A DNA stretch of 56,879 nt, from contig JABMOQ010000083.1 of NCBI GenBank assembly GCA_013204045.1, positions 1-56,879 of the forward strand, in the 5' to 3' direction. How positions within the stretch are numbered: position 1 is the stretch's first letter; every line of letters starts with the position of its first letter. Of the stretch, positions 1 through 56,879 are shown one piece after another. A program made the translations under genes and the position numbers. The notes under the pieces were generated by a model. That model searched no databases. It worked only from the letters and a program-made list of their open reading frames with translations, and was not told the origin of the DNA. This stretch comes from Rhodospirillaceae bacterium (GTDB lineage Bacteria > Pseudomonadota > Alphaproteobacteria > Rhodospirillales > JABHCV01).

Positions 1-1502
1 CTGGAGTACTTGGCTTCATTCCACGGAACACCGGTGCGATAAGCCACACCTAGTAGCATGGTGCCCAGTGGGCGGTGCGTCCACACCGTCAGGCTGAAGT
101 CCGCCTTGTCCCAGACATCCCAGTACTGTGCCGCAGGCATGACATTAACGTTCAGGTTAATGCCGGCTTCGGCCAGGTTTTGCTTCAAGACGACAACCTG
201 ATCGGTTTCCCACTGGCCGTTGGTGTTGCCAACATTACACGTAATGTCGAGGCCACCGCCGTGACCGGCATCGGCCAGCAGTTGCTTGGCTTTACCGACA
301 TTGCGCTTGATCTTCGGCAATGGTGCGTAATCGGGCTGGCAGGCGCAAACGTGGTGGTTTTCGGCAACCTGGCCACGGCCCTGATGGGCGGTTTTCAGCA
401 TTTGTGCGTTATCGGCTGCCAGTTGCATGGCCTGACGGACCCGAATGTCGTTATAAGGCGCCCTTTCGGCCTGAATGCGCATGACGCCGGTTTGTGCCGT
501 CGTCACTTCATGGACGGATACCCCCGGCATGTTTTCAGCCGCGCCCAACAGCGTCAGATCGAGTGTGTAAATAGTATCGACCTGGCCTGATGCCAGCGCA
601 GCCAGACCGGCGGCGGAGTCTTGCCCTGTATCGATGTAGTGGATTTCATCCAGCAGGGGATCTTCGCCCCAGTACTTGAAGCCGCCACCACGGCGTTTTA
701 GGATCGCTATTTCGCCGACCCTGTATTCGGTCAGGGTATAGGGGCCGGTGCCCAATTCCGGGGTCTTGGTGATGTTGGCGCCCTTTTCGGCGAAGCTGCG
801 ATGCACAATTGCCGCCGGATAGTGGTACATTTTTTCTGGAATCGACAGATCGGGCGACGTCAGGTGAATGCGAACCGTGTATTTGTCGACTTTCTCGACG
901 GAACCTTCGATCATGCGCTTGACCTTGATCGGCTTGCCGTCCTTGTCCTTGCTGTCTTCTTCTTTAAGCATGGTGTTGAGCATGCCGACCATGGAAGACC
1001 CGACATTGGGGTCGAGCCAGCGCTTGATGTTGGAGACAACGTCATCGGCGGTCAGCTCATCGCCGTTACCGAACTTGACCCCCTTGCGGATATGGAACGT
1101 CCAGGTCTTCAGATCATCGGACGGTACCCATTTTTCGGCCAGCAAGGGCCGGGTTACGTTATCGGCACCGGTGATGGTCAGATATTCGACCATTTGTCGG
1201 GTCACGTTGGATTTTTCAACCCAGTCGTAGACAGCCGGGTCAGACATATCCTGAACCTGCATACCGCAGCGGATGATGCCACCTTTTTTGCCAGCCGCTT
1301 CGGCGCTGGAAATCAGGCTCGGCCCGTCGGTGCTGAAGGCATCTGTAAAGGAGTAGGCGGCGGCGGCGGATAGGCCGAGAAGCGTGGTCGTGCGCAGGAA
1401 TTCCCTGCGGTCCACTTCACCTTTAAGAAATTTGTTTTTTAGATCTGCAATTCTCGGGTGAATGCGCCCGGTTTTTTCGTGGTCCATCTTGGTCTTAGAC
1501 AT
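1..1502 (-). CDS. ABC transporter substrate-binding protein, family 5 (peptide/opine type), C-terminus cut by window edge
   Basis: The reading frame runs leftwards off the window, so about 500 N-terminal residues are seen. ATG at 1500-1502 follows a strong GGGAGGGG ribosome site. The N-terminus has a twin-arginine-like stretch (RREFLRTTTLLGLSAAAA, about residues 32-49), suggesting Tat export to the periplasm. Further in are typical SBP_bac_5 signatures: LLAEKWVPSDDLKTWTFHIR, then KGVKFGNGDELTADDV, later LGTGPYTLTEY and PYNDIRVRQAMQLAAD. These proteins bind oligopeptides, opines, glycosides or other solutes for a DppBCDF-type importer, whose genes would lie to the left of the window. Ligand unknown. 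It is divergent from the MttB-like gene and may share its regulation. Confidence 0.9.
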   Translation of the reverse strand, partial: MSKTKMDHEKTGRIHPRIADLKNKFLKGEVDRREFLRTTTLLGLSAAAAYSFTDAFSTDGPSLISSAEAAGKKGGIIRCGMQVQDMSDPAVYDWVEKSNVTRQMVEYLTITGADNVTRPLLAEKWVPSDDLKTWTFHIRKGVKFGNGDELTADDVVSNIKRWLDPNVGSSMVGMLNTMLKEEDSKDKDGKPIKVKRMIEGSVEKVDKYTVRIHLTSPDLSIPEKMYHYPAAIVHRSFAEKGANITKTPELGTGPYTLTEYRVGEIAILKRRGGGFKYWGEDPLLDEIHYIDTGQDSAAGLAALASGQVDTIYTLDLTLLGAAENMPGVSVHEVTTAQTGVMRIQAERAPYNDIRVRQAMQLAADNAQMLKTAHQGRGQVAENHHVCACQPDYAPLPKIKRNVGKAKQLLADAGHGGGLDITCNVGNTNGQWETDQVVVLKQNLAEAGINLNVNVMPAAQYWDVWDKADFSLTVWTHRPLGTMLLGVAYRTGVPWNEAKYS

Positions 1503-1849
1503 AATTACCCCTCCCTGGGTTTTTTGTGAAATTTTGTCCTGGATACGGGATGGCAGATTATTTTTTATTCGAGTTCAATTAAGCAATCCCGAGATGACAC
1601 TCCCTGTAGCAATCTACTTATATTATTTAATTGTAATATTCCCATAGACGAAAATATTACCTGATCGAGGCGGAAAATCAAAGTCCCCTCATCTAAATGG
1701 CATTTCAACAGCCTGACCGGGACGCCATGTCTTCTTAACGCCACTGAATGTTCTAGGTGCGCCGCCAGTAAAAAAGGACGTTTGTATATCCTGAGAAAAG
1801 CCTCCAATAATATTCCAATATCAGAACCGCCATCCAAGGAGACATTCAA
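1503..1849. promoter_or_regulatory. Divergent intergenic region with inverted repeat, between SBP gene and mttB-like gene
   Basis: These 347 bases separate two divergent genes and must hold both promoters. The section 1550-1660 is AT-rich. A perfect 8-bp inverted repeat, GTAATATT at 1633-1640 and AATATTAC at 1653-1660, has a 12-nt spacer and could be an operator for a dimeric regulator; no regulator gene lies in the window. I could not fix -35/-10 boxes with confidence. A 94-codon frame on the minus strand (1565-1849) is rejected as a gene because it has no ribosome site or family resemblance. Confidence 0.5.
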
Positions 1850-3412
1850 TTGACGTCATCATCTTCCAGCACCATGCACCGCCGCGGAGGCCGGACAGCG
1901 CGTCAGGCACTCAGGGCCCAACCACTGGCAGAAGACGCCCGCCCTGTCCGTCCCGGCATGGAAAACGGCCGGTACAAACCCCTTGCCGATACCGACGTCG
2001 AAAAAATCCATCATGCGGTTCTAGATGTACTTGAAAATGTCGGTTTTTCAAAAGCGCCCCCGACCTGTGTCGAGGCCGTCACCGCCGCCGGTGGGGTGTA
2101 TGGCGATGATGGACGTTTGCGCCTGCCGCCGGCTCTTGTTGAAGACACCATAGCAAAGGCCAATCGGGATTTTCTGTTGTGTGGGCAAAAAACCGAACAC
2201 GATATGTCGCCCCACGGCAAACGCCTGTATTTCGGCACCGGCGGCGCCGCCATCCAGATAGTCGATGCCAGAACCGGTGAAACCCGTGAATCGACCGTGA
2301 AGGATTTGTACGACATGGCGCGTATGGTCGACGGGCTGGAGCACATTCATTATTTTCAGCGTCCGGTTGTCGCCCGCGATATGGCCAATAGCCACGATCT
2401 TGATTTTAACACCTGCTATGCCTGTGTCAGTGGCACCGCCAAGCATATCGGCACCAGTTTCGTTAACCCGAAACATGTGGAAGAAGCGCTTGAAATGCTG
2501 CACATCATCGCCGGCGGTGAGAAGCAGTGGCGTGCGCGCCCCTTTGTCAGCCAATCCAACTGCTTCGTGGTGCCGCCGATGACTTTCGAGGCCAACGCCT
2601 GCGCCATACTGGAAACAGCGGCCCGGGGTGGCATGCCGGTGTTGCTGTTGTCCGCAGCCCAGGCCGGAGCGACGGCCCCGGCGGCCTTGGCGGGGGCGGT
2701 CGTGCAGGCCGTCGCCGAAGTCCTGATGGGGCTGGTCTATATCAACGCAGTCGTTCCCAGCGCCCCTTGTATGATAGGTATCTGGCCGTTTGTATCCGAT
2801 CTTCGCACCGGGGCCATGTCGGGCGGTAGCGGCGAACAGGCGCTTTTGATGGCGGCGGCGGGCCAGATGGGACGGCATTATGACCTGCCGACGTCCGTCG
2901 CGGCGGCCATGACGGATTCAAAGGTCCCCGATGCCCAGTCGGGTTCCGAAAAAGGCTACACCCATGCCCTGGTCGGTAATTCAGGCCCTAATCTGATCCA
3001 GGAATCGGCGGGAATGCACGCCAGCTTGCTGTCATGCTGTTTCGAAAGCCTGGTTATTGACAACGACACCATCGGGGCCGTGCAGCGGACCATTCGCGGT
3101 ATCGAGGTCAATGACGAGACCCTTTCAAGAGAAGTCATCGCCGAGACGTGCCAGAACGGCCCCGGACATTATCTGGGTCACAAGCAAACACTTGACCGCA
3201 TGGAAAGCGATTATGTCTACCCGATTGTCGGGGATCGCATGAATCCCAACGAATGGGCGGAAAAGGGTTCCCGGGATGTCATCGATAGGGCCCAGGATAT
3301 GACCCGTGACCTGCTTGCCAACCACTGGCCCGGTCATATTTCGAAAGACACGGATCAGGCTATCCGCGACAAATTCGATGTCAAGCTCAGCCGTGATGCG
3401 ATGGGCGGATAA
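1850..3412 (+). CDS. Trimethylamine methyltransferase (MttB) family protein, non-pyrrolysine
   Basis: This 520-residue protein matches the MttB superfamily of corrinoid-dependent methyltransferases. The N-terminus RRGGRTARQALRAQPL followed by GRYKPLADTDVEKIH is typical of the alphaproteobacterial branch, and later stretches such as YFGTGGAAIQIVDARTGE and AMTDSKVPDAQSG fit. True MttB carries pyrrolysine at an in-frame amber codon; this frame is uninterrupted, so it belongs to the non-Pyl group. Characterised non-Pyl members demethylate glycine betaine, proline betaine or carnitine-like quaternary amines onto a corrinoid protein. No corrinoid protein or reactivase gene is in the window. The start is TTG at 1850, chosen for AAGGAG at 1836-1841, eight bases upstream. 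The neighbouring ABC and TRAP transporters suggest a role in using an imported methylated compound (inference). Confidence 0.88.
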   Translation: MTSSSSSTMHRRGGRTARQALRAQPLAEDARPVRPGMENGRYKPLADTDVEKIHHAVLDVLENVGFSKAPPTCVEAVTAAGGVYGDDGRLRLPPALVEDTIAKANRDFLLCGQKTEHDMSPHGKRLYFGTGGAAIQIVDARTGETRESTVKDLYDMARMVDGLEHIHYFQRPVVARDMANSHDLDFNTCYACVSGTAKHIGTSFVNPKHVEEALEMLHIIAGGEKQWRARPFVSQSNCFVVPPMTFEANACAILETAARGGMPVLLLSAAQAGATAPAALAGAVVQAVAEVLMGLVYINAVVPSAPCMIGIWPFVSDLRTGAMSGGSGEQALLMAAAGQMGRHYDLPTSVAAAMTDSKVPDAQSGSEKGYTHALVGNSGPNLIQESAGMHASLLSCCFESLVIDNDTIGAVQRTIRGIEVNDETLSREVIAETCQNGPGHYLGHKQTLDRMESDYVYPIVGDRMNPNEWAEKGSRDVIDRAQDMTRDLLANHWPGHISKDTDQAIRDKFDVKLSRDAMGG

Positions 3413-3415
3413 AAA

Positions 3416-3447
3416 AGCCCCCCAGGGCTTGGAGGCTCTGGGGGGCT
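3416..3447 (-). terminator. Intrinsic terminator for the TRAP operon, abutting the mttB-like stop codon
   Basis: A perfect 10-bp stem, AGCCCCCCAG (3416-3425) with CTGGGGGGCT (3438-3447), encloses a 12-nt loop. Read on the minus strand it is followed by a T run (complement of the A run 3411-3416), as expected of a rho-independent terminator for transcripts leaving the dctP gene at 3479. On the plus strand the next T run is more than 20 nt away (about 3472), so it would be weaker for the mttB-like transcript. Confidence 0.8.
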
Positions 3448-3478
3448 GATTCATCGTCAGGTGTGGTGGCGTTTTTTA

Positions 3479-4570
3479 TTAGTACCTGTAAGGCACACCC
3501 GCTTTCTCCATAACATGGGAATATTCCTTATAGGCCTGGACAACTTTTTCCGTCCGCGGGCTGATGGAGGCCAGTTCGTCCCAGAAGCTTTCTGAGTCTG
3601 CGACCACCTCATCCCACTCGGCCTTGGGAATTTCGGTCAGCTCCATTTTCTTGCCTTCGACACGCAGCTTGGCTTCGCCGCCCCAGTACCAGACCTGCCG
3701 GTAATAGTGCGAGCTATCCATGGAAAGCTTGAACAGCTCTTGCAGTTTCGGCGAAAGCGCGTTCCAGCTATTGGAATTGGCGAAGTATGAACCACACCAG
3801 GCGCCGGTGACGTTGTTGAGCAGGGCATAGCTGCAGACATCGGCCCAGCCCACCTCATAGGCTTCGGTGAATCCGCACCAGGCGACGCCGTCAAGTTCGC
3901 CAGTTTGAATCGCGACCTCGATGTCATCCCACGGCAACGTAACCGGAACCAGGCCATAACGGGACAGGAACTTGCCCGCCGTCGGCACACCAAACACGCG
4001 CTTGCCTTTTAAATCAGCAACGCTGCGGATGGGGTCCTTGGTGAAGATATGAAGGGGATCCCAGGCTCCGGCACTTAACCACTCGACGCCCTCGATTTCG
4101 CCATAAGCTTCGGCCCAAATCTTATCCAGGCCGTAGTACTTGAACAGCACCGGCATATCCAGGCTGTAACGTGTGGAGAACGGGAAGTACCCGCCGAACA
4201 CGTTGATATCGACCGGCGATGCCATTGTCGCATCATCGCTCTGCACCGCATCAAGGGTACCATTTTGCATGGCGCGGAACAGCTCGTCGGTGGGGACAAG
4301 CTGATCGGCGTAATAGAGTTCGATTTCCATTTCACCAAAAGCTGCCTTATTGAAAGCCTCAATTTGCGGCTTGATAACGTGTGCGCCCAACGGAGCGCCG
4401 GAGTAGGTCTGAAGCCGCCACTTGATTATGTCGGTAGGTTTTGTTTGAACCGCCGGGGCACTCATTTTAGGGGCGTCTTCTTTCCCCCCCATTTTACCAA
4501 CTGTCGTCGCTGCAACAGCACCGACGGCAACACCGGCCGCGCCAATAAGAAAATCACGTCTTTGCGTCAT
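3479..4570 (-). CDS. dctP: TRAP transporter solute-binding protein (DctP/TAXI-type periplasmic subunit)
   Basis: This 363-residue protein is the periplasmic receptor of a TRAP transporter. It begins with a Tat-like signal, QRRDFLIGAAGVAVGAVAA. The body has DctP-family features: a segment ELFRAMQNGTLDAVQ, the lobe-joining stretch IRSVADLKGKRVFGVPTAGK, and AIQTGELDGVAW. TRAP receptors bind organic acids, often carboxylates or keto acids, and hand them to DctQM. The start is supported by GGGAGA seven bases upstream of ATG. It is the last gene of a dctQ-dctM-dctP operon, with a 94-nt gap after dctM that may allow extra expression of the receptor. The ligand is unknown; the 'mannitol/chloroaromatic' annotation often given to this family would be a guess. 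Confidence 0.92.
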   Translation of the reverse strand: MTQRRDFLIGAAGVAVGAVAATTVGKMGGKEDAPKMSAPAVQTKPTDIIKWRLQTYSGAPLGAHVIKPQIEAFNKAAFGEMEIELYYADQLVPTDELFRAMQNGTLDAVQSDDATMASPVDINVFGGYFPFSTRYSLDMPVLFKYYGLDKIWAEAYGEIEGVEWLSAGAWDPLHIFTKDPIRSVADLKGKRVFGVPTAGKFLSRYGLVPVTLPWDDIEVAIQTGELDGVAWCGFTEAYEVGWADVCSYALLNNVTGAWCGSYFANSNSWNALSPKLQELFKLSMDSSHYYRQVWYWGGEAKLRVEGKKMELTEIPKAEWDEVVADSESFWDELASISPRTEKVVQAYKEYSHVMEKAGVPYRY

Positions 4571-4664
4571 TTTATTGTCTCCCTGTTAAAGTTGTGGTCG
4601 TTTATAATTTGGATAAGACGATTATTTGTTCTTTGCTGAGAAATATTTTTTCCGGCTCCACTTC

Positions 4665-5996
4665 TCATCGGTCTAGATAGATTTGATCAGGTAGCCAGAG
4701 TGCTATTTGAGGGAAAATGATCACAAGAATCAACCCAAACGTCATCACCAGCACAAAAGGTATGATTGATCTGTATATATCTACGAGCGTTATTTCCGGC
4801 GGAGCCATGGCGCGCATGAGAAACAGGTTATATCCGAAGGGCGGCGTCATATAAGCGATTTGACATGTAATGGTGTAGAGAACACCGTACCAGATCGGAT
4901 CGAAGCCCAGGGCGATCACCAGCGGGACATACAATGGCGCGACGATGACCAGCATCGCCGTATCATCCAGGAACATGCCCATGAAGATGTAGGAAAGCTG
5001 CATCATGATCAGCACTTCCCACGGGGTCAGTTCCCACCTTGTAATGAACAATGTTTCGATGGCGCGCACGGCACCAATGCCGTCAAAGACGGCGCCGAAG
5101 CACAGCGCCGCCAGAATAACCCACAAAAACATGCACGAAATGCCAAGGGTTTTCCGCAAGGTCTGTTCAATTACTTGCTTGTTAAGGCGGCGTTTGGCCA
5201 GGGCCGCGATGGTCGCGCTGGTCGCCCCAACGGCGGAACTTTCCACAAGGCTGGTGACGCCCATGATGAAAAGCCCGGTCATGAAGAAGAAAATCAGGAA
5301 CGGGATAATGCCCGCTTTGAGAAGAGCTAGCTTCTCCGAAAACGGCATATTTCTTTCTTCTTCGGAAACCGTCGGCCCGAGTGCAGGGTTAATTTTGCAG
5401 CGAACAACAATGTAAATGACGAAAAGAGATGCCATCATCAGGCCCGGAAGCGCACCGGCCAGCCATAATTGCCCAACCGGTTGGCGGGCGATCATGCCAT
5501 AGAGCACAAGGACGACACTTGGCGGCACCAGAATGCCCAGTGAACTGCCGGCTTGAACGACACCTGTGATCATTACCTTGTCGTAGCCGCGCTTCAGCAT
5601 TTCCGGCAACGCAATGCTGGCGCCAATAGCCATACCGGCGACGCTCAGGCCGTTCATGGCCGAAATAATAACCATCAATCCGATGGTGCCGACAGCCAAG
5701 CCCCCGGGCATGTTGCCAAACCACACATGGAACATCCGGTATAGATCGTCGGCGATGCCGGATTCAGACAGGATGTATCCCATGTAGACAAACAACGGCA
5801 GCGTCAACAGGGGGTACCAGTTGAATAACTTGAAGGCCGCATTGAACGGCATTTCAATGGCGCCGGTGCCGTAAAGCAGCAATGCGGCGGCCGCGGAAAC
5901 AAATCCAATGGCGCCAAATACCCGCTGCCCCGTCAGCATCATCAACAGCATCGACGAGAACATTAATATGGCGATCGCTTCGTAACTCAAACTCAT
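4665..5996 (-). CDS. dctM: TRAP transporter large permease (DctM)
   Basis: A 443-residue, strongly hydrophobic protein with about a dozen predicted membrane helices, matching the DctM subunit that performs sodium-coupled solute transport. Typical segments are LFVYMGYILSESGIADDLY, the glycine-rich IGLMVIISAMNGLSVAGMA, the GSSLGILVPPSVVLVLYG stretch and, near the end, CQIAYMTPPFGYNLFLMR. The ATG overlaps the stop codon of dctQ by ATGA (5993-5996), so the two are translationally coupled. It works with the small permease and the dctP receptor next to it. Confidence 0.95.
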   Translation of the reverse strand: MSLSYEAIAILMFSSMLLMMLTGQRVFGAIGFVSAAAALLLYGTGAIEMPFNAAFKLFNWYPLLTLPLFVYMGYILSESGIADDLYRMFHVWFGNMPGGLAVGTIGLMVIISAMNGLSVAGMAIGASIALPEMLKRGYDKVMITGVVQAGSSLGILVPPSVVLVLYGMIARQPVGQLWLAGALPGLMMASLFVIYIVVRCKINPALGPTVSEEERNMPFSEKLALLKAGIIPFLIFFFMTGLFIMGVTSLVESSAVGATSATIAALAKRRLNKQVIEQTLRKTLGISCMFLWVILAALCFGAVFDGIGAVRAIETLFITRWELTPWEVLIMMQLSYIFMGMFLDDTAMLVIVAPLYVPLVIALGFDPIWYGVLYTITCQIAYMTPPFGYNLFLMRAMAPPEITLVDIYRSIIPFVLVMTFGLILVIIFPQIALWLPDQIYLDR

Positions 5997-6547
5997 ACGA
6001 CAGGGTGCTCCAGCTTTTGGGCGATTGGGTTACCCCGGGCGGTCCCTAAATCCTTGAAGAACATGGAGATCGCCTGCAGCAGCATCAGGATAATGCCGCC
6101 GACCATAATGACCTTGATGGGAATCATGGAAGGATTCCACTGCGAGAACTTCCGTTGACCATATTCAATCGCGTACATTGTGCTGGAGATTGAACCAAAG
6201 AGAAGAGTGCAGAGATAGAAGACCAGGCAAAAGCTGGTGAAAGCATCGATCTTGGCTTTCGTGCGTTCCGAACAACGGTCGTAGATCAGGTCCATCCTGA
6301 CATGATCATCCAGTTGCATAGAGTAGGCTCCCCCGACGATGTAATAGGCGGTCATGGTGAACTGGGCCATTTCCACGCACCAGGACAACGGGTAGTTGAT
6401 AACATTGCGGGTGATGGCATTGAGCAGAAGCGTGCCGATCATGATAAAGACCGTATACATCATCAGCCTGCCGAGTTTCTCGGAGACAAAATCGACGTAT
6501 TTTACATACATGATAATAGCTTTTGGCACGGTCTGGGGCTTTTCCAA
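5993..6547 (-). CDS. dctQ: TRAP transporter small permease (DctQ)
   Basis: This 184-residue protein has four hydrophobic segments and the DctQ pattern, including ITRNVINYPLSWCVEMAQF and the conserved region after it. DctQ forms the membrane complex with DctM. It is the first gene of the operon. The start is uncertain: TTG at 6547 gives the full frame, while ATG at 6511 (MYVKYVDFV) would shorten it by 12 residues and keep all membrane helices; neither has a good ribosome site. The gene faces away from the FAD oxidoreductase gene across a 170-nt promoter region. Confidence 0.88.
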   Translation of the reverse strand: MEKPQTVPKAIIMYVKYVDFVSEKLGRLMMYTVFIMIGTLLLNAITRNVINYPLSWCVEMAQFTMTAYYIVGGAYSMQLDDHVRMDLIYDRCSERTKAKIDAFTSFCLVFYLCTLLFGSISSTMYAIEYGQRKFSQWNPSMIPIKVIMVGGIILMLLQAISMFFKDLGTARGNPIAQKLEHPVV

Positions 6548-6633
6548 TGCTAATTGAGAATCAAAGGAGTTAAATCAAATAAGAATAGCTACAGAAAGCC
6601 CCTCCCCGAGGATGAAGCGATTGGCTCGCTTAC

Positions 6634-6665
6634 GTGTATTGTACACTATGGCCATCCACAATACA
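6634..6665. promoter_or_regulatory. Putative operator between TRAP operon and FAD oxidoreductase operon
   Basis: Within the 170-nt divergent region two overlapping symmetries are visible: a perfect palindrome GTGTA-TTG-TACAC at 6634-6646, and an 8-bp inverted repeat TGTATTGT (6635-6642) with ACAATACA (6658-6665), spacer 15 nt. The TGTAT/ATACA flavour resembles operators of GntR-family regulators, but that link is inference and no regulator is encoded nearby. Confidence 0.5.
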
Positions 6666-6717
6666 TAAATAGACTGATGGGCCAGCGTTAAAATAGGTTA
6701 TTTAACTCCAATTCAAC

Positions 6718-8178
6718 GTGCAACTGTTTTGTGGCATGTTGCAGAATATGCAGAGTACCGAGGCAATGGACTTAGGCCCAAAATCAACGCCGGAATCAAC
6801 CTACGATGTCGTGATCATCGGCGCCGGGGTGGTGGGCTGTGCGGTGGCACGGCGCTTTTCGCTACAAGGCGCAAAAGTTCTCGTGATCGAGAAGGCCGCC
6901 GATATTCTTGATGGCGCCAGTAAAGGCAATAGCGGCTTGTTGCATACCGGCTTTGATGCACCGCCCGGTTCCGTTGAGCAACGGTGCATCGCAGCAGGAT
7001 ACCAGGAATATATGGAAATTCGGGGCCAGTTGAATCTGCCGGTGCTTGAAACCGGGGCGCTGGTGGTCGCCTGGACTCGGGAAGAAGAGAGCAAACTTGA
7101 TGCCTTGATGGACAAGGCGCGGGTTAATGGCGTTAACGATATTGAACCTCTTACCGCTCGACAGATTGCCGCCAGGGAGCCACACCTGTCGAAGGCAGCG
7201 ATCGCTGGATTCTGCGTGCCAAGAGAATTCGTCATCGACCCTTGGACGGCTCCCTTCGCCTACTTGCTGCAAGCTATGGAAAATGGCGCCAGCATTTTAC
7301 GCAACACCGAAGTGACCGGGGGTCATTTCGATGGCGATCACTGGCAGCTTCAGACAAGTAGCGAGACGATAAAGTGCAGGACGATCATTAACTGCGCCGG
7401 ATTGTACGGTGACCGCCTCGACGCCGCCTTACTGGGAAAATCAAGCTTCGAAATTCGCCCACGCAAGGGGCAATTTCTGGTTTTCGACAAGCTTGCCAGC
7501 ACCCTGGTTTCGTCGATCATTCTGCCGGTGCCCAGTGAAACCACCAAAGGGGTCGTAATCTGCAGAACAATTTTTGGCAATGTTCTGGTCGGACCAACGG
7601 CGGAAGAACAGGAAAGCCGTGACGATGCATCCGTAGACACGGAAACCTTGCGCTTGTTGCGTCAAAAGGGCGAGGAGATGATTCCGGCCCTGGCAGATTG
7701 CCCGATTGTTGCGACCTATGCCGGGCTAAGGCCGGCAACCGAATACAAGGATTATTGTATTCAGTACACGGCAGACAAAAATTATATCAGCGTCGGCGGC
7801 ATTCGCTCGACGGGGTTGAGTTCGGCGCTTGGCATCGCTTCATATATTTTCGAACACTACACATTGGCTGGAAACAGCCATACGCCAATTGCCCCCAGTA
7901 TCTGGCCGCTAGTGCCCGCTATTGCCGAGGACGGCCCTCGGGACTGGTCAAAACCTGACAACGGCGGCGTCGTCTGCCATTGCGAACTTGTGACGCGGCG
8001 GGAAATCGAACGGGCCTTGTCCGGCCCGCTAGCAGCAGAAAGTCTGTCTGGCCTGAAACGCAGAACCCGGGTCACCATGGGGCGATGTCAGGGGTTTTAC
8101 TGCTCAGCGCAACTCTGTGAAATGACAGCGGGCCACTTTGAAGAGCCCATCGGACTCCGCCATGTCGACAAAACTTAA
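6718..8178 (+). CDS. FAD-dependent oxidoreductase with C-terminal BFD-like [2Fe-2S] domain (GlpA/LhgO-like)
   Basis: The N-terminal DAO-type domain starts with the dinucleotide motif VVIIGAGVVGCAVARRFSLQG and then SKGNSGLLHTGFDAPPGS, as in anaerobic glycerol-3-phosphate dehydrogenase GlpA and L-2-hydroxyglutarate oxidases. The C-terminus has a BFD-like cluster: CHC near residue 420 and GRCQGFYC near 460, four cysteines suited to a [2Fe-2S] centre. It probably oxidises a hydroxy acid, polyol phosphate or amine and passes electrons on. Possible starts are GTG 6718, ATG 6736, 6748 and 6766; none has a clear ribosome site, and only residues from about 28 belong to the fold. The next oxidoreductase overlaps its end, so they are likely partner subunits. 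Confidence 0.87.
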   Translation: MQLFCGMLQNMQSTEAMDLGPKSTPESTYDVVIIGAGVVGCAVARRFSLQGAKVLVIEKAADILDGASKGNSGLLHTGFDAPPGSVEQRCIAAGYQEYMEIRGQLNLPVLETGALVVAWTREEESKLDALMDKARVNGVNDIEPLTARQIAAREPHLSKAAIAGFCVPREFVIDPWTAPFAYLLQAMENGASILRNTEVTGGHFDGDHWQLQTSSETIKCRTIINCAGLYGDRLDAALLGKSSFEIRPRKGQFLVFDKLASTLVSSIILPVPSETTKGVVICRTIFGNVLVGPTAEEQESRDDASVDTETLRLLRQKGEEMIPALADCPIVATYAGLRPATEYKDYCIQYTADKNYISVGGIRSTGLSSALGIASYIFEHYTLAGNSHTPIAPSIWPLVPAIAEDGPRDWSKPDNGGVVCHCELVTRREIERALSGPLAAESLSGLKRRTRVTMGRCQGFYCSAQLCEMTAGHFEEPIGLRHVDKT

Positions 8179-9427
8179 CCACCCCCCGTTGCCCGGCACG
8201 TGTGATGTCGCCATCGTCGGCGGCGGTCCTTCGGGGCTGGCGGCGGCGACACGCCTGAAACAGTTGGGGGTCGGTTCCGTTGTTGTACTGGAAAGGGAAT
8301 CCGAAGCGGGGGGCATTCCCCGGCATTGCGGGCATCCTCCCTTCGGCATGCGGGAATTCAGGCGTTGCCTGACAGGGCCCACTTATGCGGCGGCTCTTGT
8401 CGAGCGGGCGATAAATTCGGGCGTGGATATTCATGTCAACACAAGCGTGGCTAAAATTTACAAAGCCGGACATCTGCTGCTTTCCACGACCAATGGGGTG
8501 GCGGAGGTGATGGCAAAGCGCGTCATCCTCAGCACCGGCGTCAGGGAGACACCGCGCGCCCCGAGACTGGTTTCCGGGCAACGGCCCCTCGGTGTTCTGA
8601 CCACCGGGGCACTGCAATCCATGGTCTACCTGAAAAAAAATATCCCGTTCAGGCGTCCGGTCATCGTCGGTTCCGAGCTGGTGTCATTTTCCGCCCTGCT
8701 CACCTGCCGACACGCGAACATCAGGCCCGTCGCCATGATCGAGCCAAGCGATCATATAACGGCGCGTTGTTTCTTGCGGCCTTTACCGGCCCTGCTGGGG
8801 GTTCCTTTGCGTCTCAACTCCCGGCTGATTGAAATCCTGGGCAAGGACCGGGTGACCGGCGTTCGCATTCTGGATGAAAGGGGTAGGGAGCAGACGATCG
8901 AATGCGACGGCGTACTGTTTACCGGCCAGTTCACACCGGAATCCAGCCTGCTTCGAATGGGGCACCTCAAAGTTGATCCGGCCAGCGGCGGGCCTGTGGT
9001 CGATCAATATGGCCGGTGTTCGGACCCGGCATACTTCGCCACTGGAAACCTTTTAAGGCCGGTGGAAACGGCGGGCTGGTGCTGGCGGGAAGGGGGGCAG
9101 ACTGCGGCCACCGTCGCCAGAAGCCTGACCGGGAAACTGCCGCCGAATGAGCTACAGGTGCCCATTGTTTCACAAAGCCCGAAGATCAGGTTCACCGTCC
9201 CCCAGATCATTTCCCTGCCGATCACCGACGTCGGTGCGGATCACTTGCAATTGCGGTTTCTCGATTGCGCGAAGGGGATTCTTTCGGTCCAATATAAGGG
9301 GCAAACATTATGGTCCAGGAACATATCGGCGAGACCGGAACGCCGGGTGCTGGTGCCCTTGGCTGGAATCGTAAATTTCACCGGCCCAGAGGCCATTGAA
9401 ATTTGTTTCGTGGAAGAGAACGCTTGA
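8162..9427 (+). CDS. NAD(P)/FAD-dependent oxidoreductase, partner of the upstream GlpA-like enzyme
   Basis: A pyridine nucleotide-disulfide reductase-like flavoprotein of about 421 residues. It opens with CDVAIVGGGPSGLAAATRL, then VVLERESEAGGIPRHCGHPP, and has a second nucleotide-binding stretch and a late GRCSDPAYFATGNLLRPVETAG that closes over FAD. This architecture is common in two- or three-subunit dehydrogenases of the GlpABC, opine and hydroxyproline oxidase types. ATG 8162 is preferred; a TTG at 8138 is also in frame. The start lies 17 nt inside the preceding gene, indicating coupling. The last about 90 residues are an extra domain I do not recognise. Exact substrate not deducible. Confidence 0.83.
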   Translation: MSTKLNHPPLPGTCDVAIVGGGPSGLAAATRLKQLGVGSVVVLERESEAGGIPRHCGHPPFGMREFRRCLTGPTYAAALVERAINSGVDIHVNTSVAKIYKAGHLLLSTTNGVAEVMAKRVILSTGVRETPRAPRLVSGQRPLGVLTTGALQSMVYLKKNIPFRRPVIVGSELVSFSALLTCRHANIRPVAMIEPSDHITARCFLRPLPALLGVPLRLNSRLIEILGKDRVTGVRILDERGREQTIECDGVLFTGQFTPESSLLRMGHLKVDPASGGPVVDQYGRCSDPAYFATGNLLRPVETAGWCWREGGQTAATVARSLTGKLPPNELQVPIVSQSPKIRFTVPQIISLPITDVGADHLQLRFLDCAKGILSVQYKGQTLWSRNISARPERRVLVPLAGIVNFTGPEAIEICFVEENA

Positions 9428-9428
9428 T

Positions 9429-10844
9429 ATGTCGGTACTGGCGATTGATCAAGGCACAACGAGCACAAGAACCATGGTGGTCGATAACCATGGCGCAACG
9501 ACACGCATTGATGCCATTGAGCATCGGCAGATCTACCCGCAGCCCGGTTGGGTCGAGCATGATCCGGAAGAACTGATTTCTAACATTCGCACATCCATTG
9601 ACAACAACAGTGACGTTACGTGCATAGGCATCGACAATCAGGGCGAAAGCTGTCTCGCGTGGCATTCGGAAACCAAGGAAGCCATTTCGCCGGTCATTGT
9701 CTGGCAGGATACCCGCACTCAGGACGCCATAACAAAACTGAAAGCCGACGGGGCGGAAGATATTGTCCTTGAAAAAACCGGCTTGCCTCTTGATCCTTAT
9801 TTCTCTGCGGCCAAGCTGGCGTGGATCGTTCAGTCAATTCCAGATGCCAAGCAGCACCTGAAAGAAGGCAAGTTGCGCCTGGGCACCACGGATGCTTTTT
9901 TCCTGGATCGGTTGACGGGAAATTTTGTCACCGACATCACCACCGCATCCCGCACCTCGTTAATGAACCTGGAATCCGGGCAATGGGATGAGGAGCTCTG
10001 CCGGTTGTTTGGGGTTCCCATTGAGGCACTGCCCGCAATTAGGCCAACAACCGGTGATTTCGGTGCGGTTCAATCGGGTGGCAAACACATTCCGATCACC
10101 GCCAGCATCGTTGATCAGCAGGCCGCCCTTTATGGCCATGGCTGCCGTGGTAAGGGGGATGCCAAGGTAACTTTCGGCACAGGGGCATTCGCGTTGACCC
10201 TGACGGGAGAAAAAATATTTCGCGCGCCGGAAAAAGGGCTGTTGCCGACAGTCGCCTGGCAACTGTCGGGGGGCAAGCCCGTCTATGCGCTCGACGGCGG
10301 TGTCTACTGCGCCAGCTCGGCCATCAACTGGGCCAGGTCCCTCGGACTGTTCAGGGATATTTCTGAAATCAATGCCTTCGAAGGTCCGTCCGCCATTGAA
10401 CGAAAGCTGGCTTTTGTTCCTGCATTGACCGGCCTCGCCTGTCCCCATTGGGACCGCAGCGCGGCGGGCCTGTGGATCGGCCTGACGCTGGATACCACGC
10501 CTTTGGATATGGTTCAGGCGGTTATTGAAGGTATCGCCTTTCGCGCTGCCGAAGTGTTATCGGCAATGAGCGCCTACGTTCAAATTTCCGGCGCTATTTC
10601 TATCGATGGCGGGATGACGGCAAATCCCTACTTCTGCCAGTTTTTAGCCGATACTCTTGAGCGCGATGTGGCGGTGCCGGGCATGCGCGAGCTTACCGCC
10701 TTTGGCACGGCCATGTTGGCGCGCCGGGATGACTCGGAAATGAAGCCGCAAAGCCATGACGATATAACCTACCGGCCTGGGCAGAATACCGGCGAGTTTC
10801 GTGGCCGGTTTGACGATGCCATCAGCAGGTCAAGGGCGTGGTGA
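9429..10844 (+). CDS. FGGY-family carbohydrate kinase, glycerol kinase-like
   Basis: A 471-residue FGGY kinase. The first lines show the ATP-site motif LAIDQGTTSTRTMVVD and the substrate-side YPQPGWVEHDPEELI, both close to glycerol kinase; later IGIDNQGESCLAW, IVWQDTRT, FGTGAFALTLTGE and SIDGGMTANPYFCQ are standard FGGY landmarks. It phosphorylates a polyol or sugar with ATP in the cytoplasm. ATG 9429 lies one base after the stop of the previous gene and follows GGAAGAG. With the two flavoproteins upstream it mirrors a glpK-glpAB arrangement: kinase plus membrane-linked dehydrogenase. Whether the substrate is glycerol is not certain, since the protein is shorter than E. coli GlpK (about 500). 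Confidence 0.88.
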   Translation: MSVLAIDQGTTSTRTMVVDNHGATTRIDAIEHRQIYPQPGWVEHDPEELISNIRTSIDNNSDVTCIGIDNQGESCLAWHSETKEAISPVIVWQDTRTQDAITKLKADGAEDIVLEKTGLPLDPYFSAAKLAWIVQSIPDAKQHLKEGKLRLGTTDAFFLDRLTGNFVTDITTASRTSLMNLESGQWDEELCRLFGVPIEALPAIRPTTGDFGAVQSGGKHIPITASIVDQQAALYGHGCRGKGDAKVTFGTGAFALTLTGEKIFRAPEKGLLPTVAWQLSGGKPVYALDGGVYCASSAINWARSLGLFRDISEINAFEGPSAIERKLAFVPALTGLACPHWDRSAAGLWIGLTLDTTPLDMVQAVIEGIAFRAAEVLSAMSAYVQISGAISIDGGMTANPYFCQFLADTLERDVAVPGMRELTAFGTAMLARRDDSEMKPQSHDDITYRPGQNTGEFRGRFDDAISRSRAW

Positions 10845-10853
10845 AGTCCATCA

Positions 10854-10869
10854 GGGCCTCCAAAGGCCC
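10854..10869 (+). terminator. Weak hairpin after the FGGY kinase gene
   Basis: GGGCCT (10854-10859) and AGGCCC (10864-10869) form a 6-bp stem with a CCAA tetraloop, just past the kinase stop. The T-rich stretch ATTTTAGTTTT comes about 12 nt later, so this is at best a weak intrinsic terminator at the boundary between the catabolic operon and the following biosynthetic cluster. Confidence 0.35.
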
Positions 10870-10998
10870 AAGCGTGACAATTTTAGTTTTCCCACATAGG
10901 ATTGTCCCTGAGATTCCCCATAGGCTCAATAACAACGACAGGATGCTGTTTGTAGTGACTTGATCAAAGTGAAGCTGCATTAGGAAGCGTATATTAAT

Positions 10999-11937
10999 AT
11001 GAAAATTCTTGTTACAGGGGGCTGCGGTTATAAAGGCCATATTTTGGTCCCAAAACTTCTTGCGCGTGGCCATGAAGTTGACGTGTTCGACAGCATGTGG
11101 TTTGGAAATTTCCTGGAACCACACCCCAATCTGACGGTCACCGAAGGCACCGTGTTGGAGCCCGATGCGATCAACTTGGATGGCGTCGATACGATCATTC
11201 ACCTGTCGTCAGTGGCGAACGATCCATGCGGTGATCTCAACCCTACCTTGACTTGGGAAATCAGTGCTCTCGCCACCATGCAACTCGCCGACAAAGCGGC
11301 GCGCAACGGCGTGAAGCAGTTTCAGTATGCATCGTCAGGTAGTGTTTACGGCATCAAGGAGGATGAGCAGGTTACCGAAGACCTGGAGCTCAAGCCGATT
11401 TCGGGATACAACAAAACCAAGATGGTGTCCGAGCGGGTGCTGCTCTCCTACAAGGAAGATATGAAGGTGCAGATCATTCGCCCCGCCACGGTATGTGGCC
11501 TGTCCCCACGTATGCGCCTCGATGTGTCTGTCAATCTTCTGACCATGCAGGCATTAGAAAAGGGGGAAATCACAGTCTTCGGTGGCGAGCAAACACGCCC
11601 CAACATCCACATTGATGACATCACAGACGTGTATCTGCACTTTCTGGACAAGCCGGATGCCACGGGCATCTACAACGCCGGATTCGAAAATATTTCGATC
11701 CTTGATATTGCCAAGACCATCGCTGAATTTGTGCCAGCAAAGATCACGGTTACCGAATCCAACGATCCTCGGTCATACCGGGTGAATTCAGACAAGTTGT
11801 TGAAGACCGGGTTCAAACCAAAGAAAACGGTCAAGGATGCAATAGTTGAAATTGTAGAGGCATACAGCGCGGGCACACTCAAGAATGAGCCCCACTTTTA
11901 TAATCTTAAGTGGATGCAGGAAAAGATACTGAAATGA
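10999..11937 (+). CDS. NAD-dependent epimerase/dehydratase, extended SDR (sugar-nucleotide enzyme)
   Basis: A 312-residue extended short-chain dehydrogenase. The Rossmann motif ILVTGGCGYKGHILVPKL is at the N-terminus, the catalytic serine region is QYASSGSVYG, and the active Tyr-Lys pair is in ISGYNKTKM (Y and K three residues apart). Such enzymes epimerise, dehydrate or reduce nucleotide-activated sugars. It is the first gene of a plus-strand operon (10999-16797) and its stop overlaps the next SDR start by ATGA. An AGGAAG lies about 11 nt upstream of ATG. The glycine motif has CGYKG where many homologs have AGFIG. The product sugar cannot be read from sequence. Confidence 0.9.
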   Translation: MKILVTGGCGYKGHILVPKLLARGHEVDVFDSMWFGNFLEPHPNLTVTEGTVLEPDAINLDGVDTIIHLSSVANDPCGDLNPTLTWEISALATMQLADKAARNGVKQFQYASSGSVYGIKEDEQVTEDLELKPISGYNKTKMVSERVLLSYKEDMKVQIIRPATVCGLSPRMRLDVSVNLLTMQALEKGEITVFGGEQTRPNIHIDDITDVYLHFLDKPDATGIYNAGFENISILDIAKTIAEFVPAKITVTESNDPRSYRVNSDKLLKTGFKPKKTVKDAIVEIVEAYSAGTLKNEPHFYNLKWMQEKILK

Positions 11938-12932
11938 GCCCGATGAAAATCGTCGTTATGGGCTCAAACTCTTTTTCCGGGGCAAGCTTCGCCGACTTCG
12001 CGCTAAATCAGGGTGCACACGTTCTGGGGCTAAGCCGTTCCGAGGAGCCGCATAGGGCATTCCTTCCTTATCGGTGGTCAGGCAACGACGCAAACTTCCA
12101 CTTTTTTGCTTTCGACATTAACAAACACCTCGACCAGATCATGGATTTGATGGCGGCGGAAAAGCCCGATTATTTTGTTAACTTTGCGGCCCAGAGCATG
12201 GTCGGCGAAAGCTGGGAACACCCGGAAGATTGGTTTCGGACGAATGCGGTTTCCACCGTGATGTTGCACAACCGGCTGCGCCAGGAAAGTAACTATCTGA
12301 AACGCTACGTTCATGTCACCACGCCCGAGGTTTACGGCAGCACGGATGGCAGGATCAAGGAAGATACGCCCTTTAATCCCAGCACACCCTATGCGGTTTC
12401 TCGCGCGGCGAGTGATATGAGCCTTAAGACCTTTGTCGATGCTTATGGCTTTCCCGCCGTATCAACGCGCGCGGCAAATGTTTACGGCCCCGGTCAGCAG
12501 TTGTACCGCATTATCTCGCGGACCATCGTGTTCATTCGCCTGGAAAAGAAACTGCAATTGCATGGCAGCGGCCATTCGGAGCGCTCGTTTATACACATTA
12601 ATGATGTTTCAGATGCCACCTGGAAAGTAATGGTAGATGGCAAAGTGGGTGATACCTACCACATCTCAACCGATAAAATTGTTTCCATTCGCCAACTGGT
12701 CGAACTCATTTGCAATAAAATGGGCGTTGCCTTTGATGATGTAGCAGAAGTAGTAGGCGAGCGATTGGGCAAGGATGCCGCCTATATGCTCGACAGCACG
12801 AAGATCCGGGAGACGCTGGGTTGGTCGGACAGAATATCGCTTGATCAGGGGATTGATGATTGCCTTACTTGGGTAGAAGAAAATCTGGATGCCCTCAAGG
12901 CTCAGGAAATGGATTACATTCATAAACCATGA
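11934..12932 (+). CDS. NAD-dependent sugar-nucleotide 4,6-dehydratase/epimerase family protein
   Basis: A second extended SDR, 332 residues. It resembles the dTDP-glucose/GDP-mannose 4,6-dehydratase group: PDYFVNFAAQSMVGESW early, the active-site run VTTPEVYGSTDGRI, then STPYAVSRAASDM with the Tyr, and AANVYGPGQQLYRIISRT and GSGHSERSFIHINDV, which are hallmark phrases of RmlB-like enzymes. The Tyr is followed by a residue pattern YAVSR, where an arginine sits in the place usually held by the catalytic lysine; worth noting. A 4-keto-6-deoxy nucleotide sugar would be the natural product and is the substrate class used by the ThDP and C-methyl enzymes of this cluster (inference). Starts with ATG 11934 overlapping the upstream stop; ATG 11943 is possible. 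Confidence 0.88.
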   Translation: MSPMKIVVMGSNSFSGASFADFALNQGAHVLGLSRSEEPHRAFLPYRWSGNDANFHFFAFDINKHLDQIMDLMAAEKPDYFVNFAAQSMVGESWEHPEDWFRTNAVSTVMLHNRLRQESNYLKRYVHVTTPEVYGSTDGRIKEDTPFNPSTPYAVSRAASDMSLKTFVDAYGFPAVSTRAANVYGPGQQLYRIISRTIVFIRLEKKLQLHGSGHSERSFIHINDVSDATWKVMVDGKVGDTYHISTDKIVSIRQLVELICNKMGVAFDDVAEVVGERLGKDAAYMLDSTKIRETLGWSDRISLDQGIDDCLTWVEENLDALKAQEMDYIHKP

Positions 12933-12944
12933 CTGTGAAAATTT

Positions 12945-13922
12945 ATGAGTAATTTAAGCAAGGATACCAAACTGACCCTTTATCGGGGAATGCTTTACAT
13001 CCGCACCGTAGAGGAACGCATTGCAGAGTTGTATCCAGAGCAGGAAATACGCTGCCCCGTGCATCTTTGCATTGGACAGGAAGCCGCCGAGGTTGGCTCA
13101 GGCATGGCCTTGGAGCGGAGCGATTACGCGTTTTCCGGCCATCGTTCCCACGGTCACTATCTTGCCAAGGGCGGCGATCTTAAATCCATGATGGCCGAAA
13201 TTTATGGCAAATCTACGGGATGTGCCGGTGGCAAGGGTGGGTCCATGCATTTGATTGATCTGGATGCAGGATTTATGGGTGCGGTGCCGATTGTTGGCAG
13301 TACCATTCCTATTGGAGTCGGCACCGCCTTTGGCTCGCGGCTCAAGGGGGAAGATCGGGTCACCATGATTTACTTTGGTGACGGAGCGACCGAGACGGGT
13401 GTTTTTCACGAAAGCCTCAACTTTGCGGCGCTTCATAAATTATCGGTGGTATTTTTGTGCGAGAACAACCTTTACTCGGTTTATTCGCCAATGAATGTGC
13501 GTCAGCCAGCAGGCCGCACCATTGCCGATCTGGCAGCCGCCCATGGCATTGAAAATCATGCAGCCGATGGAAATGATGTTGAAACTGTTTATTCTCTGAG
13601 CAAAGCAGCCGTCGATACGGCGCGCAGGGGCACAGGTCCGGTATTTTTGGAATTTTCAACATACCGTTGGCGTGAGCATTGCGGCCCTGACTTTGACAAC
13701 CATGTCGGTTACCGCTCTGAGGAAGAATTTAAGGAATGGCAGAAAAAAGATCCTTTGACGCGGTATCGAGAGCTGCTGATCGCTGAGGGCACGGCCACGG
13801 AAAATGAACTGGCTGCCCTGGCTGCCGAGCTTCTGGTGGAAGTGAACGCAGCTGTTCAGTTTGCACAATCTTCAGAATTTCCGGCACCTGTTGGTGCCGA
13901 ACAACGTGTATACGCAAGTTGA
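12945..13922 (+). CDS. Thiamine-diphosphate-dependent dehydrogenase E1 component, alpha subunit
   Basis: A 325-residue homolog of the alpha subunit of pyruvate/branched-chain/acetoin dehydrogenase E1. Motifs in order: GHRSHGHYLAKG (65-76), GGKGGSMH (95-102), and the ThDP-magnesium motif GDGATETG at 145 ending with ENN at 173-175, spacing as in active E1 enzymes. It pairs with the beta subunit gene 10 nt downstream. No E2 or E3 is encoded in the window, and its neighbours are sugar-nucleotide enzymes. Known precedents for such lone pairs in sugar pathways are AviB1/AviB2 of avilamycin biosynthesis, proposed to add a two-carbon branch. I infer a similar acyl transfer role here; a plain metabolic dehydrogenase cannot be excluded. 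Confidence 0.9.
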   Translation: MSNLSKDTKLTLYRGMLYIRTVEERIAELYPEQEIRCPVHLCIGQEAAEVGSGMALERSDYAFSGHRSHGHYLAKGGDLKSMMAEIYGKSTGCAGGKGGSMHLIDLDAGFMGAVPIVGSTIPIGVGTAFGSRLKGEDRVTMIYFGDGATETGVFHESLNFAALHKLSVVFLCENNLYSVYSPMNVRQPAGRTIADLAAAHGIENHAADGNDVETVYSLSKAAVDTARRGTGPVFLEFSTYRWREHCGPDFDNHVGYRSEEEFKEWQKKDPLTRYRELLIAEGTATENELAALAAELLVEVNAAVQFAQSSEFPAPVGAEQRVYAS

Positions 13923-13932
13923 AAATGCTGTC

Positions 13933-14991
13933 ATGACCCGGGAACTTAAATTTTCAGAAGCCCTGCTTGAAGCGCAAGACCAATGTATGGCCGCCGACCC
14001 GGCCGTTTACATCATGGGGCTTGGCGTTCCAGACCCCACAGGCATTTTCGGCACCACCTTGGGGTTGCAAGAAAAGTATGGCGTCAACCGCGTGTTTGAC
14101 ATGCCGCTGGCCGAGAATGCCATGACCGGGGTTGCCATTGGCTCGGCCCTTGTCGGCATGCGCCCGGTAATGACCCATCAGCGCGTTGATTTTGCTACAG
14201 TCGCCATGGAGCAAATTATAAATCAAGCCGCCAAGTGGCATTATATGTTTGATGGTCAGGTGAACGTGCCGCTGGTAATTCGCATGATCATTGGCCGCGG
14301 ATGGGGGCAGGGCCCGCAACATTCCCAAAGCCTGCAAGCCATGTTTGCGCACGTACCGGGGCTTAAGGTAGTGATGCCGACAACCGCTTATGATGCCAAG
14401 GGGTTACTGATATCCGCCATAGAAGATAACAACCCGGTGGTGATGCTTGAACATCGTTGGCTCTATGGTATTACCGACAAGGTTCCGGAGGAGTTTTATC
14501 GGGTACCGCTGGGGAAGGCGCACATCATGCGCGAGGGTACGGATGTGACCATCGTCGGGTTGTCTTATATGAGTCTGGAAAGCTTGCGCGCTGCGGAATT
14601 ATTGGCTGAGCGTGGAATTAACGCAGAGGTCCTAGATCTTCGATCATTGCGACCCTTGGATGAAGATGCAATCCTGACTTCAGTACGTAAGACTGGAAAT
14701 CTGGTAATGGCAGATACGGCGCACAAAATGTTTGGAGCTTCGGCCGAGATTCTGGCACTGGCCACGGAAAAGGCTTTTGACGCTCTTAAATCCCCACCAC
14801 GGCGCGTGACCTTGCCCGACCATCCGGCGCCTACCAGCCCGGCACTGGCGGATGATTTTTATCCTCGCGCCGGGCATATTGCTGCCGAAGTTCTGCGCCA
14901 ATTGGGCCGCGATGTGGATGACGCTTTATTTCTTCCTCCCGAAGGTCGGCACCATGATCAACCGGATTCATCGTTCAAGGGGCCGTTTTAA
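13933..14991 (+). CDS. Thiamine-diphosphate-dependent dehydrogenase E1 component, beta subunit
   Basis: A 352-residue transketolase-like beta subunit. The catalytic glutamate lies in MPLAENAMTG (Glu61), followed by the alpha/beta interface and a transketolase C-terminal domain with VTIVGLSYMS and AEVLDLRSLRPLDEDAI. Where classical pyruvate dehydrogenase beta subunits read GEDV, this protein has GLGV (29-32) followed by PDPTGIFGTTLG, marking a separate subfamily. It should form the usual alpha2beta2 tetramer with the preceding gene. Start ATG 13933 sits 10 nt after the alpha stop; an upstream in-frame extension to 13861 would overlap alpha and lacks support. The C-terminal tail (PPEGRHHDQPDSSFKGPF) is polar and specific to this branch. 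Confidence 0.9.
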   Translation: MTRELKFSEALLEAQDQCMAADPAVYIMGLGVPDPTGIFGTTLGLQEKYGVNRVFDMPLAENAMTGVAIGSALVGMRPVMTHQRVDFATVAMEQIINQAAKWHYMFDGQVNVPLVIRMIIGRGWGQGPQHSQSLQAMFAHVPGLKVVMPTTAYDAKGLLISAIEDNNPVVMLEHRWLYGITDKVPEEFYRVPLGKAHIMREGTDVTIVGLSYMSLESLRAAELLAERGINAEVLDLRSLRPLDEDAILTSVRKTGNLVMADTAHKMFGASAEILALATEKAFDALKSPPRRVTLPDHPAPTSPALADDFYPRAGHIAAEVLRQLGRDVDDALFLPPEGRHHDQPDSSFKGPF

Positions 14992-15047
14992 TGCAGCATA
15001 TCAGGCAGCTACATACTTTGAATTTTTGGAAAGCATTGGCTTAATCT

Positions 15048-15716
15048 ATGGGACAAGAAATAAATATTTTCGATAAATATCCGCAATCGAAGCGCCCCAT
15101 TGATGATCGTGCCAGGTTGATCACCGAGGATCATCGGGCTGCCGCTCGCAAGTTCGACGTTGAATATTTTGATGGCGACAGACTCAGCGGTTACGGTGGG
15201 TACAATTATCATCCACGGTTCTGGACCGAAACGGTAAAGCGTTTCCGCGATCATTACAGCCTTGCATCCGATTCCAAAGTGCTGGATGTGGGCTGCGCCA
15301 AGGGTTTTATGATGTATGACTTCAAGCTCTTGATGCCACAGTTGAACATTCAGGGCGTCGATATTTCCCGGTACGCCTATGATCATGCCAAGGATGAGGT
15401 CAAGGACTTGATAACTGTTGCCAATGCCAAGGAGCTTCCCTTCGAAGATGATTCCTTCGATCTGGTTATCTCTATCAACACCATTCACAATCTTCCGCCA
15501 GATGATTGCAAACAGGCTTTCCGTGAAATTGAACGGGTGTCGCGCAAGGATTCCTTTGTCATGAACGATGCATGGCGCAACGAAGCAGAGCATAAATCCA
15601 TGCTGGACTGGAACCTGACGGCTTTGACTTACATGCATGTTGATGATTGGAAAAAGCTGTTCGACGAAGTCGGCTATACCGGCGACTATTACTGGTTTAT
15701 CGCTGAATCGGCTTGA
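15048..15716 (+). CDS. Class I SAM-dependent methyltransferase
   Basis: A 222-residue Rossmann methyltransferase. Motif I is VLDVGCAKGF (about 84-93), the acidic loop is IQGVDISRYAY, and ANAKELPFEDDSFDLVISINTIHNLP covers motifs II-IV as in Methyltransf_11 enzymes. The N-terminal about 60 residues, with ARKFDVEYFDGDRLSGYGGYNYHPRF, look like a substrate lid. The target may be a sugar hydroxyl, carboxyl or an intermediate of this cluster. It is in line with the E1 genes and 10 nt before the alcohol dehydrogenase gene. The start lacks a good ribosome site. Confidence 0.87.
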   Translation: MGQEINIFDKYPQSKRPIDDRARLITEDHRAAARKFDVEYFDGDRLSGYGGYNYHPRFWTETVKRFRDHYSLASDSKVLDVGCAKGFMMYDFKLLMPQLNIQGVDISRYAYDHAKDEVKDLITVANAKELPFEDDSFDLVISINTIHNLPPDDCKQAFREIERVSRKDSFVMNDAWRNEAEHKSMLDWNLTALTYMHVDDWKKLFDEVGYTGDYYWFIAESA

Positions 15717-15726
15717 TAAAATATAC

Positions 15727-16797
15727 ATGACAGATATCCCCACCATTACGCGCGCTGCTGTTCTTGTCGAAATCGGCAAGCCGCTTGAAATAATGGAGTT
15801 GACGCTGCCAACGCTCAAGCCGGGTCAGGTCTTGATAGAGATGGCCTATGCCGGTGTATGTCATTCTCAATTGCATGAAATTCGCGGACGGCGCGGGCCC
15901 GACGCTTTTTTACCGCACACACTAGGGCACGAGGGGGCGGGCACCGTATTGGCTTGTGGCGAGGGCGTCAGCAAAGTCTGTCTCGGCGATCGTGTGGTCC
16001 TGTCCTGGATCAAGGGCGAAGGAGTCGATGTGCCGGGAACCACATACGAAAGCGCCATCGGCACGGTTAACTCTGGCGCAATAAGCACCTTCATGACGGT
16101 CACGGTTACTTGTGAGAACCGTGTGGTGCCAATTTTGGAAGACAAATTGCCCATGCGCGAAGCGGCATTGCTGGGTTGTGCGGTGCCGACCGGGGCGGGC
16201 GTGGTGATCAATACAGCCGATGTGCAGGCAGGCTCCTCTGTCGCGGTATTTGGTGTTGGCGGCATTGGCCTGAGCGCCGTATTGGCTTCCGCCATGCGAG
16301 GCGCGACGACCATCATTGCCATCGATATTGTTGATGAAAAGCTAGAGGCCGCCAGTCGCGCCGGCGCCACGCACACCATTAATGCCGCCACCGAGGATGC
16401 GGTTGAACGGATCAAAGAAATTACCGAAGGCAGCGGCGTTGATACTGCGGTTGAGGCCGCCGGCCTGCCGCAAACCATGGAGGCGGCATTTGTCTCGGTT
16501 GCCTATGGCGGGGGGTTGTGCGTGCTTGCCGGGAATGTGGCGTTCGGAGAAACAATAAACCTGGACCCCTTTGACCTGATCAAGGGCCGCAAGATCGTCG
16601 GCAGTTGGGGTGGGGAAACCGTCCCTGATCGCGATCTGCCACGTTACGCCGAGATGTTTCTTTCTGGAAAATTACCATTTGACCAATTGGTTAGCCATGA
16701 ATGGACACTTGAAAACATCAACACTGCTTTTGATGAACTGGAAGCAAGGCAGGTTTCACGTGCATTGATCAGAATGAAAGATAAAAACGGAATATAG
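15727..16797 (+). CDS. Zinc-dependent alcohol dehydrogenase family protein (MDR superfamily)
   Basis: A 356-residue medium-chain dehydrogenase. The catalytic-zinc ligands are visible as Cys in AGVCHSQLHEIRG and His-Glu in LGHEGAGTV; the third ligand region ALLGCAVPTGAGVV supplies another Cys. The coenzyme fold has VAVFGVGGIGLSAVLAS and IIAIDIVDEKL, suggesting NAD preference. The usual four-cysteine structural zinc lobe is absent: the section after GDRVVLSW lacks the CxxCxxC run. Class III-like enzymes oxidise alcohols or reduce aldehydes and ketones. In this operon it could act on a sugar-derived or side-chain keto group. Last gene of the plus-strand operon, convergent with the radical SAM gene 28 nt away. 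Confidence 0.9.
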   Translation: MTDIPTITRAAVLVEIGKPLEIMELTLPTLKPGQVLIEMAYAGVCHSQLHEIRGRRGPDAFLPHTLGHEGAGTVLACGEGVSKVCLGDRVVLSWIKGEGVDVPGTTYESAIGTVNSGAISTFMTVTVTCENRVVPILEDKLPMREAALLGCAVPTGAGVVINTADVQAGSSVAVFGVGGIGLSAVLASAMRGATTIIAIDIVDEKLEAASRAGATHTINAATEDAVERIKEITEGSGVDTAVEAAGLPQTMEAAFVSVAYGGGLCVLAGNVAFGETINLDPFDLIKGRKIVGSWGGETVPDRDLPRYAEMFLSGKLPFDQLVSHEWTLENINTAFDELEARQVSRALIRMKDKNGI

Positions 16798-16825
16798 CTG
16801 TGATCATGTTTCAGAGTAGGTATTT

Positions 16826-18295
16826 TTAGGACGGGATTGATGGATTGCTGGACAGATTAGCCCCAAAGTTAGAGGAGGTAACCGCATCGCGTGTTTTTTT
16901 GCGAATATCGCGAAGCTCCTCCTCGCTTATCGCCCACATTTCTGCCATATGCATTATTTTTTTAGGCGTATCGAAATTGATTCGATCCCATTCATAAGCA
17001 CGTAAGACCGAGATATCTTCAGCCGTCCAATCATTCGATGTTATCTGACTAAACCGCCAATCTACGCGCGCCCCGTCTGTTTCATTTGAAATTGCACCAA
17101 TGTCAGTGGCCATATCCCACAACCGCGTGCCTTTTAAAGGAACGGCAACAAAAAACTTCACATAATCTGCACCGCAATGTTCTGCAAAGTGAATGGTTTC
17201 ACGAATTTCCGCCCACGTTTCACCTGGAAACCCGATGATGAAGTTTGAAATCACGAACAAGCCAGCCTCACGAACTTTTTTGATTAGCGGTGCCACGGTA
17301 TCCAGTTTGATGGGCTTGAGCACAATGTCGTTCATGACACGTTGATTGCCGCTTTCTATGGCGACGTTGATGCCCACACAGCCGGCGCGGACCATTAGGT
17401 CCAGCATTTCGTCGTCCAGCGCAAAAATAGCGAAAGCGCCAATAATGAACTTAAGGCCCAGATCGCGTTCAATGCTCTCTCGCAGCACTTCCTTGAAGAA
17501 TTTCTTTTTTATGACAATGTTATCGTCGTCAATAAGAAACGACCTGAGGCCATAGCGGTCGCGCAGATATATCAGTTCATCAATAACTTTTTTGGCCGAC
17601 GGCGCACGTACTTTCTTGCCGCTGATTTCTTCCACCTGACAGAATGAACAGCCAACGGGGCATCCGCGTGTAATAACCATTCGTACGTATGGCATTTCAG
17701 GGGCGCGCAGCGGGCCGGTGCGTGGACCAACTGCAATATAATCTTCCATGCGAACCAGGTCGTAATTTGGCATGGGAAGAGCGTCTAGATCCTTGATAAC
17801 GGCTTTTTCCTGAACAACAAGATTTTTGCCGTCACGATAAACTAGGCCGACCGTCGGCATTTCCCCATTCCCTTTGAGATAGCGTAGCAAGTCGCGCAGC
17901 ACATATTCACCATTGCCGACGATGGCGTAGTCGATGCCGGAATCTGTCATGACATCTTCATATTCAATGGTTACATGCACACCGCCCGCAATTATAACTG
18001 GGTCCGGCAAACGTTCGCGCAACGCTGCGACTGTGGTATGAAGGGTATCCTTATACTCAGTGGAAAGAATCGAAATGCCGATATATGAGGGATTCGCTTG
18101 TACGACTTTTTCGACAAATTCCGTGATGCTCATATCGTAAAACTGAGCATCTATAATTTTGACGTTGACGTCGTCCTGAACCATCGCGCCTAAAAGGCAC
18201 AGCAAGGACGGGTTCAAATTCCAATTCGTTTGGAAATCGATTTTTGCCCATCTCTGATTTGGATAGACAAGGACAAGATTTTTTTTAGTGCTCAT
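16826..18295 (-). CDS. B12-binding domain radical SAM protein
   Basis: A 489-residue protein with an N-terminal cobalamin-binding Rossmann domain (about 1-150; AGGVHVTIEYEDV at 103-115) and a radical SAM domain with the cluster motif C212-x3-C216-x2-C219 (CPVGCSFC). The classical DxHxxG cobalamin histidine is not evident (IIDAQFYDM occupies that area), as is common in radical SAM members. Family members methylate unactivated carbons or phosphinates, or rearrange and reduce substrates. The C-terminal region after residue 400 has DWRFSQITSNDWTAED, not assigned. GAGG seven bases before ATG supports the start. It is the last gene of a four-gene minus operon with the dioxygenase, C-methyltransferase and ThDP enzyme, so it probably modifies the same product. 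Confidence 0.9.
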   Translation of the reverse strand: MSTKKNLVLVYPNQRWAKIDFQTNWNLNPSLLCLLGAMVQDDVNVKIIDAQFYDMSITEFVEKVVQANPSYIGISILSTEYKDTLHTTVAALRERLPDPVIIAGGVHVTIEYEDVMTDSGIDYAIVGNGEYVLRDLLRYLKGNGEMPTVGLVYRDGKNLVVQEKAVIKDLDALPMPNYDLVRMEDYIAVGPRTGPLRAPEMPYVRMVITRGCPVGCSFCQVEEISGKKVRAPSAKKVIDELIYLRDRYGLRSFLIDDDNIVIKKKFFKEVLRESIERDLGLKFIIGAFAIFALDDEMLDLMVRAGCVGINVAIESGNQRVMNDIVLKPIKLDTVAPLIKKVREAGLFVISNFIIGFPGETWAEIRETIHFAEHCGADYVKFFVAVPLKGTRLWDMATDIGAISNETDGARVDWRFSQITSNDWTAEDISVLRAYEWDRINFDTPKKIMHMAEMWAISEEELRDIRKKTRDAVTSSNFGANLSSNPSIPS

Positions 18296-18344
18296 CTGGT
18301 TGCCTCGTACTCTTTGATTATTACAATATGAATTGAGAATTCAA

Positions 18345-20078
18345 TCAAGAGACAAGGGGAGCATTGTTAGGTGTGGTGCCCTGAACTTCTTCATCAATAT
18401 CTACACTGATGATAGCAACACGATATTTTCCCTTTGGGTCGAAAAGCCATGCGGCGGCATCATCAGCGCCATTATGATCCGATAGATATGTTTCATACCC
18501 AAATGCTTCAAAAATTTGGCGAAGATGGTAAGGCGGCAGACTCGGTGATTTTCCTATGTCCGATCCGAAATGGCGGCGTTCCAAAAACTCATTCTGGGTC
18601 TGGCGAATGATACCGTACCCCTGATTATCGATGACCAGAAACTTTACCGGAACTTCAAGGTTTCGTGCGACGGCCAGCTCTTGAATATTCATCATTAGGC
18701 CGCCGTCACCTGAAATGGAAAGAGCGCCATGGCAACCAGGGCTACATGCCGCACCGACAGCGGCAGGAAGTGAATACCCCATTGAGTGAAGGTTGAACGA
18801 TGTGATCACCGGTGGCGAATTGCATATTGAAGCGGCCTGATAGGTCCAGCTCAGGGTCGCCCCGGCATCACCAAAGACGGTGTAATTCGGCGGGCATGCT
18901 TCCAGAAAACGGATGATTGATTTTACCGGTTCTTGGGCGCTAATTGCAGTCTGCAATGGTTGGCTAGCACTCGTCTTCCATTTGTCCCGCGATACGTCCG
19001 GGCGAACATCTGTCCAGTATGCATATTCCTGTTTTCCTGTCTTAAGGTGGGCATTCAGACCATCAAGGAACTCCATGCTGTCTTCTCTGAGTACCGTTAT
19101 GCGTTTACCATAATCGTGAAGAAAGCGCTCGTCTTCATGGGCTCCGTTATTTATGGCAATCATTTGTGCTTCAGGTGCAAAAATATCTTTTGCCTTCCCA
19201 GCCTGATGCTGTAGCAAACTGGCGCCAACGGCAATGAGTAGATCACACGATTGCAGCAAGGCATTTCCGTTACCGGGACAGTGAGTGCCGAACAGGCCTA
19301 TATGAAAAGGGTTTTCCGGGCGGTACACACGTTGCCCCGCCCAGGTGAAAATGGCAGGAACACCAAGTTTTCTTAAAATAGGATCAAGGGTAGCTTGCAC
19401 CTTGTCCGTTTGAATATCGACGCCACCACCGATCAACATGAGCGGCCGCTTGGCATTTTCCAGAGCAGAAAGAACAGTAGAGACGGATTGGCCGATTGTC
19501 GGCGCCGGGCTGTTCGCATTTGTTTTTGGGGCACTCTCAACCATATCAACGTTCAACATTTGACGTTGGAAATCATCTTGTATTTCAAGAACCAACGGGC
19601 CGTGTATTTCATTTTTGGCTATTTTATCTATTGCCGAAAGCGCTTGTAGTAGTTCGCCTTCATTTCTGACTTTCAAGGATTTATCGGAAATAAAGTCGGC
19701 AATTTCAGCGTGGGGTGCTTCTTGAAATCCATACATCTTGGTGCCCAGTCGCTGGGCAATGTTGATCCCCGAGCCAACTTGTCCGCAGAGGAAAACCGAA
19801 GGAACATTGTCGTAGTAACAGGCTGCGATGCCAGTCACGAGATTAAAAAAACCGGGACCTGTCGTGACGATCGCGCCAGCGACATCTCCCGATGCGAAAT
19901 AATAACCATGAGCAGAGAGCCCTGCCGCCTGTTCGTTGAGAACAGGGATGTATTGGGTTTCGCTATTTTGGCATGTGGACTCTATAAGGTGCATACAAGC
20001 CCCGCCCTGCACGCCAAAAAAAGTTTTCACACCTGCACGCGCCAGGCGCTGAGAAATAATGTCTGAAACCTTGTTCAT
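18345..20078 (-). CDS. Thiamine-diphosphate-dependent enzyme of the acetolactate synthase fold
   Basis: A 577-residue, three-domain ThDP enzyme. The catalytic Glu49 is in VLNEQAAG; the central domain begins near 195; the cofactor motif is GDGG at 457 with Asn485 in DNQGYG, 28 residues on, as in acetolactate synthases, benzaldehyde lyases and sulfoacetaldehyde acetyltransferases. It lacks an adjacent small regulatory subunit and sits with an NDP-sugar-type C-methyltransferase 26 nt upstream, so a biosynthetic IlvB role is unlikely. The closest conceptual precedent is YerE of yersiniose A formation, which adds an acetyl unit from pyruvate to a CDP-4-keto sugar. Role here is inferred; alternatives are a decarboxylase or carboligase for another building block. 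Confidence 0.88.
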   Translation of the reverse strand: MNKVSDIISQRLARAGVKTFFGVQGGACMHLIESTCQNSETQYIPVLNEQAAGLSAHGYYFASGDVAGAIVTTGPGFFNLVTGIAACYYDNVPSVFLCGQVGSGINIAQRLGTKMYGFQEAPHAEIADFISDKSLKVRNEGELLQALSAIDKIAKNEIHGPLVLEIQDDFQRQMLNVDMVESAPKTNANSPAPTIGQSVSTVLSALENAKRPLMLIGGGVDIQTDKVQATLDPILRKLGVPAIFTWAGQRVYRPENPFHIGLFGTHCPGNGNALLQSCDLLIAVGASLLQHQAGKAKDIFAPEAQMIAINNGAHEDERFLHDYGKRITVLREDSMEFLDGLNAHLKTGKQEYAYWTDVRPDVSRDKWKTSASQPLQTAISAQEPVKSIIRFLEACPPNYTVFGDAGATLSWTYQAASICNSPPVITSFNLHSMGYSLPAAVGAACSPGCHGALSISGDGGLMMNIQELAVARNLEVPVKFLVIDNQGYGIIRQTQNEFLERRHFGSDIGKSPSLPPYHLRQIFEAFGYETYLSDHNGADDAAAWLFDPKGKYRVAIISVDIDEEVQGTTPNNAPLVS

Positions 20079-20104
20079 TGGATGCCTGTTTTTGTCGTTG
20101 GTTA

Positions 20105-21310
20105 TTACAATGATGTAAACGGTACAATAATATGATCGAATTCCATTTCGCCCATACGACTAACCAGAACACGGGCATAATCCGGCCCTGTCAAAATTCC
20201 CACAGCTCCCTTGTAGGAATCTTTCGGCTTGGTAATTTTGACCGGGTAGTGGGGAAATGTTTTGTTTTGGCGAAGGGGGTGATCATCCAATATTTCGGTG
20301 AACGGCAGGGAGTCTTCATAAAAATAGGCAAACACAGGAAAGTTTTGGGCTGCGCCGAAGCCGTATATGGGCTTGTGTTCTACTGTTCTCACTCGCTCTT
20401 TCAGCATATCAATCTGTTGGCGGAAGACACGGAAGGATTGCTTTATTTGATCGACGCTCAGCGCCATATCAACTGCTCCGGTGGGTTTGTTTCCACCTTT
20501 TTTGAAGGCAATTAGAATCTGGCCCCAGTTGGCGAAGTTAACAAAGATATCGATAACTTCGCCGCCTGCGCGCTGTACCATGCGCGTTAATGAAGGAATT
20601 GTGAACTGTTGATAATGTTGGTGTGAAAGTTGATCAAAACGGTTGTTAAGCAAAAGGAATTCCGCGCCCGGTACGCCGATGATGATCGTTGCGTCGTCTT
20701 TGGCGGATTCAATAATGTTTTTTGTAACTTCATACGGGTTTCTCAGATGTTCAAATACGAAATTAGTGACATACAGGTCCGGGCTTCGTGAAAACGTCTC
20801 GGAAAAATTCGCGTTTTCAATAAAGTCACCAAGAACATTAAACTTTTCTACAAGTTCAGGTTCTAGCCCTTCAACAAATTGTGCCTCTCGCCCCTTTAAA
20901 ATGGGATCAACGCCGACCACATCGGCGCCAGTCTCAGCAAATTTCTGCAGCAGGAAGGTGTCGTTACATCCTATTTCCGCAACAAGGCTGACTTTTTTGC
21001 CGGCACATACTTTCTGTGCAAAATCGAAAAGGACATTATTAGCCTGCATCGCCGAAACGCTATGTGACGTTTTATGCTGGAAGTCAACGGGATACAAAAA
21101 AGAGGCATCTACGGTGTATCCAAGTTGCACATGGCCACACTGCGCACATGCACAGACCGAATTATCGACCAGTGGGTAGTTCTCCGTCTTGCTGTAGTCA
21201 TCAAGGAAAATCCCGATATGCGGAAACTTCGGTAACTCTGAAATAAGTTCAAGATTATCTGATCCACAGGCGCAACAGGTTTCGAGTGGCTCTTTGCTGA
21301 CGTCTATCAT
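20105..21310 (-). CDS. C-methyltransferase of the NDP-hexose C3-methyltransferase type
   Basis: A 401-residue protein with the three-part layout of TylC3-like enzymes: an N-terminal zinc-binding domain with cysteines at 12, 13, 15 and C53, C55, C58 (CACAQCGHVQLG), a SAM-binding Rossmann domain (SLVAEIGCNDTFLL, 108-121) and a C-terminal domain with IYGFGAAQNFPVFAY. In this family the zinc domain binds the substrate and methylation occurs on carbon next to a keto group of a nucleotide sugar. It therefore points to a C-methyl branched sugar. It lies between the dioxygenase (60 nt) and the ThDP gene (26 nt) in the same operon. Family members in other clusters also act on non-sugar substrates. Confidence 0.87.
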   Translation of the reverse strand: MIDVSKEPLETCCACGSDNLELISELPKFPHIGIFLDDYSKTENYPLVDNSVCACAQCGHVQLGYTVDASFLYPVDFQHKTSHSVSAMQANNVLFDFAQKVCAGKKVSLVAEIGCNDTFLLQKFAETGADVVGVDPILKGREAQFVEGLEPELVEKFNVLGDFIENANFSETFSRSPDLYVTNFVFEHLRNPYEVTKNIIESAKDDATIIIGVPGAEFLLLNNRFDQLSHQHYQQFTIPSLTRMVQRAGGEVIDIFVNFANWGQILIAFKKGGNKPTGAVDMALSVDQIKQSFRVFRQQIDMLKERVRTVEHKPIYGFGAAQNFPVFAYFYEDSLPFTEILDDHPLRQNKTFPHYPVKITKPKDSYKGAVGILTGPDYARVLVSRMGEMEFDHIIVPFTSL

Positions 21311-21370
21311 TGTGTTCTAATTCCTATTTTTATCATGTTTGCGTTTTATGTGGGATCCTGGGAAGAACGT

Positions 21371-22234
21371 CTAACGAATAGCATTTGAATTCTTTAGTTT
21401 TATCTCCCGATACTCCTGGTCTGAACTTCTTGATTCGGTATCAAAACCAAGAACGAACTTTCCACGTGGTATCTCATCAACAATGCTTTCCAAATTCTTG
21501 TCTCTGATCATTTGAGGTACGTTAACTTGCTGTTTGAACAAGGGGGTCGTGTAGATGGTAACCAATGCGCGCCTTATTTCATTGCTATGATTTTCTGTGC
21601 CGCAATGAAACAGGGCGGAGTTGAACAGAAGCAGGGCGCCGGGAGGAATATCGGGGATAATTGCATTACGATGCACGTACTCGTCAGAAGGGAAAATATC
21701 CTGTGTATGACTGCCGTATAAAATTGCGATTCCGCCGTTTTTGCTGTTTGAACCATCAATGGAATGTACGAACGTCAAGCTAACTGGAGTCGAAGTCGTA
21801 AAATTCATATATGCCGGTTCCCGATGCCAGGCCGTTGCGGGGTGTAGTTCCCCAGGCGAACTGATCACGGCACGATTGACGTTAAGAATATACTGCTCGC
21901 CGAATATCTCTTTTAATATTTCAGGAACCAGCCCCCCGAAGCATATGTTGCGTATGGCCGGTGAAGACAGGAATGGGCTACGGACAACACCATTATCGTT
22001 AATCGCCATCAAATTTTCTTCACCAAATACCTGCTTCTCCGCCTCCAACAAGGTATCGACATCATCCCTGCATTGTTTGGTAACGCTTTCATCCAATTGC
22101 CCGGGAATGACGCAAAACCCCTTGATCATCAGTTCCTCATGGATATAGGCAACAGAAGGAAACTTGTGATCGCCTGAGCGTCGTTGCAGTCCTGAAAAAA
22201 CATTCAGGGGAGCGTTTGTGCTGCTGTTCTGCAT
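21371..22234 (-). CDS. Phytanoyl-CoA dioxygenase (PhyH) family protein
   Basis: A 287-residue double-stranded beta-helix oxygenase. Iron ligands read as His137 and Glu139 in AWHREPAY and His210 in LFHCGTENHS, with Arg221 suited to bind 2-oxoglutarate. Most PhyH enzymes use His-x-Asp; here the acid appears to be Glu. The N-terminal FPSVAYIHEELMIKGFCVIPG is the normal PhyH opening. Such enzymes hydroxylate, halogenate or desaturate small molecules, including sugars and ectoine. GGAGGG five bases before ATG gives a firm start. It is the first gene of the minus operon running to 16826 and faces the SDR gene across a short promoter region. Confidence 0.87.
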   Translation of the reverse strand: MQNSSTNAPLNVFSGLQRRSGDHKFPSVAYIHEELMIKGFCVIPGQLDESVTKQCRDDVDTLLEAEKQVFGEENLMAINDNGVVRSPFLSSPAIRNICFGGLVPEILKEIFGEQYILNVNRAVISSPGELHPATAWHREPAYMNFTTSTPVSLTFVHSIDGSNSKNGGIAILYGSHTQDIFPSDEYVHRNAIIPDIPPGALLLFNSALFHCGTENHSNEIRRALVTIYTTPLFKQQVNVPQMIRDKNLESIVDEIPRGKFVLGFDTESRSSDQEYREIKLKNSNAIR

Positions 22235-22277
22235 TTAGCCCTCCATTTCACCAAGCTTGGCATCAGTTTAACACAAA

Positions 22278-22301
22278 TACGGGCTTATTATTAAGCCCGT
22301 A
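22278..22301. promoter_or_regulatory. Perfect palindrome in divergent promoter region
   Basis: TACGGGCTTA (22278-22287) and TAAGCCCGTA (22292-22301) form a perfect 10-bp inverted repeat around TTAT. It lies 43 nt upstream of the PhyH start and 93 nt upstream of the SDR start. It lacks a U tract on the plus strand, so an operator is more likely than a terminator; a second small symmetry CCCGA-AAA-TCGGG sits at 22350-22362. Confidence 0.5.
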
Positions 22302-22394
22302 AAGTTGGCATTTCGTTAATAATATAGTGATACTTGCAGCTGCCCCTTGCCCGAAAATCGGGTAAACTCATAGCTCTATTCTGAAAGGTGGATT

Positions 22395-23174
22395 ATGGAT
22401 CTAAAAATTGCCGGACGTCATGCTCTGATCACAGGTGGTGGGCGTGGAATCGGACGCGCGATCGCCTTAAGTCTGGCGCGCGAGGGGGTCAACACTACAA
22501 TTGTGGCGCGCACACAATCGGACCTTGATAGCCTGATGGACGAAATTTCTGCTCATGGCGGAAACCATCAAGGGATTGCCATGGATCTGGTTCCAGATGG
22601 TGCACCACAAACATTATTGAGTCGTATCGAGAAATCGGGATTTAGCGACATGGATATAGTTGTTCACAATATGGGGGGAACCCTTGGAATAACAGATCCC
22701 TATTGTTCAATTGAGAATTGGCGGCGCATCTATCGATTCAATTTCGAAATTGCAGTAGAATTAAATACCTTAATTGTTCCTGGAATGCAGAAACGTGGTT
22801 GGGGGCGGGTCGTTCACAATTCGTCAATCGCATCCATGGAAAATCAGGGCCCCGTGACTTACAGCGCCATCAAAGCGGCCTTAACGGCCTATACCCGCAG
22901 TTTCGGCGGCGTTGTGGCACCAGATGGTGTGGTCGTATCTGCTGTTCTTCCCGGCGCTATATATACGGATGGCGGATATTGGGAAACAGCTTCAGTGGAG
23001 CGAGCTGATCACGTGGAAAAATTTCTGGCAGAGCGGCAGAGAATAGGCCGGTTTGGGCTTCCGGAAGAAATCGCTAATTTTGTTGCCTTTTTGTGTTCAG
23101 ATCTCGCAACTTTCAATACTGGCAGCATCATTCCAATCGACGGCGGTCAGGGGCGAGGATATTTCGGGCAGTAA
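22395..23174 (+). CDS. Classical SDR family NAD(P)-dependent oxidoreductase
   Basis: A 259-residue classical short-chain dehydrogenase. The cofactor motif is TGGGRGIG (14-21), the structural motif is HNMGG (in place of NAG/NNAG), the catalytic serine is in HNSSIAS and the active pair is YSAIK. The end IPIDGGQGRGYFG matches FabG-like enzymes. It reduces or oxidises a keto or hydroxy group with NAD(P). AAAGGTGG eight bases before ATG gives a good start. It stands alone on the plus strand between two minus operons and likely shares the 160-nt divergent promoter region with the PhyH operon. Confidence 0.9.
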   Translation: MDLKIAGRHALITGGGRGIGRAIALSLAREGVNTTIVARTQSDLDSLMDEISAHGGNHQGIAMDLVPDGAPQTLLSRIEKSGFSDMDIVVHNMGGTLGITDPYCSIENWRRIYRFNFEIAVELNTLIVPGMQKRGWGRVVHNSSIASMENQGPVTYSAIKAALTAYTRSFGGVVAPDGVVVSAVLPGAIYTDGGYWETASVERADHVEKFLAERQRIGRFGLPEEIANFVAFLCSDLATFNTGSIIPIDGGQGRGYFGQ

Positions 23175-23203
23175 TTGAAACACTATTCCAATTTTCTAAA
23201 ACT

Positions 23204-24433
23204 TTATTTGGGACTTAAAAGATTCTGGTAGCGCTCAGCATAGGCGGAACTAAGGCGACTCAGGCAATATGGATTGCATAAATCCGCCTGATTCTTTGGT
23301 GTTGCCATTTGCCTGTATTGAATCTGTCTTTCGTTCAGCAATGTTAAGTTTTCTTCCAGTCCCAGTGCTTCTATGGTTGCGGCTAGGATATCTGTGCCGT
23401 CAGGCGAAACTGATTCATGTGTTTCCAACGGAAAGTATACTCCGTTTTCAAAATAAAGTTCGTTCTGTTCGGCAAATGTTAGCATCAAGTTATTTTCTCG
23501 CAAACGCGCCAGTGCCGGCAGGGCAACGGCAAGAGGTGAAAATGGCGGAATACCGTGCCACCAGGTATTGGCGACCACATATGGTTTCATCATAAGTTCC
23601 GGGAACATGGCAATTCCAGACGGGCCCGTCAGGCAGAAATCCGAATTGCTGAATAGGGCAAAATCGTTTTTGAATGATGCTAGGGGGCTGTTCGCATAAT
23701 CAATGACGCCTAATCTGGCGAAGTCTTTTGGATGGTATTCCCTGCCAACCTGGACCAGTTGGAAATTCATGTCCTTCAGGTATTCAAGTGTCGGCACATA
23801 AGTCAATGGGTCAACGGCTTCGGCACCGCCAGAATGCTGTTCGGTATCCTTGATTTGAATAAGCGCTAGCCGCCGACCGCGCGCATCGACAAGGCGTTCA
23901 AGTTCGTCGGGCAAAATAAATTTGCGCAGCATGCCGCCGGGCATGGGGAATAGAAATCGAGTCTGCTCTGTGGTGAATGTCTCCAGCTTGCGGCGATAAT
24001 AAGAAACAAAATCTCCCATCAGCTTGTTAATGGAGGATCTATAGATGATATGGTCAACTTGTTCTGATCTAAGGGTTTCGTTTTCAATGGGCGCAATCTT
24101 GAAAGAAGACATGCCGACATCTACGGTCAGATCGGGGCGAAACAGTGCGATGGAGCGTGCCATCTCTGAAGCATATTTAGAAAGGAAAAAAACGATATTC
24201 AGAGAATCGCCATACAATTCCGAAATGGTAGACATGCGCTCTTCATCCGGGCCAATGTAGCAGCAAATTCCGTCTGCAGGAACTTCGCCCAAAACCCTCA
24301 TGCACATGAAGTTATCAAGTTCCGAAAGGGTGTGTCCGACGGCACTTGTTTCAATATTGATGATCAACTTCCCATTGTTTGCTTCCAGAAATTTAACAAT
24401 ATCAAGCGCGGACTCTATATTAATGGGGATCAT
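23204..24433 (-). CDS. Putative glycosyltransferase, TIGR04372-like
   Basis: A 409-residue protein with no signal or membrane segment. The C-terminal half contains a GT-B-like acceptor of nucleotide sugar: LALIQIKDTEQHSGG, then YLKDMNFQLVQVGRE, DYANSPLASFKNDFALFSNSD and LTGPSGIAMFPELMMKPYVVANTWW, which match the pattern of TIGR04372 putative glycosyltransferases from surface-glycan loci (recognised from memory, not searched). The N-terminal half (1-170) is less familiar. It lies 28 nt downstream of the nucleotidyltransferase-kinase gene in the same direction, so it may transfer the sugar that enzyme activates. Function not proven; a non-catalytic relative is possible. Confidence 0.65.
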   Translation of the reverse strand: MIPINIESALDIVKFLEANNGKLIINIETSAVGHTLSELDNFMCMRVLGEVPADGICCYIGPDEERMSTISELYGDSLNIVFFLSKYASEMARSIALFRPDLTVDVGMSSFKIAPIENETLRSEQVDHIIYRSSINKLMGDFVSYYRRKLETFTTEQTRFLFPMPGGMLRKFILPDELERLVDARGRRLALIQIKDTEQHSGGAEAVDPLTYVPTLEYLKDMNFQLVQVGREYHPKDFARLGVIDYANSPLASFKNDFALFSNSDFCLTGPSGIAMFPELMMKPYVVANTWWHGIPPFSPLAVALPALARLRENNLMLTFAEQNELYFENGVYFPLETHESVSPDGTDILAATIEALGLEENLTLLNERQIQYRQMATPKNQADLCNPYCLSRLSSAYAERYQNLLSPK

Positions 24434-24461
24434 GCAGCGACTCCAGATTCATTGGGTTTCT

Positions 24462-26024
24462 CTATTTAAGCAAGGCCGTGATGTGTTTGAAAAAACCAGC
24501 TTTTGACAGAGACCGGCGATTGCCCAGTTCGGCGACCATTTCCGCCCCGGCGGCGTTACCGACGAGGGCGACAATATCCCACGGTGTGTCGACGGCGACC
24601 AGTGCTCCGGTAATTGCCAACACCGCATCGCCGGCGCCGACGCGGTCGACGACCTTGGGTGCCAGGGCCGGAGCCTCGATAAATTCGCCATCCTTTTTGT
24701 AGTGAATGGTTCCGAACCGCCCCAAGGTGACGGTAAAGCGTGAGCAGTCGATACACTCAGCCAGAGCCACAAGTTTTTCCTGGACTCCGTTATGGCGCAT
24801 ACGGGTTTCAAAATCCATTTCATTGCCGGCCAGACAAACGTAATCAGCTTTGGTATATTTTGAAATTGTATTTAATCCCCGGTTTCCTGCATTGGCTTGT
24901 GTGTTGACGACCAGGAATTTTGCCTTTTCCGTCACCAGATCGATCAGTGCCTGTGACATCATTCCGTGTCCGTAATCCGCAATGATGACGACATCGGCTT
25001 TTTGCAAACTTTTTTCAATGGTTTTCAGGGCGGCGGCTTCGGTTTCCGGATCAAGCGGGCCGTCATCCATGTAATAAAGCTCAAGCATTTTAGTGCCCGT
25101 ATATTCATCAACGATACGGCGCTTGCGGATGGTCGGCGCATTCTTATGGATAACTGGATGCCATGTGACGTTGGGATGCAGGGAACGCCGGATCATGTCT
25201 TCGTGACTATTGATTTCACCTTGCAAGGCCACCAATTCGATGTTGGCACAAAAATCACCCAGATGATTGGCGACGGCCAGGCTGCCACCGACGACCGCTT
25301 CCATTGATTCGTGCAGGAAAGCTAATACGGGGTCTTTTGAAGATCTGCCGAGCCCCGAACAGAAGACATATTCGTCGATGATCGCTTCACCCAGAACCAG
25401 AACATTTAGCGATGATATGGCGTTGAAAGCTTCAAGCACATCGCCATCAGAACGGCGTTGACGAAATCCCTTCAGCCAGTCTTCCGTTTCCTGGGGGAAC
25501 GGCAGGAAATTCTTGTTTATTAGTGACGATGAACTGAAAGTAATGTCGTTGGTAAAATGAATGCGTCCGCCAATGGCGGTAACGGCCTCGGATTCTTCGA
25601 CGATTTTACCGGTGATGTCATCGTCCGGATCGACATAGTCACTGCCCTTGACGAAGACATCCGGACGCAGCAGCTTGATAGCTTCCAGGGCGCTGCTGGT
25701 GTCATTAATGGCGACGTAATCGACACTTTCCAGTGCGGCCAGGGTTTCAGCTCTAAGGGCTTGTGTAAACGCCGGCCGTCCGGGGCCCTTGTTGACATGC
25801 TTGTCTGCGGTAATCGTCACTACCAGAATATCACCCTGACGCTTGCCCTCGGCCAGATGACGGATATGGCCGGGGTGCAGCAAGTCGAAAACGCCGTGGC
25901 ATTGCACAATGCTCTGGCCTCGGCCCCTGAGTTCCTCCAGGGTCGTGGCCAATTCCTTAATATTCTTTATTTTTTCGGTGGCAGCCGGATTCTGTCCGGA
26001 AGCCGCGCCGCTTTTATCAGCCAT
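24462..26024 (-). CDS. Bifunctional nucleotidyltransferase-PfkB kinase, HldE-like with reversed domain order
   Basis: A 520-residue fusion. Residues about 20-165 form a cytidylyltransferase-like domain with the HxGH site as H50-P-G-H53 in GVFDLLHPGHIRHL. Residues about 205-520 form a PfkB/ribokinase domain ending in VDRVGAGDAVLAITGAL with catalytic Asp466. In HldE of LPS heptose synthesis the kinase comes first and the nucleotidyltransferase last; here the order is reversed. The protein should phosphorylate a sugar at C1 or C7 and activate it as an NDP-sugar. Heptose is one candidate; the linked glycosyltransferase genes agree with glycan building. No gmhA, gmhB or hldD is in the window. Confidence 0.88.
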   Translation of the reverse strand: MADKSGAASGQNPAATEKIKNIKELATTLEELRGRGQSIVQCHGVFDLLHPGHIRHLAEGKRQGDILVVTITADKHVNKGPGRPAFTQALRAETLAALESVDYVAINDTSSALEAIKLLRPDVFVKGSDYVDPDDDITGKIVEESEAVTAIGGRIHFTNDITFSSSSLINKNFLPFPQETEDWLKGFRQRRSDGDVLEAFNAISSLNVLVLGEAIIDEYVFCSGLGRSSKDPVLAFLHESMEAVVGGSLAVANHLGDFCANIELVALQGEINSHEDMIRRSLHPNVTWHPVIHKNAPTIRKRRIVDEYTGTKMLELYYMDDGPLDPETEAAALKTIEKSLQKADVVIIADYGHGMMSQALIDLVTEKAKFLVVNTQANAGNRGLNTISKYTKADYVCLAGNEMDFETRMRHNGVQEKLVALAECIDCSRFTVTLGRFGTIHYKKDGEFIEAPALAPKVVDRVGAGDAVLAITGALVAVDTPWDIVALVGNAAGAEMVAELGNRRSLSKAGFFKHITALLK

Positions 26025-26107
26025 AATTCTTATGCCCGGTCATGGATGCGGCCAAAATCACCGCTCAGGTGCCATTTAGCAGGAAAATACCCCAAATTTT
26101 CAAGGAT

Positions 26108-27190
26108 TTACTTTCGCCAGGTCAGGATGGACGTGGTCGCAAAGTTCCACACCGCGCCAACAGCGGCGCCCATGATGCCTGCCAGCCACCAGCTGAACCC
26201 TTGGTCAAATGCGAACACGGCGAGGCTGTAATTGATGATGCCGCCAATACCACAGGCCAGATAAAAACTGAGCAGACCAGTGATGAATTTCATCCCATGC
26301 AGCCGCCGGTCGCGGTAAGTGAAAGAATTATTGAGGGTAAAATTGAACGTCATGGCGATTAAAACGGCGGTCGCCTGTGAAAGCCCAAACGGGGCGCCAA
26401 GTACATTCAGTGCCACCCCGAGCGCCATCAGGTGGACGACCACACCCAGGCCCCCGACCGAGATGAACATCAGGAAGCGGATCGGCAGCACCCGACCCAT
26501 AATCTTCTCCAGCAGTAACTGAAAAAAATCCAGGGCGACGTGGGAATCAAGTTTGCTGATGCCGGCGTGACGGGTTCGGAAGTTGAACGGCAGTTCCCTG
26601 ATCCGTAGCGGTTCGGGGGACGACGCGATTAAATCCAGTTGTATTTTGAATCCGGTTCCGGACATGTGCCTGACGGAACCTTCAAATGCATCGCGGCGGA
26701 CCATGAAAAAACCGCTCATGGGGTCGCTAAGCCGGGTGCGCACGACCATATTGGTAAGCCCCGTCGCCAGTTTGCTGATCAATGCTCGGCCGGCATCCCA
26801 ATCACCGACCCCGCCGCCTTCCATGTAACGGCTGGCGATGACAATATCGACCTCGTTCTGACGTAAGATATCAAGCATGGCAGGAAGCAAACCCTCGTCG
26901 TGTTGCAGATCGGCATCCATCACCGCAACAAATGGCGATCCGGTGGACATGATCCCTTCTATGCAGGCCGACGACAGGCCGCGCCGCCCGACCCTAAGCA
27001 GGCAGCGCACCCGTGGGTTTGCTTCGGCGATCTGGCGGATACGTTTCGCCGTGCCATCCGGGGAATCGTCATCGACGAAAACCAGTTCCCAGTCGATACC
27101 CTCAAGGGCCTTGGCGGCCTTGGCGGTAAAGGCTTCAACGTTGCCGGCCTCGTTATAGGTCGGCACGACCAGGGTCAGCTCACTTGTCAC
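26108..27190 (-). CDS. Glycosyltransferase family 2 fused to GtrA-like membrane domain
   Basis: A 360-residue protein. The N-terminal GT2 domain has LTLVVPTYNEAGNVEAF, FVDDDSPDGTAKRI and the metal motif D92-A-D94 in VMDADLQHDEG, as in dolichyl/polyprenyl-phosphate mannose or glucose synthases. The region from about 235 to the end has four hydrophobic helices and the GtrA-type run TFNFTLNNSFTYRDRR. It should make a polyprenyl-phosphate sugar at the inner membrane and possibly flip it. The start is GTG 27190, overlapping the stop of the upstream membrane protein by 11 nt, so the two are coupled and likely act in sequence. Confidence 0.93.
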   Translation of the reverse strand: MTSELTLVVPTYNEAGNVEAFTAKAAKALEGIDWELVFVDDDSPDGTAKRIRQIAEANPRVRCLLRVGRRGLSSACIEGIMSTGSPFVAVMDADLQHDEGLLPAMLDILRQNEVDIVIASRYMEGGGVGDWDAGRALISKLATGLTNMVVRTRLSDPMSGFFMVRRDAFEGSVRHMSGTGFKIQLDLIASSPEPLRIRELPFNFRTRHAGISKLDSHVALDFFQLLLEKIMGRVLPIRFLMFISVGGLGVVVHLMALGVALNVLGAPFGLSQATAVLIAMTFNFTLNNSFTYRDRRLHGMKFITGLLSFYLACGIGGIINYSLAVFAFDQGFSWWLAGIMGAAVGAVWNFATTSILTWRK

Positions 27191-28988
27191 GATATGCGGT
27201 CTTCCGGCTTGTCAAAATTAACAATACCCCCATCAACATTAACACAAGGGTGGTCAGGCTGATCCAGTTAGCGGCCGTTTGCCACCAGGGAACCTTGAAA
27301 TCATAAGACCGGTAGGCGAGGAATTGTTTGGCCTCGGTTGCCTGCTCCGATGAAAAATTATCTCCCGGCTGGCATTGGTTCTCTCCCGCATAGGCATAGC
27401 AGGCCGGGTTCTTGACGTTAAGCCCGTCGTTTCCAGCCATCATCGCCGGTCCCGGGGTCAGGGGCCTGCCCGGCAAGGCCTCCAGACGATAGCCGAATAT
27501 GGGCTGGTAACAATTCAACTGGGACAGCCCGATGGCCATGGCGTTGTTGCGGTCGATTGGCATAGACGGCATGCCCTCGGCCGTGATGGCCATGGCCTGG
27601 CCACCGATCGGAAGGACATGACCGCTGCCCTGGGCTTGCTGATAGGCCCGGATGATCGGCCTGCCATCATATAGTTGCTGTTCATAACTGTCTTTGTTGA
27701 CCGCCCAGTTGATGCCGGCGATCGACAGGATAAGGACGATGGAAGCATTTCTTTTGGATGCAGCGGATTGCGGCAGCCGTTCCAGGGATAAAATGGCGAG
27801 CAGAATAAACACCGGGATATAGGCAGAAAACCAGCGCACCAGGGTGCTGGAAGATCCAAAAAAAGGCAATTCCTTCAAAAAACCATTCCATCCCGGCGTA
27901 TACCAGTTCAGGCACACCGGCAGGGTCATCAATAAAACGGCGGTCACCGCCATTCCAAGACGACGACCGTCAAGGGACAGCATCACCTTGCCGGTTAGGG
28001 CGTAATACAGACGCTCGAGGATGATAATCAACGGAATCGGCGTGATCCCGTATTCAAATTCATGGCGGTTGAGGGTCCATTGTAAGTCTCTCAGCAACGG
28101 TCGGGCTTCATCCACCGCCGGCAGCCAGAATACTGATTTCATGGCAATCCAGGCGGTCGCGGCCAACCCCTCGATGCCGGGAAGGGAATAAAAATCGCGC
28201 GGGAAAGCCATCATCACGCCAAGCGCTGCCGCCAACTTAATAGCGCTTAGCGCAAGGGCAAAAAAACCGGCCACGGCCAGTTGTCCCCACGGCAACCACC
28301 GCCATTCATAAATGATGGCGTGAATCAGAAACATCACGGCAACGGCCAGCAAAACCGGCGGAATGGCGTGCACCATACCGCTGTGAAACATATAGGCCAG
28401 TATCGCCCCGGCGCCGAGAACCGGAATTAGATGTCGCTTTATAGGGTTGCGCTCATTTATGCCGTGTAGCAGTGCCAGCACCATGAAAGGCGTCAACATA
28501 AAGGCATGGAAGGTCAGGTGGCCGATGACCATGCGATAAATGAAAAAACCATTGAACATAAACAACGCCCCGCCGACCAGGGCCGGCCACATGCCGATGC
28601 CGTAGCGGCGTCTCGCCAGTAGGTAAAAACCGATAAAACCAAGTGCCGAAAAAATTATGAAGGTGGCATAGATTGCCGCCACCGGCATCATTACAAATGT
28701 CAGGTATTGGGGCAGGGAATAGTAAAGGACGTTCATGTCGCCCATGAACGGAACCCCGCCGCATTGGGCCGGGCTGAACCACGGCTGCGACAGCCAGCCG
28801 TTTTGCATAAACCAGAAGAGTCCGGACAGAAGATTGGGCAGATGCATGGCATAATCACCGCCAAGGCCCTCCCCATCCATGGGGAAAAACCTGGAAAACA
28901 GGGTATGTTGGGCCAGCAACAAAATCACCAGCACGGTCCCTGTAATGACAGTCCCGTTCTTGTCCACCGGGATCTGATCTTTTTCCAT
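27180..28988 (-). CDS. Large polytopic membrane protein, possible polyprenyl-phosphate-sugar-dependent transferase
   Basis: About 602 residues with some ten to twelve hydrophobic helices. An early loop has SRFFPMDGEGLGGDYAMHLPNLL and QPWFSPAQCGGVPFMGD, with acidic residues as in GT-C/YfhO-like glycosyltransferases, where a first periplasmic loop carries the catalytic acid. A periplasmic tail after about residue 450 contains four cysteine-bearing stretches. It is translationally coupled to the GT2-GtrA gene, which could supply its lipid-phosphate sugar donor; this is inference. Start ATG 28988 is chosen because the longer frame (from 29096) would run across the divergent PuuD-like gene start. 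I do not recognise the family precisely. Confidence 0.78.
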   Translation of the reverse strand: MEKDQIPVDKNGTVITGTVLVILLLAQHTLFSRFFPMDGEGLGGDYAMHLPNLLSGLFWFMQNGWLSQPWFSPAQCGGVPFMGDMNVLYYSLPQYLTFVMMPVAAIYATFIIFSALGFIGFYLLARRRYGIGMWPALVGGALFMFNGFFIYRMVIGHLTFHAFMLTPFMVLALLHGINERNPIKRHLIPVLGAGAILAYMFHSGMVHAIPPVLLAVAVMFLIHAIIYEWRWLPWGQLAVAGFFALALSAIKLAAALGVMMAFPRDFYSLPGIEGLAATAWIAMKSVFWLPAVDEARPLLRDLQWTLNRHEFEYGITPIPLIIILERLYYALTGKVMLSLDGRRLGMAVTAVLLMTLPVCLNWYTPGWNGFLKELPFFGSSSTLVRWFSAYIPVFILLAILSLERLPQSAASKRNASIVLILSIAGINWAVNKDSYEQQLYDGRPIIRAYQQAQGSGHVLPIGGQAMAITAEGMPSMPIDRNNAMAIGLSQLNCYQPIFGYRLEALPGRPLTPGPAMMAGNDGLNVKNPACYAYAGENQCQPGDNFSSEQATEAKQFLAYRSYDFKVPWWQTAANWISLTTLVLMLMGVLLILTSRKTAYRDK

Positions 28989-29046
28989 ATTCAGTGCCTT
29001 AGTCCCGTTGCAGATTGCAACCATATCATGATAGCTTCCGCCGATC

Positions 29047-29796
29047 ATGAGCAAGACTTCTTCGCCTCCCATCATCGGTGTTTCCGGCTGTCGCAAGCAG
29101 ATTGACGGGCGCGACTTTGATGCCGTCGCCCATCACTATATTGCTGCCGTCGAGCAGGGTTGCCGGGCTGTGCCGCTGATCGTCCCGACTCTCGGCAATG
29201 CGCTTGATTGCACGGCCCTGCTGGCGCATGTGGACGGTATGCTGTTCACGGGCAGTCCGTCCAACGTGGAGCCCCACCATTATAATGGCGAAGCGAGCCG
29301 GGAGGGCACGCTGCACGACCCGCATCGAGATGCCACGACGCTGCCATTGCTGCGTCAGGCGATTGATACCGGTGTACCGGTTCTATGCATTTGCCGAGGG
29401 TATCAGGAACTGAACGTGGTTTTTGGCGGCACTTTGCATCAGCTTGTTCACGAAATGGATGGCATGCTTGACCATGACTCCGGTCGCGATGAGGCGCTGG
29501 AGGTCCGTTTTGGTCCAGCCCACGACCTGGACCTCGTTGATGGCGGTTTCCTGGCCGGGATGAGTGGTGAGCGCACGGTTAAGGTTAATTCCATCCACTC
29601 CCAGGGAATCGACCGTCTTGGCGACGGGTTGGTCGCCGACGCCCATGCCCCCGATGGCCTGATCGAGGCGGTCACGGTCAGGGACGCCAAGGCTTTCGCC
29701 CTGGGGGTTCAGTGGCATCCGGAATGGAAGGTCACGGAAAACGACTTTTCCCACGCCATTTTCAGGGCTTTTGCCACGGCTTGCACAAAAGACTGA
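29047..29796 (+). CDS. Gamma-glutamyl-gamma-aminobutyrate hydrolase family protein (PuuD-like class I amidotransferase)
   Basis: A 249-residue peptidase C26 protein. The nucleophile is Cys116 in LCICRGYQELNVVFGG, and the triad His-Glu is in VQWHPEW (H224, E226). IIGVSGCRKQ at the N-terminus and MLFTGSPSNVEPHHY are PuuD-like. PuuD frees GABA from gamma-glutamyl-GABA in putrescine breakdown; no other puu genes are nearby, so the substrate is open and related enzymes hydrolyse other gamma-glutamyl amides. The ATG at 29047 lies 58 nt from the divergent membrane-protein start. Confidence 0.9.
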   Translation: MSKTSSPPIIGVSGCRKQIDGRDFDAVAHHYIAAVEQGCRAVPLIVPTLGNALDCTALLAHVDGMLFTGSPSNVEPHHYNGEASREGTLHDPHRDATTLPLLRQAIDTGVPVLCICRGYQELNVVFGGTLHQLVHEMDGMLDHDSGRDEALEVRFGPAHDLDLVDGGFLAGMSGERTVKVNSIHSQGIDRLGDGLVADAHAPDGLIEAVTVRDAKAFALGVQWHPEWKVTENDFSHAIFRAFATACTKD

Positions 29797-29960
29797 TACG
29801 GGCTTTTCCGGGCACTTCAGCAAGTGGTAAGATAGCCAACATATTATTGATTACTTGACCTTCCGGGCGTCAAATGAAGTTGACCCCTGTGGGCGGTGGT
29901 GATACCCGAAGGCCACAGCGCCTGATAGATGGGCAGAAAGATAATTTCCGGAGAAAACAA

Positions 29961-31277
29961 ATGAACGCCGAGGCCCCCTCGAAAGACGAAATGGACCCTA
30001 TCGAAAACGCCAGCCGCGATGAAATCAGCGCGCTACAGCTTGAGCGTCTGAAGTGGTCGGTCCGCCACGCCTATGACAATGTTGAGCATTACAAAAAGAT
30101 ATTTGGGGAAGCTGGCGTCCATCCGGATGATTTGCAGGATTTCTCCGACCTGGTAAAATTTCCAATGGCCCGCAAGCGCCATGTGCGCGAAAATTACCCG
30201 TTCGGCATGTTTGCGGTGCCGCGCGAAAAGGTGGCGCGTATCCATGCCTCCAGCGGCACAACGGGCAACCCGACGGTTGTCGGCTACACGAAAAAGGATA
30301 TCGATACCTGGGCCGATTTATCCATGCGGTCAATCCGCGCCGCCGGTGGTCGGGCCGGCGACCTGGCTCATATTTCCTTTGGCTACGGTTTGCGGACGAA
30401 CGCTTTCGGCCTGCACTACGGTGCCGAGCGCCTTGGCTGCACGGTGGTTCCCGTTTCAGGTGGTCAGACCGAACGACAACTGCAACTGATAAATGATTTC
30501 AAGCCGGACATCATGATGGTGACTCCGTCCTACATGTTGTCCCTTGGCGACAAGCTGAAGCAAAATGGCATTGACCCCCGAAAAACATCAATCCGCATCG
30601 GCATTCACGGCGCCGAGCCGTGGTCGGTTGCCATGCGTGACGAGATAGAGGAGCTGTTTGATATTGACGCGCTCGACATTTATGGCCTGTCGGAAGTGAT
30701 GGGGCCGGGTGTCGCCTGCGAATGCATAGAAGATAAGGACGGCCTGCACATTTGGGAAGATCACTTCTATCCGGAAATCATCGACCCTGAAACAGAGGAA
30801 GTATTGCCCGATGGCGAGTATGGAGAACTTGTCCTGACGTCGTTGACCAAAGAGGCGCTTCCGGTCATTCGTTTCCGCACCCGCGACCTGACACGCCTGA
30901 TGCCGGGAACGGCCCGCACCATGCGCCGCATGGAAAGGGTCGGGGCTCGTTCCGATGACATGCTGATCATTCGCGGCCGCAACGTATTCCCATCACAGAT
31001 CGAGGAAGTAATCTTGCAAGACAAGCGGCTTTCACCCCATTACGCCCTGGAAGTGACCAAGCACGACAGGCTCGAAACCCTGACGGTGCTGGCTGAAATC
31101 CGCCCTGATGCTGGTGGCTTCGGGGAAACTTTCCGCGAAGGCATTGGCAAGGATCTCGCTCAACGTCTCAAGACGTCACTGAGCATGACAGTGAACACAA
31201 AAATTGTACCGGTCGGCGAAATTGAACGCTCCATGGGGCGGGTCAAGCGCGTCATCGATCTGCGAATTGAAGATTAA
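29961..31277 (+). CDS. Phenylacetate-CoA ligase-like AMP-forming enzyme (PaaK family)
   Basis: A 438-residue acyl-CoA synthetase. The phosphate-binding loop is HASSGTTGNPTVVGYTKKD, followed by GLSEVMGPGVACEC (adenine and acid binding) and VIRFRTRDLTRLMPG and RSDDMLIIRGRNVFPSQIEE, all specific landmarks of PaaK. It activates phenylacetate or another aryl or aliphatic acid to its CoA ester. The start ATG 29961 is supported by CCGGAGAA upstream; a longer frame from 29874 lacks one. No paaABCDE genes are here, so this could be a stray paralog. A response regulator gene follows after 17 nt. Confidence 0.92.
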   Translation: MNAEAPSKDEMDPIENASRDEISALQLERLKWSVRHAYDNVEHYKKIFGEAGVHPDDLQDFSDLVKFPMARKRHVRENYPFGMFAVPREKVARIHASSGTTGNPTVVGYTKKDIDTWADLSMRSIRAAGGRAGDLAHISFGYGLRTNAFGLHYGAERLGCTVVPVSGGQTERQLQLINDFKPDIMMVTPSYMLSLGDKLKQNGIDPRKTSIRIGIHGAEPWSVAMRDEIEELFDIDALDIYGLSEVMGPGVACECIEDKDGLHIWEDHFYPEIIDPETEEVLPDGEYGELVLTSLTKEALPVIRFRTRDLTRLMPGTARTMRRMERVGARSDDMLIIRGRNVFPSQIEEVILQDKRLSPHYALEVTKHDRLETLTVLAEIRPDAGGFGETFREGIGKDLAQRLKTSLSMTVNTKIVPVGEIERSMGRVKRVIDLRIED

Positions 31278-31294
31278 GTGTTGTTCTTCCAGCG

Positions 31295-32362
31295 ATGATT
31301 GAGTCCCAGGAAAAAATCAAAAAATCCCGTATCCTGATCGTCGATGATAACGAGGCCAACGTTCAGCTTCTGGAAATGATGCTGGATATCGAGGGCTTTG
31401 GGAACGTCAGGAGCACGACAGATTCTCGAGATGTCTTATCACTTCAACAGAAGTGGAACTTCGATCTGATTCTTCTTGATATCAGGATGCCGCATCTTGA
31501 CGGATTTCAGGTCATGGAACAGCTATCCGGATTAAATATCGAGGGGTATTTGCCGATCCTCGTGCTAACGGCGGAAAAGGATATGGATACCCGCCTTAAG
31601 GCGCTGCAATGCGGGGCCAAGGATTTTGTGACCAAGCCGTTTGATCGAACCGAAGTTCTAAACCGCATCAACAATATGCTTGAGGTCCGTAACTTTTACA
31701 ACGAGCGTCGTTGGCAAGCGGAAATTCTTGAATCGAAGGTTCGCGAACGAACCCAAGAACTGCATGACTCGCGCCTCGAAATAATTCGCCGCCTCGGCCG
31801 GGCCGGCGAATACCGCGACAATGAAACTGGCATGCACGTTATCCGAATGTCTAAAAATTGCCAATGTCTGGCATTGGCGGCGGGCATGGGCGAGCAATAT
31901 GCCGAGCGCATTTTGCAGGCCAGCCCCATGCATGATGTGGGAAAAATCGGCATCCCGGACGGCATCCTCCTGAAGCCCGGAAAGCTGGACGCGGATGAAT
32001 GGGAGATCATGAAATCACATGCCGAAATAGGCGCCGATATCATTGGCGAGCATGATTCGGATATCATGCGAATGGCCCGTATCATCGCAATTAACCATCA
32101 CGAAAAATGGGATGGCACAGGTTATCCCAAAGGCATCAAGGGCGAGGATATTCCCTTGGAGGGGCGCATTGCTTCCATCTGTGATGTTTTCGATGCACTA
32201 ACATCCAACCGTCCCTACAAGGAAGCATGGGCGGATGATAAGGCGTTGGCCTTTATCAACGATAATGCCGGTTCACATTTCGACCCGAATCTGGTCAAGA
32301 TGTTTAACGATGTGTTCGATGATATTCTTCAGATCAAGAAAAACTTCGCAGATCCGGAATAA
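31295..32362 (+). CDS. Response regulator with HD-GYP domain (cyclic-di-GMP phosphodiesterase)
   Basis: A 355-residue two-domain protein. The receiver domain (about 10-130) has the acidic pocket VDDNE, the phospho-acceptor Asp62 in LILLDIRMPHLDG and Lys114 in VTKPFD. A coiled linker (about 133-165) leads to an HD-GYP domain: His213-Asp214 in MHDVGKIGIPDG, HHE at 268-270 and GTGYPKG at 274-280. All catalytic residues of an active c-di-GMP phosphodiesterase are present. The partner histidine kinase is not in the window. It follows paaK by 17 nt but probably belongs to a different process. Confidence 0.95.
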   Translation: MIESQEKIKKSRILIVDDNEANVQLLEMMLDIEGFGNVRSTTDSRDVLSLQQKWNFDLILLDIRMPHLDGFQVMEQLSGLNIEGYLPILVLTAEKDMDTRLKALQCGAKDFVTKPFDRTEVLNRINNMLEVRNFYNERRWQAEILESKVRERTQELHDSRLEIIRRLGRAGEYRDNETGMHVIRMSKNCQCLALAAGMGEQYAERILQASPMHDVGKIGIPDGILLKPGKLDADEWEIMKSHAEIGADIIGEHDSDIMRMARIIAINHHEKWDGTGYPKGIKGEDIPLEGRIASICDVFDALTSNRPYKEAWADDKALAFINDNAGSHFDPNLVKMFNDVFDDILQIKKNFADPE

Positions 32363-32417
32363 ATCATCCTGAGCACTTATTCCGGTGTGGCCGGATATAT
32401 ACGAGGGGGCTTTTGGA

Positions 32418-33458
32418 TTGCGCTTTCTAACATGGCTGTTTTTATCGGTGATGCTAGCTGGCTCGATGCCGACTGCGGCCGACGCCGGGGTTAAGGAAGA
32501 TTATCTTTTCCCGGCTATGGATGCCATGTCCGAAAAGGCCCACGCCGCAAAAATCTGGTTGCGAGATAAACTGCCGTCATTACAACGCATAAAAATTCCC
32601 AAGGCCGTTATCAATTTGCCCCCGCCTCCAGAACCGGAACCAGCCCCCGTTCCAGAACCCGCCCCAGCGCCGGAACCAGAGCCAGTCCCAGCACCGGAGC
32701 CGGAAAAGAAGACCAAGGCAGAGCCCGGGCCAGAACCTGTGCTTGCAGTTATGCCGCCGAACGTGATGCCGTCATTCCCGGTCGGGGTGAGGCGACCTGA
32801 GAAGCCTCAAACGATGCTGCAACCCAAGCTGCAGCCCATGCCCATGCCTATTCCGACATCAGTCAAGCTGGCCAAAAACTCCCTACCATCAATGCCTGCA
32901 AGCACATATGAGCCCTCAGCTTTGGTGCTCGGTGATACTCTCCGTCTCGGCATGGTGTTGGCCCCACAGCAAGCCAACGGGTGCTTGAAAAAAGGCGGAG
33001 GATATATTGCCATCTGTCTTTTGCCGGCTCGTTGGCCGGACAGTTTGCGACATTTTTTTGATGTTGCAGGAACCATGTACCGGGGAACCAAATCGATTGT
33101 TCGCTATGATGGGAAAAAAGCGACCCAGGTCCATATCCTTTTCCGTAAAGAAGGGTTCGACAGCATCACTGCCTATGTGACGCAACGGTATGGAGAGCCG
33201 ACGGGAAGTGGAACAGCGATGATAGTGCCATTTGGCAATCCCCCGACCGAGAACCGGTACGCGATGTGGACAAAGGAAATCTCATCAAAAAGCGCCGCCA
33301 TCGGCGAGACACTGGAAGTAAGGCTATTTGATGATACCCGCGGGGGATTCCCTGACATGGAACATGGGGTCATGCGCCTGTATACTGCCGACTCATCATC
33401 GATCTTCCCGATGGTCAACCCGCGCGAATTGATGTTGATTAATTTTTCCCTGAACTGA
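32418..33458 (+). CDS. Secreted or periplasmic protein with Pro-Glu-rich spacer, function unknown
   Basis: About 346 residues. TTG 32418 is selected since GAGGGGG at 32403-32409 sits eight bases upstream; a GTG at 32385 is also in frame. This gives a Sec signal (LRFLTWLFLSVMLAGSMPTAADAG) with a TAADA cleavage region. Residues about 70-115 are a low-complexity PEPAPVPEP-type stretch of Pro, Ala and Glu, like the rigid linkers of TonB or other envelope-spanning proteins. The C-terminal half (about 180-346) looks folded: LRLGMVLAPQQANGCLKKGGGYIAICL and GTKSIVRYDGKKATQVHILF. I do not recognise the family. It is convergent with tolC, eight bases apart. Confidence 0.75.
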   Translation: MRFLTWLFLSVMLAGSMPTAADAGVKEDYLFPAMDAMSEKAHAAKIWLRDKLPSLQRIKIPKAVINLPPPPEPEPAPVPEPAPAPEPEPVPAPEPEKKTKAEPGPEPVLAVMPPNVMPSFPVGVRRPEKPQTMLQPKLQPMPMPIPTSVKLAKNSLPSMPASTYEPSALVLGDTLRLGMVLAPQQANGCLKKGGGYIAICLLPARWPDSLRHFFDVAGTMYRGTKSIVRYDGKKATQVHILFRKEGFDSITAYVTQRYGEPTGSGTAMIVPFGNPPTENRYAMWTKEISSKSAAIGETLEVRLFDDTRGGFPDMEHGVMRLYTADSSSIFPMVNPRELMLINFSLN

Positions 33459-33466
33459 GGATAAAA

Positions 33467-34783
33467 CTACTTCATCGCCAGTTTCAGATGAGATGGGTTC
33501 AGCCGTCCCATGGCCAGCAACAGTTGATAAATAGACACCCGTTCGTCATAGGAAGCGGCCGTATAATTTATCTGAGCGTTACTGACTTCATTTTCGGCAT
33601 CAAGCACGTTGATAACCGTTTCCTTGCCGGCTTCACGCAGTTTTTTGCGAGAGATAAAAACTTCCGACGCAATATTGACGGCATTTTCCAGCAGTTCAAG
33701 GCGCTGTCGCGACGTTAGCAGGGCTTGCCATGACAGCTTCACCTGCTCAATCACTTTTTTCACCGTCTGGTCATAGGTGCTGCGACTGGCGCTGTAATCA
33801 AAGGTCGCCTTATCGACACCCGAAGGTGTGGAAAAGCCGGTGAACAGATTCCAGCTGGCTTGCAGCAGGACAGATTGGTCCCTGCGTGTGCCCAGCGTAC
33901 CGGCATTATGCTTTTCGTAGTTCATGGCCCCGACGACATCGATGACGGGTGAATATTCCGAAAGCAGGGTGCGCCGACCTTCTCGCGTCATTTCCACCGT
34001 GACGGCGCTTGAGCTGATCGCCGGGTTTTCGTGCAGGGCTATTTCAATGGTTTTGTTTAATTCGCTCGGGATCATTTCGACCGGTGGCACCGGATCGGTC
34101 ATGCTTTCTATATTGGGGGACTGTTCAAAAACCTGCGAATACCTGGAAACGGCATCTTCCAGTGCACCCTCGAAGGAAATACGACGTTCCTTGGCAATTT
34201 GCAGGCGTGATTTTGCCTGTAGGACGTCGACGGCAATGCCAGAGCCACGCTGCACGCGTTCGTCTTCAAGGTTGAGCTGGCGCTGGATGGTCGCTTCATT
34301 GTTGTGCGCAAGTTGCACCAGTCGCAACTGTCTCAAAATATCCACATATGCATTAACGCCTTCGAAAATGGTGCCTTGCAAGGTGCCTTCGAGAGTCATC
34401 TGCGACAGCGCCTTGTTGAGGCGGGCGGTGCGCACCGTGGAATCGGTCAGATACCCGCTGAACAGGTTCTGGGTCAGCGTCAGTCCGGCGGTGTTCATCG
34501 AACGCGACCAGGTTTTGCCGACGCCGTCCTGGGCTCGTGTTGTCGGGTTATCAATTTGCTGCGGTCCGGCCGAACCGGTGGCTGCGAGGGTCGGGTAGTA
34601 TCCTGCTTTGGCAATATCGATTGCCTTGCCGGACGAGCGGACGGTCGATTGCCCGGCGCGAACCAACGGATGTGCAAAAATAAAGTCGGCCAGTTCCTCT
34701 TCCAGTGTTCCGGCCATGGCCGCGCCTGCGGTCACCGAAACAATCAGAAAAAATGCCAACCCCCAGGAAACGAACTTGATCAC
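33467..34783 (-). CDS. tolC: TolC family outer membrane efflux protein
   Basis: A protein of about 438 residues with a Sec signal, then the coiled-coil and strand repeats of TolC: AHPLVRAGQSTVRSSGKAID, ATGSAGPQQ, GLTLTQNLFSGY in the first half and LQASWNLFTGF and LREAGKETVINVLDAENEV in the second. TolC trimers form the exit duct of type I secretion and drug efflux systems. GTG 34783 is preferred over GTG 34798 because GGAG lies nine bases upstream and the signal peptide then starts IKFVSWGLAFFL. No ABC exporter or membrane fusion protein gene adjoins it, so it is a stand-alone TolC. A promoter candidate is at 34858-34885. Confidence 0.95.
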   Translation of the reverse strand: MIKFVSWGLAFFLIVSVTAGAAMAGTLEEELADFIFAHPLVRAGQSTVRSSGKAIDIAKAGYYPTLAATGSAGPQQIDNPTTRAQDGVGKTWSRSMNTAGLTLTQNLFSGYLTDSTVRTARLNKALSQMTLEGTLQGTIFEGVNAYVDILRQLRLVQLAHNNEATIQRQLNLEDERVQRGSGIAVDVLQAKSRLQIAKERRISFEGALEDAVSRYSQVFEQSPNIESMTDPVPPVEMIPSELNKTIEIALHENPAISSSAVTVEMTREGRRTLLSEYSPVIDVVGAMNYEKHNAGTLGTRRDQSVLLQASWNLFTGFSTPSGVDKATFDYSASRSTYDQTVKKVIEQVKLSWQALLTSRQRLELLENAVNIASEVFISRKKLREAGKETVINVLDAENEVSNAQINYTAASYDERVSIYQLLLAMGRLNPSHLKLAMK

Positions 34784-34857
34784 AGGCGACGACTCCACTG
34801 AAAAGCCCAGAATCAGTAGTTTACACTAGGGAGTGTGGTATCAAAACAGCGAACTAC

Positions 34858-34885
34858 AATATATTGTGGATAAATTGGTGGACAA
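34858..34885 (-). promoter_or_regulatory. Candidate sigma-70-type promoter for tolC
   Basis: On the minus strand TTGTCC (34885-34880) and TATATT (34863-34858) are separated by 16 nt, close to the -35/-10 consensus. Transcription would begin near 34850 and run into tolC. Not supported by data beyond the match. Confidence 0.4.
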
Positions 34886-34937
34886 GCGCCGGATTAATGT
34901 GTGGAGAAGGTCGGAAAAAGATTGAAATTAAAGGGAA

Positions 34938-37900
34938 CTAACCCTGTGGCGGAGGTTTTCCACAGCCGCCACCGCCCGGCGTTTCAACCACCATGACGTC
35001 ATCAGGGTCGACCTCGGCCTTGTCTGAACCGCCAAGGGGCGTCGCGCTGCCGTCGGCCCGCTCTATCCAGTTTTTACCCAAGGCCCCCGGAGCGCCGCCG
35101 TCCATACCGTAGGGTGGAACCCGACGGTGCCCGGACAGGATCGATACGGTCATGGATTCCAGGAAACGGAGCCTGCGGACCGCGCCGTCACCCCCCCTGT
35201 GCCGCCCGGCACCCCCGGTGCCCGGACGAATTGAGAAATCTTCCAGGAGCACCGGGAATCGCCATTCCAGGACTTCCGGGTCGGTCAGGCGTGAATTGGT
35301 CATGTGGGTGTGGACGGCGTCGGTGCCGTCAAAATCAGGTCCGCCGCCGGAACCACCGCAAATAGTCTCGTAATACTGATGACGGTCGTTGCCGAAGGTC
35401 AGGTTGTTCATGGTGCCTTGCGATGCGGCCATGGTGCCAAGGGCACCGTAGAGCGTATCGACGACGGCCTGGCTGGTTTCCACATTGCCGGCAACAACGG
35501 CGGCCGGATAGCGGGGTTTCAGCATGCAGTCGTCGGGCATGATGATGTCTATGGGTTTCAGGCAGCCAGCGTTCAATGGAATATCGTCGTCGACCAAGGT
35601 ACGAAAAACATAAAGAACGGCGGCCCGGGTAACGGCAAATGGCGCGTTGAAGTTGCTGTTCAGTTGAAGCGACGTGCCAGTGAAATCGACGGTGGCACGG
35701 CGTGCCTGCTTATGGATTGAAATGGCGACCTTGATGACGGCACCGTCATCCATTTCATAGGCGAATTCACCATCTTTCAGCACATCAATAACCCGGCGCA
35801 CGGATTCTTCCGCATTATCCTGAACATGGCGCATGTAAGCCTGAACAACATCGAGACCGAAGTGATTGACCATGCGCCCCAGCTCGCCGACCCCCTTTTC
35901 GTTGGCTGCGACTTGGGCCAGCAGGTCGGCCATATTCTGGTCCGGGTTGCGGGCCGGGTAGGGACCGGATGCCAGCAGCTTGCGCATTTCCGTTTCCCGC
36001 AAATGCCCGTTTTCGACCAGCAGGAAGTTATCGATCAGCACGCCTTCTTCCTCGACGCTGGTGCTGTCGGGCGGCATGGATCCGGGCGTGATGCCGCCGA
36101 TGTCGGCATGGTGGCCGCGGGATGCGACAAAGAACAAAACCTGACTTCCAGAATCATTAAATACAGGTGTCACCACGGTGACATCGGGTAGGTGGGTGCC
36201 GCCGTTATAGGGCGCGTTGAGCACGGCCACGTCACCCGCCTTCATGGCCCCTCCGCGCTCGCGGATTACGGTCTGCACACTTTCGCCCATGGATCCCAGA
36301 TGTACCGGCATGTGCGGTGCGTTGGCGACCAGTTCGCCGCCCGCATCAAACACGGCACAGGAAAAATCGAGTCTTTCCTTGATGTTTACCGAATAGGCCG
36401 TGTTGGCCAACACCGCTCCCATCTGTTCGGCAATTGACATGAACAGGTTGTTGAAGATTTCCAGCATCACCGGGTCGGCGCCATCTCCGCCGTTGCTGCC
36501 GGTTCCGATAGCAATGCGTTTGGGCCGCGGCTCGGCGCGGGTCAATATCAGTTGCCGTCCGTTCATCATTTCGGCCTGCCAGCCCGGCTCCACGACGGTG
36601 GTCGCCGTTTTTTCGACGATGACGGCGGGGCCTTTGATGGTGTGGCCAGGTTTCAGAGCGTCGCGGTTATAGACAGGCGTTTCTTTACTCTCGCCGCCGC
36701 AAATCATTTCGACCAACTCGAGTGGTTTTGGCGTAACGCTTTCGGGGACTGTATCGTAGGTTGTTTCTTTTGTGACGTTCTCTGTGGCACCGATGGCCTC
36801 GACAGAGACCGTCTCGACGACCAGTTCGCGATCCGGCATGATGAAACCGAAGCGTCGCTTGTGGGCCGAGGCAAAGCCATCGGCCATGGTGCGGGTGTCG
36901 GAAAAATTGGTGATCAGGGCGGTGTCCGTACCGTCATAGCGGATATGAACCTTTTTTAAGGTCGTGATGCGACCTGCGGCGATTCCTTGGTCGAGGATTT
37001 CCTGTCGTGCCTGTTGTTCCAGATTATCCAGCGTATCGGACAAGCCGCCAATGGCGTTATCATTAAGCGGTGCTTCTACCGATTTTTCGCGCATCGCCCG
37101 CATGTCGGCCAGCCCCATACCATAGGCCGACAGCACCCCGGCCAGCGGATGCACGAACACTCGGTTCATGCCCAGCGCATCGGCAACCAGACAGGCATGC
37201 TGGCCACCGGCGCCACCAAAGCAATTAAGCGTGTATTCGGTTATGTCGTACCCGCGCTGTACGGATATTTGCTTGATTGCATTGGCCATATTTTCGACCG
37301 CAATCATCAAAAATCCTTCGGCCACCTGCTCCGGACTTCTTTTGTCACCAGTTATATGCTGGATAGTTTCAGACAACTGCCCGAACGATACCTTGACCGC
37401 ACCGATGTCGAGTGGTTCATCAGCATTTCTTCCGAATACCCGTGGGAAATGCCTAGCCTGAATCTTGCCGAGCATGACATTGCAGTCGGTGACGGTCAGC
37501 GGACCGCCGCGACGGTAGCACGCCGGGCCGGGGACGGCGCCCGCCGAGTCCGGGCCGACCCGGTAGCGTGCCCCGTCAAAGTGCAAGATCGAACCGCCAC
37601 CGGCGGCGACCGTATGAATACTCATCATCGGCGCACGCATTCGCACACCGGCGACCTGGGTCTCGAAGACTCGTTCGAACTCGCCGTCAAAATGCGAAAC
37701 GTCGGTCGAGGTGCCGCCCATGTCGAAGCCGATGACCTTATGGAAACCGGCAGAGCCTGCGGTTCTCGCCATGCCGACGACCCCGCCGGCGGGCCCGGAC
37801 AGGATACTGTCTTTGCCCTGGAACAGGCGCGCGTCGGTCAACCCGCCATTCGATTGCATAAACATCAACCGGGCATCGCTCAAATCTGCGGCGACCCGAT

Positions 37901-38588
37901 CGACGTAGCGGCGCAGGATCGGCGACAGGTAGGCATCGACAACCGTGGTGTCGCCCCGTGACACCAGCTTCATTAGCGGGCTTACCTGATGGGACACCGA
38001 TATCTGGGAGAAGCCAATGTCTTGCGCTATATGGGCGGCGGTTTTTTCGTGGTCTGTGTAGCGATACCCATGCATGAAGGCTATGGCGATGGAACGAAAG
38101 CCTTCGCTATAGGCAGTTTCCAGTTCCGTACGCAAGGCTGCGCCGTCAAGCGCCGTCAATACATCGCCATGGGCGCCGATGCGTTCATCGGTTTCAATCA
38201 CTTTCGAATACAGCATCTCCGGTAATTGGATATGACGATCGAACAGGCGTGGGCGGTTCTGATAACCGATGCAGAGCGAGTCCTTGAAGCCACGGGTCGT
38301 CACCAGCACCGTCGGATCGCCTTTGCGCTCAAGCAGTGCGTTGGTGGCGACCGTGGTGCCCATCTTGACGGCATCAATCATTTCGGGCGGGATTGGATCG
38401 TTGGTATTTAGCCCAAGCAGGCGGCGGATCCCTTCCAGGGCCGCGTCTTCATAGCTTTCGGGGTTTTCCGACAGCAGCTTGCTCGAAACGATATTGCCGT
38501 CCGGGGCGCAGGCGACGACGTCGGTAAACGTGCCGCCACGATCAATCCAGAACTGCCAGCGTGGGTCTTTTTGGGTGTCGGAGGTCAA
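34938..38588 (-). CDS. Hydantoinase A/B fusion, 5-oxoprolinase type
   Basis: A 1216-residue protein. The HyuA part (about 10-690) opens with [20 protein letters not shown], then [17 protein letters not shown] and [14 protein letters not shown] and [17 protein letters not shown]. The HyuB part (about 705-1210) has [20 protein letters not shown] and [16 protein letters not shown] and [15 protein letters not shown] and ends in a Gly-rich tail. This is the layout of eukaryotic-type ATP-dependent 5-oxoprolinase, where alpha and beta are fused; bacteria often keep HyuA and HyuB separate. The likely reaction is ring opening of 5-oxoproline or a hydantoin with ATP. The start must be TTG 38588, since WQFWIDRGG is at the very N-terminus and no ATG is near. 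Gene 38600-39520 ends 11 nt upstream. Confidence 0.92.
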
Positions 38589-38599
38589 TATATAAAGGC

Positions 38600-39520
38600 C
38601 TAGCTGGCGCCGTTCACGGCGATGCGCCGGATGATGTAATCGCCGCCTTGGTTGTCGATGGCCAGGCCCTGGAACGGATCGGCGAAGCTGCGATCGGCAC
38701 CTTCGATGACGGCGCTGCCGTCAATACTGATATTCATGCGACCGGCGCCGTCACGGGTCCAGCGGATGGTGTGGGTTTGTTTGTCCTCAAGCGATATGGC
38801 CGCCTGTGACTCGGCAACAACGTTGATGCCACGCGCCGACGAACTGATGATCTGCATCGCACCGCCCGGCGTATAGGAAAGCCGATAGCCGGATACCAGA
38901 TTTGTTCCCTGATAGGGTCCAATATCAAGGCGGCCCAGTGGCTGTGACGAATAGATATCAAATTCCATGACGAAGGCATTGGCTATGGGGGCTTCCGTCG
39001 AGATGACGGCGCTGGACGGTTGGGTCGGTGCGCTGGCAGTATTGGCCACGCTATTATTACTGGTCGATTGATTCAATACCGCACCCAGAATTGCCAGCGC
39101 CGCATTGCGATTCTTTTCTTTTATTGTTTGCTGCTGCGCCTGGGGTGTCTCGGCCTGTTGTGTGACGGCACTTCTCAGGCCCCAGCCTTGTTCAATCCAG
39201 TATTTACCGGCACTGATATTCCAAACCGGGTTTGCTGAAAAATCACCATCGCCGAAATCGTCATTAAGAACAATCTGGGGCTTGGCGGTGACGGTAGCAG
39301 TGACGGGGGGCCGGGTCAGGTCGCGCAGGTCGCGCAGGAATGCCGGGTCGGCGGCGCGGGCTTTCTCGGCCTCGTCAATAAGCTTGTTAAGCCGGTCGAT
39401 CAGCTGCTGGGTTTGTGGGTTGGCACCGGAACTATCCGGATTCGACCACTCCGAATACGTGGTCTGGGCCGAAGCCGGCCCGGCCAGCAGCAGGGCTATG
39501 ATGAAATACAGGTAATGCAT
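38600..39520 (-). CDS. Secreted protein, possible concanavalin/LamG-like fold
   Basis: A 306-residue protein that starts with a clear Sec signal (HYLYFIIALLLAGPASAQTT, cleavage after SAQ). A helical segment (DRLNKLIDEAEKARAADPAFLRDL) precedes a beta-rich part: NDDFGDGDFSANPVWNISAGKYWIEQG, then FVMEFDIYSSQPLGRLDIG, LSYTPGGAMQIIS and HTIRWTRDGAGRMNISIDG. Those patterns fit a jelly-roll or LamG-like lectin domain (inference from strand patterns). It is in the same direction as the oxoprolinase gene, 11 nt apart, but a joint function is not obvious. Start ATG 39520 is taken since it begins the signal; the frame extends further upstream without support. Confidence 0.72.
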   Translation of the reverse strand: MHYLYFIIALLLAGPASAQTTYSEWSNPDSSGANPQTQQLIDRLNKLIDEAEKARAADPAFLRDLRDLTRPPVTATVTAKPQIVLNDDFGDGDFSANPVWNISAGKYWIEQGWGLRSAVTQQAETPQAQQQTIKEKNRNAALAILGAVLNQSTSNNSVANTASAPTQPSSAVISTEAPIANAFVMEFDIYSSQPLGRLDIGPYQGTNLVSGYRLSYTPGGAMQIISSSARGINVVAESQAAISLEDKQTHTIRWTRDGAGRMNISIDGSAVIEGADRSFADPFQGLAIDNQGGDYIIRRIAVNGAS

Positions 39521-39648
39521 GGCTTGAATATAGCACGATCTTACGGGTTGCAAAGACCCCGAAAAATCACGCAGACGTGAAGTGGATTTGGGGTTTTCGT
39601 GCAGGGGAAGGCTTGGCGTTGTCTTTGGTTTTCCCCTATTATCAGCAG

Positions 39649-40389
39649 ATGAAATCATTCAGACGACCGATGCCTGTAATCCTCGCCCTGGCTGTCGGCA
39701 TGGTGGCCGCTTTGTGGATTAAATCATCATTTGCCCATAGTGACTGGCAGACGGCCAGCCGTGAGTCCGCCGGGATCGCGCCGGACCCTTCGCAAACGAA
39801 AGAAGCCGTCGTTCAGGTCTATGCCGCCCGCGCCTGGAGCTGGCGCGGCTATATTGGTGTTCATACATGGGTTTCGGTGAAGCCGACCGATGCCAGCCAA
39901 TACACCGTTTACGAAGTCATCGGCTGGCGTGCCCGCCGGGGCCTTTCGGTGGTATCCGTTTCCAACCGCCCGCCCGATGGGCGCTGGTTCGGCGCCATGC
40001 CGAAAGTCGTCGCCGATATGCGTGGCGATGGCGTCGATGACATCATCCGCCGCATCGATGTGGCCGCCCGGTCCTATCCGTTTGCAGATGAATATCGAAT
40101 CTGGCCCGGCCCCAATTCCAACACCTTTACGGCGCATTTGGCGCGCGCCGTGCCGGAAATGAAAATCGACCTACCACCGACGGCTATCGGCAAGGACTAC
40201 CTGACCGGACATCCTTTGTTCGCAGCGACGCCCAGCGGTACCGGCTATCAGCTATCCCTGTTCGGGCTTCTCGGCGTGTTGGCCGGTAGCGAGGAAGGGC
40301 TGGAAGTCAATATCCTGGGCCTGACCTTCGGCATCGATCCCGGCGATCTGGCATTGAAACTGCCGGGTTTTGGCAGGCTCGAACTGTAA
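39649..40389 (+). CDS. DUF3750 family protein, membrane-anchored
   Basis: About 246 residues. A hydrophobic N-terminal segment (PVILALAVGMVAALWIKSS) anchors or exports it. The body carries DUF3750 landmarks: VVQVYAARAWSWRGYIGVHTW, YTVYEVIGWRARRG, RWFGAMPKVVADMRGD, and PGPNSNTFTAHLARAVPE and PPTAIGKDYL. The family is widespread in proteobacteria and its function is unknown; the NSNTF and H-W patterns suggest a catalytic pocket. ATG 39649 is chosen over GTG 39577 as the natural start of the anchor; neither has a good ribosome site. Confidence 0.82.
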   Translation: MKSFRRPMPVILALAVGMVAALWIKSSFAHSDWQTASRESAGIAPDPSQTKEAVVQVYAARAWSWRGYIGVHTWVSVKPTDASQYTVYEVIGWRARRGLSVVSVSNRPPDGRWFGAMPKVVADMRGDGVDDIIRRIDVAARSYPFADEYRIWPGPNSNTFTAHLARAVPEMKIDLPPTAIGKDYLTGHPLFAATPSGTGYQLSLFGLLGVLAGSEEGLEVNILGLTFGIDPGDLALKLPGFGRLEL

Positions 40390-40414
40390 TCAGGCTTGCC
40401 GTTTAGTTACCGGT

Positions 40415-41170
40415 TTACTGGGCTGCCGTTTCTTCCGGTGTATCTTCCGGCGTATCTTCCGGCGTTGCCGAAATACCAAGTAGGCCGTTGACGGCCTCGA
40501 TCACGGACTCGGTCACGGTCTTGTTGGAAATGTCCGAAAGGTCCACCGATTCAACGGAACTCTCCAGGCCCGCCAGATCGCTTTCGGCGGTGTCCAAATC
40601 ACCCATCTTGGTGCCCAGTTCGGCACTCAGCACGCTGAGCGTATCTGTGTCTGCCGGATCGACGGCATCAATCTGCGACTGAAGATCGGCGATTTCCCCT
40701 TCCAGGCTCGAAATACTATCCGAAAGGGCGTCGGCTTTCTCTTGCGCTTCGGCAGCGCCGGCCACGGATGATTCATAGGCGCCGAGTTTGCCGACGATTG
40801 AATTGGGCGATGCGTTGGCGCGTGCCGTCGCCGAGGCGTGGGCTGCATTCAGGTTGCCAAGCTTGCTGGCCACGCTCTTGCCATTATTGGAAGAGCCGTC
40901 CGATGAGCTTTTGGCGGATTTACTCTTGCCGCTGCCATTATCGGAACCGCCACTGCTATTACCGCCGCCGCCACCATTACCGCCGCCATTACCGCCGCCA
41001 TTACCGCCGCCGTTACCGCCGCCGTTACCGCCTTTGGCGGCATCGGCGCTGTTGGACGTAATGTCAAAATTAACGAGATCGATGCTCAAGGGGGCGGCGG
41101 CCAGGGCCAGCGCCAGGAAGGTGAAAATCACCAGCAGAATAATTCTGAATTTTTGCTCAATGTTACTCAT
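40415..41170 (-). CDS. Gly-Asn-rich envelope protein with helical C-terminus, function unknown
   Basis: A 251-residue protein. GGAGG six bases before ATG at 41170 gives a firm start; an extension to 41209 is not needed. N-terminus MSNIEQKFRIILLVIFTFLALALAAAPLS is a signal or anchor. A glycine-asparagine stretch (GGN GGG units, about 45-70) comes from 12-nt tandem repeats. Residues about 150-215 form a probable coiled coil (AEAQEKADALSDSISSLEGE and AELGTKMGDLDTAESDL). The C-terminus has TPED repeats. It looks like a surface or filament-forming low-complexity protein, unclassified. It faces djlA across 147 nt. Confidence 0.75.
   Translation of the reverse strand: MSNIEQKFRIILLVIFTFLALALAAAPLSIDLVNFDITSNSADAAKGGNGGGNGGGNGGGNGGGNGGGGGNSSGGSDNGSGKSKSAKSSSDGSSNNGKSVASKLGNLNAAHASATARANASPNSIVGKLGAYESSVAGAAEAQEKADALSDSISSLEGEIADLQSQIDAVDPADTDTLSVLSAELGTKMGDLDTAESDLAGLESSVESVDLSDISNKTVTESVIEAVNGLLGISATPEDTPEDTPEETAAQ
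40431..40465. repeat. Tandem 12-nt repeat encoding TPED units
   Basis: Three near-copies of TCTTCCGGYGTA (40431-40442, 40443-40454, and a partial 40455-40465) encode the TPED-TPED-TPEE end of the Gly-rich protein on the minus strand. Confidence 0.7.
40976..41032. repeat. Tandem 12-nt repeat encoding Gly-Gly-Asn-Gly units
   Basis: Nearly five copies of a 12-nt unit (A/G)TTACCGCCGCC, at 40976, 40988, 41000, 41012 and a partial at 41024. Copies 1-3 begin with A and copies 4-5 with G. On the minus strand they encode GGNG-type repeats. The number of units is likely variable between strains by slippage. Confidence 0.75.
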
Positions 41171-41317
41171 GGCGTCCTCCATCACGATTGGGGTGCTCCC
41201 TATATCCAACGTGATGGGCGGCCGGCAGTCAAAATGATAATATGTAAGGAAAAATCTATAAAATTTGCGCTATATTCCAATACTTAATAAATCCAAGAGT
41301 TTCAGGACGAATCACTC

Positions 41318-42055
41318 ATGAGTATCTGGGGAAAAGTTATCGGTGGGGTTGCCGGGTTTGCCATTGGCGGCCCCCTCGGCGCGTTGATTGGCGCCTATGC
41401 GGGCCACAGGGTCGATCAGTCGAAAGTTGTCGCAGAAATCGGACCCGCCGCCGACAGGGTAAACAAGCAACTCGCCTTTACCATTGCGGTCATTGTGTTG
41501 AGCGCCAAGATGGCCAAGGCCGACGGCAAGGTGACTCGCGACGAGGTCGATGCCTTTAAATCGGTCTTTCACATTCCGCCCGGCGAAACGAACAAGGTCG
41601 GTGAGATATTCGACGAGGCCCGCAAGGACTCCGGCGGCTTCGAGCCCTATGCCCAGCAAATCGCCGACCTGTTCGCCCGTGAGCCGGCGGTGCTCGAAGA
41701 ACTCCTGGGCGGGCTGTTCCACATCGCCAAGGCCGATGGCCAGATCCACCCGGCGGAAATGGAATACCTGCGGCGGGTGTCGACGATTTTCGGTTTTGAT
41801 GCCCACGGCTTCGAGCGTATCCGCGCCAGCTTCGTCGATTCAGCAGCATCCGATCCTTATGAAATTCTGGGTGTGTCGAAAAACGATTCCGACGACGCCA
41901 TCAAAAAGGCCTATCGCAAGTTGATCCATGAAAACCATCCCGACAAGTTGATGGCCCAGGGGCTGCCGCAGGAATTTATTGATCTTGCCAATGAAAAAAT
42001 GGCTGCCATTAACGGTGCTTACGATGCCGTAAAAAAGCAGCGTGGCCTGCACTGA
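41318..42055 (+). CDS. djlA: TerB-DnaJ domain protein, DjlA-like co-chaperone
   Basis: A 245-residue protein. A Gly-rich membrane-anchor-like N-terminus (IGGVAGFAIGGPLGALIGAYAG) precedes a TerB-type helical domain (about 50-165, with AKMAKADGKVTRDEVDAFK and HIAKADGQIHPAEMEYL) and a J domain (about 178-245, DPYEILGVSKNDSDDAIKKAY and the HPD motif in ENHPDKLM). DjlA stimulates DnaK and affects envelope stress and capsule in E. coli. The stop precedes the amidase start by seven bases, and the adjacency with an AmpD-type gene is common in alphaproteobacteria. AGGA lies about ten bases before ATG. Confidence 0.93.
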   Translation: MSIWGKVIGGVAGFAIGGPLGALIGAYAGHRVDQSKVVAEIGPAADRVNKQLAFTIAVIVLSAKMAKADGKVTRDEVDAFKSVFHIPPGETNKVGEIFDEARKDSGGFEPYAQQIADLFAREPAVLEELLGGLFHIAKADGQIHPAEMEYLRRVSTIFGFDAHGFERIRASFVDSAASDPYEILGVSKNDSDDAIKKAYRKLIHENHPDKLMAQGLPQEFIDLANEKMAAINGAYDAVKKQRGLH

Positions 42056-42062
42056 TACCCAC

Positions 42063-42737
42063 ATGAAAAGTTATCCATCCCCCAATCATGATGAGCGTTC
42101 AGGCGATACCCCTGTCGATATGCTGGTCCTGCACTACACCGGCATGGAAAGTGCCGCCGCCGCCCGTACCCGTATGTGTGACGCCAATGGGAAAGTCAGC
42201 GCCCACTATATGATCGACGAAGACGGCGACATTCTTCAACTGGTGCCCGAGAATCGCCGGGCCTGGCACGCTGGCGAAGCGTTCTGGCGCGGCCAAACGA
42301 ACATCAATGGCCGTTCCATCGGTATAGAGCTGGTCAACCCGGGCCATGAATTTGGGCTTAGGCCGTTCCCCGACGCCCAGATGGCGGCCCTGGAAGCCCT
42401 GGCCGCAGAGCTCTTGGAGCGTCATCCAATTCCGGCCGTCAATGTGGTCGGCCACTCCGACGTCGCCCCCCGGCGCAAGAGCGATCCCGGTGAATTGTTC
42501 GACTGGCGGCGACTGGCCGCCGTGGGCATCGGCCTGTGGCCTGATGGGGTAGCCGAGGTCACGGTAGATGCCCGCCGGGCCACGCACATGCTTGCCGCAA
42601 TCGGCTACGAGACGGTGGATTTAAACATCACCGTCGAGGCCTTCCAGCGCCGTTACCGTCCGACGCGCATTGACGGCATTATCGATGGCGAAACGGGCGG
42701 GCTGCTGTCGCGGGTGCAGCGACTCACCGAACTTTAG
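42063..42737 (+). CDS. N-acetylmuramoyl-L-alanine amidase, AmpD type, with peptidoglycan-binding tail
   Basis: A 224-residue amidase_2 protein. Zinc ligands are suggested by His in LVLHYTGM, His in VVGHSDVAPRRKSDPG, with the Asp after it, and a general Glu in IGIELVNPG. The C-terminal about 55 residues (ATHMLAAIGYETV and AFQRRYRPTRIDGIIDGET) are a PG_binding_1 domain. It cleaves MurNAc-L-Ala bonds of wall fragments, in recycling if cytoplasmic; no signal peptide is seen. ATG 42063 is favoured over GTG 42042. It ends 40 nt before the TPR gene. Confidence 0.94.
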   Translation: MKSYPSPNHDERSGDTPVDMLVLHYTGMESAAAARTRMCDANGKVSAHYMIDEDGDILQLVPENRRAWHAGEAFWRGQTNINGRSIGIELVNPGHEFGLRPFPDAQMAALEALAAELLERHPIPAVNVVGHSDVAPRRKSDPGELFDWRRLAAVGIGLWPDGVAEVTVDARRATHMLAAIGYETVDLNITVEAFQRRYRPTRIDGIIDGETGGLLSRVQRLTEL

Positions 42738-42777
42738 CCCTTGACGATTAGCGCATCGAAAATGCCTTATGTTGATC

Positions 42778-44403
42778 ATGTCAGATAGCAACGATAACAA
42801 CGGCGGCACGGAGCCGGATGAAGAGGGGATATCCATTCCCCAGGCCCTTCAGGTTGCAATGCAATACCTTCAGCAAGAAAACCTTGATCAGGCTGAAAAG
42901 TTCTGCGCCCTGGTGCTGGCGGCTGAACCGGAAAATTCCATCGCTCTTTATATCAAGGGGGTCGTCGCCAAGCAGGCGGGCGACGCCGATGCCGCCATTG
43001 ACTGCTTTAAAAATTCCCTGAAATCAAATTCGGAATTTTCCGAGGCGGCCAATATTCTTGGCGTCACGTTGATCGAGCAGGAACGTTTTGACGAAGCCGC
43101 CTTCTATCTTCGCATTGCCGTCGGCAAACGTCCTATTTATCCGCAAGCCCACAACAATCTGGGTGTCGCACTTAAAGGCATTGAGGACCTGGAAGACGCC
43201 GCCGCAAGTTTTGAAATGTCCCTTGAGCAGAATCCGGGTGACATCGAAGTCCTGGATAATCTGGGCATGACATATTGCCTGTTGGGCCGTTTGGAAGAAG
43301 CAATGAGTTATCTTGAAAAGGCTTTGGCCATAGACCCCAATTACCCGGAGGCCCTGAACGACCTTGGCATTACGCTTCATGACATGGGCCGTTACGACGA
43401 GGCTATAGAAAGTTACCGAAAGGCGCTGGCGGCAAGGCCGGATTATGACGAAGCCAGCTACAATCTTGCCTTGTGTCTGCTGCTCAAGGGCGCGTTTGGC
43501 GAGGGCTGGAATCAATACGAAAAGCGTTTTTCCATCAAGAAATTCGCCTTGGCCGGGGTCAACCTTTTGGGTCAAACCTTTTGGGATGGCTCGGCCCTTG
43601 ACGGCAAGACGATCCTGCTGTTTGGCGAGCAGGGCGCCGGCGACAGTATCCAGTTCATCCGTTACGTCGAACGCATCAAGGACATGGGCGCCACCGTGGT
43701 TGTCAACTGCGCGCCGGAACTGAAGACCCTGTTTAAGACCGTGGCCGGGATCGACAAACTGATATCGACACCAGAGGCGCTTCCCCGTTTTGATGTTTTC
43801 GCCCCGCTGCTCAGCCTGCCGCGTATTTTGGGCATGACGGGCATTGACGATATTCCCGGCAATGTTCCCTATCTGGCGGCGACAAAAAATGCCATCGCCG
43901 AGCGACCGGTCGACACGGCCAAAACCCATGTGGGGTTTGTCTGGGCCGGCAATAAAGACCACCAGAACGACATCGGCCGTTCGGTCCCGCCGGAATATTT
44001 CGGGCCATTGGTTGGCAGGGGCGGGATTGGCAAGGATGGGGCTGGCAAGGACGGCATCGCCTTCTACAGTTTGCAGGTGGGCGAACGTAGCGCCGAAATC
44101 CGGGGCCTGGATTTTTACCCGCAAATCAGAGATATCGCCTCGAAGCTGACCGACTATGCCTTGACCGCCGCCTTCATCAATCAACTGGACCTGATCATTA
44201 CCGTCGATACGTCTGTCGCCCATCTGGCCGGTGCCATGGGCAAACCGGTATGGACCCTGCTGCCCTTCGTGCCTGATTTCCGGTGGATGCTGGAGCGTAC
44301 CGACAGCCCCTGGTATCCGACCATGCGGCTGTTCCGCCAACCGTCTCCGGGGGACTGGGACTCGGTCTTCGCCGACGTTGCCGCCGCCCTGAAGGCGCTC
44401 TAA
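42778..44403 (+). CDS. TPR repeat protein with C-terminal glycosyltransferase (GT9-like) domain
   Basis: About 541 residues. Residues 20-240 hold six or so tetratricopeptide repeats (for example AHNNLGVALKGIEDLEDAAASF and ALNDLGITLHDMGRYDEAIESYRKAL). The C-terminal part has DGKTILLFGEQGAGDSIQFIRY and VDTSVAHLAGAMGKPVWTLLP, the familiar heptosyltransferase-like tail seen in many TPR-glycan proteins of alphaproteobacteria. It may glycosylate flagellin or another surface protein, or act as a scaffold. An inner low-complexity GRGGIGKDGAGKDGIAF repeat (about 417-433) looks like a recent insertion. ATG 42769 or 42778 can start it; neither has a good ribosome site. Confidence 0.88.
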   Translation: MSDSNDNNGGTEPDEEGISIPQALQVAMQYLQQENLDQAEKFCALVLAAEPENSIALYIKGVVAKQAGDADAAIDCFKNSLKSNSEFSEAANILGVTLIEQERFDEAAFYLRIAVGKRPIYPQAHNNLGVALKGIEDLEDAAASFEMSLEQNPGDIEVLDNLGMTYCLLGRLEEAMSYLEKALAIDPNYPEALNDLGITLHDMGRYDEAIESYRKALAARPDYDEASYNLALCLLLKGAFGEGWNQYEKRFSIKKFALAGVNLLGQTFWDGSALDGKTILLFGEQGAGDSIQFIRYVERIKDMGATVVVNCAPELKTLFKTVAGIDKLISTPEALPRFDVFAPLLSLPRILGMTGIDDIPGNVPYLAATKNAIAERPVDTAKTHVGFVWAGNKDHQNDIGRSVPPEYFGPLVGRGGIGKDGAGKDGIAFYSLQVGERSAEIRGLDFYPQIRDIASKLTDYALTAAFINQLDLIITVDTSVAHLAGAMGKPVWTLLPFVPDFRWMLERTDSPWYPTMRLFRQPSPGDWDSVFADVAAALKAL

Positions 44404-44415
44404 CCCGCCCTCATC

Positions 44416-44444
44416 TTGACCGCTACCCGTCGCTTGTGTCATAT
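44416..44444 (+). promoter_or_regulatory. Candidate promoter of rnpB
   Basis: TTGACC at 44416-44421 lies 17 nt before TCATAT at 44439-44444, and the RNase P RNA begins about six bases later. The -35 fits the consensus well, the -10 is weaker. The spacing to the RNA 5' end makes this a good candidate. Confidence 0.55.
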
Positions 44445-44450
44445 CAGGCT

Positions 44451-44866
<416 letters not shown>

Positions 44867-45072
44867 TTTTTCTTTCCTCCCGGTAAAAGGGGAGCAAAAA
44901 AAAATGAAAAAACAAAGCCATTTTATCGAACAAAATCAACACCCGCCTTTTTCAGGGCCGGGGCGTTGTGCTGTCATATTCACCCTATCAAAGAACAAGA
45001 TATGACAATATACCTATATTAGGTGCAAGTCAATGAATTTGACGGTTATCCCTCAAACCGGTCCTTAGGCCT

Positions 45073-45297
45073 TCAATGACGGAGCAGATGGGGCCTCGTG
45101 CGCTCGATGGCATGGCGTACGTCGTCTTCCATCAGGTGCTCAGTCGTCATCAGGCGCCGGATGATCGGGTCGTGCATGATCCCGTCAAGAAACGTCTCGG
45201 CGTCTTCCAATGGGGGAAAGTGAGCCAGTCCATTGACCCTTTGAAGAATACTGGTCAACGGGAACATGGCCCCTGGTTGTAGGTGGGCTTGTCCCAT
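45073..45297 (-). CDS. Small hypothetical protein, 74 residues
   Basis: ATG at 45297 follows a perfect AGGAGG with a five-base spacer on the minus strand, the best ribosome site in this region, which argues for real translation. The protein has no signal or membrane segment; it is polar and probably helical with FPPLEDAETFLDGIMHDPIIRR and LMEDDVRHAIERTRPHLLRH. I do not recognise a family. It is divergent from the mraZ leader and ends about 200 nt past rnpB. Alternatives: a regulator or toxin/antitoxin partner, but nothing in the sequence shows it. Confidence 0.6.
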   Translation of the reverse strand: MGQAHLQPGAMFPLTSILQRVNGLAHFPPLEDAETFLDGIMHDPIIRRLMTTEHLMEDDVRHAIERTRPHLLRH

Positions 45298-45913
45298 TTT
45301 TGCCTCCTAGACTTGCCGGCTGGCATCGTCTTGTTGCGATTGCCAACACGAACAGATTCACCTGTTAAACAGTTGATTCTCTTGAACATTCTATTAAAGG
45401 AACCGGGCTGGTCGGGGGCCCGCAAAAGCCCCCTCGATTCGTGGAGTATAACATTTTTTGGGATCTATTTACAGCCTATGGACGCCTCCCCGGATGGAAA
45501 ATCGGTGGATAACCCAACCGCAATAACGGCGCCCCGAAATGACCCGGCGGGGAACGTCTTGTCGCCATAAATTCGGCCTCTGATGACCCTTAGGAACTTG
45601 GTAATGGGTGTGGCCTTATCCTGGGGAATCCGGCCGACCCGGAAAGCCCCCGAATCGGGTGTCCATAAAGTCATGTGAAAGGCCCTGAAAATAGGCCCTG
45701 GAAAGACTTTATTAACCCACGTAAACCCATAATATCCCATTGCTTCCCATGGGAGCCCATGTTATCCCATAAGAGCCCGTCAGGCGTTTGCGGGGGGAAA
45801 GTTGAAGCGATGGTGTTGCCGGAACCGTTCCGGCCCGCCCCGCTTCATGGAAACCCCCGAAAACAAACAGATTTTTGACGGTTTGAGAGCGCTTAACGGC
45901 ATCGGGGGCCGAA
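45298..45913 (+). promoter_or_regulatory. Long leader upstream of the dcw cluster
   Basis: These 616 bases have no credible gene on the plus strand. The part 45298-45715 holds only short symmetries such as CTGTT-A-AACAG (45362-45372) and a duplicated AGGCCCTG near 45690, and I can assign nothing firm to it. The part 45716-45780 is the MraZ-box array. The 133 nt from there to the mraZ ATG are GC-rich. The dcw promoter must lie here; -10-like TATAAC near 45447 is only a weak guess. Confidence 0.5.
45716..45780. promoter_or_regulatory. Putative MraZ operator: seven CCCA-type boxes at 10-bp spacing
   Basis: CCCAC at 45716, CCCAT at 45726, 45736, 45746, 45756 and 45766, and CCCGT at 45776 occur exactly ten bases apart. 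Read on the minus strand they are TGGG-type repeats. MraZ of E. coli binds TGGGN direct repeats with five-base spacers, also a 10-bp period, ahead of its own gene. Seven in-phase boxes is more than the handful usually described. Being one helical turn apart, the boxes face the same side of the DNA, suited to the ring-shaped MraZ oligomer. Confidence 0.8.
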
Positions 45914-46384
45914 ATGGCATTGTTGGTTGGAAGACACGTCAACAAGATTGACAAAAAGGGACGGGTATCCGTGCCCAAACCTTTCCGGGACACCTTCGCG
46001 AGCGAGGGATTCCAAGGCGTCTACGCCTATCCGTCGATCCGCTTCGACGCCATTGAAGTATGCGGCGAAACTTATTTTCGCGCGCTCACCCAACGCCTCG
46101 ATGATCAACTGTCCATGTTCTCCCCCGAGCAGGACGACCTGCTGATCGCCATTCTCGACAACGCCCACGCATTGGCGTTCGACCCTGAAGGCCGCATCGT
46201 CATTCCGGCGGAACTGCTGGACATGGCGGCGATCACCGACGAGGCCCGTTTCGTCGGACGGGTCAGCTATTTCCAGATATGGCAACCGGATGCCCACGAA
46301 GAACACCGCCATCAGGGCTTTAACCAGGCCCGGGCGCGCGGCGTCACCCTGCCGCCGCGCCAACCGAAAGACGGGGAGAGCTGA
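45914..46384 (+). CDS. mraZ: Transcriptional regulator MraZ
   Basis: A 156-residue protein with two AbrB/MraZ-type domains: VGRHVNKIDKKGRVSVPKPFRDTF at the start and ALAFDPEGRIVIPAELLDMAAI in the second half, each with the DxxGR motif. MraZ represses the division and cell-wall cluster it heads. The tail (EEHRHQGFNQARARGV) is typical. It is the first gene of the dcw operon and three bases separate it from rsmH. The operator candidate is 133 nt upstream of its ATG. A GGGGG run sits a few bases before ATG. Confidence 0.97.
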   Translation: MALLVGRHVNKIDKKGRVSVPKPFRDTFASEGFQGVYAYPSIRFDAIEVCGETYFRALTQRLDDQLSMFSPEQDDLLIAILDNAHALAFDPEGRIVIPAELLDMAAITDEARFVGRVSYFQIWQPDAHEEHRHQGFNQARARGVTLPPRQPKDGES

Positions 46385-46386
46385 CC

Positions 46387-47385
46387 ATGGCCGTTCCTTC
46401 CCGTGCCTCGGCTCCGCACACGCCGGTCCTGCTCAAAGAGGTACTGGAAGCTCTCGGCCCCCGTGACGGCGCCGTCTATGTGGACGGCACCTTCGGTGCC
46501 GGGGGCTATGCCACCGCCATACTGGAAGCCGCCGACTGCCGGGTCTTTGGTATCGACCGCGATCCCCGCGCCCTAAAAACAGCAGAGCACTTAAGCAAAC
46601 GTTTCCCCGGCCGCCTGCGCGTTCTCGGCGGTTGCTACGGCGACATGGTGCGCCTGTTGGGGGATGCCGGAATCGAACGTGTCGATGGCGTCGCTTTGGA
46701 CCTGGGTGTGTCATCCATGCAAATCGACGACGGGTCGCGCGGTTTTTCATTTCGTTTCGACGGCCCCCTCGACATGCGCATGAATGACAATACTGGCGAA
46801 ACGGCGGCCGATATCGTCAACACCATGGCCCAGGACGATCTGGCCGACCTGATTCACGAGTTTGGCGAGGAACGCAACGCGCGCCGCATCGCCGCCGCCA
46901 TCGTTCTCGACCGGGACAAAAATCCGTTCACCACGACGGCAGAGCTGGCCGGCTTGCTGCGCCGCATCGTCAAGAAGTCAAAAGATGGTATCGATCCGGC
47001 GACCCGCACCTTTCAGGCCCTGCGTATCTACGTCAACGACGAGCTTGGCGAGCTCGCTCGTGGTTTGGTTGCCGCCGAAAAGCTGCTCGTTCCCGGCGGT
47101 CACCTGGCCGTCGTTTCCTTTCATTCCCTGGAGGACCGCAAGGTCAAAGAGTTCCTGGCCAGCCGAAGTGGGCAGGGTCCGCGTCCGTCCCGTCATCTCC
47201 CCGATGCCGTTGGGACAGACCGGCCCCCCAGCTTGCGGCTGATCAGGCGCGGCGCCGTCAAACCGACGGCTACCGAAATCGAGAATAACCCGCGGGCCCG
47301 TTCGGCCAGGCTCAGGACGGCGGAGCGTACCAGCTCCCCGTCTTGGCCTGGCGATGGGTCTGGTGATACGGGGGTCGCACCATGA
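46387..47385 (+). CDS. rsmH: 16S rRNA (cytosine(1402)-N(4))-methyltransferase
   Basis: A 332-residue protein with the RsmH/MraW features: HTPVLLKEVLEAL at the N-terminus, the SAM loop VDGTFGAGGYATAIL, GVALDLGVSSMQIDD, the substrate run RGFSFRFDGPLDMRMN, and VVSFHSLEDRKVKEF. It methylates N4 of C1402 in 16S rRNA. The end is rich in Arg, Pro and Ser, about 20 residues longer than the E. coli protein. Its stop overlaps the ftsL start by ATGA, so the two are coupled. Confidence 0.98.
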   Translation: MAVPSRASAPHTPVLLKEVLEALGPRDGAVYVDGTFGAGGYATAILEAADCRVFGIDRDPRALKTAEHLSKRFPGRLRVLGGCYGDMVRLLGDAGIERVDGVALDLGVSSMQIDDGSRGFSFRFDGPLDMRMNDNTGETAADIVNTMAQDDLADLIHEFGEERNARRIAAAIVLDRDKNPFTTTAELAGLLRRIVKKSKDGIDPATRTFQALRIYVNDELGELARGLVAAEKLLVPGGHLAVVSFHSLEDRKVKEFLASRSGQGPRPSRHLPDAVGTDRPPSLRLIRRGAVKPTATEIENNPRARSARLRTAERTSSPSWPGDGSGDTGVAP

Positions 47386-47684
47386 GGCATACCACTTTGC
47401 TGTTCATGATGCTGGCCGGCGCCCTCAGCGTGGCGCTGTTCTCGGTCAAATATCAGGTTCAGGACCTGGAACAGGAACTTATCGGGCTCAACGATTCGAT
47501 CATCCTGGAACGGCAGGCGGTTCATGTGCTGAAGGCCGAATGGAGCCACCTGAACAACTCGGAAAGATTGGAAAGGCTGGCCACCCGGTATCTGGGCATG
47601 ACGCAGATCACCCCCGAACAGCTAAGCACTTTCGACGATCTACCGATTGCAACCGCTTCCGGTGATGGCGAGGAAAACCAATGA
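47382..47684 (+). CDS. ftsL: Cell division protein FtsL
   Basis: A 100-residue bitopic membrane protein: a short N-terminus, one membrane helix (LLFMMLAGALSVALFSVKYQ) and a periplasmic leucine-zipper-like coil (VQDLEQELIGLNDSIILERQ...). This matches FtsL, which recruits FtsB and FtsQ and activates FtsWI. Identification rests on size, topology and position between rsmH and ftsI, because FtsL sequence is poorly conserved. It overlaps both neighbours by ATGA. Confidence 0.9.
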   Translation: MRHTTLLFMMLAGALSVALFSVKYQVQDLEQELIGLNDSIILERQAVHVLKAEWSHLNNSERLERLATRYLGMTQITPEQLSTFDDLPIATASGDGEENQ

Positions 47685-49408
47685 CCAGACTTGACCCGAG
47701 CCTGGTCAGCGAAAGGGTGCGCCTGGACGGTCATCGCAAGAAGGCGCTGGAAACCGGACGCAACCGGCTGCTGGTGACCGGCGTTATGTTCATGATCGCG
47801 TTTGCCGCCATATCGGTGCGGCTTGTGGACCTGACCATTTTCGGGCCCGGCGGCGATCCGCTTGTTGCCTATGCCGCTACCGATCGCAAAGCGATCGCCG
47901 GGCGCGCCGACATCGTTGATCGTAACGGGATTTTGCTGGCGACCAGCCTGCCGACGGCTTCGCTTTATGCCGACCCGGCCGATGTTATGGATGCGGAGGC
48001 GGCGGCGGTTCAATTGGCCTCGGTGCTGCCGGAATTGAACCCGACAGAAATTCTGGTCAAACTTAAATCAAAGGCGCGCTTCGTGTGGCTCAAGCGCAAC
48101 CTGACACCGAAACAGCAATATGCCGTTAACCGGCTTGGCATTCCCGGCCTGGCATTTCGGCGCAGCGAACAACGGGTCTATCCCAATGGCCGCGAGGCGG
48201 CGCACATACTTGGCCTGACCGATATTGACGGTAATGGCATCGCCGGTGTGGAAAAATATTTTGCCTCGGTTCTCAGGCGCGGCGACGAAGCGCTGCAACT
48301 GTCTATCGATCTGCGTATTCAGACCATGCTGCGCCAGGAACTGTCGGCGGCGATGCTTGAATTCAAGGCGATCGGCGCCGCCGGTGTGGTTCTTGATGTG
48401 GAAACCGGCGAAACCATAGCCTTGGTGTCGCTGCCTGATTTCAACCCCAACATTCCCGAAACCATGGGCGGCGTTTCCGGATTCAACCGGGCCACCAAAG
48501 GCGTCTACGAAATGGGATCAACCTTCAAGTTGTTCACCACGGCAATGGCCCTCGACAGTGACACCGTCACCCTCGAGGACGGCTACGATGCGTCCGAACC
48601 GATCCGCATCGCGCGCTACACCATCAGCGACTATCATGGAAAAAACCGTTGGCTGTCGGTGCCGGAAATTCTCGTTTACTCGTCCAACATCGGCACCGCC
48701 AGGATGGCCATGGATATGGGCACCCAAACCCAGCAGAAATATCTTGACCGGTTCGGCCTGCTCAACCAGGCCGCCATCGAATTGCCTGAAGTAGGTCAGC
48801 CGCAGTATCCGTCACGCTGGGGCGACATATCGACCATGACAATTTCATACGGTCATGGCATTTCCGTCAGCCCCCTGCAATTGGCAGGCGCTACCGCGTC
48901 GCTGGTCAACGGCGGCATCCGCCGTCCGGTCAGCCTGCTTAAGGCGCGCAGCATGAAGCCAACCGAAGGCCACCGTGTGCTGACAGAACACACATCGGAA
49001 ATGATGCGCGGCCTGATGCGCCTGGTCGTTACCCGTGGCACCGGATCAAAGGCCGCAGCTCCCGGCTATCAAGTCGGCGGTAAAACCGGCACCGCGGAAA
49101 AACAGGTGGGCGGCAGGTATCAGGAGAAAGCGCTTATTTCATCTTTCATCGGCGCCTTTCCCATTAACCGGCCCCGTTACGTGGCGCTGGCCTTGCTCGA
49201 CGAGCCCAAGGGCAACGAGAAGACATTCAATTACGCCACCGGCGGCTGGGTTGCGGCCCCGGTGGTCAAAAGGCTGGTGGCCAGGATGGGGCCGCTTTTG
49301 GGCCTGGCGCCGAGCGATACGGAAGTGCCCAGCGGCATCGACATGGAAGGCCGCCGTCCGCGGCTGGCGTCGTTTGGTGGCGGAGAAATAAAAGTTGCGA
49401 CTCCTTGA
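47681..49408 (+). CDS. ftsI: Peptidoglycan D,D-transpeptidase FtsI (PBP3)
   Basis: A 575-residue class B penicillin-binding protein. One membrane helix (about 31-48) anchors it; a dimerisation domain with GRADIVDRNGILLATSL follows, and the transpeptidase domain has the three active motifs S280-T-F-K (EMGSTFKLF), S334-S-N (YSSNIG) and K468-T-G-T. It cross-links septal peptidoglycan with FtsW. The end overlaps the murE start by 14 nt. Confidence 0.97.
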   Translation: MTRLDPSLVSERVRLDGHRKKALETGRNRLLVTGVMFMIAFAAISVRLVDLTIFGPGGDPLVAYAATDRKAIAGRADIVDRNGILLATSLPTASLYADPADVMDAEAAAVQLASVLPELNPTEILVKLKSKARFVWLKRNLTPKQQYAVNRLGIPGLAFRRSEQRVYPNGREAAHILGLTDIDGNGIAGVEKYFASVLRRGDEALQLSIDLRIQTMLRQELSAAMLEFKAIGAAGVVLDVETGETIALVSLPDFNPNIPETMGGVSGFNRATKGVYEMGSTFKLFTTAMALDSDTVTLEDGYDASEPIRIARYTISDYHGKNRWLSVPEILVYSSNIGTARMAMDMGTQTQQKYLDRFGLLNQAAIELPEVGQPQYPSRWGDISTMTISYGHGISVSPLQLAGATASLVNGGIRRPVSLLKARSMKPTEGHRVLTEHTSEMMRGLMRLVVTRGTGSKAAAPGYQVGGKTGTAEKQVGGRYQEKALISSFIGAFPINRPRYVALALLDEPKGNEKTFNYATGGWVAAPVVKRLVARMGPLLGLAPSDTEVPSGIDMEGRRPRLASFGGGEIKVATP

Positions 49409-50837
49409 TCTGATGAATGGAAACACAACAGAAGTGACCAACGAAACGGCCCTATTGGAAGTGGATATCACCGGCCTGACCTGTGATTCGCGTAAAGTGA
49501 ATCCGGGGTTCCTGTTCGCCGCCCTTGCCGGTAGCGAAACCGACGGCAGCCGTTTCATCGACGATGCGATTGATCGAGGTGCCGCCGCCGTACTGGCCGC
49601 GCCGGGCAGCCGCAATTTTACTGTACCGCTGATTGCCGATGATAACCCGCGCCATCGCTACGCCATGTTGGCGGCACGCTTTTACGAGAATCAACCGGAA
49701 ACAGTTGCCGCCGTCACCGGCACCAACGGCAAGACCTCGGTGGTTTCCTTCGTCCGCCAGATCTGGACCGGGCTCGGCCTTAAAGCCGCCAGCCTTGGCA
49801 CACTCGGCCTTGGCGCAGACGGGTTTGATGCAGGCCAGGGCCTGACCACGCCGGACCCGTCCGACCTGCACCGCACCCTTGCCGAGCTGGCAGGCGCCGG
49901 CATCGATCATTTGGCCATGGAGGCCTCGTCCCACGGCCTTGAGCAGTGCCGGCTCGACGGGGTGCGTATCGAGTTGGCGGCCTTTACAAACCTTAGCCGC
50001 GATCATCTCGATTATCACGGCAGCATGGAAGATTACCTGGCCGCCAAGCAGCGGTTGTTTTCGCAATTGCTGGAAGTCGGGGGCGTGGCGGTGATCAACG
50101 CTGCTGACGAAACGGCGGCCGGCCTTGGTCAAATCGCCGGTGAGCGCGGCTGCACGGTTATAGAATATGGCCGGGGCGCGGCCCACATCCGGCTCGATGA
50201 AATTGAACCCATGGCCACCGGCCAGCATCTGAAGCTGACGGTGATGGGCAAGCCCATGGAGGTGACCCTGCCGTTGGTTGGGGGGTTCCAGGCCGAAAAT
50301 GCGCTTTGCGCCCTGGGCCTTGTCATCGCCGGCGGCGGCCAGCCGGAAAACGCCGTCCGGGCCCTGGAAAACCTGATCGGGATCGCCGGGCGTCTCGAGC
50401 ACGTGACCAACAATACATATGTCGATTACGCCCACACCCCGGATGCCCTGGCCCATGCGCTGGCGGCACTCAGGCCCCATACGGAAAACAACCTGACGGT
50501 GGTGTTCGGCTGTGGCGGTGACCGGGATACCGGCAAGCGCCCGGAAATGGGACGCATCGCCTCGGAACTGGCGGATCATGTTTTCGTCACCGATGACAAC
50601 CCGCGCTTTGAAAACGCCGCCGATATTCGTTCGCAGATTATGACCGCCTGTCCGCGGGCCACGGAAATTGGCGCGCGCGGCAAAGCCATTGCTGCCGCTA
50701 TCGGTCGCCATCGTCCGGGAGATGTACTGCTGGTTGCCGGCAAGGGCCATGAAACCGGACAGATCGTTGGGGATGAAGTTCATCCGTTTAACGACGCCGA
50801 CGAAATTCGCCGCGCGTGGGTTCAGGTGGGGGAATGA
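49395..50837 (+). CDS. murE: UDP-N-acetylmuramoyl-L-alanyl-D-glutamate--2,6-diaminopimelate ligase
   Basis: A 480-residue Mur ligase. GTNGKT at 109-114 binds ATP, DPSDLHRTLAELAG and MEASSHGLEQCRLDGV follow, and D401-N-P-R404 (TDDNPRFENAADI) is the DNPR signature for meso-diaminopimelate, not lysine. The ligase adds DAP to the growing stem peptide. The start is TTG 49395: GGAG is at 49382-49385 and the first residues RLLDLM fit the family; ATG 49413 is an alternative. The start lies within the end of ftsI. Confidence 0.97.
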   Translation: MRLLDLMNGNTTEVTNETALLEVDITGLTCDSRKVNPGFLFAALAGSETDGSRFIDDAIDRGAAAVLAAPGSRNFTVPLIADDNPRHRYAMLAARFYENQPETVAAVTGTNGKTSVVSFVRQIWTGLGLKAASLGTLGLGADGFDAGQGLTTPDPSDLHRTLAELAGAGIDHLAMEASSHGLEQCRLDGVRIELAAFTNLSRDHLDYHGSMEDYLAAKQRLFSQLLEVGGVAVINAADETAAGLGQIAGERGCTVIEYGRGAAHIRLDEIEPMATGQHLKLTVMGKPMEVTLPLVGGFQAENALCALGLVIAGGGQPENAVRALENLIGIAGRLEHVTNNTYVDYAHTPDALAHALAALRPHTENNLTVVFGCGGDRDTGKRPEMGRIASELADHVFVTDDNPRFENAADIRSQIMTACPRATEIGARGKAIAAAIGRHRPGDVLLVAGKGHETGQIVGDEVHPFNDADEIRRAWVQVGE

Positions 50838-52280
50838 ATGACGAATAGCATGCAGCCGCTCTGGACTTCCGCCGACGCCGCCACCGTGACCGGCGGCGAG
50901 TCAACGCTGCCGTGGCAGGCGACGGGCCTGTCTATCGACACGCGCACCCTCAGCCCCGGCGATCTTTTTGTGGCCCTGAAAGGGCCGCACTTCGACGGCC
51001 ATGATTTTTCCGCCAATGCGCTGGCCAAAGGTGCCGCCGCCGCCATGATCGACCACCTTGCCTCCGGCATCAGCGACAACCAGCCGCTGTTGCGTGTCGC
51101 AGATACCATGGCGGCACTTGAAAAAATGGCCATCGCATCCAGGACCCGCTCCGCGGCGCAGGTCATCGCGGTGACCGGCAGCGTCGGCAAGACCGGCACC
51201 AAGGAAGCCCTTTATTATGTGTTGTCGCGGCAGGCCGACACCCACGCCAGCGCCGGCAGCCTGAACAATCACTGGGGAGTGCCGCTCAGCTTGGCGCGGA
51301 TGCCGGTAGGGGCGATTTTCGGAATCTTCGAGTTTGGCATGAATCATCCGGGGGAAATTGCGCCGCTTTCCAAAATGGCGCGCCCCCATGTGGCCCTGAT
51401 TACCACCGTCGAATCCGTTCACAGTGAATTTTTTGAAAATGTCGAGCAGATTGCCGACGCCAAGGCGGAAATTTTCAGCGGGCTGGAGCCCGGCGGCACA
51501 GCGGTGCTGAACAGGGACAATCAGCATTTCGAGCGCCTCGCCGCAGCCGCCAAAGAGCATGGCGCGAAGCAGGTCATCAGCTTCGGCGTATCGGAAAGCG
51601 CCGACATGGGTCTTACCGGTGACGTACCGCAACCGGGTGGAACCGATGTCAGCGCAGAATTTATGGGGACTTCCATTACCTACCGGCTCGGCGTTCCCGG
51701 CCGTCACTGGGTCATTAACAGCCTGGGTGTTCTGGCGGTCGTCGCTGCCGCCGGAGGCAACGTGATCGAGGCGGCGGCAGCCCTCGCCGGATTTACCTCG
51801 CCGAAGGGAAGGGGTGAAACCCATACCATCGGCATCGACGACGGAACATTTACGCTGATTGATGAAAGCTACAACGCCAGCCCGGTTTCCATGATCGCCG
51901 CCTTCCAGGTGCTGGGCCGTACCGAGCCCGGCCCGGGGGGCCGCCGGATCGCGGTGCTTGGCGACATGCTTGAACTGGGGGCCTCGTCAGCCAAGCGGCA
52001 CACGGACCTGGCTGGACCCTTACAAAAAAATAATGTCGACCTTGTGTTCACCGCCGGCAGTGAAATGGCGCTTCTGTCGGAAGCCCTGCCCGGCAAAATG
52101 CGTGGCGGCCATGGAGCGGACTCTGACGAAATGCTGGCCTTGATCCAGGAAGCGGTGCGCCCCGGTGATGTGGTCGTCGTTAAAGGGTCGGCCGGCAGCA
52201 AAACCGGACTCATCGTCGAGGCGCTTGTTGCCTCCGCCGCCAACAACGCACGCCCAAAGCGTGCGGCGAACGGGGAGTAG
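50838..52280 (+). CDS. murF: UDP-N-acetylmuramoyl-tripeptide--D-alanyl-D-alanine ligase
   Basis: A 480-residue Mur ligase. [20 protein letters not shown] at the N-terminus, ATP-binding [13 protein letters not shown] (about 115), then [29 protein letters not shown] and [10 protein letters not shown] are MurF specific. It adds D-Ala-D-Ala to complete the pentapeptide. Its ATG immediately follows the murE stop and GGGGGAAT sits a few bases upstream. The next gene mraY starts seven bases after its stop. Confidence 0.97.
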
Positions 52281-52287
52281 GGGAACC

Positions 52288-53376
52288 ATGCTTTATCATT
52301 TCCTGTTCCCCCTCGCCGATCAGTTTCCGGCCTTCAATGTCTTCAGGTATCTGACGTTCCGCACCGGCGGGGCGGTGATAACGGCGTTGATCATCAGCTT
52401 CGTCATCGGCCCGTCCCTTATAAACATGCTGAAAAATCGCCAGAAAACCGGCCAGCCGATTCGTGACGACGGCCCGGAAAGCCACATCCTGACAAAACAG
52501 GGCACCCCGACCATGGGCGGCTTCATGGTGTTGATCGCGCTGTCCATGTCGACTCTTTTGTGGGCCAACCTGACCAACGGATACATCTGGGTGGCCATGG
52601 GGGTGACGTTCTCTTATGGGGCCGTTGGCTTTGTTGATGATTATCTGAAAATTACCCAAGGCCACAGCGGTGGCCTGTCGGCCAGGCTGAAACTGACCCT
52701 GCAAACCGCGATCGCCGTTGTCGCCGCCGTTTGGATCATGGATATGCTGCCCGGTTCGTTGTCGATGACACTGGCGGTGCCATTTTTCAAGAACACCCTG
52801 TTCAATCTCGGTTGGGGATTCGCCGCATTTGCCGCCATCGTCATGGTTGGCGCATCCAATGCGGTTAACCTGACCGACGGCCTCGATGGTTTGGCCATCG
52901 GCCCGGTGATGATCGCCGCCGCCGTGTTCGCCATGATTTCCTATCTGGTCGGCCACGTGGGATTCGCCGATTACCTGCAAATTCATCATGTGCCCGGCAG
53001 TGGCGAGTTGGCCGTGTTCTGCGGCGCCCTGATCGGTGGCGGTTTGGGATTCCTGTGGTTCAACGCACCGCCAGCCAAGATTTTCATGGGCGATACGGGG
53101 TCCCTTGCCATGGGCGGCGCGCTTGGTGTGGTCAGCGTCATTACCAAGCACGAACTGGTGCTGGCCATCGTCGGCGGCCTGTTCGTCCTGGAAACCGTTT
53201 CCGTCATCGTCCAGGTAATTTCGTTCAAGCTGACCGGCAAGCGGGTTTTTGCCATGGCCCCCATTCACCATCACTTCGAAAAGAAGGGATGGGCCGAGGC
53301 CACCATCGTCATCCGTTTCTGGATCATCGCCGTCATCCTGGCGCTGATCGGCCTTTCAACATTGAAGCTCAGGTAA
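52288..53376 (+). CDS. mraY: Phospho-N-acetylmuramoyl-pentapeptide-transferase
   Basis: A 362-residue polytopic enzyme with about ten helices. Cytoplasmic loops have [11 protein letters not shown], the catalytic aspartates in FVDDYLK and [27 protein letters not shown] and the last-loop [14 protein letters not shown]. It transfers phospho-MurNAc-pentapeptide to undecaprenyl phosphate, forming lipid I. Start ATG 52288 is supported by GGGGAGTAGGGG upstream; an extended frame from 52165 lies within murF and is rejected. The ATG falls shortly after the murF stop. Confidence 0.98.
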
Positions 53377-53392
53377 GGGGGGACACAGATAA

Positions 53393-54823
53393 ATGATCGA
53401 CATATTCCCCTTCGCCGGACTTCCCGTCGCCGTCTTCGGGCTTGGCCATTCCGGCCTGACCGCGGCCCAGGCATTGCAAACAAGCGGCGCCGAGGTTCAC
53501 GGCTGGGACGATAACGAAAAGGTGCGCGCAGATGCCGAGGCCGCCGGCGTTGCCATGGACAACCTGTACGACATGGACTGGGCGGAAATGACGGCGCTCA
53601 TCGTCAGCCCCGGAATCCCGCTCGATTTCCCTGCGCCCCATCCCATTGTCACCTTGGCCCGGGCTGCCGGGGTCGAGGTTATTGGCGACATCGAACTGCT
53701 GGCCCGCAGCATGCGCAACGCGGCCTATGTGGGCATTACCGGAACCAACGGCAAATCGACGACGACGGCGCTGATCGGGCATATTCTTTCGGTCTCTGGA
53801 AGACCGACTGAAATTGGCGGCAATATCGGCACCCCGGCGCTGAGTCTGGCTGCCCTCGACGAAGACGGCATTTACGTGCTGGAAATGTCGTCGTACCAGT
53901 TGGACCTGACCCGTTCGATCACTTTCGACATCGCCGTGCTGCTCAATATCAGCGCCGATCATCTTGACCGTCACGGCGGCATGGACGGCTATATCGCCGC
54001 CAAGAAAACAATCTTCCGTCGGCAGACCCGTCCGCGTACCGCCGTTATTGGTGTCGACGATGAAATCACCCGCACCATTTACAAAGAGCTGAAGGCGGCC
54101 GGTGATCAGGTCATCATTCCGGTTTCAGGCCTTGGCCCGGTGACCGGCGGCGTTTATGTGGATGGCGGCATCCTTTACGACGATACCGGCGCGGACACGA
54201 ACCACGGCGATCCGGTGGCCATCCTTGATCTGGATGACGTCACCTCGTTGCCGGGTGTGCACAACGCCCAGAATGCCGCCGCCGCCTATGCGGTGGCCAA
54301 ATCCGCTGGCACCCAGCCGGCGGCGATCATGGCCTCCATAAAATCTTTCCCCGGCCTTGCCCACCGTCAGGAACTGCTCGCCATCATCGACGGCGTCGCC
54401 TACATCAACGACAGCAAGGCGACCAATGGCGTCGCCGCGTCCAGGGCGTTGGCGTGCTATGGCAACGTTTACTGGATTGCCGGCGGCCGCGCCAAAGAAG
54501 GCGGCATCGAGGCGGTGATGCCGTATCTGGACCGGGTTCGCCATGCTTACCTGATCGGCGAAACGGCCAATGATTTTGCCGCCACTCTCGACGGACGGGT
54601 GCCGTGCATGCTGTCCGGTGAATTGTCGAGTGCCGTCGGTCAGGCCCGGGAAACCGCCCTCGACGAGATCGGCGACGGGGCCGTGGTTCTGTTGTCGCCG
54701 GCCTGTGCCTCATTTGATCAATTCGCCAACTTCGAATGCCGTGGCGATGCCTTTAGGGCGCTTGTCGAGGCGCTTCCCGGTGTCCGCGAAGATATAAGCC
54801 AGATCGGGGGAATAAGCGCATGA
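53393..54823 (+). CDS. murD: UDP-N-acetylmuramoylalanine--D-glutamate ligase
   Basis: A 476-residue Mur ligase. The N-terminal Rossmann domain has VAVFGLGHSGLTAAQAL, the ATP loop is GITGTNGKSTTTAL, and EIGGNIGTPAL, VLEMSSYQLDLTRSI, LNISADHLDRHGGMDGY, then HRQELLAIIDGVAYINDSKATN follow the MurD order. It adds D-glutamate to UDP-MurNAc-L-Ala. The start follows mraY by 16 nt with AAGGGGGGAC upstream, and the stop overlaps ftsW by ATGA. Confidence 0.98.
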   Translation: MIDIFPFAGLPVAVFGLGHSGLTAAQALQTSGAEVHGWDDNEKVRADAEAAGVAMDNLYDMDWAEMTALIVSPGIPLDFPAPHPIVTLARAAGVEVIGDIELLARSMRNAAYVGITGTNGKSTTTALIGHILSVSGRPTEIGGNIGTPALSLAALDEDGIYVLEMSSYQLDLTRSITFDIAVLLNISADHLDRHGGMDGYIAAKKTIFRRQTRPRTAVIGVDDEITRTIYKELKAAGDQVIIPVSGLGPVTGGVYVDGGILYDDTGADTNHGDPVAILDLDDVTSLPGVHNAQNAAAAYAVAKSAGTQPAAIMASIKSFPGLAHRQELLAIIDGVAYINDSKATNGVAASRALACYGNVYWIAGGRAKEGGIEAVMPYLDRVRHAYLIGETANDFAATLDGRVPCMLSGELSSAVGQARETALDEIGDGAVVLLSPACASFDQFANFECRGDAFRALVEALPGVREDISQIGGISA

Positions 54824-56034
54824 AGGGCTTTACCCGCACCGATACCAGTCTGCTCGGCCGCTGGTGGTGGACCGTTGATCGCTGGATGCTGGCTGCCATC
54901 TTCGCCATCGCCGCCATCGGCGCGGTGCTGACATTGGCCGCTTCACCGGCGGTGGCCGAACGTATCGGCTTCGATACCTATTACTTTGTCCGTCGCCAGT
55001 TTGTCTTCCTGCCGGTGGCGCTGCTTCTAATGGTCGCCATATCGCTGATGACGCCGCGCGGCGTCCGCCGGTTGGCGGTCATCACAGGGGTGCTGGCCCT
55101 TGTCGGCATGGTGGCGACCCTGATGATCGGGACTGAGGTCAAAGGCGCCAGCCGTTGGCTGTATCTGGCTGGCTTCTCGCTGCAACCGTCGGAGTTCATC
55201 AAGCCGGCTTTCGCCGTCGTCATCGCCTGGTTGTTCTCGGAAAACATTGAAGATATCGACCTGCCCGGAAACAAGGTGGCGACGGCCCTTGTCGGCATTA
55301 TCATCGGGTTGTTGCTGTTGCAACCGGATGTCGGCATGACCGTCGTCGTTGCCGCCATCTGGGGCGTCGAATTTTTCCTTGCCGGGCTATCGCTCGGCCT
55401 CGTGGTGCTGTTGGTGGTGATGTTCCTGGGCGGCGTCGTCGGCGCCTATTTTACCTTCGGCCATGTGCAGGCGCGCATCGATCGTTTTCTCGACCCGGCG
55501 GCGGGCGAAGGATATCAGGTGACGCGCGCCCTGGAAGCGTTCCAGAGCGGCGGCCTGTTCGGGGCCGGACCGGGCGAGGGCCGGGTCAAGGAAGTCCTGC
55601 CCGACGCCCACGCCGATTTTATATTCGCCGTCGCCGGCGAAGAATTTGGCCTGCTGGTCTGCCTGATCATCGTCGGCCTGTTTGCCTTCGTCGTCCTGCG
55701 CGGGTTGTCGCGCATTCTGCGCGAAGACGATTTGTTCACCATGTTGGCTGTCGCCGGGCTGCTGGTGCAGTTCGGCCTGCAGGTGATTATCAACATTGCA
55801 TCGACCATCAACCTGATCCCCCCCAAGGGCATGACCCTGCCGTTCATTTCCTACGGCGGCTCGTCGACGCTGGCGCTGGCCATTGGCATGGGAATGATGC
55901 TGGCCCTGACACGCGAACGCCCGGGGCAGGGAATCCCTGTGCGTCGGGGTGGCGGGGTCTTGAAGAAATGGCTGGCGGCAATTCATTCAAAACAGAAACC
56001 CGCCCTGAAACCACAAGCGGGAGGCATTCTATGA
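54820..56034 (+). CDS. ftsW: Septal peptidoglycan glycosyltransferase FtsW
   Basis: A 404-residue SEDS family protein with about ten membrane helices. Signature segments: GASRWLYLAGFSLQPSEFIKPAF, LLLQPDVGMTVVV, YQVTRALEAFQSGGLFGAGPGEG, VLPDAHADFIFAVAGEEFG and PPKGMTLPFISYGGSS. It polymerises lipid II at the septum with FtsI. It overlaps murD and murG by ATGA at either end. Confidence 0.98.
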   Translation: MKGFTRTDTSLLGRWWWTVDRWMLAAIFAIAAIGAVLTLAASPAVAERIGFDTYYFVRRQFVFLPVALLLMVAISLMTPRGVRRLAVITGVLALVGMVATLMIGTEVKGASRWLYLAGFSLQPSEFIKPAFAVVIAWLFSENIEDIDLPGNKVATALVGIIIGLLLLQPDVGMTVVVAAIWGVEFFLAGLSLGLVVLLVVMFLGGVVGAYFTFGHVQARIDRFLDPAAGEGYQVTRALEAFQSGGLFGAGPGEGRVKEVLPDAHADFIFAVAGEEFGLLVCLIIVGLFAFVVLRGLSRILREDDLFTMLAVAGLLVQFGLQVIINIASTINLIPPKGMTLPFISYGGSSTLALAIGMGMMLALTRERPGQGIPVRRGGGVLKKWLAAIHSKQKPALKPQAGGIL

Positions 56035-56879
56035 ATCCCGGTGACAATAAACTTGTGGTGCTTGCGGCTGGTGGAACCGGCGGCCATGTATTCCCGGCCG
56101 AGGCGCTGGCCGCCGAATTGATTGGGCGCGATTGCCGCCTCGCCCTGATAACCGACCGCCGCGGTGATGCCTATGGGGGCACCCTGGGCGACATCGAAAC
56201 ACACCGGGTGCGCGCCGGTGGTATCGCCGGTAAAAGCCTGGCGGCCCTGTTGCGCAGTGGCCCGGAACTGGCATTCGGAACCTGGCAGGCACGGACTTTG
56301 CTGAAACGGATGCGGCCAAACGCCGTCGTCGGCTTTGGCGGTTACGCCTCGGTACCGACCATGCTGGCGGCGACTTTCGGCGGCTTCAACACGGCCATTC
56401 ATGAACAAAACGCCGTCCTTGGCCGGGCCAACCGGTTGTTGGCATCCCGGGTCATGCGTATTGCCACATCGTTCGATGAGGTGCGCAGCCTGCCGGCGGA
56501 AGCCATGGCCAAGGTCGTCCATACCGGGATGCCGGTTCGCAGTTCCGTTACCGCCTGCCGCGATGTGCCTTACCCGGCCCTGGATAGCACTTCGCCGATC
56601 AGAATTCTGGTGCTTGGTGGCTCACAGGGCGCGACGGTGCTCAGCGATATTGTTCCGGGGGCGCTCGGCCGGCTTGGTGATGAATTACGCCGCCGCCTGC
56701 ATGTGACCCAGCAGTGCCGGGCCGAAGATCTTGACCGGGTCAAAAACGTTTATGGGCGACTCGGCATCGAGGCCGACCTGGACAACTTCTTCGCCGACGT
56801 TCCCGAACGGCTGGCTCAGGCCCACCTGCTGATCGGGCGCGCCGGGGCTTCCACCTTGGCCGAGGCGACGACCATCGGC
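56031..56879 (+). CDS. murG: UDP-GlcNAc--undecaprenyl-pyrophosphoryl-MurNAc-pentapeptide transferase MurG, cut by window end
   Basis: The frame runs 283 codons to the window edge. The N-terminal glycine loop AAGGTGGHVFPAEALA, VVGFGGYASVPTMLAA, AIHEQNAVLGRANRLL, ILVLGGSQGA and LLIGRAGASTLAEATTIG are the main MurG landmarks. It converts lipid I to lipid II at the inner membrane. The ATG overlaps the ftsW stop by ATGA. The missing part is about 70 to 90 residues. Confidence 0.97.
   Translation, partial: MNPGDNKLVVLAAGGTGGHVFPAEALAAELIGRDCRLALITDRRGDAYGGTLGDIETHRVRAGGIAGKSLAALLRSGPELAFGTWQARTLLKRMRPNAVVGFGGYASVPTMLAATFGGFNTAIHEQNAVLGRANRLLASRVMRIATSFDEVRSLPAEAMAKVVHTGMPVRSSVTACRDVPYPALDSTSPIRILVLGGSQGATVLSDIVPGALGRLGDELRRRLHVTQQCRAEDLDRVKNVYGRLGIEADLDNFFADVPERLAQAHLLIGRAGASTLAEATTIG

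Follow-up and report, generated by a model that had tools for sequence, protein, structure and literature searches.

The described systems closest to the locus analyzed here are the YerE-like carboligases of yersiniose and erwiniose and the AviB1/AviB2-type E1-alpha/beta carboligases (alpha-KADH2) of avilamycin, paulomycin and aldgamycin. In addition, orthosomycin clusters may serve as precedents for steps of the PhyH and radical SAM types, and CDP-3,6-dideoxysugar pathways include a DegT-type aminotransferase-like gene. C-methylation adjacent to a carbonyl and thiamine diphosphate (ThDP)-dependent carboligation to a ketone are both known on sugars (excerpts of PMC12247030). YerE-like and E1-type enzymes form branched sugars by such chemistry, with YerE-like enzymes reported for LPS/O-antigen sugars plus mycobacterial examples and E1-type carboligases for secondary metabolites (excerpts of PMC12247030 and PMC4753412).

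We analyzed a stretch of 56,879 nt from a Rhodospirillaceae bacterium (contig JABMOQ010000083.1; hereafter, the window), in which four adjacent minus-strand genes at 16826-22234 encode a PhyH oxygenase, a C-methyltransferase, an acetolactate synthase (ALS)-type ThDP enzyme and a radical SAM enzyme. ORF coordinates and Pfam matches above cut-off agree exactly with the initial annotation, which had described four genes in one direction with spacings of 60, 26 and 49 nt (21311-21370, 20079-20104 and 18296-18344). The cassette is not a closed four-gene system, being embedded in a larger glycan-type locus (10999-26024). As in YerE-like systems, the ALS-type ThDP gene is accompanied by a sugar 4,6-dehydratase gene, and the best PDB match of its product, 8rph, which we infer to be linked to JanthE, has the CDG motif reported for JanthE (excerpts of PMC12247030). 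The locus differs from these systems in that the ThDP protein is ~30% identical to its nearest relatives found, in that an E1 pair and a C-methyltransferase gene lie alongside, and in that none of the 20 window proteins scanned resembles a DegT-type aminotransferase. The E1 pair, in turn, resembles the AviB1/AviB2 type in lying beside nucleotide-sugar genes and in that the Pfam scan of 20 proteins revealed no E2. It differs in that the AviB1/AviB2 type is known from secondary metabolites (excerpts of PMC12247030), whereas the window pair shares a glycan-type locus with an ALS-type enzyme.

The ThDP-dependent acetolactate-synthase-like enzyme (18345-20078, minus strand; 577 aa) is of the three-domain ALS/decarboxylase form, with the TPP_enzyme N, M and C domains all matched (92.2, 70.5 and 86.1 bits). 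Its motifs are intact, namely Glu49 (NEQ) and GDGGLMMN (the GDG...N ThDP motif) with DN ~25 residues further, and it is probably a carboligase. In the PDB, 8rph (180 bits) is practically equaled by the acetohydroxyacid synthase (AHAS) 6lpi (179 bits). In a 53-row tree, the protein groups with sugar-locus enzymes (support 99/98) on a very long branch (3.34). In a second tree, from which L100 and further rows were omitted, neither grouping with loci L013/L014/L043 (p-AU 0.364) nor grouping with AHAS-type rows (0.295) was rejected; the trees were built without any YerE sequence. A plasmid search yielded distant homologues only, the best place lying below 60% identity in all 1270 records. The 10 sugar-type rows compared all keep a C-terminal tail and a His preceding the catalytic Glu, neither of which is present in this protein. 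The very long branch, the lost tail and the altered positions could mean that the enzyme is degenerating and the cassette partly decayed; we consider this improbable, as all four frames are open across full-length domains and Glu49, GDGG, the radical SAM CxxxCxxC and the methyltransferase His are all retained.

The ThDP gene might instead be a displaced AHAS for branched-chain amino acids, the operon then being a chance neighbourhood. Its product does match AHAS models (PRK08978, 257.7 bits with a cut-off of 738), and no AHAS large subunit (ilvB) above the cut-off was found in the assembly, nor any small subunit (ilvN). However, the protein reaches 238.5 bits against the TIGR00118 cut-off of 538.35, and three paralogues score higher on this model (335, 312.5 and 286.7 bits). 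Since ilvC is truncated precisely by the end of a contig (C175), the normal ilvBN may fall in an assembly gap. Taking this gap as the probable cause of the missing genes, we rejected the ThDP protein as the AHAS of this genome and regard a displaced AHAS as very unlikely.

The second cassette gene (20105-21310, minus strand; 401 aa) encodes a sugar C-methyltransferase of the TylC3/TcaB9 type, with a zinc-binding domain (Methyltransf_13, PF08421; 33.9 bits) and a SAM domain (Methyltransf_23, PF13489; 46.8 bits), both over the curated cut-off. All 10 PDB sequences matched are named as sugar C-methyltransferases. His232 corresponds in the alignment to a His present in both TylC3 and TcaB9, which we take to be the active-site His with a catalytic role. 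The protein thus shares the zinc-binding N-domain, the SAM domain and the conserved His with these sugar 3-C-methyltransferases, but it is remote from them (E 1.7e-15 to PDB 4rv9), and the Glu preceding the His in TylC3 is replaced by Gln. It also shows no Pfam match at 1e-3 to the C-terminal domain Methyltransf_14 (PF08484), yet the TcaB9 alignment extends to residue 359. At E<=1e-20, the own genome was the only one of 289 genomes of the class with a match, and a plasmid search gave distant homologues only (22.9-25.0% identity among the 15 of 132 records listed).

The PhyH-family Fe/2-oxoglutarate oxygenase (21371-22234, minus strand; 287 aa; PF05721, 43.6 bits, cut-off 22) is encoded by the first gene of the cassette. 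Alignment with two relatives places the putative iron-site residues at H137-R138-E139 ... H210 ... R221, so that the protein reads HRE...H (HxE) where both relatives read HRD...H and the expected iron triad is HxD...H. A Glu at the Asp position of the triad is tolerated in some Fe/2OG enzymes. The structure predicted from the three-row alignment has a mean pLDDT of 34. Matches at 1e-25 occur in 2 of 289 genomes of the class, including the own genome, and both relatives found (L038 and L128, the latter assigned by eye) are located inside glycan-type loci.

The last gene (16826-18295, minus strand; 489 aa) encodes a radical SAM enzyme with a B12-binding domain (PF02310, 58.2 bits; PF04055 Radical_SAM, 86.4 bits) and the motif CPVGCSFC (CxxxCxxC), assigned by alignment to C212, C216 and C219. 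The radical SAM diol dehydratase AprD4, which is not known to bind cobalamin, is the closest solved structure in sequence (6fd2, 69.9 bits) as well as in fold (Z 30.6), with MgmA tied (29.9) and OxsB close (29.3), so this likeness does not distinguish the reaction. At 1e-40, matches were obtained in 5 of 289 genomes of the class, including the own genome. Two of the four others lie near clear E1 genes (L130, L132) and one near weak E1 matches only (L131), and the surroundings of the best match (L129) contain no homologue of the window sugar genes. Among NCBIfam models, the enzyme best matches one for a P-methyltransferase (166.9 bits, well below the cut-off of 575), which would fit a phosphonate pathway comprising a radical SAM P-methyltransferase, PhyH and a ThDP phosphonopyruvate decarboxylase. 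We rejected this pathway as extremely improbable, because the genome (assembly rated 98.73% complete) has no PEP mutase over the cut-off (best 48.6 bits vs 319.55); moreover, all three domains are present in the ThDP protein.

On the plus strand, the glycan-type locus begins with an NAD-dependent sugar epimerase/dehydratase (10999-11937; PF01370) and an NDP-sugar 4,6-dehydratase-like gene (11910-12932; PF16363; PDB dTDP-glucose 4,6-dehydratase, E 5.6e-42), whose true start may be a later ATG. These are followed by the PDH-E1-alpha-like subunit of the alpha-KADH2 type (12945-13922; PF00676, 250 bits; another E1-alpha of 341 bits is located elsewhere in the genome, on C154) and the PDH-E1-beta-like subunit (13861-14991; PF02779 and PF02780), probably starting with the ATG at 13933. 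Next come the class I SAM methyltransferase MT2 (15048-15716; PF08241), which we used as the module marker, and a zinc alcohol dehydrogenase (15637-16797; PF00107 and PF08240) with a probable start at the ATG at 15727. Of the 289 class genomes, 37 (own counted) have an MT2 match at E<=1e-30, and a plasmid search with MT2 returned distant homologues only, with matches that fell short of 80% query coverage in all 45 records. Divergent to the cassette, an SDR oxidoreductase (22395-23174, plus strand; PF13561) is a candidate branch-ketone reductase or radical SAM partner. It is followed on the minus strand by a TIGR04372-family glycosyltransferase (23204-24433; NCBIfam 54 bits, cut-off 45; no Pfam match; 28% homologue in L013) and an HldE-like nucleotidyltransferase-PfkB kinase fusion with reversed domain order (24462-26024; PF01467 and PF00294). 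The fusion scores 164 bits on the NCBIfam HldE model, below the cut-off of 521, and has a homologue in L014 (45% over 503 aa); a GmhA-HldE pair is present at another place in the genome.

A locus scan with the ThDP protein, based on six short peptide patterns of this one protein and thus able to miss distant relatives, returned 37 genome loci, six of which lie on the same side of the 53-row tree as the window protein. MT2 is present in 5 of these 6 loci and in 0 of the 31 others (Fisher 1.4e-5, with relatedness and unequal flanks ignored), the E1 pair in 3 of 6 and 0 of 31. The four loci nearest in the tree (L013, L014, L043 and L100) all contain the epimerase, the dehydratase, MT2, E1-alpha, E1-beta, an SDR different from that of the window (SDRb) and the methyltransferase FkbM. 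The best identities of their plus-strand homologues are 76% for the epimerase (L013 and L043; 68% in L100 and 40% in L014), 68% for the dehydratase and 70% for E1-beta, and the zinc alcohol dehydrogenase is 46-49% identical in L014, L043 and L100. Both ThDP classes, the E1 pair and the ALS type, occur with sugar genes in five loci besides the window (these four and L133). We also compiled 46 MT2 loci, a partly biased set in which 40 represent all non-own MT2 places and six entered via the ThDP protein (L013, L014, L043, L038, L041 and L133). Among the 40 picked by MT2 alone, E1 is found in nine, an ALS-type gene in three (L099, L100 and L113, the last on the AHAS side of the 53-row tree) and both in one (L100). 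SDR homologues lie near ThDP genes in L133, L099, L038 and L113.

The four cassette genes do not form a conserved unit. In the four nearest loci, the C-methyltransferase and PhyH are absent (0 of 4 each) and radical SAM is present in one; a Paracoccaceae contig (L038) combines homologues of SDR, ThDP, MT2, radical SAM and PhyH. The genes that consistently accompany the nearest ThDP homologues, namely the E1 pair, epimerase, dehydratase and MT2, are located in the window on the opposite strand, outside 16826-22234. The gene-neighbourhood search proposed with the initial annotation gave a divided answer: relatives of the ThDP and radical SAM enzymes recur in one type of sugar locus, which indirectly favors the shared substrate claimed there, but no four-gene unit is conserved. 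The mix of four chemistries, considered unusual in that annotation, was not found elsewhere in the genomes and literature searched or in plasmids searched with the ThDP protein, MT2 and the C-methyltransferase, though it appears less odd given that two of them are known on sugars. Each enzyme type is already known, and the combination is what is new within the searched data.

GC3 of the cassette genes (0.47-0.51) is lower than that of the plus-strand sugar genes (0.51-0.62), hinting at a separate acquisition of the cassette. This difference, together with the C-methyltransferase and PhyH missing from the four nearest loci, would also suit genes for a small secreted metabolite that merely sit in a glycan island. 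We regard such a product as unlikely, since the PDB matches of the methyltransferase are sugar enzymes by name, the ThDP, SDR and radical SAM genes recur in sugar loci, and no NRPS/PKS modules occur among the 20 window proteins scanned with Pfam, though the window does contain an AMP-ligase (29874-31277). Our best reading is a separately acquired, low-GC3 cassette for an NDP-keto-sugar, and we think it reasonably likely that its genes are tailoring genes of a cell-surface glycan locus, all modifying one nucleotide-activated keto-sugar. Gene order, enzyme families, catalytic motifs and the recurrence of ALS-type ThDP genes alongside the E1 pair, MT2, epimerase and dehydratase are observed here, whereas surface location, substrate, donor, step order and the action of all four enzymes on one sugar are inferred.

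In this pathway, the kinase/nucleotidyltransferase fusion would provide an NDP-sugar, possibly heptose-derived, and the 4,6-dehydratase would introduce a 4-ketone. The C-methyltransferase could then place a methyl group onto C3 via an enolate, and the ThDP enzyme could decarboxylate a 2-oxo acid (probably pyruvate) and add the acyl unit onto the ketone as in YerE/yersiniose, giving a tertiary alcohol. The branch would be reduced by the SDR or the alcohol dehydrogenase, PhyH would hydroxylate, and the radical SAM enzyme would either deoxygenate (AprD4-like) or methylate an unactivated carbon. A second carboligase, of the AviB1/AviB2 type, is probably provided by the E1-alpha/beta pair. More tentatively, and with the odds against it, the glycan-locus family may use two ThDP carboligases (E1-alpha/beta and ALS-type) per pathway, whose product would be a higher-carbon sugar that is either doubly extended or doubly branched. 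In the lineage of the window, the usual ThDP-FkbM-SDRb set would then have been replaced by a highly diverged ThDP enzyme with the C-methyltransferase, PhyH and B12 radical SAM enzymes, leading to adjacent quaternary centres in a sugar not yet described. Should the pairing of both ThDP classes in sugar loci be confirmed, new branched or higher-carbon sugars could be sought with a defined gene set; the window would also offer a candidate carboligase of high divergence for tertiary alcohol synthesis and a radical SAM enzyme whose substrate is likely a sugar.

All four cassette genes start with ATG; a clear GGAGGG precedes PhyH, and weaker purine-rich stretches precede the other three. Within 16600-22600, promoter-like and terminator-like matches are about as frequent as chance predicts (10 found vs 9.3 expected and 8 vs 7.0, respectively), so that co-transcription of the four genes is based on spacing and direction, which make a single transcript plausible. 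Within the 160-bp divergent region between PhyH and the SDR (22235-22394), a 10-bp inverted repeat at 22278-22301, possibly an operator or a leader hairpin, occurs at this single place in the whole window at <=3 mismatches.

The four minus-strand genes, encoding PhyH (21371-22234), a C-methyltransferase (20105-21310), an acetolactate-synthase-like (ALS-type) ThDP enzyme (18345-20078) and a radical SAM protein (16826-18295), are a real gene set, and they probably form a cassette that tailors a branched surface sugar. The open reading frames and their spacings of 60, 26 and 49 nt agree exactly with the initial annotation, and all four proteins have Pfam matches above the curated cut-off. A strong Shine-Dalgarno-like stretch (GGAGGG) lies upstream of PhyH, and the remaining three genes have only weaker purine-rich ones; promoter and terminator patterns showed no excess over chance level. 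The 160-bp region between PhyH and a divergent SDR gene (22395-23174) contains a perfect 10-bp inverted repeat (22278-22301; 43 nt before the PhyH start), a possible operator or leader hairpin with no second copy elsewhere in the window at ≤3 mismatches. Co-transcription of the four genes is plausible.

Sugar genes border the operon on either side. Plus-strand genes at 10999-16797 encode an epimerase, a 4,6-dehydratase, E1-alpha and E1-beta subunits (12945-14991), the class I SAM methyltransferase MT2 (15048-15716; motif FFDGDR..GYGG by eye) and an alcohol dehydrogenase, while 23204-26024 on the minus strand holds a TIGR04372 glycosyltransferase and a nucleotidyltransferase-PfkB fusion. This fusion (24462-26024) is HldE-related, with the nucleotidyltransferase placed before the PfkB kinase, opposite to the domain order in the HldE model. 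Since the genome carries another E1-alpha gene and a separate GmhA-HldE pair (contig C136, locus L145; BLAST and by eye) whose HldE is normal-looking, the E1-alpha and HldE-like fusion of the window are extra copies. Directly upstream of the glycan genes, 6718-10844 encodes two FAD oxidoreductases, one of them FAD-dependent (DAO, BFD-type), together with an FGGY kinase; the group resembles a glycerol-3-phosphate set.

A pattern-based scan with the ThDP protein, taking up the neighbourhood search suggested with the initial annotation and using one genome per species (84,980 species), yielded 37 loci with best-segment identities of 25-31%; as these loci span 5.0 to 21.6 kb, gene absences in the short ones are weak evidence. 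In a 53-row tree including all 37, a 100/99 branch separates the window protein and six loci (L013, L014, L038, L041, L042 and L043) from the remaining rows. MT2 lies near the ThDP gene in five of these six versus none of the 31 others, and an E1 pair in three of six versus 0/31. The best local ThDP matches were L013 (2e-73), L043 (1e-71) and L014 (2e-68), compared with 2e-56 at best among the 31.

A shared substrate for the four genes has only indirect support, in that relatives of the ThDP and radical SAM genes recur in sugar loci of this type. The sugar genes recur as well: epimerase, dehydratase, MT2, E1-alpha, E1-beta, a second SDR type (SDRb), an FkbM methyltransferase and ThDP are present in all of L013, L014, L043 and L100, and the kinase fusion, the alcohol dehydrogenase and a GmhA-like SIS gene in three of the four each. 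The C-methyltransferase and PhyH were found in none of them (L013 ends at a contig end), and radical SAM in one, of another subfamily. The plus-strand proteins of the window are far nearer to the L013, L043 and L014 loci than its ThDP protein is: for L013 and L043, identities are 76% (epimerase), 67-68% (dehydratase), 61-62% (E1-alpha), 68-70% (E1-beta) and 53-54% (MT2), against 29-30% for ThDP; L014 is lower (epimerase 40%, dehydratase 49%). SDRb has no window match at 1e-6, and the best FkbM match in the genome is partial (30%) and on another contig. We infer that the cassette, together with an SDR of its own, took the place of the usual ThDP-FkbM-SDRb set. Alternatively, an inherited ThDP gene may have diverged fast. 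Across 30 genes measured, the four-gene set has a third-position GC of 0.47-0.51 and the SDR one of 0.45; the glycosyltransferase stands at 0.50 and the fusion at 0.58, the six sugar genes of the plus strand span 0.51-0.62, and the 17 genes outside 10999-26024 span 0.58-0.73. These differences suggest at least two acquisitions.

In 289 genomes of the class, the window's own included each time, MT2 was found in 37 (E≤1e-30), the C-methyltransferase in one (1e-20), PhyH in two (1e-25) and radical SAM in five (1e-40). Within the class, MT2 recurs as part of a module that also includes the kinase fusion, SIS, epimerase and dehydratase (10999-16797, 24462-26024; L080-L119). Among 46 MT2 loci (all 40 non-own places plus six entering via ThDP), 13 have E1, nine ALS-type ThDP, 11 radical SAM, six a C-methyltransferase-like gene, one PhyH, 27 each the kinase fusion and epimerase, and 22 the dehydratase; the 40 alone give E1 in nine, ALS-type in three and both in one. 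The nearest partial parallel, L038, has SDR, ThDP, MT2, radical SAM and PhyH and lacks the C-methyltransferase. L133, from the window's family, combines two radical SAM genes with E1 pair, ThDP, MT2 and SDR. Near the four non-own radical SAM matches, E1 genes are clear at L130 and L132, weak (28-31%) at L131 and absent at L129.

The ThDP protein retains Glu49, GDGG...N and 52 of 77 positions invariant across 10 sugar-type rows, and lacks those rows' C-terminal tail. Its best PDB match, 8rph (180 bits), is level with AHAS 6lpi (179 bits). 8rph has CDG versus GDG in the window protein; as excerpts of PMC12247030 report CDG for the YerE-like JanthE, 8rph is probably JanthE or a near relative. In the 53-row tree the protein sits on a branch of 3.34 changes per column. 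In a second tree (21 rows, L100 left out), the AU test rejected neither the L013/L014/L043 grouping (p 0.364) nor the AHAS-type grouping (p 0.295). Given this and the long branch, our reading of the protein as a putative carboligase rests on neighbourhood and best local matches rather than on the tree. On contig C175 the ilvC gene (7908-8237) breaks off precisely where the contig ends, and neither ilvB over the cut-off nor ilvN was found in the assembly, probably an assembly gap.

The C-methyltransferase is nearest to TylC3 and TcaB9 and retains His232; PhyH has HRE in place of HRD. In radical SAM, C212, C216 and C219 occur in 13/13 aligned rows, and its structure model (mean pLDDT 74.7) matches AprD4 (Z 30.6, rmsd 3.2, 396 aligned), MgmA (29.9, 3.6, 369) and OxsB (29.3, 3.0, 389) with Z values too near one another to favour one reaction type.

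In titles and abstracts, our literature search found neither the four-gene set nor a single glycan locus carrying both classes of ThDP enzyme; to that extent the gene combination is new, and the kinds of chemistry are already known. Excerpts of PMC12247030, PMC4753412 and PMC10338323 describe YerE adding an acyl unit onto CDP-3,6-dideoxy-4-keto-glucose (Yersinia O-antigen), and like addition by E1-type pairs, proposed or shown, for antibiotic sugars; PMC4267127 reports that a Brachyspira plasmid carries a radical SAM gene together with a glycosyltransferase. In a Pacearchaeota MAG (L041:9251-11803), the ThDP enzyme shares one reading frame with a long N-terminal extension resembling, by eye, a sugar-phosphate cupin, and several radical SAM genes surround it.
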